Positions 1 to 38,707 of a stretch of DNA of 38,707 nucleotides are shown one piece after another. Positions within the stretch are counted from its first letter, which is position 1; each line of letters opens with the position of its first letter. The translations under genes and the position numbers were made by a program. Origin of the DNA: a virus; IMG/VR virus record IMGVR_UViG_3300036398_002300, positions 1 to 38,707 of that record; one strand, written 5' to 3'. The notes beneath the pieces are model-generated. The model ran no database searches. It was not told where the DNA came from and was given only the letters and a program-made list of their open reading frames with translations.

Positions 1-71
1 CTCACATTCGGTGAGGCACCTAGCTTAATGAAGCGCTCTGCTAGCTCTTCTAATACTTCTTCTCTGTTCAC
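1..71 (-). CDS. Unknown protein, N-terminal part only (runs off left edge)
   Basis: An open frame starts at a GTG that overlaps the TGA of the preceding gene (GTGA overlap) and reads about 23 residues, MNREEVLEELAERFIKLG..., before the window ends. The overlap and the helical, Glu-rich start are typical of translationally coupled phage genes. No family can be recognised from this much. The start is inferred from the overlap. Confidence 0.45.
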   Translation of the reverse strand, partial: MNREEVLEELAERFIKLGASPNV

Positions 72-214
72 TGCACGTCTACGGGCTGAACCAGACGGTC
101 CATCCGCTCCTGTTCGGCCTTCTCCAAAGCCTCTTCCGTTGGCCACAAGCCGTTGGTCAGGGCTTCAAAGATACCCTTCGGTGTTGATTCGATCCAGTTA
201 CGATTGTTTTCCAT
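68..214 (-). CDS. Small unknown protein, 48 aa
   Basis: An ATG at 214 is preceded by AGAGGT at good spacing. The frame runs 48 codons (MENNRNWIESTPKGIFEAL...) to a TGA that overlaps the next gene's GTG. The product is acidic and helical (LWPTEEALEKAEQERMDRL) with no membrane segment or known motif. It lies downstream of nrdB on the same strand, so it probably shares a transcript with the reductase genes. The function is unknown. The call rests on the Shine-Dalgarno sequence, the overlap and the absence of a competing gene. Confidence 0.5.
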   Translation of the reverse strand: MENNRNWIESTPKGIFEALTNGLWPTEEALEKAEQERMDRLVQPVDVQ

Positions 215-268
215 GGTAGAACCTCTGTGGTCTGGTAGTGTGCTATTGAAGCCGCGGTATTGAGTGTG

Positions 269-1219
269 TTACTCAGGCCACGTGTCGTCAACGTTCGCTT
301 TTGCGTAGTCTGTTGCCCTGCCCTCAAAAAAGTTTACATGTTCCTTAGCAGAAAGCATAGCAGACAACCACGGCAGCGGGTTACTCGTCAAGCGGTACTC
401 CGGCTCAAGGCCGAGGTCGGCCAATCGGTTGTCTGCTGTCCACCGGATGTACTGCTTCACATCTTCGGGCTGTAGACCACGAACAGCACCAAGCTCGAAG
501 CACGTATCGATGAAGGCGTCTTCCATCTCCACGATTTGCACACAGGCAGCCCGTATCTCTGCCTTCAAGCGTGGTGTGTTGACGTCCGGGTGCTCTGCCA
601 GAAACTGGCGGAACAGTCGTGAGATGTACTGCGAGTGCATCGTCTCGTCGCGAATACTCCAGTTGATAATCTGGCCAAGCCCCTTGAGCTTACCCTGCCT
701 CGGGAAGTTCATGAGGATCGCGAAGCTGGCGAACAGCGCGGTTCCTTCCATGAAGCCACCGAACACGGCCAGAGTCTTGGCAACGTCATGCGGCGTGTGA
801 TTGTTGAACCCATGCAAGTACTCGTACTTGCGGCGCATGGCTTCATAACCGAGGAAGGCACCATACTCGGACTGCGGCAGCCCAAGCGTGTCGATCAGGT
901 GCGAGTAGGCGTGAACGTGGATTGCTTCGGTATTGGCGAAGCTGGCCAGCATCATGGCTACTTCGGGCACCGGGAACATCGGCATCAGGCGCACTTGGTA
1001 GTTGTTCTGGACCTCGATGTCGCCCTGAACGAAGAAGCGAAGCACCTGATTGATCAGGTGGCGTTCTTCTTCGGTCAGCTTGGTCCGGTAGTCTGACACG
1101 TCGTCAGACATGGGGACTTCAGTGGCAAGCCAGTGGGCTTGGTTCTGCTTCAGGTAGCCTTCGTAGGCCCAGTCGTACTCAAAGGGACGGTACACAGAAC
1201 GAGGAACGAGAAGTGGCAT
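269..1219 (-). CDS. nrdB: Ribonucleoside-diphosphate reductase, beta subunit (class I, R2)
   Basis: This is the radical-generating small subunit of class I ribonucleotide reductase, which makes dNTPs with the alpha subunit. Visible iron-ligand candidates are D67, E98 and H101 (motif TEAIHVHAY), E159 (FMEGTALF), and E192 and H195 (RDETMHSQY). The radical tyrosine is kept at Y105, four residues after H101 as in E. coli R2, so this looks like an ordinary tyrosyl-radical (class Ia/b-like) enzyme rather than the Phe-substituted class Ic. At 316 residues it is somewhat shorter than E. coli R2. It lies 12 bases downstream of nrdA, so the two are very probably co-transcribed and made together. Confidence 0.96.
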   Translation of the reverse strand: MPLLVPRSVYRPFEYDWAYEGYLKQNQAHWLATEVPMSDDVSDYRTKLTEEERHLINQVLRFFVQGDIEVQNNYQVRLMPMFPVPEVAMMLASFANTEAIHVHAYSHLIDTLGLPQSEYGAFLGYEAMRRKYEYLHGFNNHTPHDVAKTLAVFGGFMEGTALFASFAILMNFPRQGKLKGLGQIINWSIRDETMHSQYISRLFRQFLAEHPDVNTPRLKAEIRAACVQIVEMEDAFIDTCFELGAVRGLQPEDVKQYIRWTADNRLADLGLEPEYRLTSNPLPWLSAMLSAKEHVNFFEGRATDYAKANVDDTWPE

Positions 1220-1231
1220 GGTAGCCTCCAG

Positions 1232-3262
1232 TTACTGGCAAACGGTGCATTCTTGACCGGAAATAGTGTCCATGATCTGCTGAACCTTGGCGTGAGCCGA
1301 AGTGTTCGCAGCCTTCAGCACGGACTCAGAGCGACAGTAGTACAGGGACTTCACACCGAGTTCCCAAGCCATGAAGTGAACGTCATGCAGATACGAAGCA
1401 CTCAGGTTACCTGATGAACCCGGTGCGAAGAACAAGTTCAACGACTGTGACTGCGAGATGTATGGCTGACGGTCAGCAGCCTGCTGCACAAGCTCGCGCT
1501 GGTTGAGTTCATACGCTGTCTTGAACGCCTTGCGGTCGTCGTCGTCCATCCAGTCAAGGTGCTGAACAGAACCAGAGGACTCCGTGATTGACTGCCACGT
1601 GGCTTCGGTGTTGTGGCTGCTGTACTTGTCGGCAAGAAGCTTCTCAAGAGACGGATTGCGGACGATGTACTTACCGGACAGGGTTTCCTGCCGGAACACG
1701 TTACCCGCAGGCGGCTCGATGCTTGGTGAGGCACCAGCAATGATGCCGATGGTCGCCGTCGGTGCGATGGCCTGACGGTTCACGTTACGGAACGGACCAC
1801 CGTCTGGTGCAGCACCGCGCTCTTTGGCCAGACGCAGAGAAGCGTCGTCGGACCACTGGCCGAACTCCTTGAAGCGCATCTTGTTGTGGGCGCGAGCTTC
1901 TATGCTCTCGAATGGAATCGTCCGTTGTTGGAGATAGTCGAACCAGCCCATGGCTCCAAGGCCAATGTCTCTGCCGTTCTTGGCAGCGATGACGGCCTTC
2001 TCGTAGCCAGCACCGGCGTGGTGGATGAAGTGCTCCAGCACGTTGTCGAGGCCACGGACCATCAGGTAGTGAAGCTCCGGCCCGTAGCTCTTCCACTCGT
2101 CGTACTTGGCGAAGTTGATGGAGCCGAGGCAGCAGATAGCCGTGCGGCCACCGTTCTCCGCCCTACCGGGCGACGTGGGCAGCGTAATTTCGATGCACAA
2201 GTTTGAAGTTTTTACTTCAAGGTTCTTGTCTTTGTAAGCCTGCGGCTGGGTCTTATTTACCGTGTCGATGAACAGCATGTACGGCTCACCGGTCATGACT
2301 CTGGTCATGACGATGCGCTTCCACAGGCCATAGGCGTCAACAGTACGAACCACGTTCTTGTGGTGTGGATCGATCAGGTCCCAAGGCTTGCGGTCCTTGA
2401 CTGCTGCCATGAAGGCGTCGGACAAGCAGATGCCGTGGTGTACGTTCTGGCAGCGGCGTTCCTCAGCGCCCTCTGGGCGGCGCATATCCACGAAGTCTTC
2501 AATGTCCGGGTGCGAAACATCGATGTACGCAGCAGCCGCGCCGCGGCGAGCACCGGCTTGGTGCACGGCAAGCGTAGCAGAGTCGAAGACCTTCAGGAAC
2601 GGCAAGGGACCGGAGGACTTGCCACCGCGGGAGAGCTTGGAGCCTTGGCCCCGAAGCTTGCCCCAGTAGGTACCGATGCCGCCTCCGCCTTGGGCCAACA
2701 CGGCGTTCTCTTCGTAGGTACCGAAGATGTCTCTGATGCTGTCGTCGCTCTCGTTGAGGAAGCACGAGATCAAGTGCCCGCGGTTCGTTCCGGCGTTCGT
2801 CAGGATCGGCGTAGCGAACAGCGCATGAAGCTGGGAGAGAACGTCGTACAGCTTCTGGGCGTAGATGGCTATGTCGTCAAAATCCTCGTGCGGCAGCTTA
2901 GAGACTTCCAAGGAGGTCTTCTCGGCACAAGCAACACCAGTTGCAACGCGAGCGAAGAAGTCCTGTGGCGTCTCACAGATGACACCTTCAGCGTCACGAA
3001 GGAAGTAGCGGTCGCGCAGCGTGTCCAGAGCGAAAAATGTCAGCAGGTTATCGCGAGAGTGGTCGAGCGTAATGCTCTGCTGAACGGCCCTGCTCGTTGC
3101 GTACTGAGGTGAAGACCACGAGTTCTTGACTCCTACTGTCTGCTTGATGATGGCAATCAGCGCCTGCTGCGCTCCTGTGAAGTCCAGCTTGTTGAGGGCA
3201 CCGACCAACTGTGCGTCAAAAGAAACACGTGACGGCTGTGCGTTGCCAGAAATATCGAGCAT
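1232..3262 (-). CDS. nrdA: Ribonucleoside-diphosphate reductase, alpha subunit (class I, R1)
   Basis: This is the catalytic subunit that reduces ribonucleotides. Visible motifs are redox Cys C167 (LISCFLN), the active-site run N354-L-C356-I-E358, the second redox Cys near C377 (AICCLG), PTATIGIIAGASPSIEPP, a YY pair of the radical-transfer path (KSLYYCRSE), and a C-terminal redox tail CTVCQ (C672, C675). The start is the ATG at 3262, because AGAGGA lies 7 bases before it; an in-frame ATG seven codons upstream lacks such a site. At 676 residues it is shorter than E. coli NrdA, and no clear N-terminal ATP-cone is visible, so allosteric activity control may be absent. It is followed directly by nrdB. 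Confidence 0.96.
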   Translation of the reverse strand: MLDISGNAQPSRVSFDAQLVGALNKLDFTGAQQALIAIIKQTVGVKNSWSSPQYATSRAVQQSITLDHSRDNLLTFFALDTLRDRYFLRDAEGVICETPQDFFARVATGVACAEKTSLEVSKLPHEDFDDIAIYAQKLYDVLSQLHALFATPILTNAGTNRGHLISCFLNESDDSIRDIFGTYEENAVLAQGGGGIGTYWGKLRGQGSKLSRGGKSSGPLPFLKVFDSATLAVHQAGARRGAAAAYIDVSHPDIEDFVDMRRPEGAEERRCQNVHHGICLSDAFMAAVKDRKPWDLIDPHHKNVVRTVDAYGLWKRIVMTRVMTGEPYMLFIDTVNKTQPQAYKDKNLEVKTSNLCIEITLPTSPGRAENGGRTAICCLGSINFAKYDEWKSYGPELHYLMVRGLDNVLEHFIHHAGAGYEKAVIAAKNGRDIGLGAMGWFDYLQQRTIPFESIEARAHNKMRFKEFGQWSDDASLRLAKERGAAPDGGPFRNVNRQAIAPTATIGIIAGASPSIEPPAGNVFRQETLSGKYIVRNPSLEKLLADKYSSHNTEATWQSITESSGSVQHLDWMDDDDRKAFKTAYELNQRELVQQAADRQPYISQSQSLNLFFAPGSSGNLSASYLHDVHFMAWELGVKSLYYCRSESVLKAANTSAHAKVQQIMDTISGQECTVCQ

Positions 3263-3331
3263 AAAAGTGTCCTCTAACCGCACGGATAAATGCGTGGGTT
3301 ATAAAGAGTGGGCTAGGGCGATTCTTTGAGG

Positions 3332-4291
3332 CTACTTCTTGGAGCGGGCCGACTTGGCCTTAACCTTCTTATCCGTAGCTTCCGATACCGGTACTTCAAT
3401 AATCTTCACTAAAGGCTGCGGTTCTTTGCTGTCCTCACCAGAAACCTCAACCAAGAACGTGCATGTCTGATGAGGAGGAAGAACCGATATAAAGTAGAGG
3501 AAATCTCCACCATAAGCCTTGATTCCGAACTTGGCCAGTGTGTGGCTGGCTTTGAGGTCCGGGTCAGACGTCCTGCACAAGTCGCGGTACGCACTTGCCA
3601 TCGCCTCTCCCGTCGGAGAATCGGCGAAGTCCAATGCCTGCTTCCACATCTCCTTGGTGTGGGCAGGTAGCTTTTTTGTAATGTCTTTGGTAACCTGTGC
3701 TCGACTGATGATACGGAAAAGGTACTTTACGTAAACGTCTAGCATGGCTGTAAAGGAAGGCTCTTCACTTCCAAGCATTCTTTTCAGGTCTGCCAGCATT
3801 CGCTGGGCACCAGACTCGGGGATGGCCTCTGGCACAGGCAACCGACTGGTGGTTTCCAAGACCGAGGGCTTCCGTGGCCCCAGAGCCTTGGTAATATGGG
3901 ACAACAGCACGTTACCGGAGGGGAAGTTGGTTGGCTTGTTCACCACCTCCATCACCTCAGACGGAGACAGATACCTCGGGTATCCTTGATTCTCTACGTC
4001 TACAATCTGAACCGACTGTAGGTAGTTCCGCAGGTTATCAAGGTTCTGCATGTCATCGAAAACAAGGATGCTATTGAACTTGTCTTTGTTCTGTAGCACG
4101 TCATTCAGGTATGAGGCACCGAACAAGAACAGCACGTTCTTACGGTTGTCTGGCTTCTTATTAAGAAGAAACTGCTTATACTTGGCCAATGTCCTTGGCG
4201 TGTTTGCATAGACAACGGGACGCCATCGGGCAATATCGATCATGGCCATGGTCGCTATTGGATTCATGACCGCAAACGCTGATATTGTCAT
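3332..4291 (-). CDS. Unknown protein, 319 aa
   Basis: The ATG is preceded by GGAG at 5 bases. The gene starts 10 bases after the stop of the upstream gene, so the two are probably read from one transcript. The protein has a hydrophobic N-terminal stretch (FAVMNPIATMAMIDIARW), a segment SILVFDDMQNLDNL that could be a beta strand plus acidic turn, and a Lys/Ser-rich basic tail (KKVKAKSARSKK). There is no Walker A motif, so an ATPase is unlikely despite the LVFDD string. It lies immediately upstream of nrdA. The reading frame is well supported. The function is not recognised. Confidence 0.75.
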   Translation of the reverse strand: MTISAFAVMNPIATMAMIDIARWRPVVYANTPRTLAKYKQFLLNKKPDNRKNVLFLFGASYLNDVLQNKDKFNSILVFDDMQNLDNLRNYLQSVQIVDVENQGYPRYLSPSEVMEVVNKPTNFPSGNVLLSHITKALGPRKPSVLETTSRLPVPEAIPESGAQRMLADLKRMLGSEEPSFTAMLDVYVKYLFRIISRAQVTKDITKKLPAHTKEMWKQALDFADSPTGEAMASAYRDLCRTSDPDLKASHTLAKFGIKAYGGDFLYFISVLPPHQTCTFLVEVSGEDSKEPQPLVKIIEVPVSEATDKKVKAKSARSKK

Positions 4292-4301
4292 CGAAACTCC
4301 G

Positions 4302-4967
4302 TCAGGACATTTTTGTTGTCGCTAGACCGATTAGCTGCGTAGTGAATAGGGCACGGAGCTTATCATCGTCTAGCGAAAACGCCAAGCCCTCACGTTGAGA
4401 CTTCAGGCTGACGCTGCGCGTTATGAGTAGTCTGGTTGGACGCCTGTAGCCGTTGGCCAGTATCTCTTCTGCCCGACGTCCTTCTTTCAGGAGTGAACTG
4501 TTTTCAAGCGATAAAATGCAGTCATTGAAGATAGCGTCTTCACCAAAGACAGCAGTTGCCAGCTTCTTGCTGGCACGTTTGATACCCCTGTTCCTGAGAA
4601 CGAGAAGCCGCCACCACCATTCCAGCGGGCCATCAACGTCCTGCATCTCTCTTCTGTACATCGAAGCCCAGAACGTACTGTGGGCCGAATGGTGTGCCGT
4701 GAGCCTGATAGGCATGGACCGGCGCTCTTGGGCGTCCTCTGCCAGACCCATGGCGTCACAGAACTGATTCCACCCGACCTGAATGCCTGCCTTCGGCGGC
4801 AGGGTGACTTGGGTATCCGGGTGGCCACCTTCTTCCGGTCTGGATAGACCGAACTCGGCGGCTTCAAGGTCAGGGATGCCAGTCCACCGGAGCCATAGCT
4901 GCGTCAGCGCTGGGTGTGAGCGCTGCATGGCCCCGATGATTGCTAGCTGTGCCCCAGAACTTTTCAT
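4302..4967 (-). CDS. Unknown protein, 221 aa
   Basis: The ATG at 4967 has AGGAG directly upstream with short spacing. The product contains a Trp-rich central segment (GPLEWWWRLLVLRNRG) and several His residues (LTAHHSAHSTFW), followed by a basic helix, with no membrane segment. It is followed after 10 bases by another unknown gene and preceded by the pentapeptide gene on the same strand. I do not recognise a family. It could be an accessory protein of the same operon as nrdAB. Confidence 0.72.
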   Translation of the reverse strand: MKSSGAQLAIIGAMQRSHPALTQLWLRWTGIPDLEAAEFGLSRPEEGGHPDTQVTLPPKAGIQVGWNQFCDAMGLAEDAQERRSMPIRLTAHHSAHSTFWASMYRREMQDVDGPLEWWWRLLVLRNRGIKRASKKLATAVFGEDAIFNDCILSLENSSLLKEGRRAEEILANGYRRPTRLLITRSVSLKSQREGLAFSLDDDKLRALFTTQLIGLATTKMS

Positions 4968-4999
4968 CGCTCCTGCTTATCGCGGAAGCGATCTCGACG

Positions 5000-6472
5000 T
5001 CAAGCTGAAGGCGGAGGCGTGAAGTCGATGGGCCAAATGGTTTTGACGTTGTACTTTATGCCTTCGAGGTAAGCGTCTTCTAGGTTCGCGTCTTCTAGGT
5101 TCGCGCCTTCTAGGTTAGCTTCATAGAGGCCCGCGCCTTCTAGGTTCGCGCCTTTAAGGTCAGCGCCTTTAAGGTCAGCGCCTTTAAGGTTCGCGCCTTT
5201 AAGGTTCGCGCCTTCGAGGTTCACCCTGTTGAGGTACGCGTCTTTGAGAAACGCGCCTTCAAGGTTCGCGCCTCTGATGTTCGCGTCTTCGAGGTTCGCG
5301 CCTTCGAGGTACGCCTTGCTGAGGTACGAGCCTTCGAGGTTCGCCTTGTTGAGGTACGAGCCTCCGAGGTCCGCGTATGTGAGGTCCGTGCCTTCGAGGT
5401 TCGCGCCTTCGAGGTTCACCCTGTTGAGGTTCACCCTGTTGGCGTTTGCGTTTGTTAGGTCCGCGTTTGTGAGGTTCGCGCCTGCGAGGTCAGCGCCTCT
5501 GAGGTCCGCACCTGTGAGGTCCGCACCTGTGAGGTTCACGCCTCTGAGGTTCACGCCTGAGAGGTTCGCGCCCATCCTGATGGCCGCTGTCAAATCAATA
5601 TCTTTAAGTGGCTTACCAGCCAACAGCAGTCCTTTTATGTCATGTGGAAACTTATTCTCCACAAACTCAATAAGATACTTTTTCTGACTGGCACTAGGGT
5701 CTCGATTGCGGGGTCCGAACATCTGATTGAATGACTTATTTTTTGGTTTGTACTCCATAGTTATGTCTTTTTCAGGGTCACCATCTGGGCTACGAAGTGA
5801 GTAGATTACAGACGTACCGGCTTTAACGCTATCGCAGTAGTCACCAACACAGTGCTTCATTCGACCGCCCTCGTGCTTGAGAGCTTCGTCTGTCTTTAAC
5901 TGAACTATCTTAAAACCATCAGGAAAACGGTACACAACCGGATTTGCATCTGACTCTTCAGTGCCCTTCTTCGCTGCTCTTGGAACGTGGTCTTCGGCCT
6001 TAGCCAAAGCTTCTTCAATCGAAACCTTGCCGATATCAGTACGAGTCTCTTTGGCCCAGATGGCGATGGCCCGAAATCCGCGAATAAGGTCGTCCTGTAC
6101 CTTCTTCGACAGCCCGCCTGACTTCATCAGCGCAGTCAACTTGGTGCCAAGCCACGGGATGTATGCGTCGACTTCTGACGACTTGGCCAAGTCCTCCTTG
6201 AGGAGGTCGACGACTTCGGTTGGTGAGTACGACTGCACGGAATCGTAGTCCAAAGCCCCATCTGGTGAGATGGAAACCTCGAACATTGAGCCGTTCTTCC
6301 TGACCTTGCGCTCAAGACCGATGGCGTTGAACACAATCCAGACCAGTAAGTCCTGAAGCAACGGGTCCAGCTTGGCCAACGTAGCCTTCAGCCGCGTCTC
6401 CGTAGTGGCCGACAACACTGAAGCCGCATTCAGCAAAGTCTTTGCAATGATCTTACGAGTCTGATGGTCCAT
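5000..6472 (-). CDS. PcfJ-like domain fused to pentapeptide-repeat protein
   Basis: This two-part protein has about 490 residues. Residues 180-275 carry the signature of PcfJ-like proteins: an EGG...KHCVGDYCDSVKAGTSVIYSLR core, then a TMEY strand and a Gln-Met-Phe-Gly region. Residues about 300-480 are near-perfect pentapeptide repeats, A(D/N)LxG and relatives, expected to fold as a right-handed four-sided beta helix. PcfJ was named from a conjugative plasmid and its molecular role is not established; pentapeptide helices often mimic DNA or form binding scaffolds. The start is the ATG at 6472, with GGTGA 5 bases before it; a GTG three codons upstream overlaps the previous gene and is the alternative. 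The role in the phage is unknown, perhaps host-protein binding. Confidence 0.8.
   Translation of the reverse strand: MDHQTRKIIAKTLLNAASVLSATTETRLKATLAKLDPLLQDLLVWIVFNAIGLERKVRKNGSMFEVSISPDGALDYDSVQSYSPTEVVDLLKEDLAKSSEVDAYIPWLGTKLTALMKSGGLSKKVQDDLIRGFRAIAIWAKETRTDIGKVSIEEALAKAEDHVPRAAKKGTEESDANPVVYRFPDGFKIVQLKTDEALKHEGGRMKHCVGDYCDSVKAGTSVIYSLRSPDGDPEKDITMEYKPKNKSFNQMFGPRNRDPSASQKKYLIEFVENKFPHDIKGLLLAGKPLKDIDLTAAIRMGANLSGVNLRGVNLTGADLTGADLRGADLAGANLTNADLTNANANRVNLNRVNLEGANLEGTDLTYADLGGSYLNKANLEGSYLSKAYLEGANLEDANIRGANLEGAFLKDAYLNRVNLEGANLKGANLKGADLKGADLKGANLEGAGLYEANLEGANLEDANLEDAYLEGIKYNVKTIWPIDFTPPPSA
5058..5580 (-). repeat. 15-bp tandem DNA repeats coding for pentapeptides
   Basis: The DNA of the pentapeptide domain is a degenerate 15-bp tandem array. 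On the plus strand the unit reads close to TTCGAGGTTCGCGCC and is repeated about 35 times with small variation. Runs of near-identical units (for example 5150-5200) suggest recent unit copying. The array is fully in frame, so unit gain or loss would change only helix length. Confidence 0.85.
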
Positions 6473-6473
6473 G

Positions 6474-7619
6474 TCAGTCACCGAGGAAGCGGAAGCCTTT
6501 GAGAAACACGCCGTTCAGTTGGCCACCGGGCGGAACCACGATCCTGATACCCATGGTTGCTGGCTTTGGACCACTGACGATCTCAAAAACACCAGCCGGT
6601 GATGCACCCAACCCAGAGACCGGACCAGCTACGGCCAGTGGCGTAACTGGAAGCACTTCACCATTTTCGGCAGTCACAACCGAAGACGGCAGCATCTGGC
6701 TACCGGTCGTGAAGCTGTTCTTCAAGTCAGCATTGAACTGGTTCGTAGCAGTGAAGATAGTATTTATTGTCGTTACTTCGCGGATACCAGTCGATGAATC
6801 GAACAGCGTGACCCGGTCATTAGCAGCGAAACCAGAGATGTCATTCACAGACACCAAAGCGGCAACCCCGGCTGCTGCCGGTGCCGTAACCGTACGGACC
6901 ACGGAGTTGAAGCCAATCGACGACGACGGAGGAAGGTCAGCGTAGACCTCTACCCGACGCGCCCAAGGCAGCCGTGGAATAGGTAAAGTGAAACTGACAG
7001 TTTGTGTGTTGAAGGACGCCGTGTTGAGGAACAGCACGCCTTGGTGCTGCGGTCCTTGTGAAGCGGACTGCCTTCGCTGAACGATGTTCGGACCAGCGAC
7101 GTAGTCACAGAACTCAAATGGAGCTTGGACCCAACCGGACTCGGCCAGTGTGTAGTCCAGCAGGTCGTCTGCTTTCACGCGAAGCGGCACAGAGAACATG
7201 CCGGGTGTCAAAGCAGCAGAACCCGGATGCCGAACAATCAGCAGCGTCAGCGAGTTGGCAGACGGCCAGCCCTGCGTCGGGATGGGACCAACAGGTGCCA
7301 CACGAAGCGTGTAGCTGACAGATGAGCCGCCGATGGCTTGGATGTCTGAGTGGTCTGCCGTCAAGACATAGGTAGTCGGCGCAGCCGGTGGCCATAACGC
7401 CGGTAGTTGGATTTCAGTGACGTCAGTTGACTCAACAACAAGCACACCGTTCGGCAGCAGGAACGAACCAGCAGTCAGCTTGAAGATAGCTGACACGTCA
7501 CTGATGATGACAGGCTCCATGCCGTCATAGACGCCAGCAGCCAGCAGCCGTGAAGCGAGAGTTTTTGTACGACCCTGCGTGAGGGTATCGCCAAAGTTGT
7601 AGATTCTTTGTTGAGCCAT
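6474..7619 (-). CDS. Probable virion structural protein, 381 aa
   Basis: The ATG follows AGGG and lies just after the upstream stop (TGATAAATG). The protein is rich in Thr, Ser, Val, Pro and Gly with alternating hydrophobic residues, typical of beta-sandwich virion proteins. It opens MAQQRIYNFGDTLTQGRTKT and includes a strand-rich core and a C-terminal GGQLNGVFLKGFRFLG. No enzyme motif, coiled coil or signal peptide is visible. Composition suggests a tail, fibre or decoration protein exposed on the particle, but it sits away from the head genes. The exact role is unassigned. Confidence 0.65.
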   Translation of the reverse strand: MAQQRIYNFGDTLTQGRTKTLASRLLAAGVYDGMEPVIISDVSAIFKLTAGSFLLPNGVLVVESTDVTEIQLPALWPPAAPTTYVLTADHSDIQAIGGSSVSYTLRVAPVGPIPTQGWPSANSLTLLIVRHPGSAALTPGMFSVPLRVKADDLLDYTLAESGWVQAPFEFCDYVAGPNIVQRRQSASQGPQHQGVLFLNTASFNTQTVSFTLPIPRLPWARRVEVYADLPPSSSIGFNSVVRTVTAPAAAGVAALVSVNDISGFAANDRVTLFDSSTGIREVTTINTIFTATNQFNADLKNSFTTGSQMLPSSVVTAENGEVLPVTPLAVAGPVSGLGASPAGVFEIVSGPKPATMGIRIVVPPGGQLNGVFLKGFRFLGD

Positions 7620-7622
7620 TTA

Positions 7623-8069
7623 TCAGCCCTTTACCTTTAGCAAAACGTCTCGCAGCCTGTTGGCTACGTCTTGGAGTTCATCGGTCAGGTCTGCCGCTTC
7701 CGAAGCGGAAAGGCGAGAGCCTTGCTGGTCGCGGAGCGCAGCGACGGTCTGCCCACCAAGAGCGGCTACCTGCGACAGAGCGCTGACCAGACTCTGGTCA
7801 CTGGCACTGAGTTTGGTGTCCCGGTTGCGGCGCTCTTTCTTTCTTCGGTTGTCGAGTATGCGCTCTACGTTGGAGAGAGCGTATATCGTTCCGGGGTCTA
7901 TGTAGCTAGAAGATACACGGCCCTTCAGCATGTTCTTGGCGATGTGGGTAACGAGGCCCCAGTCACGGTCACCGAAGTCTGCTTCCTTCTTCTTGCGCTG
8001 CTCGGAGACGATCTTCTTGGCCGCTTGCCAAGCAGCCTCGTCCTCCTCGTTCTTTATCCAAGCAGGCAT
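7623..8069 (-). CDS. Unknown phage protein with N-terminal AWIKNEEDEAAW motif, 148 aa
   Basis: The ATG at 8069 is chosen because GGAGG precedes it; the longer frame from 8117 has no comparable site. The N terminus (MPAWIKNEEDEAAWQAAK) has the W...E...W...AK pattern of small phage proteins of unknown role that often lie beside structural genes. The middle is strongly basic (NRRKKERRNRDTK) and the C-terminal 60 residues look helical, possibly coiled. It is the first gene of the leftward nrd-side run and lies just upstream of the structural-type gene that ends this operon's start. Confidence 0.7.
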   Translation of the reverse strand: MPAWIKNEEDEAAWQAAKKIVSEQRKKKEADFGDRDWGLVTHIAKNMLKGRVSSSYIDPGTIYALSNVERILDNRRKKERRNRDTKLSASDQSLVSALSQVAALGGQTVAALRDQQGSRLSASEAADLTDELQDVANRLRDVLLKVKG

Positions 8070-8151
8070 AGACCCTCCAACCGTACTCAAGGGTGCGCTT
8101 TGGCGAAACAACGACAAAGCGAGTCTCTAGCTCTTTTCTCGTAAAGACCGC

Positions 8152-8179
8152 TTGACATCGCTGCTCTTGCGTGTACTAT
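8152..8179 (+). promoter_or_regulatory. Sigma70-like promoter for the two plus-strand genes
   Basis: A TTGACA -35 box at 8152-8157 and a TACTAT -10 box at 8174-8179 are separated by 16 bases, 36 bases before the first gene's ATG. The flanking CGC before TTGAC recurs at two other promoters in this window (16954-16959 minus and 33311 plus). Confidence 0.7.
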
Positions 8180-8214
8180 AAGGATGGCAGTAAATATAAG
8201 TCTAGGAGACACCA

Positions 8215-8451
8215 ATGAATGCTATTTCTATTACTGTAGAAGAAGATGAAGTAAAGAAAGGTCATTGTAAAGTTGTATTTCGTGACAGCGAAGGCAAGTT
8301 GATCGGGGTTCCGCTTCGCGGTGTCGACAAGGCGACAGCCGAGGCAGCCAAGCAGAGCCTTGGCTTCGCCTTCGAGTACGGAGCCAAGCACGCGACCGAG
8401 GCGGTCTCTCGTCAGGTCAACCGACTCTGGTGGTCAGTGGAGTCAGTGTAG
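8215..8451 (+). CDS. Small unknown protein, 78 aa
   Basis: The ATG is preceded by TAGGAGA at good spacing and lies 36 bases after a strong promoter, so this is probably an early, well-expressed gene. The product begins with a short beta-like acidic stretch (ISITVEEDEVKKGHCKVVF), then DSEGKLIGVPL, then a helical C-terminal half. No domain is recognised. Being one of only two rightward genes within the leftward left third, it may be expressed at a different time from its neighbours. A role in host takeover would be a guess. Confidence 0.75.
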   Translation: MNAISITVEEDEVKKGHCKVVFRDSEGKLIGVPLRGVDKATAEAAKQSLGFAFEYGAKHATEAVSRQVNRLWWSVESV

Positions 8452-8464
8452 TGCACTCTAAGCA

Positions 8465-8734
8465 GTGGACGACATAGACCTGCTATCGAAGCGTGCTGCT
8501 GCCCTGCTGATGCAGTCAAAGAAGCATCAGATTTTCAAGGAAAAGAAAGAAGAGGCTGCCAAGCAATCTGAGGCAGCCTCTATCTATTTGAAGCTTGCTT
8601 CTCTATACGAGAATGACAAGACTCTGAGCGCTGAAGACCGTGACGTTGAAGTAGCAGAAAAGTATGAGGCAGCCGCTACTTGTCTCTCACGAGCTAAACG
8701 TCTTTGCAGGGATATAATACGCGGTAAAGAATGA
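8465..8734 (+). CDS. Small helical protein, 89 aa
   Basis: The frame starts at GTG 14 bases after the previous stop; no good Shine-Dalgarno sequence is visible, and an ATG sixteen codons in is the alternative start. The sequence is almost entirely helical and charged (KEKKEEAAKQSEAASIYLKLASLYEN) and resembles a single TPR-like or coiled helical hairpin. Its TGA is immediately followed by the stop of the oppositely transcribed gene, so the two converge with no spacer and no terminator between them. Confidence 0.6.
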   Translation: MDDIDLLSKRAAALLMQSKKHQIFKEKKEEAAKQSEAASIYLKLASLYENDKTLSAEDRDVEVAEKYEAAATCLSRAKRLCRDIIRGKE

Positions 8735-9376
8735 TCAGACCCCGTCTGATTCGTTACCTACCCAGAGAATAGCAAACGATTCTGTGCGTTCTACAATATC
8801 TGAAAATAACAAGTTTTCGTATTCCCAGTCGGACATGGGCAGAGCCTGCACCTTGGTGTCTTTATTGTATAGCGTCCAAACCAAGCTATCTTCATCGCGG
8901 AGCGCAATGCGAGTACGCGACTCGATGACGTTCTGCGTCGGCGTGTTCTGCGTTCCTCTGATAATGTAGCTGACGATGTCTGGCTCCTCATCCGGCTCTT
9001 CGGTACGGGAGCGTATTTGTTCGTTCTCTTCCAGAAGGCGAGCGATTTTGTTCTCTAGTTGAGACACGGTGACGTGAAAGGAGTCGGCTACTCCCCAGCC
9101 GCGGGCAGCGCTCTCTTCACTGGCGCGAAGCTGCTCTCGTAGCTTGGAGGTAGCGGTTCCGAACTGCGACTTGGCCTCACGCCAGTCCTTTTCGTAAGTC
9201 GCTGCCTGCTCTTGCGCTTTTGCCAAGTCGGTCCGTAGTCGCTCGTTCTCAGCGTAGAGTATGTCGGCGCGGCGCTCGGCAGATGTCTGAAGGGGGAGAC
9301 AGCAAGTCGCGCATCTCGTTGGGTAGCCGATGACGACCCGCGCTCCGCTGCTGCACTTGCAGACTTCGTCACTCAT
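8735..9376 (-). CDS. Zinc-finger plus coiled-coil protein, 213 aa
   Basis: The first 30 residues contain Cys at CKC and CATCC, a probable zinc-binding site. Residues about 35-120 are a long charged coiled coil (ERLRTDLAKAQEQAATYEKD...). The C-terminal part is acidic, then beta-rich, with many Trp/Tyr (WTLYNK, SDWEYENLLF). It closes the leftward run of small genes and overlaps its upstream neighbour by 8 bases, indicating coupling. Coiled-coil proteins with a zinc hook are common in phage accessory regions. The partner is unknown. Confidence 0.7.
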   Translation of the reverse strand: MSDEVCKCSSGARVVIGYPTRCATCCLPLQTSAERRADILYAENERLRTDLAKAQEQAATYEKDWREAKSQFGTATSKLREQLRASEESAARGWGVADSFHVTVSQLENKIARLLEENEQIRSRTEEPDEEPDIVSYIIRGTQNTPTQNVIESRTRIALRDEDSLVWTLYNKDTKVQALPMSDWEYENLLFSDIVERTESFAILWVGNESDGV

Positions 9377-9656
9377 GCCTGTCTTTCTCTAGACTCTCGG
9401 CGAGAATGTCAAGACCGCGCTCCAGCGCCAATCTCAGAGCATCCGATCTGTTCAGTGGCGGACCTCGGCCTTCCACCGGAGCCAGCCGCGGGTCATGCGG
9501 ACCTTCTGTCTGGAAGGCAATAGCGTCTATGCGCTGTAGAAGAGACGTCGGAAGACGTAGAGTCGTCTGCACGTCGTTTTCTGCCTTGCGTCCTCTCGGA
9601 CGATTACTGACCTTCTTCATGTCTTCTCCGGGCTTGTCAGCCTTTCGTGCGGTCAC
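9369..9656 (-). CDS. Ribbon-helix-helix DNA-binding protein, 95 aa
   Basis: The core reads TTLRLPTSLLQRIDAIA, then RSDALRLALERGLDIL, the strand-helix-helix order of CopG/Arc-type regulators, which bind operators as dimers through the strand. A basic arm (NRPRGRKAEN) precedes it. The GTG at 9656 makes a GTGA overlap with the upstream stop; an ATG at 9620 with GGAG at 5 bases is an equally credible start, giving 83 residues. A second RHH-like gene lies at 10854-11072. It is probably a phage transcription regulator; its operator was not found. Confidence 0.75.
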   Translation of the reverse strand: MTARKADKPGEDMKKVSNRPRGRKAENDVQTTLRLPTSLLQRIDAIAFQTEGPHDPRLAPVEGRGPPLNRSDALRLALERGLDILAESLEKDRHE

Positions 9657-9895
9657 AATTTCTTATCTCCGAACAGGTCAATCTGTTTCTCAGCGAGGTC
9701 TGCTGCACGTACCTCGTCCATCACCACGGAGCACGACGACGTGAGGCGCTGCATCAGCCGGTCGGCGCAGCCGTTGCTGTGACCGCAGACCTCGTAGCGC
9801 CAGCCGTCGTAGGTGACGGAGAGCGTGTGCATGACGTAGCCGAGGTCGCGGCTGCATCCGGCGCAGGGGCGCGGGGTGGTGCTGTTGGTGTTCAT
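9653..9895 (-). CDS. Small Cys-rich protein, 80 aa
   Basis: The ATG overlaps the previous stop (ATGA). Cys residues at CAGC near the N terminus, and further Cys and His in the middle (VCGHSNGC), suggest one bound zinc. The C terminus DLFGDKKL contains a short hydrophobic-acidic motif that resembles a peptide-docking tail, but this is speculative. It belongs to the run of coupled small genes. No family is recognised. Confidence 0.65.
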   Translation of the reverse strand: MNTNSTTPRPCAGCSRDLGYVMHTLSVTYDGWRYEVCGHSNGCADRLMQRLTSSCSVVMDEVRAADLAEKQIDLFGDKKL

Positions 9896-10200
9896 CGGAG
9901 AGTAGCTTCCAGAAATGCGTGTAGTTGGTCGGCTTGCTTATTTGCCTTGGCTGCGGCGTCACGTCGCTGTTCCGCAAATGCTTTGATCTTCTCGGGCGTG
10001 AAAAATGCCTTGAACGCTCTTATTGCCGTGCGCTCAGAAGCCGCCGCGCCCTTCTTGAAGCGGTCGATGTAGGTCGCTTCCCATTGAATAATCTTCTGAC
10101 CGCGCCACTTGCATACGACGTCGTAACCGTCCTTCGTTTTGCGTGCAGTGATCTCCGTGTCGCGCCAAAAAGGGTCAGCAACAAACTCAATAACGGTCAT
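9892..10200 (-). CDS. Small basic protein, 102 aa
   Basis: The ATG overlaps the stop of the upstream gene by the usual ATGA. The N-terminal half alternates strand-forming and charged residues (TEITARKTKDGYDVVCKWRG). The C-terminal half is a Lys/Ala-rich helix (PEKIKAFAEQRRDAAAKANK). The charge pattern would fit nucleic-acid or membrane-surface binding, but no domain is recognised. Confidence 0.65.
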   Translation of the reverse strand: MTVIEFVADPFWRDTEITARKTKDGYDVVCKWRGQKIIQWEATYIDRFKKGAAASERTAIRAFKAFFTPEKIKAFAEQRRDAAAKANKQADQLHAFLEATLR

Positions 10201-10490
10201 GTGTTATCCGGCTCTCCCAAGGCGGCAAGGGCGCAGCCAAGGCCGATGTCGATCCACTCAGCGGGGATGAGGTAGTCGTGTCGGACGAACCTACCGTCCT
10301 CGCCAACGGGTGTTTCGACGGGACGGCCCCGTCCTTCGCCGTAGAGGGTGCGAGCTTCGTCTACCACCGTCGTCGCCAGACGCAGCTTCTCCAGCACGAT
10401 CTCGATGACGTCCTCCATCGGGACGTACTCGTCAGCGTCGCCAGCGGCACGCAGACGCAGGAAGGCTTCTTCAAGACGGTCGCGGGTCAT
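10197..10490 (-). CDS. Small unknown protein, 97 aa
   Basis: The start is the ATG at 10490, with AAGGAG upstream, rather than an upstream in-frame Met. It therefore overlaps the end of the previous gene by 20 bases, and its ribosome site lies inside that gene. The protein is acidic, mostly helical at first (EEAFLRLRAAGDADEYVPMEDVIEIV), then contains GRFVRHDYLIPAEWIDIGLGCAL. No family is recognised. Confidence 0.62.
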   Translation of the reverse strand: MTRDRLEEAFLRLRAAGDADEYVPMEDVIEIVLEKLRLATTVVDEARTLYGEGRGRPVETPVGEDGRFVRHDYLIPAEWIDIGLGCALAALGEPDNT

Positions 10491-10857
10491 TGAGCACGCT
10501 CCTTTTCGCAGCATCACGCTTGAGTTGGGCGACCTCGGCGCGGAGTGCGTCGATCACGTCTTGGATGAAGTCAGGAGGCTCCACGCCTTCGTGTCTTGCC
10601 TTGTCGGGGTCGTAGCCCGCAGAGCGGGCGACGGCTTCAAGGCCCTGAACCCAACCCGGCTTGTATTCCGTTGTGGTCACACGCAGCTTGGCGCGGGCCT
10701 CGTCGCGCTCCCGTTCCAGCGATACGCAGCGCCGCTCTGCTTCCCGCAGACGTCGGAAGACGTCGTTTCGTTCTTCGATGGCCTTGTCCCGCTGCTCGAC
10801 GACCTTCTGCGCGAACACCGACCACGTCCCTTCGCCGGGACCGTCAAGTACGCTCAT
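10471..10857 (-). CDS. Coiled-coil protein, 128 aa
   Basis: The ATG overlaps the previous stop in CCATGA and is preceded by GGAGAAG. Residues about 17-60 form a strongly charged coiled coil (VVEQRDKAIEERNDVFRRLR...). A Trp-containing middle (EYKPGWVQGLEAVARSAGY) and a second short helix follow. It probably oligomerises. It resembles many small phage proteins of unknown role in early-gene clusters. Confidence 0.65.
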   Translation of the reverse strand: MSVLDGPGEGTWSVFAQKVVEQRDKAIEERNDVFRRLREAERRCVSLERERDEARAKLRVTTTEYKPGWVQGLEAVARSAGYDPDKARHEGVEPPDFIQDVIDALRAEVAQLKRDAAKRSVLNDPRPS

Positions 10858-11072
10858 GGCTTCTCCTCTCCTTCGTTCGTGGGCAGCGTCTTCTCAAGTT
10901 CAACCAAGCCACGACGGACGGCTTCGCGCAGCACGTCGCTGCGAGCCACGCTGCGTTGCAGGCCGTCCAGCATGGCAAGGCGGCTGATGAGCGCGTCGGC
11001 CCGGTCCACCGTCTCTTGTGAGACGCGGAAGCAGACCTGCCCATAGTTTACGTTCACGGTCTTGCGGGGCAC
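10854..11072 (-). CDS. Second ribbon-helix-helix-like protein, 72 aa
   Basis: The start is the GTG at 11072, directly after AAGGAGAAGCC; the longer open frame merely shadows the neighbouring gene. The sequence VNYGQVCFRVSQETVDRADAL gives a short strand and helix, and RSDVLREAVRRGLVELEK the second helix, the RHH order. It ends EGEEKP, with the next gene's Shine-Dalgarno sequence inside those codons. It overlaps the end of the upstream gene by 19 bases. It probably binds DNA as a dimer. It is paralogous in fold, but not closely in sequence, to the 9369-9656 product. Confidence 0.68.
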   Translation of the reverse strand: MPRKTVNVNYGQVCFRVSQETVDRADALISRLAMLDGLQRSVARSDVLREAVRRGLVELEKTLPTNEGEEKP

Positions 11073-11332
11073 GGCTTCTCCTTCGATTCCTCGTCGTGCC
11101 ACACGATCTCGGTGTGGTGCTTGCTGTTCGGGTCGTCGTGCCCGTGGATGCGCCACATCGTCTCGAAGTCGGCCCACACCGACGTCGAGCGTGCCGCCGT
11201 CAGCCAACGCAGGACCGTGGTGCCGTCGCTGAAAACGACGCCCTCGTACTGCGGAAGGTGGGGCGCGTTCACCTGATCGGTGTTGTGCGTGGCCGAGAGG
11301 TCGCCGCGACGGTAGACGGTGAAGCGCCTCAT
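11054..11332 (-). CDS. Small unknown protein, 92 aa
   Basis: The ATG overlaps the stop of the upstream gene. The central part, FSDGTTVLRWLTAARSTSVW, then a segment ending TEIVWHDE, is the pattern of a small beta-rich phage protein family I have seen only as hypothetical (DGT..RW...ST..W...HGH...I.W.D). The last codons SKEKPCPARP contain the next gene's ribosome site and GTG start, so the two genes overlap by 19 bases. Confidence 0.65.
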   Translation of the reverse strand: MRRFTVYRRGDLSATHNTDQVNAPHLPQYEGVVFSDGTTVLRWLTAARSTSVWADFETMWRIHGHDDPNSKHHTEIVWHDEESKEKPCPARP

Positions 11333-11799
11333 GGCTTCGTCCCTTCGATCTTGGCGAGCGCGGCTTCCAGCAGTTCTTCCAGCGGCGCTTTGTCGTCGAC
11401 GCCTACGGCAGCACGCAGGCGCGTCGTCACGTCGAGAAGGCGCTGCTGCCAGAGCGCCGGGGCGAACGTGAGTCTGATCGGTTCGTGCTCTTGCACCAGC
11501 CCCGATCCTTCCCCCACCAGCACGATGTTCGCCTTGACCTTCTCTGCTTCGACGACGGGTGCTGGTGAAGGAGACTCGGCCTTCTTGTCAGGCCAGCCGC
11601 ACCAACACGAACCCGTCGATTTCTCGGTCCATTCATGCCCGTTGGAGCAGCGGTATCCGGTCGTGGTCGTGTTGCTGTCATGCGTGTGGTGTCTGCCTTG
11701 CTCGTCGTAGAACGGTCGGCAGTTGAGCAGCGTGGTGGTGCCGCCTCGGTCGAAGACGCGGCTCGTCTTGCCTTCGGCTTTGCAGGTGGCGCAGATCAT
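11329..11799 (-). CDS. Zinc-ribbon protein, 156 aa
   Basis: The start is the ATG at 11799 in an AAGGAGAAGCCATGA junction. CATC at the N terminus, a Cys in LLNCRPF, then CSNGHEW and CWCGW suggest one or two zinc sites in the first 75 residues. The second half is a Pro/Ala linker and a helical tail (LWQQRLLDVTTRLRAAVGVDD). A fold that binds DNA, RNA or protein is possible. No specific family is recognised. Confidence 0.66.
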   Translation of the reverse strand: MICATCKAEGKTSRVFDRGGTTTLLNCRPFYDEQGRHHTHDSNTTTTGYRCSNGHEWTEKSTGSCWCGWPDKKAESPSPAPVVEAEKVKANIVLVGEGSGLVQEHEPIRLTFAPALWQQRLLDVTTRLRAAVGVDDKAPLEELLEAALAKIEGTKP

Positions 11800-12020
11800 G
11801 GCTTCTCCTTCACGTCGCGTGACAGCACAAACACTGGACCGCACGCGGTCACATGCTTGATACTTGTCCCGACAAGCCGCTCCACTTCCGCAAGCGAGTC
11901 GGCGGCGATGTGAATGACTCCGTGCTCACTATCGACGTAGGTGCCGTCTGCGAGACGGACGGTGTGGGTCGCAAGGTTCGTGACCGCACAGGTCACTTTC
12001 CAGAGTTTCAGAGCGTTCAC
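11796..12020 (-). CDS. Small beta-rich protein, 74 aa
   Basis: The start is the GTG at 12020, overlapping the upstream stop (CCGTGA) behind AAGGAGAAG; the longer open frame upstream of it is a shadow. The product (LKLWKVTCAVTNLATHTVRL...) alternates polar and hydrophobic residues, suggesting a small beta fold, and ends RDVKEKP, whose codons carry the next gene's ribosome site. No family is recognised. Confidence 0.62.
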   Translation of the reverse strand: MNALKLWKVTCAVTNLATHTVRLADGTYVDSEHGVIHIAADSLAEVERLVGTSIKHVTACGPVFVLSRDVKEKP

Positions 12021-12367
12021 GGCTTCTCCTTCTGGTCTGCGGCTCGCTGTAGATTCCTTAGCTGCCGCTGGTCGCCGTGCTTGACGTCGTGTCGGCCACT
12101 GCCCCAGCACACATCACAGACGTCTGTAGTAAAGGCTTGGCCACCGATACCTCCTCGCCAAGTAGAGGTGGAGCCATAAGCCCGGTAGCCGTATCCTTGG
12201 CATTTTGAGCAGGCGACACCGGCAATAGCGTGTGCCACCGATAGCAAGTGCCTAGCCGTGTCGACGAGGTCTTCTGGGTCAATACTCGCGTCGTACTGGT
12301 GAACCAGATACGCCGTTTGCTTCACCCAGTCGTCGCGCCTCTTGGTCTTTTCTTCCTCAAAGGTCAT
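12017..12367 (-). CDS. DnaJ-type zinc-motif protein, 116 aa
   Basis: Two copies of the CxxCxGxG motif of DnaJ cysteine-rich domains are visible, CSKCQGYG and CDVCWGSG, separated by about 30 residues and expected to bind one zinc. The N-terminal half is helical (FEEEKTKRRDDWVKQTAYLV). The ATG at 12367 has GGGAG at 5 bases and overlaps the upstream gene by 11 bases. It has no J-domain, so it is not a full co-chaperone. Such isolated motifs are common in phage early genes and may bind host proteins or RNA. A related short protein is at 14018-14242. Confidence 0.7.
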   Translation of the reverse strand: MTFEEEKTKRRDDWVKQTAYLVHQYDASIDPEDLVDTARHLLSVAHAIAGVACSKCQGYGYRAYGSTSTWRGGIGGQAFTTDVCDVCWGSGRHDVKHGDQRQLRNLQRAADQKEKP

Positions 12368-12662
12368 GGTTGCTCCCGTCACCCTCGACCTTGGCCAGCG
12401 CGGAGCGGGCGAGGTCGGCTATGGCATCAAGCTCTTTGTTTCCCTCGATGCCGTGTTCCAGCCACCACTGCCGCAGGCGTTCGCAGACCAGCCACATATC
12501 AGGTGACGCAGCGACCAGTCTGGCGTTCGCCTGACCGACTTTCTCGAAAGGCCCGTACACGAAAGCTACCGCGCCAACAGCTTCGGAGAGCGAGCCTTCG
12601 CGTGGCTCAGCCTCAATAATACCACGGTTTCCTACCTTCCATGGACCGGGTGTGTGGCTCAT
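12357..12662 (-). CDS. HTPGPW-family small phage protein, 101 aa
   Basis: It begins MSHTPGPWKVG and contains NARLVAASPDMW, the two signatures of a widespread small phage protein family of unknown function (HTPGPW... NARLIAAAPELL). The ATG at 12662 lies in an AAGGAGAAGCCATGA junction. The C-terminal third is helical (ELDAIADLARSALAKVEG). A paralogue lies at 14244-14573. Family membership is recognised by pattern; the biochemical role is not known to me. Confidence 0.78.
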   Translation of the reverse strand: MSHTPGPWKVGNRGIIEAEPREGSLSEAVGAVAFVYGPFEKVGQANARLVAASPDMWLVCERLRQWWLEHGIEGNKELDAIADLARSALAKVEGDGSNHDL

Positions 12663-13042
12663 GGCTTCTCCTTCGTCACGGTCCATTCTTTGATTTCGAT
12701 GAAGTCCGTGTCGCTAGTCCACTTGTCAGTGTCGGCTTTCTTCTGCATGGCCCATCCTTCATCGAAGTTCAAACGCGGTGAAAAGCGTGATGTGCCGTCG
12801 TTCGCGGCCTGAATCATCCCGTCGAGGTCAGCCTTGTGCTTTACCAGCAACTTCTCAACGGCGACCAGTGCGCTTTCACGCGTGGCGTGGACGGAGTGAA
12901 CTTCGCCGCCTTCGTATCGGCAGCCCTCGGTCACGATCCACACACACGCGGACGACGGTGGTGCCTTCAAGTGCCCGACGCGCCAGCATTGGTACCCTCG
13001 GGCATCAACGCGCCCGCACGTCGAACAAACTTCATCGGTCAC
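12659..13042 (-). CDS. Small protein with N-terminal zinc finger, 127 aa
   Basis: The start is a GTG overlapping the upstream stop, behind GGAGGAAG. CSTC near the N terminus, followed by YQCWRVGHL, looks like a short zinc site. The rest alternates Glu/Lys-rich helix and strand (ACVWIVTEGCRYEGGEVHSV). The protein ends TVTKEKP, part of the shared junction sequence. No family is recognised. Confidence 0.65.
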   Translation of the reverse strand: MTDEVCSTCGRVDARGYQCWRVGHLKAPPSSACVWIVTEGCRYEGGEVHSVHATRESALVAVEKLLVKHKADLDGMIQAANDGTSRFSPRLNFDEGWAMQKKADTDKWTSDTDFIEIKEWTVTKEKP

Positions 13043-13158
13043 GGCTTCCTCCGCAGCTTTGCGACCACGGCGTCAATAACGCCGTCGATCACGCGGCCCG
13101 TGATGGCAGACGTGACGCCAAAGATCAGGCTGAACACGATGACGTCGGTCATAGTCAT
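13039..13158 (-). CDS. Single-span membrane peptide, 39 aa
   Basis: The ATG at 13158 overlaps the upstream stop (CCATGA). Residues about 5-20 (DVIVFSLIFGVTSAIT) form one hydrophobic segment. An amphipathic stretch and a basic tail (AKLRRKP) follow. It is too short for a usual holin, though membrane spanins and small inhibitors have similar size. The longer open frame that contains it is a shadow of its neighbour. Confidence 0.5.
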   Translation of the reverse strand: MTMTDVIVFSLIFGVTSAITGRVIDGVIDAVVAKLRRKP

Positions 13159-13430
13159 GGCGTCACCTTCCGCAGCGCATCTGTCATGGCGCGGCCCTTC
13201 TCGTTGACGGCTTTCTTCTCGATGTTGTGGTCGCAGTAGGGAACGCCGCCGCAGCACTGGCACTCGGCAGCGGAGACGAACTCGTCGACGGCTCGCGCCA
13301 ACACGCGCAGGCGTTCAACCTCTTGCACCAGCCACACGACGTCGTCCTTGCCCCACGGCACGGCCATCGGCAGCGTGACGGGGATGTTCCACTTGGTCTT
13401 GATCTCGTCGAGCAAGTCGCGGGTCGGCAT
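13155..13430 (-). CDS. Small protein with coiled N-terminal half and Cys cluster, 91 aa
   Basis: The ATG at 13430 follows the upstream stop with a one-base TGATG overlap; a GTG one codon earlier is possible. The first half has a conserved-looking Trp-rich segment (MAVPWGKDDVVWLVQEVERL). ECQCCGGVPYCDHN near residue 60 is a likely zinc site. Trp plus Cys motifs of this sort occur in small phage proteins of unknown role. Confidence 0.62.
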   Translation of the reverse strand: MPTRDLLDEIKTKWNIPVTLPMAVPWGKDDVVWLVQEVERLRVLARAVDEFVSAAECQCCGGVPYCDHNIEKKAVNEKGRAMTDALRKVTP

Positions 13431-13996
13431 CACTCATCCCCGCCGACGATACGGCGCTCGGTTGACGGCTCGACGGGAGCGGGCTGAGGCGCGGGAGCAG
13501 GGTCGACCTTAGTCTGTGGTGACGTGGAGGCGATGACGCGCTTTGCGCCGTCGATAACCTTCTGTGGCAGACGCCACTCGTCGTTGCACACCTGCACCTC
13601 GACAACCTTCGCCTCGGCGATGGCGGCGATGAGGGGCTTGGTGGCAGTCAGCTTGATTGTCTCCGAGACAAGCCGTCCAGAGATCACGTCGCCCTCGTGG
13701 TCAGCCGCCGGAAGGCGAACCCTCTTACCGTCGATGAGCATGGCCACAGAATGACACTCAAGGTAGGTCCAGCCTTCACGCGCCATCCAGAACTGGATCG
13801 AGTAGTGGGCATCCTGATTCTCTTCGGTGACGACCTTGCCCTTGTGCATAGCCGCGATGATAAAGACCGTGCTCCGTCCACCGACAAGCTCGGTGCTGGA
13901 CATCATTACCGTCATGTCCTTGAAGCGGTCATACTCGGACCGCCATTCAGGCGGGGTGTAGCCGAGGAGCGAGAAAACGATTGCGAGTTGAAGCAT
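13430..13996 (-). CDS. Possibly secreted or anchored unknown protein, 188 aa
   Basis: The ATG is preceded by AAGGGGA. The first 12 residues (MLQLAIVFSLLG) are hydrophobic without a basic start, so a signal or anchor is possible but weak. The middle (STVFIIAAMHKGKVV... YLECHSVAMLIDGKRVRLP) is beta-rich. The tail is Pro-rich (DPAPAPQPAPVEP), typical of a flexible linker. It is the longest gene of the small-gene run. No family is recognised. Confidence 0.65.
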   Translation of the reverse strand: MLQLAIVFSLLGYTPPEWRSEYDRFKDMTVMMSSTELVGGRSTVFIIAAMHKGKVVTEENQDAHYSIQFWMAREGWTYLECHSVAMLIDGKRVRLPAADHEGDVISGRLVSETIKLTATKPLIAAIAEAKVVEVQVCNDEWRLPQKVIDGAKRVIASTSPQTKVDPAPAPQPAPVEPSTERRIVGGDE

Positions 13997-14017
13997 AACA
14001 TTCCCCTTATGCGTGCA

Positions 14018-14242
14018 TTATGTGTTGCGTTTGCCCGTGCCACCACAGCGAAGGCACAGCTTGGTCAATCCGGTTGCGTCTTGTCTTTTGTCAAGGCCGC
14101 TGCCAGCGCAAAGGCGGCAGGCATTTTCGTCAGTGTTATCTGGAACAGCTTCTTCAAACAAATCAGCGTATCGATCAGCCGTAGCTTGGTTGCCAAACCA
14201 ACTCGTCACGCGACCGTTGGTTTTCATCCATCGTGTGTTCAT
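14018..14242 (-). CDS. Short protein with two CxxCxGxG motifs, 74 aa
   Basis: CRLCAGSG and CLRCGGTG are DnaJ-type zinc half-sites, here only about 20 residues apart. The N-terminal half (RWMKTNGRVTSWFGNQATADRYADLF) has a strand-helix pattern. The ATG lies one base after the previous stop. It resembles the zinc part of the 12017-12367 product but lacks its long helix. It may bind protein or RNA. The role is unknown. Confidence 0.68.
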   Translation of the reverse strand: MNTRWMKTNGRVTSWFGNQATADRYADLFEEAVPDNTDENACRLCAGSGLDKRQDATGLTKLCLRCGGTGKRNT

Positions 14243-14243
14243 A

Positions 14244-14573
14244 TCATCTAACCTGTAAAGCCTTACTTATTGCGCTGCTAAGTACGTCTTCTACTTGCTT
14301 TGCGAGTTCTTTGAAGGCTCTAGAGTTATGGTCAAGAACATGAATGTTACGAGTAAAAGAAAGAGCAATCTCACAAGCAGACAGTAGCTCTGGTGCCGTT
14401 GCTATCAAAGTCGAGTTGGCGTCAACAACGGCGTTGTATTCCTCGTCCCCTGTCTCTGCGCTGAAGGACACACCGGGCGCGTAGACGTCAGCTACTGTTC
14501 TGTCCTTTCCAGAGGACACAACGACAAGGCCATCTCCCAAAGCTCTCCACGGTCCGGGCGTATGTCTTACCAT
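14244..14573 (-). CDS. HTPGPW-family protein, second copy, 109 aa
   Basis: It starts MVRHTPGPWRALG and contains ANSTLIATAPELLSACE, matching the same two signatures as the 12357-12662 product, so these are paralogues of one family. The middle (DVYAPGVSFSAETGDEEY) differs. The ATG has GGGGTGA before it. It is the first gene of the leftward small-gene run. The copies are too different to be a recent tandem duplication. Confidence 0.78.
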   Translation of the reverse strand: MVRHTPGPWRALGDGLVVVSSGKDRTVADVYAPGVSFSAETGDEEYNAVVDANSTLIATAPELLSACEIALSFTRNIHVLDHNSRAFKELAKQVEDVLSSAISKALQVR

Positions 14574-14614
14574 TTTTCACCCCTTCATAACCTTGAAGCC
14601 CACTCGGTCAGGTA

Positions 14615-15676
14615 TCACCTGATAGAAGCGGAGCCGGATGTGCTGAGAACCGAGATGTTCGTGGGGTTCTCAAACCAGCTTCCGTTGTTGATGGGAATAG
14701 GGTTCGAGTAGCCCGAGCGACTGACTGGAGTGTTCCTCGTCAGGGTCAGGACCTGAGTCGCCGGTCCTCCATCAACGCGAGCGCAGGCAACCAGACCAGT
14801 CCCTACCTCGTTTGAGATGACAAGGTCGCCACCAGCGGTCAGGGTCACAAGGCCGGTCAGTTCCTCGTTTCCAGAGCAGCGGTCCTGCGGATGAGCACCA
14901 GAGGATGCACTGGTGAACCGGTCACCAGACACAGAGACAAGGCGACCACCACCGAACTGCCCGCGCCAGAGCGGGCCAGAGGTCTGGTCATCGACCTCAA
15001 AGACCGTGAACTGCCAAGTGAACGAAGCCTCGGTCCTGTCGTTGAACGTGCTCTCAACCCCATCCATGTCGAGCGTCAGGTCAATACTGACCGTCCATAC
15101 ACCGAGCAGAGGCTTCTCAACACCGGTCGTTCCACCGTTGTTGTTACCGCCACCACCAGACGGCGGCTGGTCGACAGGAAGGGAGCCAGAGGCGTCAGGA
15201 ACGCAGCGGCCGTCTTCACAGCGCTCGTCACAGTCACAGACCGGGTTACAGGCAGACGCGCAGATACCGCCAAGGCAGATGTTCCCTTCGGAGCAGGACG
15301 AGGCACACTCCGTTGCGTTGTTGGAGAGCAACTGGACGTCGGCACTGACGCTCCCGCCCGGAGAAAGAGTAGCGCAGGAGCTTTGGCGCTGCCGCAGACC
15401 CGGTCGGTCAGCCACCACCCCGACGACGAGAGACCGGCTCAACGGAGGAACAAGCAGGGAATAGGTTCCCTGACTGTTCGTCGTCGTGGTCCCCGTCGGC
15501 GGGCTGGTGGAGATAAGAGCGCCCTCAACCGGCTGCCCCGTCTGGGCGTTCACGACCCGACCAGAGATGAAGCCTTCCTGCTCAGGTTGGTCACCGCTGT
15601 AGTCGGAGTTGTCACCGCTACCATCATAGTAGCCGCCGCACGAAGCCAAGAAGAGGCAGAGGATGAGGGCACGCAT
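14615..15676 (-). CDS. Lipoprotein with carboxypeptidase-regulatory-like domain and Cys-rich segment, 353 aa
   Basis: The start is the ATG at 15676, 2 bases after the upstream stop. The signal MRALILCLFLASCGG has a lipobox LASC, so the mature protein would begin at Cys and be lipid-anchored in a Gram-negative envelope. Residues about 35-80 (SGRVVNAQTGQPVEGALIST then TNSQGTYSL) match a carboxypeptidase regulatory-like beta domain. Twelve Cys follow in roughly 45 residues (CSEGNICLGGIC, CNPVCDCDERCEDGRCVP), then a Gly/Asn-rich linker and a beta-rich C-terminal domain. This architecture is bacterial in style and unusual in a phage. Host-surface remodelling or superinfection exclusion are possible roles, not shown. 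Confidence 0.75.
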   Translation of the reverse strand: MRALILCLFLASCGGYYDGSGDNSDYSGDQPEQEGFISGRVVNAQTGQPVEGALISTSPPTGTTTTNSQGTYSLLVPPLSRSLVVGVVADRPGLRQRQSSCATLSPGGSVSADVQLLSNNATECASSCSEGNICLGGICASACNPVCDCDERCEDGRCVPDASGSLPVDQPPSGGGGNNNGGTTGVEKPLLGVWTVSIDLTLDMDGVESTFNDRTEASFTWQFTVFEVDDQTSGPLWRGQFGGGRLVSVSGDRFTSASSGAHPQDRCSGNEELTGLVTLTAGGDLVISNEVGTGLVACARVDGGPATQVLTLTRNTPVSRSGYSNPIPINNGSWFENPTNISVLSTSGSASIR

Positions 15677-15678
15677 GG

Positions 15679-16350
15679 TCACTGCACCGTCATGCGAGCG
15701 ACAACGGTCACGGTGGAGCCGGTGTCGGACGTGATCGTGAAGCTCGTCTGGTACGAGCCAGCCGAGAGTCCGCCGCGGTTGACGGTCAGCATTCGAGAGG
15801 CCGTCTGCGTGGACACGGTCCCGGTGAACGGCTCTTGGATGGAGAGCCACGGATCGAGCGGCTGGTTGATCGTGAAGTTCAGCGATGAGCCGACGTCAGA
15901 CGAGATGTTCATCTGGAGCGAAGACGTCGTGTTGCCGAAGTTCAGTTCCGAAGGGCTGACGTTCAGACCACCAGCAAGCGTCGGCTGGAGGTTGAAGTTG
16001 ATGACCTTGTTCTCTTGGTCGGCGACCGAGGCAGACGCAGTATCCTGCTCGTAGCCGTTGGCCGAAGCGACCAGCAGGTAAAGCTGGTTCGGGGTAAGCT
16101 GCTCGGTGAGCAGGTACTTGCCGTCGGAGTTCGTGATGTCCTCCGTAGTTGGAGGGTTCGTGGAAACACGAACGCCCTGAATGGGCTGGTTCGTCACTCG
16201 GTCGACAACGCGACCGCTGAGCGACGTGACGCCAACCTGCGGGTCACGGCTGCGACCATCGTCAGTACCGGGTTCTCCGCCGCAGGAGAGCATAAAGAAA
16301 GTAATCGCGAAGAAAGTAATCGCGTCAGTTTGTTCAATAGTTTGTGACAT
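15679..16350 (-). CDS. Lipoprotein with carboxypeptidase-regulatory-like and BACON-like domains, 223 aa
   Basis: The N terminus MSQTIEQTDAITFFAITFFMLSCGG is a long hydrophobic signal with lipobox MLSC. The first domain (SGRVVDRVTNQPIQGVRVST... NSDGKYLL) is the same fold as in the downstream lipoprotein. The second (LNVSPSELNFGNT... PWLSIQEPF... NRGGLSAGSYQTSFTI) has the pattern of BACON-type surface beta domains. The first ten residues and the leader are copied from the neighbouring gene at 16376-16801, and the ITFF-AITFF core comes from a 15-bp tandem repeat, so the signal seems recently assembled. It is co-transcribed with the 14615-15676 gene. Confidence 0.74.
   Translation of the reverse strand: MSQTIEQTDAITFFAITFFMLSCGGEPGTDDGRSRDPQVGVTSLSGRVVDRVTNQPIQGVRVSTNPPTTEDITNSDGKYLLTEQLTPNQLYLLVASANGYEQDTASASVADQENKVINFNLQPTLAGGLNVSPSELNFGNTTSSLQMNISSDVGSSLNFTINQPLDPWLSIQEPFTGTVSTQTASRMLTVNRGGLSAGSYQTSFTITSDTGSTVTVVARMTVQ
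16295..16324 (-). repeat. 15-bp tandem duplication in signal-peptide codons
   Basis: AAGAAAGTAATCGCG occurs twice in a row at 16295-16309 and 16310-16324. It encodes the repeated hydrophobic ITFF units just before the lipobox and lengthens the signal core by five residues. Confidence 0.85.
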
Positions 16351-16380
16351 TTTGTTTCCTTGGTTTGTTATAGGTTCAAA
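16325..16380 (-). repeat. Direct repeat, copy B (leader and first codons)
   Basis: This 56-base block matches 16776-16832 except for one missing T. It contains the stop codon of the upstream gene, the intergenic leader, the start codon and the first ten codons (MSQTIEQTDA). More diverged similarity continues to about 16458 in the coding tail. It is likely a product of unequal recombination. Confidence 0.92.
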
Positions 16381-16801
16381 CAGCAGTCAGCTTATACTTC
16401 TTGCCATCAATCTCCACAACCTTACCATCACAAGTATCCTTATTGAGTTTTTCAAGTCCGTTATGCTGTAGGGAGAAGGCGACGGCGACGGCGAGGGTGA
16501 GGGCGAGGGTGCTGCGAGGCCTCCTCCCGTCAAGGGCGAGGGTGAGGGCGAAGGCGAGGGCGAAGGTGAGATTGTGCTTTCCATCAAAGTCAAAAACAAG
16601 CTTGTTGTTGACAACAAGTTGATCACCTTTGCGAGAAAACTTATATTCCCGCTTATTCTTCAAAAGTGGATAATTATATTCCTTGCGAAGTCGGTTTGTC
16701 TCTGTAAACCAAAAATCATTCAGCACATAATCAACACCCTCTTCCATATTATGGAAGGTATTACGAATAGCAGCATCAGTTTGTTCAATAGTTTGTGACA
16801 T
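16376..16801 (-). CDS. Chimeric small protein with a repeat-encoded hydrophobic hairpin, 141 aa
   Basis: The frame starts MSQTIEQTDAAIRNTFHNM and has a polar, Tyr-rich first half. The middle is TFALAFALTLAL, a short polar turn DGRRPRS, then TLALTLAVAVAFSL: two hydrophobic stretches that could insert as a membrane hairpin. This part is written by a GARGGY-type DNA repeat. The tail GLEKLNKDTCDGKVVEIDG is homologous to the broken short frame upstream (16828-16912). The start follows the shared leader; a ribosome site (AAGGAAACAAA) is modest. No family is recognised. Confidence 0.55.
   Translation of the reverse strand: MSQTIEQTDAAIRNTFHNMEEGVDYVLNDFWFTETNRLRKEYNYPLLKNKREYKFSRKGDQLVVNNKLVFDFDGKHNLTFALAFALTLALDGRRPRSTLALTLAVAVAFSLQHNGLEKLNKDTCDGKVVEIDGKKYKLTAV
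16471..16570 (+). repeat. Purine-rich GARGGY hexanucleotide repeat in two arms
   Basis: On the plus strand, units such as GAGGGC, GAGGGT and GAAGGC run from 16471 to 16512 and again from 16532 to 16570, separated by a roughly 20-base spacer that contains the palindrome GAGGCCTC. The plus strand is G-rich and free of long T runs, so G-quadruplex or triplex structure is possible. On the minus strand one frame reads (SP)n and the used frame reads alternating Ala/Leu/Thr. Confidence 0.88.
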
Positions 16802-16832
16802 TTTGTTTTCCTTGGTTTGTTATAGGTTCAAA
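16776..16832 (-). repeat. Direct repeat, copy A (leader and first codons)
   Basis: This is the partner of 16325-16380, with a single-base difference in length. Copy A precedes the 16376-16801 gene and carries the original-looking stop codon, leader and ATG. Confidence 0.92.
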
Positions 16833-16912
16833 ACTTGCGACCGTCAATCTGGACAACCTTGCCCGCAAGTATCTGACTTCAACTTTTCAAGCCCAACAAG
16901 AACCTTGTTCAT
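16828..16912 (-). pseudogene. Frameshifted short paralogue of the 16376-16801 tail
   Basis: An ATG at 16912 behind a perfect AAGGAGG opens MNKVLVGLEKLKSDTCGQG and stops after 22 codons at 16844. Compared with the tail GLEKLNKDTCDGKVVEIDGKKYKL of the next gene, a 2-base deletion after the TGC codon shifts the frame. With it restored, the bases read GKVVQIDGRKF and end at the TGA at 16828-16830, the same stop that sits inside the direct repeat. It could also be a live 22-residue peptide in the shifted frame. Confidence 0.6.
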
Positions 16913-16930
16913 TGGTTCCTCCTTGAAGGA

Positions 16931-16959
16931 ACAATAAACACAGAACTTTGTTTCGTCAA
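16931..16959 (-). promoter_or_regulatory. Sigma70-like promoter of the lipoprotein locus
   Basis: On the minus strand, TTGACG (16959-16954) and TATTGT (16936-16931) are separated by 17 bases, with GCGC before the -35 box as at the other two promoters. Transcription would start near 16924, only about 12 bases before the ATG at 16912, so the transcript would begin almost at the AAGGAGG site. Confidence 0.62.
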
Positions 16960-16995
16960 GCGCGATTGTCGAGTTTTTCGACACAACTTTGAATA

Positions 16996-17044
16996 GCAAG
17001 CTTTTGCAAGCTCTATGCCCCTAATATCAGGGCGTAAAGCTTGC
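16996..17044. other. Nested stem-loop between small genes
   Basis: GCAAGCTTT (16996-17004) pairs with AAAGCTTGC (17036-17044). Inside it GCCC (17017-17020) pairs with GGGC (17030-17033). No U-run follows on either strand, so it is not a clear intrinsic terminator. It overlaps the end of the short frame at 17013-17099 and precedes the promoter at 16959. Confidence 0.55.
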
Positions 17045-17099
17045 ATATCATAAACATTAGTATTGCACTAAATATGCCAACTTCAATAGAAAATGGCAT
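17013..17099 (-). CDS. Putative 28-aa membrane peptide
   Basis: An ATG two bases after the stop of the upstream gene opens MPFSIEVGIFSAILMFMICKLYALILGA, then TAG. The peptide is one continuous hydrophobic helix. There is no strong ribosome site, but the position allows coupling with the gene ending at 17102. The AT-rich composition differs from the flanking early genes. A chance frame is possible at this length. Confidence 0.35.
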   Translation of the reverse strand: MPFSIEVGIFSAILMFMICKLYALILGA

Positions 17100-17101
17100 A
17101 G

Positions 17102-17302
17102 TTAGTGCTTTGCCAGCTTCTGGCGAAGACGGTCCAAGGAGGTACGGCCGTCGGCTGGTAGCTCGCTGTTCTCAAGGCTTTCAAGAACGGCTTTGCAGGC
17201 AGCAACCAGTTCGTCTCGCTGCTCCTTGAGACGCTGTGCTTCCAGCCGGGCTTTGTCGCGCTCGGCTCTGATGTTGTCGTAAGCTATGGCGTATGCGTTC
17301 AT
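17102..17302 (-). CDS. Small coiled-coil protein, 66 aa
   Basis: The ATG overlaps the stop of the endonuclease gene (CTATGA). The product is a charged helix throughout (IRAERDKARLEAQRLKEQRDELV), then a short linker and a basic end (RLRQKLAKH). It resembles the small helical proteins of the early run. The tight overlap with an endonuclease suggests the latter's end was fitted to a pre-existing gene, or that the two moved together. Confidence 0.6.
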   Translation of the reverse strand: MNAYAIAYDNIRAERDKARLEAQRLKEQRDELVAACKAVLESLENSELPADGRTSLDRLRQKLAKH

Positions 17303-19068
17303 AGTGTCATCTCGTATACCAAGTTACCGCAATCCCAGATACGGTCCCAACCGTTGGACAGAACGTTTTCTACTTCTGACTTTGCTGGGTCGAAGTTATC
17401 GAGCAGTTCTGGCAGCCTATGCTTTTGAAAGCGTACGCGGGAGTGCAGCACCGTTGGTTCTTCTGGTCGGAAGTAGAAGTAGTTGGGCGCAGAGGCTCTG
17501 GTCAGCTTGAAGCCGCTGCTCTCGTACATGCCCCCGGCTGACCATCGCCTATCGGCAAAAGACACTATGTGCTTCGGCCTGTAGTTTATAACAAAGTGCT
17601 TCAGTATCTTTGAGAAGCCACCTACGACGTAGTGACCGGCAAGGTTGGCAAAGCGAAGAAGCTCGAACGAGTTATCTCCTGTGCCGTAACGATTGTGGCC
17701 GAAAGTCGCCAGCGCTACCAGCGTGCCTTTGTGATAGCAGCCCAGCTTAACGCGGCTTCCGACCGTTCCTTGCAGATGGTTACGCTCTAGGAACCCAGAC
17801 GCTTCTTGTGTTGTTACAACACAAACCTCAGTGTTTCTGGCCATGATCTTATTTGAGGTCTTACCCATCTTGTTAAGCAGCATACTTTGAACCAATGGCT
17901 TGTTTACTGCCCACTCGTTGCTGAACACTCGTAGAAGCCTTATACCTTTTCTTTCCAAGGCTTGGAGAGCCTGAACCCGCACAGAGCGAGTCACGCCTGA
18001 GAGTTCAGACGTTTGGACTACGTCATCGAAGACGACGCCTACCTGCTGGTCTGAAGCAAGGGCATCAACGAGCACACCGTCTACTCTTACGCCTCTTTCA
18101 ATAGAGACGTGCGACGATAAGAAGTTCTGGAGGTCGATGACCTCCGCCGGTCTGGTCTTGGCAACGTGTGCTCTCTGAGCGTTCTCTCTACGAGAAATCC
18201 AAGCTAGGTTCTCAAGCCGAGGGTCTTGTGGGTTTTCGTTGAGGTGACCAACGACAAAGCCTTCGGTCTTGGGAGGCAGGAATGCCTCTGCTACCAGAAC
18301 ATGAATCATCTTGTTCTGGTAACCAGACGAGGTCCTAAGCTGAACCCTCAAGTACCCCTGACCAGTGGACTGAGGGTTCATGAGCCTACGGCTTTTCGTC
18401 GAGAACACCCGACCCTGAGATGAAATCCAATAACCAGACAGGTCATCTTTGAGACGCTGCCACTCTTCCTTTGCTAGAGGCTCAACAAAGGACGTTGGCG
18501 GCTCGTCAGTCCCTTGGTGCGGTCCTTCTCTCTTCTTGCCTCCGGCACCGGGACGCCAAGTGCCCGGTGCTCGCGGTCGAGGTAAGGGAGGAACCTCTGT
18601 CAGGTCGGCGTAGGTAGTACCGTATACAGCGTTGTGTATTGTTCCTTCGGTTACTTTTAGCTCAGAGGCTATCTGCCGTAGTGAGCAGCCAGTGGAGCAC
18701 CTTCTCCGTGCTTCATAGACCTGTTCTTCTGTCAGAACCGCCTTTGTCCCACGCCTACGCTGGCGCAGGACGGCAGAAGCGCGAAGAGCGTTTTCCTGTC
18801 TGGTTACCCATTCCAAGTTGGAAACGCTGTTGTTCTCTGTGTTTCCGTCCTTGTGGTCGACCACGTAGTCTGTTGTTGGTCTAGGGCCGAGCCAAGTGGT
18901 GGCGATAAGCTCGTGTACGAAGCGTGTCTCGCCTTGCAATATAACTATAAAGTACCCGACCTTCGACTTCTTTTGCTTTATGGTCTTGTTGGTCAGCAAC
19001 GACCAGACGGTGCCATCCCGGCTGACGAGGTAGTTACCGACGTTGCGCCAGTCTTCAGGTGAGAGCAT
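17299..19068 (-). CDS. Composite homing endonuclease: two NUMOD4/HNH units, HTH, Vsr-like and C-terminal GNAT-like region
   Basis: Residues (from the TTG at 19134) 27-117 hold a NUMOD4-type start (EDWRNVGNYLVSRDG) and an HNH core (VVDHKDGNTENNSVSNLEWV). Residues 135-175 are a helix-turn-helix (SLRQIASELKVTEGTIHNAV). Residues 222-322 repeat the NUMOD4/HNH plan, with H297 kept but the preceding Asp replaced (VVGHLNENPQD). Residues 345-415 resemble the Vsr/EDxHD nuclease fold (GVRVDGVLVDALASDQQVG...). The end (LGCYHKGTLVALATFGHNRYG... SFADRRWSAGGMYESSGF) is a region often joined to such nucleases in large phages. The ATG at 19068 is preferred; the longer TTG start has no ribosome site. It lies beside the capsid gene. 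Confidence 0.82.
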   Translation of the reverse strand: MLSPEDWRNVGNYLVSRDGTVWSLLTNKTIKQKKSKVGYFIVILQGETRFVHELIATTWLGPRPTTDYVVDHKDGNTENNSVSNLEWVTRQENALRASAVLRQRRRGTKAVLTEEQVYEARRRCSTGCSLRQIASELKVTEGTIHNAVYGTTYADLTEVPPLPRPRAPGTWRPGAGGKKREGPHQGTDEPPTSFVEPLAKEEWQRLKDDLSGYWISSQGRVFSTKSRRLMNPQSTGQGYLRVQLRTSSGYQNKMIHVLVAEAFLPPKTEGFVVGHLNENPQDPRLENLAWISRRENAQRAHVAKTRPAEVIDLQNFLSSHVSIERGVRVDGVLVDALASDQQVGVVFDDVVQTSELSGVTRSVRVQALQALERKGIRLLRVFSNEWAVNKPLVQSMLLNKMGKTSNKIMARNTEVCVVTTQEASGFLERNHLQGTVGSRVKLGCYHKGTLVALATFGHNRYGTGDNSFELLRFANLAGHYVVGGFSKILKHFVINYRPKHIVSFADRRWSAGGMYESSGFKLTRASAPNYFYFRPEEPTVLHSRVRFQKHRLPELLDNFDPAKSEVENVLSNGWDRIWDCGNLVYEMTL

Positions 19069-19154
19069 GACCAAGGCTAGCACAGGCCAGACGCTCGTGG
19101 GTGGATTTCTGTAGTCAGGCTGCTGTAGTACCAAAGGCGAGAGCGAGAGAAAAG

Positions 19155-19184
19155 AAAACGGGAGCCATTGCTGGCTCCCGTTTT
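19155..19184 (-). terminator. Strong intrinsic terminator after the major capsid gene
   Basis: A 12-bp stem (AAAACGGGAGCC with GGCTCCCGTTTT) and a 6-base loop lie 23 bases past the capsid stop on the minus strand, followed by TTTT and CTTTTC. The T/A flanks make it bidirectional. It would separate late head transcription from the endonuclease and lipoprotein locus. Confidence 0.88.
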
Positions 19185-19206
19185 ACTTGTCCTTTCAAGG
19201 ACTTAT

Positions 19207-20313
19207 TCAGGCGCGGCTGCCGAGCGAGACGGCGCGGTCCATGACGAACATCGACTCGATGCCCATCATGTAGAAGCCACGGCGCGGGGCACCGAGCGGG
19301 TAGTGATTGATCTCAGTCGACTGAAGCTCGCGACGGACACCACGCTGGCCGAGGGCCACCGGGGTACCGAGCACGAACACCTCGCCCGGCTGGAGAACGC
19401 GGAGCGTCTCATAGCGGAAGCCGTCGGTGATGAGCTTCATGTTCAGGAGGCTGCCGAGGCGGCCTTCCATGATCAACTGGTACTTATGGACAGGCTCCCA
19501 CCACGACGTGAAGCTCGGGTCGGCAATCATGTCGTCCCAGAGGTCGAAGCTGAAGAGCATGTGCGCCGCCGGGATACCGTTCGCAGCAACCTGCGTACGG
19601 AGAGCGGTGAGCACCTGCGGGGTGAACGTCGCGAACGACACCGGAGCGTTGAACACGCCCGAGGTCGAGAGCAGCAGCGAGCGCAGGATGCGGTCCTGAC
19701 GGACCATCAGCGCCTCAAGGCTGTCTTGGAACTTCGCATCCAGAAGGTCCGGGCCAGCCTGAGCAAGCTCGCGCTCCTCAATCAGGACCTGACACTGGAG
19801 GTAGTAGTCCGCAGGGTAGAAGTACGCCTGCTCGATGATCTGAGCGATACCCTCGCCGTCATTCACCACTTGGAACGCCGTGACGTCCTTGCGGCGGATG
19901 CGAACGCGGTTGTCCTGACCGTCGACCACGTCCTTGCGAGCAAGGACCTGCGACGTGAAGCCCTGACGGTTCAGGGTCTCCCACACGTCCTCAGCGAACA
20001 CCTCGCCCATGACCTTCATGCGGTCGTCGCCCGAGTTGAACGCCGAGAGCAGGGTCTCGTGGCGCTCGGCCTTCGCCTGAAGCTTGGCCTTCTGCTCGGT
20101 CGGGTCCTCGAAGCCAGCGCCGATCTCGCCACCCTGCACCATCGAGTGCAGAGCGTTGATCTTCGCAGCAAGGTCCTTCATGTCGTAGGCGTTGATGTCG
20201 CCTGCGTCATTGGTCATGCGGCCACCAGCAGCAACAACGTTGCCACCAGACTTCTTCGCGAATCCGGGCATACCGCCAATGACGGGGTCCCGCGTCTTCT
20301 TATACAGGTTCAT
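19207..20313 (-). CDS. Major capsid protein (HK97 fold), 368 aa
   Basis: The ATG has AGAGGAGATG upstream, one of the best ribosome sites in the window, as expected for the most abundant protein. The N-terminal 60 residues look like a propeptide-like arm. The body has helical and strand segments in the order of HK97-type capsids (AYFYPADYYLQCQVLIEERE; RQDRILRSLLLSTSGVFNAPV) and ends with an alternating strand region (GAPRRGFYMMGIESMFVMDRAVSLGSRA). It is the last gene of the head module and is closed by a strong terminator, with a hairpin-rich leader upstream. Whether the N-terminal arm is cleaved by the neighbouring protease is not shown. Confidence 0.88.
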   Translation of the reverse strand: MNLYKKTRDPVIGGMPGFAKKSGGNVVAAGGRMTNDAGDINAYDMKDLAAKINALHSMVQGGEIGAGFEDPTEQKAKLQAKAERHETLLSAFNSGDDRMKVMGEVFAEDVWETLNRQGFTSQVLARKDVVDGQDNRVRIRRKDVTAFQVVNDGEGIAQIIEQAYFYPADYYLQCQVLIEERELAQAGPDLLDAKFQDSLEALMVRQDRILRSLLLSTSGVFNAPVSFATFTPQVLTALRTQVAANGIPAAHMLFSFDLWDDMIADPSFTSWWEPVHKYQLIMEGRLGSLLNMKLITDGFRYETLRVLQPGEVFVLGTPVALGQRGVRRELQSTEINHYPLGAPRRGFYMMGIESMFVMDRAVSLGSRA

Positions 20314-20336
20314 GACATCTCCTCTTAGGGGCCTTT

Positions 20337-20525
20337 CCTCGCTTCGGGTGAATTCGGCCCCGAAGTATCAAGTGAAGCGAGGAAGTTGTACTGGGCGGGA
20401 AGCCCCTGTTAGGATCAAGCCGTTGAGTGCTTTACGCTCTCAATCGAGATTGTGGAGAGGAAACCAGATTTGTCTGTTTTCCTCTCGCCAAGAGATAGAA
20501 AGTTTTTGTCTCTCTAACTCTTGGC
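20337..20525 (-). promoter_or_regulatory. Hairpin-rich 5' leader of the capsid gene
   Basis: Five stem-loops fill the 219 bases between the stop of the 126-aa gene and the capsid ATG: 20487-20525 (GCCAAGAG/CTCTTGGC), 20455-20486 (GAGAGGAAA/TTTCCTCTC with an inner CAGA/TCTG), 20423-20443, 20393-20405 (GGGC/GCCC) and 20337-20382 (CCTCGCTTC/GAAGCGAGG). None has a good T-run. RNA processing, stability or leader control are possible. No promoter was found inside. Confidence 0.6.
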
Positions 20526-20532
20526 TTATTAT

Positions 20533-20913
20533 TCAGTTCTTTTTCACCGGTAGCGTGATTGGATGGTCGTGCCCGTAGTGGGCCTTGTACTCTTTCTTCT
20601 CTTGGTCAGTTGGCCGCATCTTCCGCATCCAGTGCTGACCGATGTCCTCGCCTTTCGCGTTGTACATCGTGAAGAAGTAGTCGTGAGGCACCATCTTGTC
20701 TTCGCCGTTTGGCAGCTTCACCTTCTGCGCTTTACCGGTCTTCGACTTCTTGACCTGACTACGATACTTACGGAGTTTGTGATGCTCTGTATCGTCAGTC
20801 TGGTCGTTCGTCGTTGCGGTCAGCGCCGCCGGGCGGAGCAACCAGCGCCTCGTTGGGGAGTCACACGCAGCCATTAGCTGCGCGTAATCCGAGAACGATA
20901 TGCTTGGAATCAA
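20533..20913 (-). CDS. Small unknown head-region protein, 126 aa
   Basis: The frame is open from a TTG that overlaps the upstream TGA. No ribosome site is visible there, and an ATG fourteen codons in is the alternative, so the start is uncertain. The protein has a basic, Lys-rich middle (KLRKYRSQVKKSKTGKAQKVKL) and a Tyr/His-rich C terminus (HDYFFTMYNAKGEDIGQHWM). It lies between the acidic protein and the capsid gene, a position where small head proteins are common. The function is unknown. Confidence 0.6.
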   Translation of the reverse strand: MIPSISFSDYAQLMAACDSPTRRWLLRPAALTATTNDQTDDTEHHKLRKYRSQVKKSKTGKAQKVKLPNGEDKMVPHDYFFTMYNAKGEDIGQHWMRKMRPTDQEKKEYKAHYGHDHPITLPVKKN

Positions 20914-21845
20914 CGCGCCCGAGTTGGGGCGCGTCGCGCTAAAGGGGCGAGCGCCTCACGCATCCCACCCTTCTGCGTCGAAGCGACCGGCTTCGCAGCC
21001 GCCTTGACGGCAGGCTTCGCAACCGGCTTCGCAGGAGCGCGAACGCTCGAAAGGCGAGCCGAGATTTCACGCAGCTTGCGGACAGCGTCGTTGGTGTCGT
21101 TCTGCTTGGTCGCAGCAGCCTGACGGCGTGAGCCGTGCAACTGCTCGCCGCTCTTCATGGCCTTGTGCTCTTCAGCTTCCGAGGACTCGTCCTCTTCCTG
21201 CGACGACTCCGGCTCGTCCTCCTCTTCCGACTCCGCCTTGAGCATCTTCAGGGCGTTGGCGGCGAGAGCAAGAGCGGCGACGGCAAGCTCCTCGTCGGCG
21301 TCGACTTCGTCTTCAGCGATCTCGCCCATCTCGATCAGGCCAAGGTCACCAAGGTCACCAACGAACTCCTGCGGAATGTCGAGACCATCGACTTCCATCA
21401 GCGGAGCCTCGGACTCGCCCTCTTCCATATCCATGTCCGACATGTCCATGTCGTCCATCGAGAGCGGAGCCATGTCGTCGGCCTCGGGAGCGAGGACGTC
21501 GCTGTCCATCTCCTCATCCATCATGTCGTCTTCCGACATGTGAGCGTCGTCCATGTTCATACCGGCGGCTGCGTCGTCCTCAGCCATCTCGTCCATGGCC
21601 ATGTCGTCGGCTGACTCTTCGTCGCCTTCCATGTCCATGTCGTCTTCGGCCTCGGACTCCATGTCCTCGACGTCTTCCTCAGCGTCGTCTTCCGCCGCGG
21701 TCACAAGCTGGCTATGAATCGCTTGGACTTCCTTCATTGTTGCAACAATGACCTTACGGTCGGCGGGGGAGGCGTCCTGATAGGCAGCCTTGAGACCGCT
21801 CATCGCCATACGGAGCTTAGTAGCGGCCAACTTCGTGTTCTTCAT
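20910..21845 (-). CDS. Highly acidic Met/Asp-rich head-region protein, 311 aa
   Basis: Residues about 50-150 are almost purely acidic with regular Met (DDMDMEGDEESADDMAMDEM), and 200-235 are Glu/Ser-rich. The first 45 residues are a basic helix (KLRMAMSGLKAAYQDASPAD). The last 70 are basic and Ala/Pro/Lys-rich (APAKPVAKPAVKAAAKPVA). The charge layout suggests an internal scaffold or core protein. Its position between decoration-like and capsid genes supports a head role. The exact function is not recognised, and the acidic run may also be an assembly chaperone or DNA mimic. Confidence 0.72.
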   Translation of the reverse strand: MKNTKLAATKLRMAMSGLKAAYQDASPADRKVIVATMKEVQAIHSQLVTAAEDDAEEDVEDMESEAEDDMDMEGDEESADDMAMDEMAEDDAAAGMNMDDAHMSEDDMMDEEMDSDVLAPEADDMAPLSMDDMDMSDMDMEEGESEAPLMEVDGLDIPQEFVGDLGDLGLIEMGEIAEDEVDADEELAVAALALAANALKMLKAESEEEDEPESSQEEDESSEAEEHKAMKSGEQLHGSRRQAAATKQNDTNDAVRKLREISARLSSVRAPAKPVAKPAVKAAAKPVASTQKGGMREALAPLARRAPTRAR

Positions 21846-21916
21846 TGGATTCTCTCTGGGCTAGAGCGGGAAAGTGGTCTTGGTTTCAGGGATACCAAGG
21901 AAACCCATGGGTGAAA

Positions 21917-21948
21917 CGGAGGCTCCCAACCGAAGTCGAGAGCCTCCG
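21917..21948 (-). terminator. Stem-loop after the decoration-like gene
   Basis: CGGAGGCTC (21917-21925) pairs with GAGCCTCCG (21940-21948), followed on the minus strand by TTTCACC. The T-run is short, so termination may be partial. A second weaker hairpin (CTTGGT/ACCAAG) follows downstream, before the next gene. Confidence 0.55.
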
Positions 21949-21959
21949 CTTCAGGTCAT

Positions 21960-22733
21960 TCAGCCACCGAGGTTGGCCTCAAGACCGATGAACGCCTGCT
22001 CGATGCCGGGCGTCAGCTTCAGCACGGGGGCTTGGAAGCAGAAGCCGACAACGGTACCGACACCACCGATGGTCACACGACCACCGGCAGCACAGGTGAG
22101 GTTGGCGCTCGGAGCAATCGCAGCACCGGTGTTGAAGTTGCTGATGAGCAGCTTGCAATCGCCACGCAGGATCGTGATCTGATTGAAGATGCGCTCGGCA
22201 CCCATGTTGACCGAACGACGACCACCGCGGCGAGCAAGCTCCTGCGCGGTGACGACGAAGCGGTACACGATGCGGAACGACACCTCAGCGAGGGCAGCGT
22301 CGGCCGTGAGCGCACCAGTGGCGAGCACGACACCAAGCTGGCCAGCGCCGGGCGCACCAGCAACCACGGTGATGACGTCGCCGGGCGAGAGCGTACCCGA
22401 CGGGTCAGCGATCACCGTCGCACGCATCTCGGCAACCGCGGTGGGAAGCTCGCGGAGCGAGAGCGCGAACGAAGCCACCGGGGTCGAGGGCTGCGCCGGA
22501 ACGGTCAGGTCCTCAAGGGTCGGGATCGACTCCTGCGAGTTCTCCGACAGCTTGAGAACGCCGAGGACGACCTCGCTCGCCGCGCCCGTGCAGGGCTTGG
22601 CAAGCTGCTGGCCAGCGGCACCAGTGCCCGAGGCAACCATGATCATGCCCGACTCAAGCGGACCGAGGTACGCGGGGTCAAGCGGGATGTCGATCTTGTG
22701 CTCGATGATCGACTCGTTGAGATTCAGAGCCAT
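21960..22733 (-). CDS. Head decoration-like structural protein, 257 aa
   Basis: The ATG has AAGGATAG upstream. The sequence is Gly/Ala/Val/Thr-rich and beta-prone throughout (GDVITVVAGAPGAGQLGVVLATGAL), with few charges, like capsid decoration or cement proteins. The C terminus (PGIEQAFIGLEANLGG) could form the last strand. It lies between the scaffold-like and acidic proteins. No enzyme motif or membrane helix is present. Assignment is by position and composition only. Confidence 0.6.
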   Translation of the reverse strand: MALNLNESIIEHKIDIPLDPAYLGPLESGMIMVASGTGAAGQQLAKPCTGAASEVVLGVLKLSENSQESIPTLEDLTVPAQPSTPVASFALSLRELPTAVAEMRATVIADPSGTLSPGDVITVVAGAPGAGQLGVVLATGALTADAALAEVSFRIVYRFVVTAQELARRGGRRSVNMGAERIFNQITILRGDCKLLISNFNTGAAIAPSANLTCAAGGRVTIGGVGTVVGFCFQAPVLKLTPGIEQAFIGLEANLGG

Positions 22734-22752
22734 TGTTTTCTATCCTTGCTAT

Positions 22753-22822
22753 GCTGCGTCAGCAGCGTGGGTTGAAGTGTTAGGATTGAGAAAGTTTCGC
22801 TTTGGTAGAGCGTACTTCAACC
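22753..22822 (-). promoter_or_regulatory. Two hairpins in the leader of the decoration-like gene
   Basis: GGTTGAAGT (22770-22778) pairs with ACTTCAACC (22814-22822), and GCTGC (22753-22757) with GCAGC (22762-22766). They lie between the end of the scaffold-like gene and the decoration ATG. They have no T-run, so they look like leader or processing structures rather than terminators. Confidence 0.55.
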
Positions 22823-22824
22823 GT

Positions 22825-24285
22825 TCAGTACGTGCTGAAGCGGCCGATCTTGGCGCGGAGCGCTGAGCGACGGTCATCGCCAGCCGGAGCGGGCGAACCC
22901 ATGCGGAGCGAAGCCGACACCGGAGCAGGCGACTCGGACGGGACCACCGGGACAGCGGAAGCCGCCATCTTGTTGGCCAGAGCCTGATCGTAGTTCGGGT
23001 TGATGTGCGCCGCGCCGAGGGTGCTCGGGAGCGGACGCGAACGGCGACCAGCGGACTGCATGGCAGCCTTGATCTCCTTCATGGCCTCGGGGCTGGTGTT
23101 GCTCCACTCCTCAGCCTTGTCGAGGAACGAGGCGAGGGTCTTCTGGCCGAACTGGAAGAACGCCTCATCCGTGATGGACGCGGCAGCGGCCTCGGGAACG
23201 CCGAGGTTGGTCAGCGACGCAACCAGAGCATCCTTGAGGGGGTTCTCGACGATGAAGTTGTTCGCCGCAGCCTCAAGAACGAGACCGAGGTTCTCAACGT
23301 ACTTCGCCTTGAGCGACGCCGTCTTCTGGCGCAGCGCCTCTTCGGTGGAAGCGGCGAGGCTGGCCTTGATCTCGGCAATCTTCTTCGACTCGTCGACCTT
23401 GGCGATGTAGGTCTTGGCCTTCACAGCCGCGAAGGTGGCCTTGATGCCGTGCTTCTGGATGCCGTCGACGACCGAACGGGCGAAGTCGGCGCTCACGAAG
23501 TGAGCAACGATCTTGTCCGCGTGGTCCTGATCACGGAGGCTGATCTTCGCCAGCGGCTCGCCGTTGGCCAGAACGACCCAGTGAGCGCCAGCGTTCAGAA
23601 CTTCCTGCGTGGTCTGGGCCTCGCTCGGGAGGAACGGAACGAGGTCGAAACGAACCTCGGCATCCGACTCCAGAGCCGCCGGGTCGGTGACCGCCATGAC
23701 GACGTCCTCAAGACCCTTCGGGATGACGATGCCGTACTCGGCAATCTTGTCGTCGTCCTTCTTGGCCTGCTCAACAGCCTTGGCAAGCTCCGGGGGAACG
23801 AGAGCGCCCCACTCCGACTCACCGAGGTCAGGAGCACCGGTCTTCTCAAGCGAAGCCTCGAAGCCACCGTTCTCCGGCATCTTCTCGGCCTTCACTTCAG
23901 CAGCGGCCTCAACCGAAGCCTTGATGCTGTGCTTCGCGGCGTCCTTGGCAGCGATGGTGCCGAGGTGGTTGCCGTCCTTCACGCTGTAGCAGGCGAAGTC
24001 ACCGTTGGGCTGCTTCACGATGTCACACAGCGGGCCATCCTTGAGATGAGCCTGCTCCGGGTCCTTGATGGTCATGGTGCCGACGTAGCCAGCGTCCTTC
24101 TTGCGGTCGGCCTTGACGACGGTCTCAGCCTTGACCTCAGCCTTGGGAGCCTCAGCCTTGACCGGAGCGGCCTTGACGGCAGCCTTCGGCTGAGCGGAAG
24201 CCGACATACGGGCGCGGCGCTTCTCAGCAAGCTCCATCACCTTCTTGGAAGCCATCAGGAGGTTCTGCGAATCAGTCTTTGCCAT
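22825..24285 (-). CDS. Putative scaffold or prohead core protein, 486 aa
   Basis: This is a long, Ala/Lys/Glu-rich helical protein. The N-terminal part (ELAEKRRARMSASAQPKAAVKAAPVKAEAPKAEVKAE) is low-complexity and alternately charged. The middle has helix-rich segments (KKIAEIKASLAASTEEALRQ). The end (SRPLPSTLGAAHINPNYD... RRSALRAKIGRFSTY) is basic. The composition and position, between protease-side genes and capsid proteins, fit a scaffold that the protease may degrade. There is no sequence motif for the assignment. It could also be a structural capsid protein. Confidence 0.55.
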   Translation of the reverse strand: MAKTDSQNLLMASKKVMELAEKRRARMSASAQPKAAVKAAPVKAEAPKAEVKAETVVKADRKKDAGYVGTMTIKDPEQAHLKDGPLCDIVKQPNGDFACYSVKDGNHLGTIAAKDAAKHSIKASVEAAAEVKAEKMPENGGFEASLEKTGAPDLGESEWGALVPPELAKAVEQAKKDDDKIAEYGIVIPKGLEDVVMAVTDPAALESDAEVRFDLVPFLPSEAQTTQEVLNAGAHWVVLANGEPLAKISLRDQDHADKIVAHFVSADFARSVVDGIQKHGIKATFAAVKAKTYIAKVDESKKIAEIKASLAASTEEALRQKTASLKAKYVENLGLVLEAAANNFIVENPLKDALVASLTNLGVPEAAAASITDEAFFQFGQKTLASFLDKAEEWSNTSPEAMKEIKAAMQSAGRRSRPLPSTLGAAHINPNYDQALANKMAASAVPVVPSESPAPVSASLRMGSPAPAGDDRRSALRAKIGRFSTY

Positions 24286-24299
24286 TTCTATCCTCGAAA

Positions 24300-24405
24300 C
24301 TGGACGTGAGTCCAGTGGTTATGACGCCCATTGTTGCTGATTTTTTCACCACGGAGGGTGCTGTTAGGGTGAACAACAGGCGTCGTTCAACGTAGCTGTC
24401 ACTAG
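24300..24405 (-). promoter_or_regulatory. Hairpin-rich intergenic leader
   Basis: The 128-base gap contains CTGGAC/GTCCAG (24300-24315), GACGCC (24323-24328) with GGCGTC (24379-24384), and GTAGCT/AGCTAC near 24393-24410. It lies between the 217-aa gene and the scaffold-like gene on the minus strand. None has a U-tract. No promoter was recognised. Confidence 0.5.
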
Positions 24406-24413
24406 CTACAGGA

Positions 24414-25067
24414 TTAGACTTGTTTTCGCTTCTTGGGTTTGCCTGAGATTTGGTAGAGCCTTAGCGCTCGTTCTGCTTCCGTCTTGACACGAACGGGAAG
24501 TGCTCTACGGGGCCAGTGCTTTGTTGGCCTCACCCAATCAAGGCCATAGTTACGAAGAAGTGCCCAGTTTACGTAGTCCGTTCTCTTTGGCTGAAAGAGG
24601 TTACGGAACACAAACACACACTCTTGTGCCACACGGTAGTGAAGCGCACCCCAGTTGGAACCGTTACGGTGACCACCAGTCTTCAGAGCCAGAAGGACCA
24701 GCAGCCGCTTTCTGGTTCGCAGCCTGTCTATGCGCCTTGAACCAGAACCGTCCAACACCCTTGGGTCTTTTATCCACTTTGCCAGAACTAAGGCTGGCAT
24801 ATTACAATAACTATAAAACTCGTTGCGTATTAAAAGCTTCTCTTCCTTGGACAAATCGCTTGGGTCTGCGGACAGGTGTCGCGGAAGCTCCTCGCTCTTG
24901 AGGTCCTCTGAGAAGGATAGGTCATCGACGACGTCAGGCCGGAGCATGTCGGTCATGCTCGGTATCCGCTGAGGTATGACGCCGTTTCGGTAGGCCCGCA
25001 TTCGCAACAGGTTCAGCAGCAGAAACCTGCCGCCTGACCTGAACGCGAAGCTTTGCCGAGTGGTCAC
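24414..25067 (-). CDS. Unknown head-module protein, 217 aa
   Basis: The frame starts at GTG 3 bases after the upstream stop. The protein is strongly basic at both ends and Arg/Leu-rich (RFLLLNLLRMRAYRNG; RALRLYQISGKPKKRKQV). Residues about 75-110 contain a Trp (LVLAKWIKDPRVL) and 140-170 contain WALLRNYGLDWVRP. No domain is recognised. It sits between protease and scaffold and may be a minor head protein or assembly factor. Confidence 0.65.
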   Translation of the reverse strand: MTTRQSFAFRSGGRFLLLNLLRMRAYRNGVIPQRIPSMTDMLRPDVVDDLSFSEDLKSEELPRHLSADPSDLSKEEKLLIRNEFYSYCNMPALVLAKWIKDPRVLDGSGSRRIDRLRTRKRLLVLLALKTGGHRNGSNWGALHYRVAQECVFVFRNLFQPKRTDYVNWALLRNYGLDWVRPTKHWPRRALPVRVKTEAERALRLYQISGKPKKRKQV

Positions 25068-25070
25068 GGC

Positions 25071-25892
25071 TCAGCCACCGAACGGTGACTGTTGCGTTTG
25101 ATGGGCAGTCCACGCAGCCGGGTCACCAACTGAGCTTGACTCGAAGAAGTAGAAGCTCTGGACGGCGTCGTAGCAAAGCTGACCGTTCAGTATCTGACCC
25201 TTGCCGAGGAAGCGGCCCTGCACGCGAGCGTGCACCGGTCCCTTCATGTGCTCGCAAGCGGTCGGGTAGCTGGTGTCCCAGCGGTGACCACAGATCGAGC
25301 AGTCCATGTTGCTCGTCCACGCCGACATGGAGTGACCACGACGGCGACCGGCAAGGACGTCCTCAGCAAGCTTCTGGTCCTTGGTGCGGTCGAACGCCTT
25401 CAGGATGTTCACGAACCAGCGGCCGTTCACTTCACGCATCGAGGCATCGAGGATGACGCCCTTGGCCTTGGTGTTGTCATCGTGCTGGTGCTCGTAGAAC
25501 ACCGGCTTGCCGACGAAGGTCTTGAACGCCTGCACACCGAACTTTGGGCTGAACTCGACCAGACGGCTGGTGAGGAAGCAGTCCATGTTGCGGTTGGGGA
25601 CGTCGCCCTCGACAATCGGAACTTCCGCAATCACGTAGTCACGGATATCGGCCGATATGCAGTAGTGCTCTGCGGCTGCGGGGAGCCACGAGACGTCAAC
25701 CGTGGCTCGCTTGTCCACAACCGAGGCGTTCGCCATCAACATACGACCAGAAGACCGGTCGATGTCGTAGTCGAGTCGGAAGGACTCCTGCGTCGCAATC
25801 TGCTCAGCGTAACCGCGAATCAGGTGCGAGTCCGTCTCTATAGAGGCGGAAAGAGAGTGAAGTTCCTGCTCGGGAAGAAGTAGTGACGACAT
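25071..25892 (-). CDS. Prohead maturation protease
   Basis: The sequence has the plan of large-phage prohead proteases: a strand, then GKPVFYEHQHDDNTKAKGVILDA with His, then LAGRRRGHSMSAW with the likely serine nucleophile, and a Cys/His zinc-like site (CSICGHRWDTSYPTACEH). The order His...Ser and the SM motif fit S78/S80-like head proteases that trim scaffold and capsid proteins. It precedes the scaffold-like and capsid genes. The start has no ribosome site; a perfect 10-bp hairpin ends one base before the ATG. The catalytic His is not certain from one sequence. Confidence 0.78.
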   Translation of the reverse strand: MSSLLLPEQELHSLSASIETDSHLIRGYAEQIATQESFRLDYDIDRSSGRMLMANASVVDKRATVDVSWLPAAAEHYCISADIRDYVIAEVPIVEGDVPNRNMDCFLTSRLVEFSPKFGVQAFKTFVGKPVFYEHQHDDNTKAKGVILDASMREVNGRWFVNILKAFDRTKDQKLAEDVLAGRRRGHSMSAWTSNMDCSICGHRWDTSYPTACEHMKGPVHARVQGRFLGKGQILNGQLCYDAVQSFYFFESSSVGDPAAWTAHQTQQSPFGG

Positions 25893-25893
25893 G

Positions 25894-25919
25894 ACTCAGA
25901 CTGTCTTGGCAGTCTGAGT
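25894..25919 (-). promoter_or_regulatory. Perfect hairpin abutting the protease start codon
   Basis: ACTCAGACTG (25894-25903) pairs with CAGTCTGAGT (25910-25919), with a 6-base loop. It ends one base before the protease ATG (minus strand) and the region has no Shine-Dalgarno sequence. It lies in the 31-base gap after the portal stop and could control translation or be cut by RNase III. Confidence 0.7.
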
Positions 25920-25923
25920 TTCA

Positions 25924-27951
25924 TCACAAAGCTTGCCCGACCTTGTTCAAGGTGTTTGGGTCACGGTTCATCTGTGACCGGTCTCTGGCAAGGTCTTCGT
26001 CAGGACTTCCGTGTATTTTTGTATCAGAAGGCGTGTAGACCTGCGTCGAAGCGGTCAGGGTTGGGACGCTCTGGATATCTGCCCTTGGTACCTTCGGAGC
26101 AGCCGAATCTGATACCACGTCAAAGTCCAGACCTTCGACAATCTCCTTTGCCCGTTTCTTTCCTGACTTCGAGAGTTCTGCTATGTCTTCTGGGTCTTCG
26201 TCTTTGGCGAAGGTGATGCCCTTTAGCTCTTCGAGCAGGTTATCAACGTCTTCTTCCAGCTTCTCGTTATCAGCGATGCCTTCGTTGAGGGCAATAACCT
26301 TGGCTCTGGTCTGCATCAGCTTCATTGCATTGAGCCGTAGCTCAAGGTCTTCGGCCGAAGCCTTCATACGGGCCATGAGGTCACCACCACCAAGCGTGCG
26401 GTTCCACTCTTGGAGCGAGACAGGAAGACCCTTCTCTTCCATCTTCTCAAGCAGGTCTGCACGAGCAGTATCGGCAGCTACGTCGAGGTTCCTGTGGAAG
26501 GCAAGGGTGGGAAGGATAAGCTCTCTGTCGTCGTTCTCGATACGAATACGATGAGATAGCTCAGCCTGAGATCGCTTCACGAAGCCATGCACCGTGGCCA
26601 GTGAGCGGAAGAACTTCTGCATCAAGAAAGTATCTACGATGTACTTTCTGTGAGACTTTAGTCGCTCAAGGAATATGGTAGGTGCTGTGGTCGTATCGAT
26701 GTTGAACTCGCCAGTGATGATCATTTCTGATACACCGAACATGGCAAGCTTTGCCTCCTTGATGAAGGCAAACTCGTCAGACCACTTCCACATTTCGTTG
26801 AGACCGCCGCGAATCTGATTGAACGCGACGTCGTAACGAGTACCGATGGTGGACGATACCGAGTCTTCTTCGGCTGCCGTGTACGCAGACACGAGGGCAT
26901 CAATCTGCTCTGGCGTTGGCTCCCACTCTTCGGAACCAACGGCGATTTGCGTGATCGGCCCTGCCCTGCGGCGATAGCCGGTCAGGGTGGCGTTTATCAT
27001 GGCCTTTTCAAGGCCCCACAGCGGGATGTTGCGGACGTAGAAGCTGGTGCCGAATATATCGTTGAAGAACGAGCGCCGAGGCAGGTACGCAGTAATCTTC
27101 GGGTCCAGAGGTACCGGGCGGTTCTCAGCGAACTGGTCAATGAGAACCTTCGGAAGTCCACGCTTGGCTTCTATGTCCCGTGGGTCCTGTGACCGTGCCC
27201 AAGCCTGAAGCTCCGGGTTCGGCATCAGGTCAATCTTCGGCATGAAGCCAGTGCGTGGTATGATACCGATCTTCAGGTAGTCCGCGTCGTGGATGACCAT
27301 ATCGGTCCACAGACCCGCCGTAGGATCAAGAACCAACTGAACAACGGCTCGTCCTATAACGAGGTGCTCCTTGGTTATGTCTGGCAGGTAGCGGTCTACC
27401 TTTACCGCTTCTTTTGCAGCTTGATAGGTACCAAGAATAGCCTTGTCTTGGATACCGCCGATGTCGAAGTCCGACCACACCAGTTCCGAGATGGTCTCGA
27501 CGACGGGGCCTTCCACGGCTCCGCGGGCGAACATCATGCGGAACATGCGGTTCTGTAGACGCGGGTCACGAGGAATCCAGTCCTCGGCAACCGTGCCTCG
27601 TGACAGGTCGTCATAGACCGGGTTGAACCGGTCGACCTTGGCGTTGTTGCCACCAAAGCCAGTCGAACCATTCAGACCACTGGTCGATGGAGCGCCTGTA
27701 TTTGTGTACGACGAATCAGCAGATACGGTGTTACCGGAATTGTCTCTGAAGCCATTTACTTCAAGGGCTTCATGGACATTGACGGCAACCGCGTCTTCGC
27801 CACGCTGCATGAAGCCGGGGCGAGATTTAAGACCCTGTACGACTCTTTGAATATCGTCCTTTACAGAAACAGGTCGCGAAGAAGCCGTTGGTCTCGAATA
27901 GTGACCAATAGCGTTTGCCAAGACGCGCTGCCGACGACCGATGCGAAGCAT
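25924..27951 (-). CDS. Portal protein, 675 aa
   Basis: This is a long protein with the layout of phage portals. The N-terminal 110 residues are partly disordered, Ser/Thr/Gly-rich. A mixed helix-strand core follows (RDPRLQNRMFRMMFARGAVEGPVVETISELVWSD; PRRSFFNDIFGTSFYVRNIP), then a long helical stem-like region (LEKMEEKGLPVSLQEWNRTLGGGDLMARMKASAEDLELRLNAMKLM). The end is acidic then polar and is probably flexible. It lies between terL and the protease, the usual place for portal genes. The ATG has GAGG upstream. Assignment is by position and overall plan. Confidence 0.85.
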   Translation of the reverse strand: MLRIGRRQRVLANAIGHYSRPTASSRPVSVKDDIQRVVQGLKSRPGFMQRGEDAVAVNVHEALEVNGFRDNSGNTVSADSSYTNTGAPSTSGLNGSTGFGGNNAKVDRFNPVYDDLSRGTVAEDWIPRDPRLQNRMFRMMFARGAVEGPVVETISELVWSDFDIGGIQDKAILGTYQAAKEAVKVDRYLPDITKEHLVIGRAVVQLVLDPTAGLWTDMVIHDADYLKIGIIPRTGFMPKIDLMPNPELQAWARSQDPRDIEAKRGLPKVLIDQFAENRPVPLDPKITAYLPRRSFFNDIFGTSFYVRNIPLWGLEKAMINATLTGYRRRAGPITQIAVGSEEWEPTPEQIDALVSAYTAAEEDSVSSTIGTRYDVAFNQIRGGLNEMWKWSDEFAFIKEAKLAMFGVSEMIITGEFNIDTTTAPTIFLERLKSHRKYIVDTFLMQKFFRSLATVHGFVKRSQAELSHRIRIENDDRELILPTLAFHRNLDVAADTARADLLEKMEEKGLPVSLQEWNRTLGGGDLMARMKASAEDLELRLNAMKLMQTRAKVIALNEGIADNEKLEEDVDNLLEELKGITFAKDEDPEDIAELSKSGKKRAKEIVEGLDFDVVSDSAAPKVPRADIQSVPTLTASTQVYTPSDTKIHGSPDEDLARDRSQMNRDPNTLNKVGQAL

Positions 27952-27961
27952 GGGGCCTCAA

Positions 27962-28459
27962 TTAGCGTAGCGAGACACCCGTGGGAAGAGGCATTACAAC
28001 CCTATCCTTCGGGCAGTACAGAGCGGACCTGTCGTTCACCAGACCGACAGGCTGCATCGAGCCGGAGCAGCGCGGACAGGCGTCCCCGACCTTGGCCATC
28101 TGAGGCGTGAAGCTAGAAGAAACAGACTCGACGTTCGACATCTCAAGCGTCGTTGTCGTGTTGGCCGACAGGCTGTTCTTCGTCGGCTGGAAGCCAGCCG
28201 TAAGGGTAAGCTTTCGTGACTGCGAGATGGCTGGCGACAGGCGCTGAACTTCAGCCGTGGCAGCGGACAGCGCGGCTGCCTTGTCGTTATCCGACAGGAA
28301 GTTCACGATACCGGTGACGTCGGCCCAGCCAGCAGTGACCAGTACGTTCTTCACGGCGGTCCGAACCTGCGGAAGGTCGCCATCAACGACACCAAGCTCC
28401 TTGGCCTTGGCCTCGATGGATGACCAGAAGTTGTCGAACGTGCCAGTGATCTTAGCCAT
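27962..28459 (-). CDS. Zinc-ribbon head-module protein, 165 aa
   Basis: The ATG at 28459 follows GAGGAAACC; it overlaps terL by 8 bases. The first 100 residues are helical (FDNFWSSIEAKAKELGVVDGD; LVTAGWADVTGIVNFLSDNDKAA). The C-terminal 40 carry a zinc-ribbon pattern, CPRCSGSM...YCPKD, in which the expected fourth Cys is Asp, an unusual ligand choice. The gene lies between terL and portal. It may be a head-associated or terminase-associated protein. The role is not recognised. Confidence 0.68.
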   Translation of the reverse strand: MAKITGTFDNFWSSIEAKAKELGVVDGDLPQVRTAVKNVLVTAGWADVTGIVNFLSDNDKAAALSAATAEVQRLSPAISQSRKLTLTAGFQPTKNSLSANTTTTLEMSNVESVSSSFTPQMAKVGDACPRCSGSMQPVGLVNDRSALYCPKDRVVMPLPTGVSLR

Positions 28460-31400
28460 TTTGGTTTCCTCGAAGACCGCCAAACACACCACGTTTTACT
28501 GCCATCGGCATTCCGTTGGTGTTGTTGCTGTTAGAGAGTGTGCCGGACTGCAATGTTTCTGTGCGCCTAAGACCCTTGCCAGCAGAACCCATGGACACGT
28601 AGCTACCGCGCTTCGTGTTGCTCTGTTGCTGCATCGGCTGCCCCCTCGTCTCTTGAGAGAGGAGATCGACTACAGTTTCATCAGTGAAGGCTTTGATTGC
28701 TGCGTTGGCCCAAGCGCGGAACAAGTCGTCATCACCTCCGATGGGCTTCAGCAGGCGGGCACCGCGGGCACGAACAGTAGATAGCTGCAAAGCCAACTGC
28801 GCGTATGGATAAGAAACCGGGTCCAGAGACCGGTTGACCAGTAGCTCCATGATTCCTACTTCAAGAGCCGGAAAGAGGCAATCGCCTTGCTCCATTCGAG
28901 CAACCAGTAGCGTGGCGTCAGCCATCGTCAGGCTGTACTGGTCAGCCATGAAGGCAGGGCGTTGCTTCTTGTCCCGCAACTCCTTCAGCCACCTTCTGCG
29001 CTCGGCAGGCGAGTTCAATGGTCCGAGAGAGCCGAACTTCTGGGATAGTGTCTGTATTTGGTGAACGGATTGCCAAGTGTCGTAGAACACGGCAACGACG
29101 TTCAGCCTCTCAACAAGAGGAACCATCAGCTTTTCAAATACGTCAGCTACGTTCACAGACCGTATAGTGCTTGGCTTTATCTCCAAGGCGAAGTCTGTTA
29201 TGAACTTAGAGTTATCTGACGATAGATAACCACAGACAACCGCGAGAGCGTTGTTCTTCGTTCCGAGGTCAACACCCATGATGTGGGCGCGACCAGAGGC
29301 GGGCCTTGTAGTCAGGTCCTTGAACAAGGGCTGAAGGGGACCAAGGTTTTCCCAAGCTTCTGGGTCAGAGTGTTCTAGGTCTTTCAGGTACTGATAGCTT
29401 GGTACTTTTACCATGCTCCGGTCTTGCAACCCAGCGGTGATGTAGCTAGCAGTGAGCCGCCCGGACGGGACCTCAAGGTCGTCAACATAGCCGTTGGCTG
29501 TAGGGATGAGCAAAGGCCCGTACCGGGTATCCGTTGCCAGCGGTGACTTGAAGCAGTCAATAATGATATGGGTCTTTTGGACGAGCGGATCATCCGTGAT
29601 TGGCGGCTGCGCTGCGAAGTCACGAACACCATTTGACGTCGCCAATTCACGGACGAGAGCTTCACGGGACAAGTTTGGGTTGACATCCCATGTCGACCAG
29701 TGTCGGCGAACGACACGAGGGTCACCGGCTCGCTCGCGGAACACAGTCATGATGGGATCGTTCATCGCTCGTGGCGATGAGATGTTGAACATGATTGGGA
29801 TCGGAAGGTTGGTATTTTTATTTTTCTTTATCAGGTTATCGACGGCAGTACGAAGCGTCAGGCAAGCATTGTTGAGCGCCGAGTACGTTTCTGGACCGTT
29901 GCTTCGGACCTTCTGGCTTCCGGGTTCCGCTTCACCGAACCAGCCAAGTTCGTCGATGGCAGCGCCGAATCGAGTAGTACCTCGCAGCGATGATGGGTTG
30001 TTGGCGGCGAAGTAGACGAGGATGCCCTTGTGGTCGAAGAACAAGAATGTCTCTCCGACCTTGATGGTTTCCTTGACACCATGCCGCTTGCCTTCTTCGT
30101 CACAGGCAGTTTTGTATGCCTTGAACCAATGGCTTTGAGAGAACATGCCCTTGAAGGCTGACCACAGTGTCTTTTCTGACTGGCCGACTGTTGTGGCAAC
30201 GACAGTGAAGTCGATGACCTGACCCGGAGTTAAGCTGTAAACCTTCCACGGTGACGTCAAGTGCAAGTTACGGTGTATAAGATAACTGATTGCCATTGCT
30301 GTTAATGCAGAGTTGTGAAGCACAATGTTGTTACCAACAAAGCATTCAGTCTCTGGCACAGAGAGGTCATAGACCTGCTTTTTTCCTGCTGGCTCTACCT
30401 GCTCAATACCTTCCCATATGACTTCAGTATCGAGAAGCCAAGAGTACTTGCCCTCGTATCCGTATGCTTCAACCAAGCGTTGAAACATGTCTCTGCTGAT
30501 GTGCCCAGTTGCTTTTGCGCTAGTGAACTCTCTGATCTCGTGCTTAACTTTTTTACCTGTTTTAAGGTAAATCTCGTCGGCTATTTCAGATATTTCTTTT
30601 CTTGCAATAGGTACGACGTCATACGTAGTATTACGCGACCGGCTGGCCAGATGCTCTCGACAGGCTTCAGACGCGGCTTCTTTACCGAGGATAGGGGCAA
30701 CGACGTCCAAGAATCTCAACGCGTCAGCCCCGTAGGCAGTAAGCCTCCACGCATCGAACTCCTTGCCACCTGTCTTAGCGACCCGGTATCTCTTAGAGGC
30801 TCTTACGCCAAGTCGAGAAAGTAAGAACTTTATGTCATCAATCATCTTCTCAGAGGCAAGGGTGACACCGACGTGGTTCTTGCAGACATATCCGTCGCAG
30901 GACCAAAATCTGTTAAGAAATAGAGCGATCTGACGATCCGACAATCCCCAAAACTGAGCGGGAATACGCTTTTCTTTCGATAGACCAGTAATGGTCCATT
31001 TATCTTTGAACCAAGAAAGCCCTGTGGCGGAATACGTGTAGTTATTTTGAGCACGTACTCCTGTCTTTTTTGATCTACCATTGCCCTTAAAACCATTAAC
31101 AACTTCGCTGACGTGTGGCTGAGAAATGCCGTACTCCGCGGCGAGCGTGGACTGCGTGTAATGACCGGACGTCCATTTCTGTCTTATCTGCTCTACAGCT
31201 TCCTTGTCTAAGACCTGATTGGCCTTCATGCGGTCCAAGTCGCCGTTGCCTAATCTCGTTGCTACTTCAATGAACTCAGCGACAACCGCCGGGGTAACGT
31301 TCGTAAAACGAGTCTGAGTGCCGGTCACGTTACCGTCTGACAACAAGTAAGCAGCGAGCTTAACTTCGTCGTCGCTGACGTCCAAAGGCTTAGGAGGCTC

Positions 31401-32309
31401 AGGTATACGTCGCGGAGTACCGACTAGGTCGGTAGCCAAGAGGTTTCCTGCTGGGACCCAACCTCGGGCCGTGAACACGCGATGGTCTGTGGAGAGCGTA
31501 ACCGCCGATCCGTCCTTCAGGACGAGACGGACGCACTCCTTCTCACCCTGCTTGAAAGCAGTGGCATTGCAGTACTTAATCTTGTTACTCTCAGTTTTAG
31601 ATACTACTTCAAAGTCTTGGTCGACGGCACCTTCTACGAGCCTCCTACGGAGGCCATCGAAGAACTCGGTATCGCCAGTCACGCATTTTCCAGCGCGTTG
31701 ACCTATGACAGCAATCAACTCCAGCGGGTCGTGGAACGCCTTTGACGCTCTGCCGTCCGCTCTGGTGAAGCCACAGTGAGGGCAGACACCGAAGTTGAGA
31801 AGCGCGACCTTGGCCATCACCTGCTCGACCGGGTCACCAGTCGGAATGTCCATCAGGTAGCTCATATCTGAGCATCTGGCGCAGTAGTCCTCAAACAAAT
31901 GAAGCAGTATTTCAGCCTGTTTGGCGTACGGCTTCATGCCGAGGAAGCGCTTGTCGGCACACCAGACCAGTACGTTTGGTGCCCAATCAACGAGGTCGTC
32001 GGCCTTGGACTCGACTTCAATCGCCTGTGTATGGTCGAGGTCGCCATCGAGAATCTTCTCTGTAAGACCCTCAATATCTGGAAGAAGGTTACGAAACCGA
32101 GATACGGTCTTGTCGATGATAATAGGAACAGCTACCGGCTTTGGCTTGACCGGCTCAGGTTCTGGTGCTGTTGGAGCAGGTACTGTTGTAACAGCAGGCT
32201 TGTGCTTTTTATTCTTCTTTGCCTCCATGTTTATTGGAGACAACCTCGAAGACTTCATGACAACGGGCAGGGCCATGTTGATAGGCGAAAGCTTGGTCGG
32301 TTTCGACAT
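28452..32309 (-). CDS. terL: Terminase large subunit interrupted by an intein, 1285 aa (about 827 after splicing)
   Basis: This is the ATPase/nuclease that packages DNA. From the ATG at 32309: a basic, Pro-rich N terminus; a CARC...CPHCG zinc site; Walker A GQRAGK at 203-208, then the intein (209-666) and Ser667, which completes GKS after splicing; Walker B AAIDELGW (D786, E787); a nuclease domain with Asp at VDLGT (D1014), FYDTW (D1077) and GGDDDL (D1193-1195). The tail is Gln/Ser/Asn-rich. The start at 32309 is chosen over an in-frame ATG at 32345; neither has a strong ribosome site. Without splicing the ATPase should be inactive. It overlaps the next gene by 8 bases. Confidence 0.93.
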   Translation of the reverse strand: MSKPTKLSPINMALPVVMKSSRLSPINMEAKKNKKHKPAVTTVPAPTAPEPEPVKPKPVAVPIIIDKTVSRFRNLLPDIEGLTEKILDGDLDHTQAIEVESKADDLVDWAPNVLVWCADKRFLGMKPYAKQAEILLHLFEDYCARCSDMSYLMDIPTGDPVEQVMAKVALLNFGVCPHCGFTRADGRASKAFHDPLELIAVIGQRAGKCVTGDTEFFDGLRRRLVEGAVDQDFEVVSKTESNKIKYCNATAFKQGEKECVRLVLKDGSAVTLSTDHRVFTARGWVPAGNLLATDLVGTPRRIPEPPKPLDVSDDEVKLAAYLLSDGNVTGTQTRFTNVTPAVVAEFIEVATRLGNGDLDRMKANQVLDKEAVEQIRQKWTSGHYTQSTLAAEYGISQPHVSEVVNGFKGNGRSKKTGVRAQNNYTYSATGLSWFKDKWTITGLSKEKRIPAQFWGLSDRQIALFLNRFWSCDGYVCKNHVGVTLASEKMIDDIKFLLSRLGVRASKRYRVAKTGGKEFDAWRLTAYGADALRFLDVVAPILGKEAASEACREHLASRSRNTTYDVVPIARKEISEIADEIYLKTGKKVKHEIREFTSAKATGHISRDMFQRLVEAYGYEGKYSWLLDTEVIWEGIEQVEPAGKKQVYDLSVPETECFVGNNIVLHNSALTAMAISYLIHRNLHLTSPWKVYSLTPGQVIDFTVVATTVGQSEKTLWSAFKGMFSQSHWFKAYKTACDEEGKRHGVKETIKVGETFLFFDHKGILVYFAANNPSSLRGTTRFGAAIDELGWFGEAEPGSQKVRSNGPETYSALNNACLTLRTAVDNLIKKNKNTNLPIPIMFNISSPRAMNDPIMTVFRERAGDPRVVRRHWSTWDVNPNLSREALVRELATSNGVRDFAAQPPITDDPLVQKTHIIIDCFKSPLATDTRYGPLLIPTANGYVDDLEVPSGRLTASYITAGLQDRSMVKVPSYQYLKDLEHSDPEAWENLGPLQPLFKDLTTRPASGRAHIMGVDLGTKNNALAVVCGYLSSDNSKFITDFALEIKPSTIRSVNVADVFEKLMVPLVERLNVVAVFYDTWQSVHQIQTLSQKFGSLGPLNSPAERRRWLKELRDKKQRPAFMADQYSLTMADATLLVARMEQGDCLFPALEVGIMELLVNRSLDPVSYPYAQLALQLSTVRARGARLLKPIGGDDDLFRAWANAAIKAFTDETVVDLLSQETRGQPMQQQSNTKRGSYVSMGSAGKGLRRTETLQSGTLSNSNNTNGMPMAVKRGVFGGLRGNQNG
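30312..31685 (-). mobile_element. Intein with LAGLIDADG endonuclease and HTH inserted in terL Walker A
   Basis: The insert is 458 residues, from C1 (CVTGDTEFFDG) to the C-terminal HN, followed by Ser667. Splicing motifs are Cys1, STDHRVFT, and VYDLSVPETECFVGNNIVLHN at the end. Two LAGLIDADG-type (DOD) cores, LAAYLLSDGNV and LNRFWSCDGYV, show a homing endonuclease. Between them lies a helix-turn-helix (YTQSTLAAEYGISQPHVSEVV). Insertion between the GK and S of the P-loop is expected to kill ATPase activity until splicing. Confidence 0.93.
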
Positions 32310-32343
32310 GACTCTAGTGTAAGGCTTTCGGAGGACAGAGTCC

Positions 32344-33291
32344 ATGAAAACAGAAGTGAAAATAGTAGAAGACTCAATATCCGAAGCTGGCGTTCGGCTG
32401 ACTACGTTTCAGCTATCATATCCTAGAATAATCCATTCAGAGTTGATGACCCACCGGGCTTTTAGCAGAAATGCGTCGTCCAGCCGTGCAATACCCGTCA
32501 GCAAGATGGTTGCATCAATATCGGTAGACCCGTTCTTCCCTCTGTACTGGGGGATGAACGAACCCGGTATGCAGTCCCGCAAGGAAGTAACAGATGCAGG
32601 TACTTTGAAGGCAGCGGTAGCCTTGTGGTCTCATGGTGCAAGGGTGGCAGCCAGAACCGCTACCGACTTGTACGAGCTATGCGGGCTTCATAAGCAGCTT
32701 GTGAACCGCGTTCTTGAGCCGTACTCGTTCATCAGTGTCATCGTCAGCAGCACCAGCTACGAGAACTTCTTTGCTCTTCGCTGCCACCCGGATGCAGAAC
32801 CTCACATCCAGCATCTCGCTTGGAAGATGGCTGACCTGTACTACAAGGGGTCACCACCAGTGCTCTGCAAGTCTGGCGAGTGGCATCTTCCCTACGTGTC
32901 AGCCGCGGAGCGGGAGTCCCTGCCTCTGGAGACGCAGAAGGTGTGCAGCGTAGCCCGCTGCGCCCGAGTCAGCTACCGGACGCATGACGGGGCCAACCCT
33001 TCCGTAGAGAAGGACACCGAGCTTTACAACCGACTGCTTGGTGGTCTTGAGAAGGGTGATGGAGAGCCGGGGCATCTGAGTCCGCTTGAACATCAGGCTA
33101 CGCCGCTGCCGGATGGCAAAGAGGTTTCTGGTAACTTCGTCGGGTGGCAGCAGTTCAGGCAGACGATTCCGGGTCAAGCCATGACGTTCGACTATGACAA
33201 GGCGGTAGACAAGGGCTGGCGGGACATGTCTGCTCTCCTCTCTGCCCGAGAGGAAGAAGATCCTTCTGTCGTCGTCAGATCAAAAAAGTGA
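32344..33291 (+). CDS. thyX: Flavin-dependent thymidylate synthase, 315 aa
   Basis: The enzyme makes dTMP from dUMP with FAD, NADPH and methylene-tetrahydrofolate. The ThyX signature is visible as HRAFSRNASSSRAIP (residues 37-51), an RHRx7S-type variant in which the first Arg is replaced by Thr. NRVLEPYSFISVIV, FFALRCHPDAEPHIQHLA and LSPLEHQA (244-251) are further ThyX blocks. The C-terminal 50 residues are longer than usual. The ATG follows GGAGG. It lies divergent from terL with only 34 bases between, too short for two separate promoters. With the reductase it supplies precursors. Confidence 0.9.
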   Translation: MKTEVKIVEDSISEAGVRLTTFQLSYPRIIHSELMTHRAFSRNASSSRAIPVSKMVASISVDPFFPLYWGMNEPGMQSRKEVTDAGTLKAAVALWSHGARVAARTATDLYELCGLHKQLVNRVLEPYSFISVIVSSTSYENFFALRCHPDAEPHIQHLAWKMADLYYKGSPPVLCKSGEWHLPYVSAAERESLPLETQKVCSVARCARVSYRTHDGANPSVEKDTELYNRLLGGLEKGDGEPGHLSPLEHQATPLPDGKEVSGNFVGWQQFRQTIPGQAMTFDYDKAVDKGWRDMSALLSAREEEDPSVVVRSKK

Positions 33292-33310
33292 CCTGATCTG
33301 TAAAATACGC

Positions 33311-33339
33311 TTGACGTTTCCTGCGATCATGCCTAGAAG
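33311..33339 (+). promoter_or_regulatory. Sigma70-like promoter for the helicase gene
   Basis: TTGACG (33311-33316) and TAGAAG (33334-33339) are 17 bases apart, with CGC before the -35 box, and lie 54 bases before the helicase ATG. The same CGCTTGAC string is seen at 8149-8156. Confidence 0.6.
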
Positions 33340-33392
33340 AGGCAGACGGTTCGGTTGGGAATGATCCCAGCCGACCAGCGCAGGAGCACAGT

Positions 33393-34892
33393 ATGTCGAA
33401 CATCGCCGCCCCGTTCACCAACGTCGTCTTCTCTAAGTACCAGACGGGCGTGTTCGACGCCGTCAAGGCGGCGGACAAGAACATCCTTGTCAACGCGGTC
33501 GCTGGCTCGGGTAAGTCCTTTACCCTTGAGCACGCCATGAAGCACATGCCGCGCAACGCTCGCATCGTTGCGCTGGCATTCAACAAGAGCATCGCTGAGG
33601 AGCTTCAGCGCCGCATCCCTGACGGTGCGATGGCCTCTACACTCAACAGCATCGGCCACCGCACTTGGGCGACGCACACCAAGGCTGCTGTCGATGGCGG
33701 CAAGACCCGCAGCATCGCCCGTGAGGTCGTTCCGTTCGCGGAGCGCGACGTCACCAGCGACGTCATCTCGCTGGTGTCGAAGGCCAAGGTCCACGGTCTC
33801 GTGACCAATGAGGCCAAGGCGCTCGCCAAGGCTCCGGTCAACGGTCTGATGGAGGACACGGACGAAAACTGGCTGAACGTCGCTGCACGCTACGGCATTG
33901 ACCTGCCTTGGCAGTACAGCCGTATTCTTGGCCTTGCTCGTCAGTGCCTGACGAAGTCGATTCTGAACACGGCAGTCATCGACTTCGATGACCAGTTGTT
34001 CATGCCGATCATCTACGGCGTCCGCTTCCAGACCTTCGACTGGGTTCTGGTTGACGAGGCGCAGGACCTCTCGGACATCCAGATCGAGATGATCAAGCGC
34101 ATGGGCAACCCGGCGACGCGCTACCTGTTCGTCGGTGACCGTCGCCAGTCGCTGTACGCGTTCCGCGGTGCCGACAGCCGCGCCATGGACCGTATCAAGG
34201 CCGAACTCAACTGTGCTGAGCTTCCGCTGTCGGTCACGTACCGCTGCCCCAAGCTCGTGGTCAACGAAGCACGTCGCTACGAGCCTGCCATTGAGCCTCG
34301 TGACAACGCTCCTGAAGGCGTGGTCCGCAACGGTGGCTACTACCTCGATGCAGACTACCAGATGGGCGACATGGTCGTGTGCCGTCGTTCACTGCCGGTC
34401 ATCACGCTGGCGTACACGCTGATCGGTCGCCGCATCAAGTGCCGCGTTCAGGGCCGCGATCTTGCCGAAGGCATCAAGAGCCTTGTCCGCAAGCTTCGCG
34501 CCAATAGCGTTGAAGAGTTGCTGCGTAAGCTTGGCGACTGGGAAACCCGCCAGATCGCGCTGCTTCAGGAGTCGGAGGACGAGGCCAAGATCGAGCAGGT
34601 CGTCGACAAGGCGAACACGATCAAGATCATCGTCCAGTCCTGCAATGCCACGTCTGTGGCTCAGGTCGAGCAGGAGATTGAGGGCCTGTTCTCTGGCGAC
34701 GGTCCCTGCGTTCTCTTGTCCACGGTTCACCGCGCCAAGGGCCTTGAGGCCGACCGTGTGTTCGTCATCGACCATGGACTTATGCCCAAGTATGTCCGCA
34801 CACCTGAGCAGTTTGAGCAGGAGAAAAATATCGCCTACGTAAGCGTAACACGTGCAAAAAAAGAACTTGTTTTTGTTTCTACTACTAGGTAG
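33393..34892 (+). CDS. SF1A (UvrD/Rep-like) DNA helicase, 499 aa
   Basis: Motifs are in order: Q-like FSKYQTGVFDAV, Walker A AVAGSGKS (35-42), DEAQD (221-225), GDRRQSLYAFRGA (248-260), LSVTYRCP motif IV, LSTVHRAKGLEADRVFVID motif V, and AYVSVTRAKKEL motif VI at the end. This is the compact plan of phage Dda/UvrD-type 5'-3' or 3'-5' helicases; the direction cannot be read here. The ATG has AGGAGCAC upstream, with a promoter 54 bases before. The last 20 codons are AT-richer than the rest and end only 8 bases past the start of the opposing endonuclease's stop. Confidence 0.93.
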   Translation: MSNIAAPFTNVVFSKYQTGVFDAVKAADKNILVNAVAGSGKSFTLEHAMKHMPRNARIVALAFNKSIAEELQRRIPDGAMASTLNSIGHRTWATHTKAAVDGGKTRSIAREVVPFAERDVTSDVISLVSKAKVHGLVTNEAKALAKAPVNGLMEDTDENWLNVAARYGIDLPWQYSRILGLARQCLTKSILNTAVIDFDDQLFMPIIYGVRFQTFDWVLVDEAQDLSDIQIEMIKRMGNPATRYLFVGDRRQSLYAFRGADSRAMDRIKAELNCAELPLSVTYRCPKLVVNEARRYEPAIEPRDNAPEGVVRNGGYYLDADYQMGDMVVCRRSLPVITLAYTLIGRRIKCRVQGRDLAEGIKSLVRKLRANSVEELLRKLGDWETRQIALLQESEDEAKIEQVVDKANTIKIIVQSCNATSVAQVEQEIEGLFSGDGPCVLLSTVHRAKGLEADRVFVIDHGLMPKYVRTPEQFEQEKNIAYVSVTRAKKELVFVSTTR

Positions 34893-35595
34893 CCAACTCT
34901 TGTTTCTTTTTTAAATGGTACCTTCTAAGTCCCTCGGATACTTTAGCTTTAAAGCTATCGCTTCTTTTTGTTCCTTTATTTTTGTCAGGGTTCTGCTCTT
35001 TGTATTTTTTCATACCAGCAGATACCTTGGCTTTAAACTCGTCACTTCTTTTCCTTCCTTTATGTATAGAAGAAACTTTTTCTCCGAATCCTTCTGGCTT
35101 TCTTTTACCCTTTTTTGATTTACTGATTTTATCTTTTACTTCTTGGCTACGAGGAACGCCTCTTCTTGCTTCAGCGCTCTGACGAAAGTTAGACATGGCT
35201 TCCTCAGAGTAAGGCGTCCTTCCTCTCTTCCAAGATTCTATCGTTGCTTGACGGCACTTTTCTTTAACTTCTTCACTACGCGTCAACCCTTTGTTAGGCG
35301 TAGTTACGTAGTCACCAATGTTGAAAGACAGACCGGCGGCGGCATACTCGTCAGCTAGGCTTTGCTCTAGTGACGTAAGCTCGTGATGTTCACATTTTCT
35401 TAGTAAAGAAAATGTAAAGTCATTTTCACCATATTTATTCCACGCTGACTGAAGGTAGTGATTGTGGTGCTTACCCTTACGAAGATGATATCTATGGTGT
35501 ATAACTCTCCTCTCTACGTGAACGGACTGGCCAACGTAGCACTTTCCAGTGCTTATTTGTCTGATGACGTATACGCCTACAGTTTTTTGTCCCAT
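34885..35595 (-). CDS. GIY-YIG homing endonuclease with NUMOD3 repeats, 236 aa
   Basis: The N terminus has the GIY-YIG nuclease core, VGVYVIRQISTGKCYVGQS, followed by Arg/His (RRVIHHRYHLRKG) and Glu (SLEQSLADEY). The C-terminal half has four basic NUMOD3-like repeats (RSEEVKEKCRQATIESW; RSQEVKDKISKSKKGKRK; RSDEFKAKVSAGMKK; RSDSFKAKVSEGLRR) that bind DNA. The ATG at 35595 is chosen; a GTG seven codons upstream has no ribosome site. It is AT-rich compared with neighbours, and its stop overlaps the helicase end by 8 bases on the opposite strand. It is a free-standing mobile gene. Confidence 0.9.
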   Translation of the reverse strand: MGQKTVGVYVIRQISTGKCYVGQSVHVERRVIHHRYHLRKGKHHNHYLQSAWNKYGENDFTFSLLRKCEHHELTSLEQSLADEYAAAGLSFNIGDYVTTPNKGLTRSEEVKEKCRQATIESWKRGRTPYSEEAMSNFRQSAEARRGVPRSQEVKDKISKSKKGKRKPEGFGEKVSSIHKGRKRSDEFKAKVSAGMKKYKEQNPDKNKGTKRSDSFKAKVSEGLRRYHLKKKQELAT

Positions 35596-35667
35596 GCCAC
35601 AGAGTGACGTACCCACGCTATGTTTACCTCTTATTCCAGTTCTTGCTCTTGTTCTGAGGGGTGACCA

Positions 35668-35892
35668 GTGAAGACGCCGAGTTGGGACCCCAAGCGGGTG
35701 TTTGAACCGAACGAGAGACAGGCTGTCGAAGCCCTTCTCCGGTTATATGACGAGCCTACGGACAGGGAAGCCATCGCCTTGGTGCGAGACTCCTATAACG
35801 AGTGCTCACGAGAGGCGAAGTTCCGGATGAACAGCCGGATTGCTTCGTGGCGTCAAGACGTCGGTTCCGATGAGTTGGAGGTATTACAATGA
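35668..35892 (+). CDS. Small unknown protein, 74 aa
   Basis: The frame starts at GTG behind GAGGGGTGACC. It is acidic and helical (FEPNERQAVEALLRLYDEPTD; EAIALVRDSYNECSREAKF). It overlaps the next gene by 4 bases (ATGA), showing coupling. No family is recognised. It follows the endonuclease insertion and may once have been the next gene after the helicase. Confidence 0.66.
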   Translation: MKTPSWDPKRVFEPNERQAVEALLRLYDEPTDREAIALVRDSYNECSREAKFRMNSRIASWRQDVGSDELEVLQ

Positions 35893-36098
35893 AGATTACG
35901 CGAGTTACCTATCATCGAGGCATTACACTCAACGTCGGTGACTTTGAGTCCGTTCGCGTTGACATCGAGGCTACAGCGGAAGTCGAGGACGGAGAGTCCT
36001 TTGATGACTGCTACAACAGCCTCAAGGACCAAGTAGACGACGCTGTCCGAGAGGAAGCCCGGACAGTTCGTGCCAAGACCCGCCGCAGCGGGTCTTGA
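35889..36098 (+). CDS. Small acidic unknown protein, 69 aa
   Basis: The ATG overlaps the upstream stop, behind TTGGAGG. The product (MKITRVTYHRGITLNVGDFESVRV) begins with alternating strand residues, then an acidic helix (DQVDDAVREEARTV). The pattern YHRG.TLN.GDFESVRV occurs in small phage proteins of unknown role. The last codons form one arm of a perfect stem-loop. Confidence 0.68.
   Translation: MKITRVTYHRGITLNVGDFESVRVDIEATAEVEDGESFDDCYNSLKDQVDDAVREEARTVRAKTRRSGS
36076..36095 (+). terminator. Stem-loop overlapping a stop codon
   Basis: AGACCCGC (36076-36083) pairs with GCGGGTCT (36088-36095), with a 4-base CGCA loop. The hairpin overlaps the end of the 35889-36098 gene. No T-run follows on the plus strand, so termination is uncertain; it may stabilise the transcript end. 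Confidence 0.45.
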
Positions 36099-36153
36099 CT
36101 CTATAGTAAAAGTTAAAGATTTTGCCTCAAGGGGTTGAGGTTAGGGGGTTATT

Positions 36154-36342
36154 TTGTCTAACTCGGAGTACAAGTTCGAGAAGAAAGTCTACAAGCGTAA
36201 CTGCTGGTGCGACTGGTGCTGCACAATGTTTTCATCAACAGAGCCACTTCGGCGCTTCTGCGGGAAGGAATGCACGTGGGCATGGATGGAGGCGAAGCAG
36301 AAGAGAGTCAAGACACAGTTAAAATATCGTGACGTTGTCTAG
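36154..36342 (+). CDS. Small Cys-rich protein, 62 aa
   Basis: The start is a TTG behind a GGGGG site. CWCDWCC and FCGKEC give a probable zinc site in the first 40 residues, with aromatic residues around it (WAWMEAKQKR). The 3' end overlaps the opposite-strand gene by 24 bases. The TTG start and short length keep confidence moderate. The function is unknown. Confidence 0.58.
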   Translation: MSNSEYKFEKKVYKRNCWCDWCCTMFSSTEPLRRFCGKECTWAWMEAKQKRVKTQLKYRDVV

Positions 36343-37206
36343 GTACTCTTCAACGAGAAGGTCCGTTTCGGTTAGGTCGGGGCTGGACTCATACACCGCC
36401 ATTGAAGCGCTCCAAGTGAAGCTGTTTGGAGCGTCTGCGGTGTCAGACCACGAGATACCTTCTGGTTCAATGAACCCCTTCAGCACGATGTTGGGAAACT
36501 GTAGGCTGGAGTAGTAGACCCACAAGTAGTTGTGTTTGCCTTCGTTCAGACCAGAAGGCATTATCGGTGGCTGATTGATAAGCTGCATGAAGTAATAAAA
36601 GTCTTGTAGACCGTACGGTACAGCTACTCCTTTGACCGGTACCACCTGACCTGTGTCAGACGTTTGTTTCACGCTTTCGAGTGGAATAGGGAGTATGTTT
36701 CCTGTCTGGAAGGTGAAGGTCACTGTTGGCAGGTTGAAATAGGTCTGCCTTGGGCCTCCCAGTGGTCGTGACTGCATGTAGTGGGCGCGACCACCCTTCG
36801 TGTCTTCTGTCGAGGCTCTGATCGCCACAGACCACTGTGCCTCAGAAGGACCAGCGTGCAGCAGAAGTGCTGCTGGTTCACGCTTCTGTCCGACTGCTCG
36901 TTTGGCGTCTTCGACGCCGTCCCTCTGCCACAGGTCGGAGGTCAGGATGAATGCCTTCCGGTCGAAGGCAAGACCTCCGGCGTAGGGAGAGCGTCCCTGC
37001 TGTGCCTTGAAGCTCGACGTGTTCTTCACCGACCCCGGTGGTGGCGGTTCTCCCGACCTTGGCTGCTGCTGATTGCTGGCGGTGCTCTTTACATTGGAGC
37101 CACTACCAAAGGCGGTTAGGCTTTCCAGAAAGCTGGGAGTAGGCGTTGTTGGTTTCGGTCTGTCAGACGGCAGCTTATCTTTATCGAAGTTATTGATCAG
37201 CGGCAT
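36319..37206 (-). CDS. Tail or baseplate-like structural protein, 295 aa
   Basis: The ATG has GGAGTACC upstream. The first 70 residues are Pro/Ser-rich and probably disordered (PKPTTPTPSF; PRSGEPPPPGSVKNT). The rest is a beta-rich domain (TYFNLPTVTFTFQTGNILPIPL; LQDFYYFMQLINQPP; QFPNIVLKGFIEPEGISWSD) of the type in tail-tube, baseplate or connector proteins of large phages. The match to one protein is not certain. It lies away from the head genes, downstream of an HU-like gene. Confidence 0.6.
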   Translation of the reverse strand: MPLINNFDKDKLPSDRPKPTTPTPSFLESLTAFGSGSNVKSTASNQQQPRSGEPPPPGSVKNTSSFKAQQGRSPYAGGLAFDRKAFILTSDLWQRDGVEDAKRAVGQKREPAALLLHAGPSEAQWSVAIRASTEDTKGGRAHYMQSRPLGGPRQTYFNLPTVTFTFQTGNILPIPLESVKQTSDTGQVVPVKGVAVPYGLQDFYYFMQLINQPPIMPSGLNEGKHNYLWVYYSSLQFPNIVLKGFIEPEGISWSDTADAPNSFTWSASMAVYESSPDLTETDLLVEEYLDNVTIF

Positions 37207-37225
37207 TGGTACTCCAGAACAGAAA

Positions 37226-37258
37226 GAACAACCCCTCTCAGGGTGAGAGGGGTTGTTC
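37226..37258 (-). terminator. Intrinsic terminator between the HU-like and tail-like genes
   Basis: A 14-bp perfect stem, GAACAACCCCTCTC with GAGAGGGGTTGTTC, and a 5-base loop lie between the two minus-strand genes. The minus strand then reads TTTCTGTTCTGG, a weak T-rich tract. It probably stops or reduces reading from the HU-like gene. Confidence 0.82.
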
Positions 37259-37285
37259 CTAGCTTCGTGGCTTTAGCTACTACGC

Positions 37286-37918
37286 TCAGCTATTGCTGAT
37301 GTAGTCGCGGACGGCGCGGGTCGCCTTGAAGGTGACAACCTTCTTGGCCTTGACCTTGATTGAAGCACCGGTCTTCGGGTTGTGCGCCTTGCGCTCAGCG
37401 CGGGTCTTGGTCTCAGCGCGGAGGAAGTTCGGGATCTTGTACTTGAAGTCGTTCTCGCTCAGCGAGAGCAGCGAGTCGAACGTGCCGAGGATGACGTCAC
37501 GAGCAACGGCGCTGCGGAGAGCCTGACCGAAGATGGGCTTGTAGACCGTCTCGTTCAGGTGCTTGATGAGGTCCTTGAGAGGGACCGACTTGGTCTTGTC
37601 GAAGTCCTTCGGAAGAGCAGCAGCGCTCTTGCCGACGGCGTCGAAGTAGGCACGAGCCTTCGGAAGACCATTGTCATCGACGACGGCCTCGAACTCCTTG
37701 TAGGAACGACCGAGGGCGATGGTCCTCATCGAACCTTCAACCTTGACCTTCTTCTTCGCGGGCTTCGCAGTCGCGGGCTTCGCAGCCTTGGCAGGCTTCG
37801 CAGCCGCTGCTGGCTTCGCCTTGGCCTCAGCCTTGGGGGCTGCGGTGGTCGTGGTCGTGGTCGTGGTGGCGGCGGTCGTGGTGGCGGCGAACGCCTTCTT
37901 TCTACGGGCTGCGAGCAT
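37286..37918 (-). CDS. HU/IHF-like DNA-binding protein with a Thr/Ala/Lys-rich N-terminal tail, 210 aa
   Basis: Residues about 110-210 match HU: the helical start SVPLKDLIKHLNETV, the dimer region, and the DNA-contacting arm RKAHNPKTGASIKVKAKKVV then FKATRAVRDYI. The first 60 residues are low-complexity: poly-Thr (about nine in a row), then AAPKAEAKAK and repeated KPA units, like histone H1-type tails. The ATG at 37918 is chosen with AAGGAGACAG before it; the longer frame has no such site. It is likely a nucleoid or virion-DNA packing protein. Confidence 0.86.
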   Translation of the reverse strand: MLAARRKKAFAATTTAATTTTTTTTAAPKAEAKAKPAAAAKPAKAAKPATAKPAKKKVKVEGSMRTIALGRSYKEFEAVVDDNGLPKARAYFDAVGKSAAALPKDFDKTKSVPLKDLIKHLNETVYKPIFGQALRSAVARDVILGTFDSLLSLSENDFKYKIPNFLRAETKTRAERKAHNPKTGASIKVKAKKVVTFKATRAVRDYISNS

Positions 37919-37984
37919 TGCTGTCTCCTTGTTGTTGGTTTCTCTACTGACCTTCATCATTGAAGGCAATAGGAAAGCGTATTC

Positions 37985-38476
37985 TCACTCGTCGTCATCG
38001 TCGTCCGAGTCATCGTCATCATCTTCGTCTGAAACTTCTTCCATTTCTTCATCTTCGGAGTCCTCGTCGAACTCCTCATCGTCATCTTCTTCACCGGGCT
38101 TGTTCGCCGCCGCGGTGATAGCACCGGTCAGACGTTCAGACTCAAACTGAACGCCTGCTGCGAAAGCGATCTCGATCATCTGGTACACGGTGAAGATGAC
38201 ACCTGTAGCCAGTTCTGCGTTGTCAGGCTCTGGTCCGTCACAGATGGCAAAGGAAGCGACCGTTTCGGTGTCTTCTGGGTCCAGCTTCAATGCCTTGGGT
38301 GTACGGGTAGGAGAGTCCTTGGCCGTATCGCCAGCAATGGCGATGATTCCTTTGTTGTCGACCCAGAGTTCGCCCTCTGGGTCCATCTTTGAGAGAAGAC
38401 GCCACAGGCGCTGAACAGCAGGCGGCTTCTTGGTGATGTCTTCTACGTTCGTTACCTTGAACTTCGCTTTTGCCAT
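37985..38476 (-). CDS. Acidic unknown protein, 163 aa
   Basis: The ATG at 38476 follows AAAAGGAAG; an in-frame ATG at 38578 is the alternative. The body (GELWVDNKGIIAIAGDTAKD; ELATGVIFTVYQMIEIAFAAGV) has strand and helix segments. The last 40 residues are nearly all Asp/Glu (EEFDEDSEDEEMEEVSDEDD...). It lies directly before the basic HU-like gene, 66 bases apart, so the two may act together as acid and base, for example as chaperone and packing protein. This link is an inference. Confidence 0.72.
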   Translation of the reverse strand: MAKAKFKVTNVEDITKKPPAVQRLWRLLSKMDPEGELWVDNKGIIAIAGDTAKDSPTRTPKALKLDPEDTETVASFAICDGPEPDNAELATGVIFTVYQMIEIAFAAGVQFESERLTGAITAAANKPGEEDDDEEFDEDSEDEEMEEVSDEDDDDDSDDDDDE

Positions 38477-38600
38477 TACGGGCTTCCTTTTTCTTACTGT
38501 TACTGGTTTATGTTCCAAGTGCGGTCGCACGAGGATGGTTGGCACAGGTCTTTGGTAGGGAATCAGCGGGACCTTCATGCAGAAGAGCTAGTACCGTGCA

Positions 38601-38707
38601 TCAAGACAGACCGTCAAGCTTCTTTTTGACCCAGTCCAGTTGTTTTTGCGTCATACCGCCGGGGTCTTTGACGGAGGCGGGAAGGGAAAGACCTACAACC
38701 CTGATTT
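38601..38707 (-). CDS. C-terminal end of an unknown protein (runs off right edge)
   Basis: An open frame reads about 35 residues, ending VVGLSLPASVKDPGG, then MTQKQLDWVKKKLDGLS, to TGA at 38601-38603. The composition resembles a helical tail. The 5' end lies beyond the window. No family can be read. It was found by direct translation of the minus strand at the edge. Confidence 0.5.
   Translation of the reverse strand, partial: IRVVGLSLPASVKDPGGMTQKQLDWVKKKLDGLS

Follow-up and report, generated by a model that had tools for sequence, protein, structure and literature searches.

Two adjacent predicted lipoprotein genes with related N-terminal halves in an accessory block of a myovirus-type phage record

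Results

Gene arrangement and predicted signal peptides

The window analysed here is a 38.7-kb virus record (IMG/VR IMGVR_UViG_3300036398_002300), a genome fragment of an uncultured giant phage, with a myovirus-type head module consisting of a terminase with an intein, a portal, a protease and a major capsid protein (MCP). At the positions given in a preliminary description of this DNA, two adjacent and co-oriented genes were found on the minus strand, lip2 (15,679..16,350; 223 aa) and lip1 (14,615..15,676; 353 aa), both of which are predicted from their sequence to encode lipoproteins. A 411-aa version of lip1 with a distant GTG start was rejected because its lipobox would lie far from the N-terminus. 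A signal peptide results when translation begins at the ATG at 15,676, which follows the lip2 stop codon after a gap of 2 bp (15,677..15,678, minus strand). Given this short gap and the fact that no clear Shine-Dalgarno sequence of its own is seen ahead of the lip1 ATG, translational coupling of lip1 to lip2 is likely. A sigma-70-like promoter match (TTGACG-17-TATTGT; 16,931..16,959, minus strand), which is weak evidence, lies upstream of the cluster.

Both proteins possess the lipobox pattern that had been described for them, LASC in lip1 and MLSC in lip2. The predicted signal peptides are MRALILCLFLAS in lip1, ending before C13, and MSQTIEQTDAITFFAITFFMLS in lip2, ending before C23, and each is followed by CGG. 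When a strict lipobox filter was run over every ORF of at least 60 aa in the window, the neighbours lip1 and lip2 were the only matches on the minus strand, where most genes lie; three more matching frames on the plus strand were taken to be chance. The uncharged h-region ending in Cys of the PROSITE PS51257-type lipobox is present in lip1 (ALILCLFLASC, C13) and in lip2 (FFAITFFMLSC, C23). The first seven residues of lip1 (MRALILC) include an early Arg, which places this protein under the full PROSITE PS51257-type rule, while those of lip2 (MSQTIEQ) contain neither Lys nor Arg. For this reason lip2 is classed by its sequence as lipoprotein-like, not as a member under that rule. Its n-region, MSQTIEQTDA, is net negative and, having no Lys or Arg, would be unfavourable for Sec export; since the signal peptide bears no positive charge, the predicted anchoring of lip2 is less secure than that of lip1. 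Both proteins have Gly at +2/+3 and no Asp at +2. Gly at +2 fits outer-membrane sorting by the rule for E. coli, which may not be the host of this phage.

Domain composition of lip1 and lip2

Domains were assigned where the score exceeded the Pfam curated cut-off. On this basis the carboxypeptidase-regulatory-like domain previously noticed in both proteins was recovered, as CarboxypepD_reg (PF13620) at residues 37-116 of lip1 (E 2.6e-10; 40.9 bits against a cut-off of 32.3) and as CarbopepD_reg_2 (PF13715) at residues 44-123 of lip2 (E 2.3e-12; 47.2 bits against 32.2). The BACON-like domain reported for one of the lipoproteins is likewise present, with BACON_2 (PF19190) matching residues 129-218 of lip2 over profile positions 2-93 of 94 (E 9.2e-8; 32.3 bits against 25). 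Lip1 had no match in the PHROG families, and lip2 had none with an E value under 0.4.

Behind its domain, lip1 carries a Cys-rich stretch with nine Cys in 35 residues (124-158), a Gly/Asn/Pro linker (residues about 165-188) and a C-terminal region (about 189-353) that has no family match in Pfam, PHROGs or NCBIfam. The preliminary description had recognised the Cys-rich stretch correctly but counted 12 Cys in it; the mature chain has 12 Cys besides the anchor Cys13, namely the nine of this stretch together with C101, C267 and C298. The Cys-rich segment is probably disulfide-bonded. The "long beta domain" also proposed for lip1 was not confirmed; run on single sequences without an alignment, AlphaFold2 gave low-confidence models that are not usable for either protein (pLDDT 36 for each).

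Paralogy of the pair and a copied leader in lip2

Alignment of lip1 with lip2 from the signal-peptide core through the carboxypeptidase-regulatory domain, hereafter the stalk domain, gave 36% identity over 97 aa (E 3e-11) and 41% within the stalk domain alone. The lipobox stretch is kept between them (FLASCGG in lip1, FFMLSCGG in lip2), and their distal parts have no convincing likeness to one another. Within what was searched, the two proteins are each other's nearest relatives. Given the homology of the N-terminal halves, the pair reads as paralogues, in which one predicted anchored stalk was duplicated and bears two different heads.

The 5′ end of lip2 has a relative of its own nearby. Repeat search and local alignment revealed that the lip2 leader, together with the first 10 codons and the tail of the upstream ORF (16,322..16,459, minus strand), is a diverged copy of a second leader at 16,773..16,894 (minus strand), with a local score of 72.5 against 26.5 for the best of 200 shuffles. 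This second copy stands before an ORF at 16,376..16,801 (minus strand), which shares MSQTIEQTDA with lip2, has no family match and is uncertain as a real gene. The likeness ends at lip2 codon 10, and at this junction an exact 15-bp tandem duplication starts (16,295..16,324, minus strand), which the signal peptide of lip2 shows as AITFF-AITFF. Mean hydropathy over the 11 residues preceding the lip2 Cys is 1.91, and would be 0.76 with a single AITFF unit. The simplest reading is that a copied phage leader took the place of the original lip2 n-region and that the duplication made the hydrophobic core longer. No recurrence of the duplicated leader was found in the other viral contigs in which it was sought.

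The ORF at 16,376-16,801 also holds a degenerate hexamer array (GGCGAG-type; about 16,470-16,567) with a GC-rich palindromic centre. The array reads as two short hydrophobic stretches on the minus strand and as GEGEGE-like repeats on the plus strand, and is possibly a repeat insertion.

An accessory block behind the major capsid gene

The MCP gene (19,207..20,313, minus strand) belongs to phrog_2522 (E 7.6e-41). Its product is about 30% identical to the MCPs of PaBG, BcepSauron, Lu11, Motura and Yoloswag, whose genomes measure about 200-310 kb, and 34-55% identical to those of other IMG/VR contigs, the largest measuring 424 kb. The nearest relatives by MCP identity are the viral contigs L002 (88%), L003 (82%) and L004 (81%).

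Genes lip1 and lip2 belong to an accessory block of about 20 small ORFs (8,118..17,298, minus strand; 9.2 kb). An HNH/NUMOD4 homing endonuclease gene (17,299..19,134, minus strand) forms one edge and a conserved gene (7,623..8,117, minus strand) the other. The homologue of this conserved gene comes directly after the MCP gene in L003, at a distance of 117 bp, and in L004 it comes after the MCP gene and an HNH gene that is homologous to 17,299-19,134 and occupies the same place. The block is missing here in both contigs, and its ORFs had zero matches in the syntenic loci or other fetched parts of L003 and L004. Behind the MCP gene of L002 there are different genes, comprising HNH genes and a PAPS-reductase/DUF3440 gene. 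Since the content behind the MCP gene differs among the window and these three relatives, the site looks like an insertion hotspot. The L002 segment (2,857-7,929) contains three HNH-type genes besides the PAPS-reductase/DUF3440 gene, a different cargo in the same place, and the ORF after the latter gene may be a ParB-like partner (IbrA/IbrB-like).

Two PHROG families were recognised within the block, phrog_1273 twice and phrog_36853 once. The phrog_1273 members, which have an HTPGPW motif, lie at 12,357-12,686 and 14,244-14,573 with other small genes between them. Between 10,852 and 12,672 a start-site motif, AGGAGAAGCCATG/GTG, is directly repeated ahead of several small block ORFs, which suggests a common strong ribosome-binding cassette. 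The codon log-scores of lip1 (-1.14) and lip2 (-1.01) are both within the span of the core phage genes (-0.85 to -1.33) and so speak against contamination or a very recent capture.

Elsewhere in the window, the terminase large subunit (28,452-32,345) is split by an intein (Intein_splicing E 5.6e-14) that carries a LAGLIDADG domain; the terminase homologues of contigs L006 and L012 have no intein there, and similarity to them jumps from residue 220 to 679. Positions 5,000-6,481 encode a 493-aa protein with a separate N-terminal domain and a long pentapeptide-repeat-like C-terminal half, which is conserved in L004 (44%). No tRNA genes were found in the 38.7-kb window, and no defence families were found with PADLOC.

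Distribution in phages and bacteria

The preliminary description held that phages rarely carry such proteins, and our searches agree. In tblastn against 50,697 phage records lip1 had no match and lip2 had one weak domain match, MT835562. This unannotated, bacterial-looking "UNVERIFIED" record was rejected as a phage relative, because the matching ORF encodes a TonB-receptor-like protein of 820 aa and its neighbour is a bacterial-looking gene. At E 0.01, CarboxypepD_reg was absent from related viral records (20 + 5, overlapping) and BACON_2 from 22 of them, these records not being rated complete; the same searches were positive in bacterial control genomes (11-12 of 14 and 3 of 14, respectively). 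The absence of the pair from related viral records, which are fragmentary, is suggestive. Pattern scans of IMG/VR contigs found neither protein, a weak negative given that a short exact peptide match was required. In one relative (G002, contig L013, 3,573-4,183), two adjacent small lipobox ORFs of 79 and 96 aa were seen, MKFLFPILALALVGAC and MKKTLIALSALALFALGC; they do not resemble lip1 or lip2 and are possible lysis or exclusion lipoproteins.

Among plasmids no close homologue of lip1 or lip2 was found. A pattern scan of GTDB genomes, again insensitive because of the short exact peptide match required, gave nothing for lip1; for lip2 it gave one domain match, in Armatimonadota. Within 291 Armatimonadota genomes, ten had matches, consisting of single domains or little more at 30-37% identity, and none had a full-length relative of either protein; Armatimonadota were rejected as donor on account of these domain-level matches. 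The search for bacterial homologues suggested earlier has thus returned domain-level matches only, and the possible acquisition from a host is not supported, given the lack of a close bacterial homologue in these partly insensitive searches and the phage-like codon usage.

Discussion

The genes, their domains and lipoboxes, their paralogy and tight linkage, the insertion context and the absence from sampled relatives are directly supported by the data. We propose that lip1 and lip2 may form a duplicated accessory (moron-type) lipoprotein pair of an uncultured jumbo myovirus. In the infected cell one transcript would carry both genes, and the products would pass through Sec, undergo cleavage at the lipobox and become lipid-anchored; Gly at +2/+3 and the absence of Asp at +2 make a Gram-negative outer membrane the probable site. 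The transthyretin/Ig-like carboxypeptidase-regulatory domain common to both would serve as the stalk, with a BACON-type beta sandwich as the head of lip2 and the Cys-rich segment plus the region without known family as that of lip1. These heads may bind an envelope glycan or protein, by which the cell surface or a receptor would be changed or shielded during infection, and the likeliest benefit would be superinfection exclusion. To the general reading, that the two proteins are predicted envelope-anchored modifiers of the infected cell, we give a probability of roughly 45%; superinfection exclusion specifically, which is argued by analogy, is a tentative suggestion with clearly lower odds. We counted in favour of the general reading the curated Pfam domains, the adjacency of the sole minus-strand lipobox ORFs, the lip1 signal peptide, the paralogy, the 2-bp spacing, the phage-like codons, a block missing in L003 and L004 as accessory genes would be, the PHROG families inside that block and the precedent of T5 Llp. 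Counted against it were the structural nature of the conserved neighbours, by which late expression is possible, the negative lip2 n-region without Lys or Arg, the sizes of 223 and 353 aa compared with small known exclusion lipoproteins, the lack of detected sequence in common with phage families, the unusable structure models, and the link of crAss-like BACON domains to tail-region genes instead of envelope lipoproteins (PMC10136315, PMC9853417).

The main rivals to envelope modification are two. Bacterial lipoprotein genes might have been captured as passenger DNA near the HNH endonuclease, with no selected role in infection, which we consider unlikely though worth weighing: the stalk domain is widespread among bacteria, as in the control genomes above, the inserted block is missing in relatives and has an HNH gene at its edge, and the 5′ end of lip2 looks newly joined to the copied leader. 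However, no close bacterial homologue was found in the searches above, the codon usage matches the phage core, the frames are intact in two genes 2 bp apart, and the paralogues have diverged to 36% with different heads. Somewhat less probable still is that lip1 and lip2 are virion- or tail-associated adhesins, as has been supposed for the BACON proteins of crAss-like phages, and that their hydrophobic N-termini are not lipoprotein signals. The conserved neighbours are indeed head and structural genes, the BACON protein of crAss-like phages sits near tail genes (PMC10136315), and the lip2 N-terminus is a poor signal peptide; yet lipoboxes are found in both proteins, the lip1 signal peptide is short and canonical, the FLASCGG/FFMLSCGG stretch is kept between the paralogues, and close relatives keep the flanking structural genes without having the block.

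An assembly chimera, with bacterial DNA wrongly joined into a phage contig, appears improbable. The contig is metagenomic, the block is missing in relatives, and an imperfect repeat of 120-140 bp lies just upstream of the pair, but PHROG families occur inside the block and the codon usage is phage-like. Conserved genes also stand in the expected order on both flanks, so that two false joins would be needed, and since the repeat copies differ, they are not accounted for by a collapse of identical copies. Least probable of all, in our view, is a function in lysis or its timing as outer-membrane spanin-type lipoproteins. The lipoproteins of phages with Gram-negative hosts do include outer-membrane spanins, but known o-spanins are small and have no such globular domains, and family searches recognised no endolysin or holin beside the lip pair.

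Comparison with known systems

Like bacterial CarboxypepD_reg surface proteins (N-domains of SusC/TonB receptors, surface lipoproteins), lip1 and lip2 have the Ig/transthyretin-like domain soon after the export signal; they differ in having no TonB-receptor barrel, and the bacterial matches, confined to the domain at 30-37% identity, belong to open frames about 380-1,900 aa long. The BACON domains of crAss-like phages are located near tail genes and form tandem repeats in some lineages (PMC10136315, PMC9853417), and for those of gut phages a role in binding glycans or the cell surface has been proposed (PMC9853417, PMC10136315); one bacterial BACON domain, that of BoGH5A, showed no binding to any substrate tested (PMC9853417). 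The predicted beta sandwich of lip2 is of the same type, Pfam describing BACON_2 as "Viral BACON domain". In contrast to the crAss-like proteins, lip2 combines just one such domain with a lipobox and belongs to a relative of PaBG/BcepSauron-type jumbo myoviruses.

The T5 protein Llp is a phage outer-membrane lipoprotein that blocks the receptor FhuA; exclusion lipoproteins aimed at TonB-dependent transporters have been suggested to be common in coliphages, and small size is a common feature of the known ones (PMC9586334). As with Llp and Cor, lip1 and lip2 would be phage-encoded lipoproteins of the infected-cell envelope, Llp being anchored (PMC9586334) and our pair predicted to be so. Llp and Cor are small and, as far as known, lack domains of the CarboxypepD_reg, BACON and Cys-rich kinds. 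Homology to them was not found by PHROG family (for lip2 none below E 0.4) or by match to the phage records, a collection that may not include T5.

The phage lipoproteins known to alter the infected-cell envelope are mainly tiny coliphage proteins that plug a receptor. It is conceivable, although we think it improbable, that a jumbo phage duplicated a lipid-anchored stalk and added two unrelated heads, so that the infected cell would bear a coat or receptor mask of phage making; such proteins would form a modular class of phage lipoproteins that remodel the envelope, separate from the small Llp/Cor plugs. Even as passengers, the pair would document a phage joining a secretory gene to the leader of a gene of its own. 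If the modular reading is true, a paired stalk-plus-head design in a jumbo phage, placed in a block without counterpart in close relatives, would widen the class.
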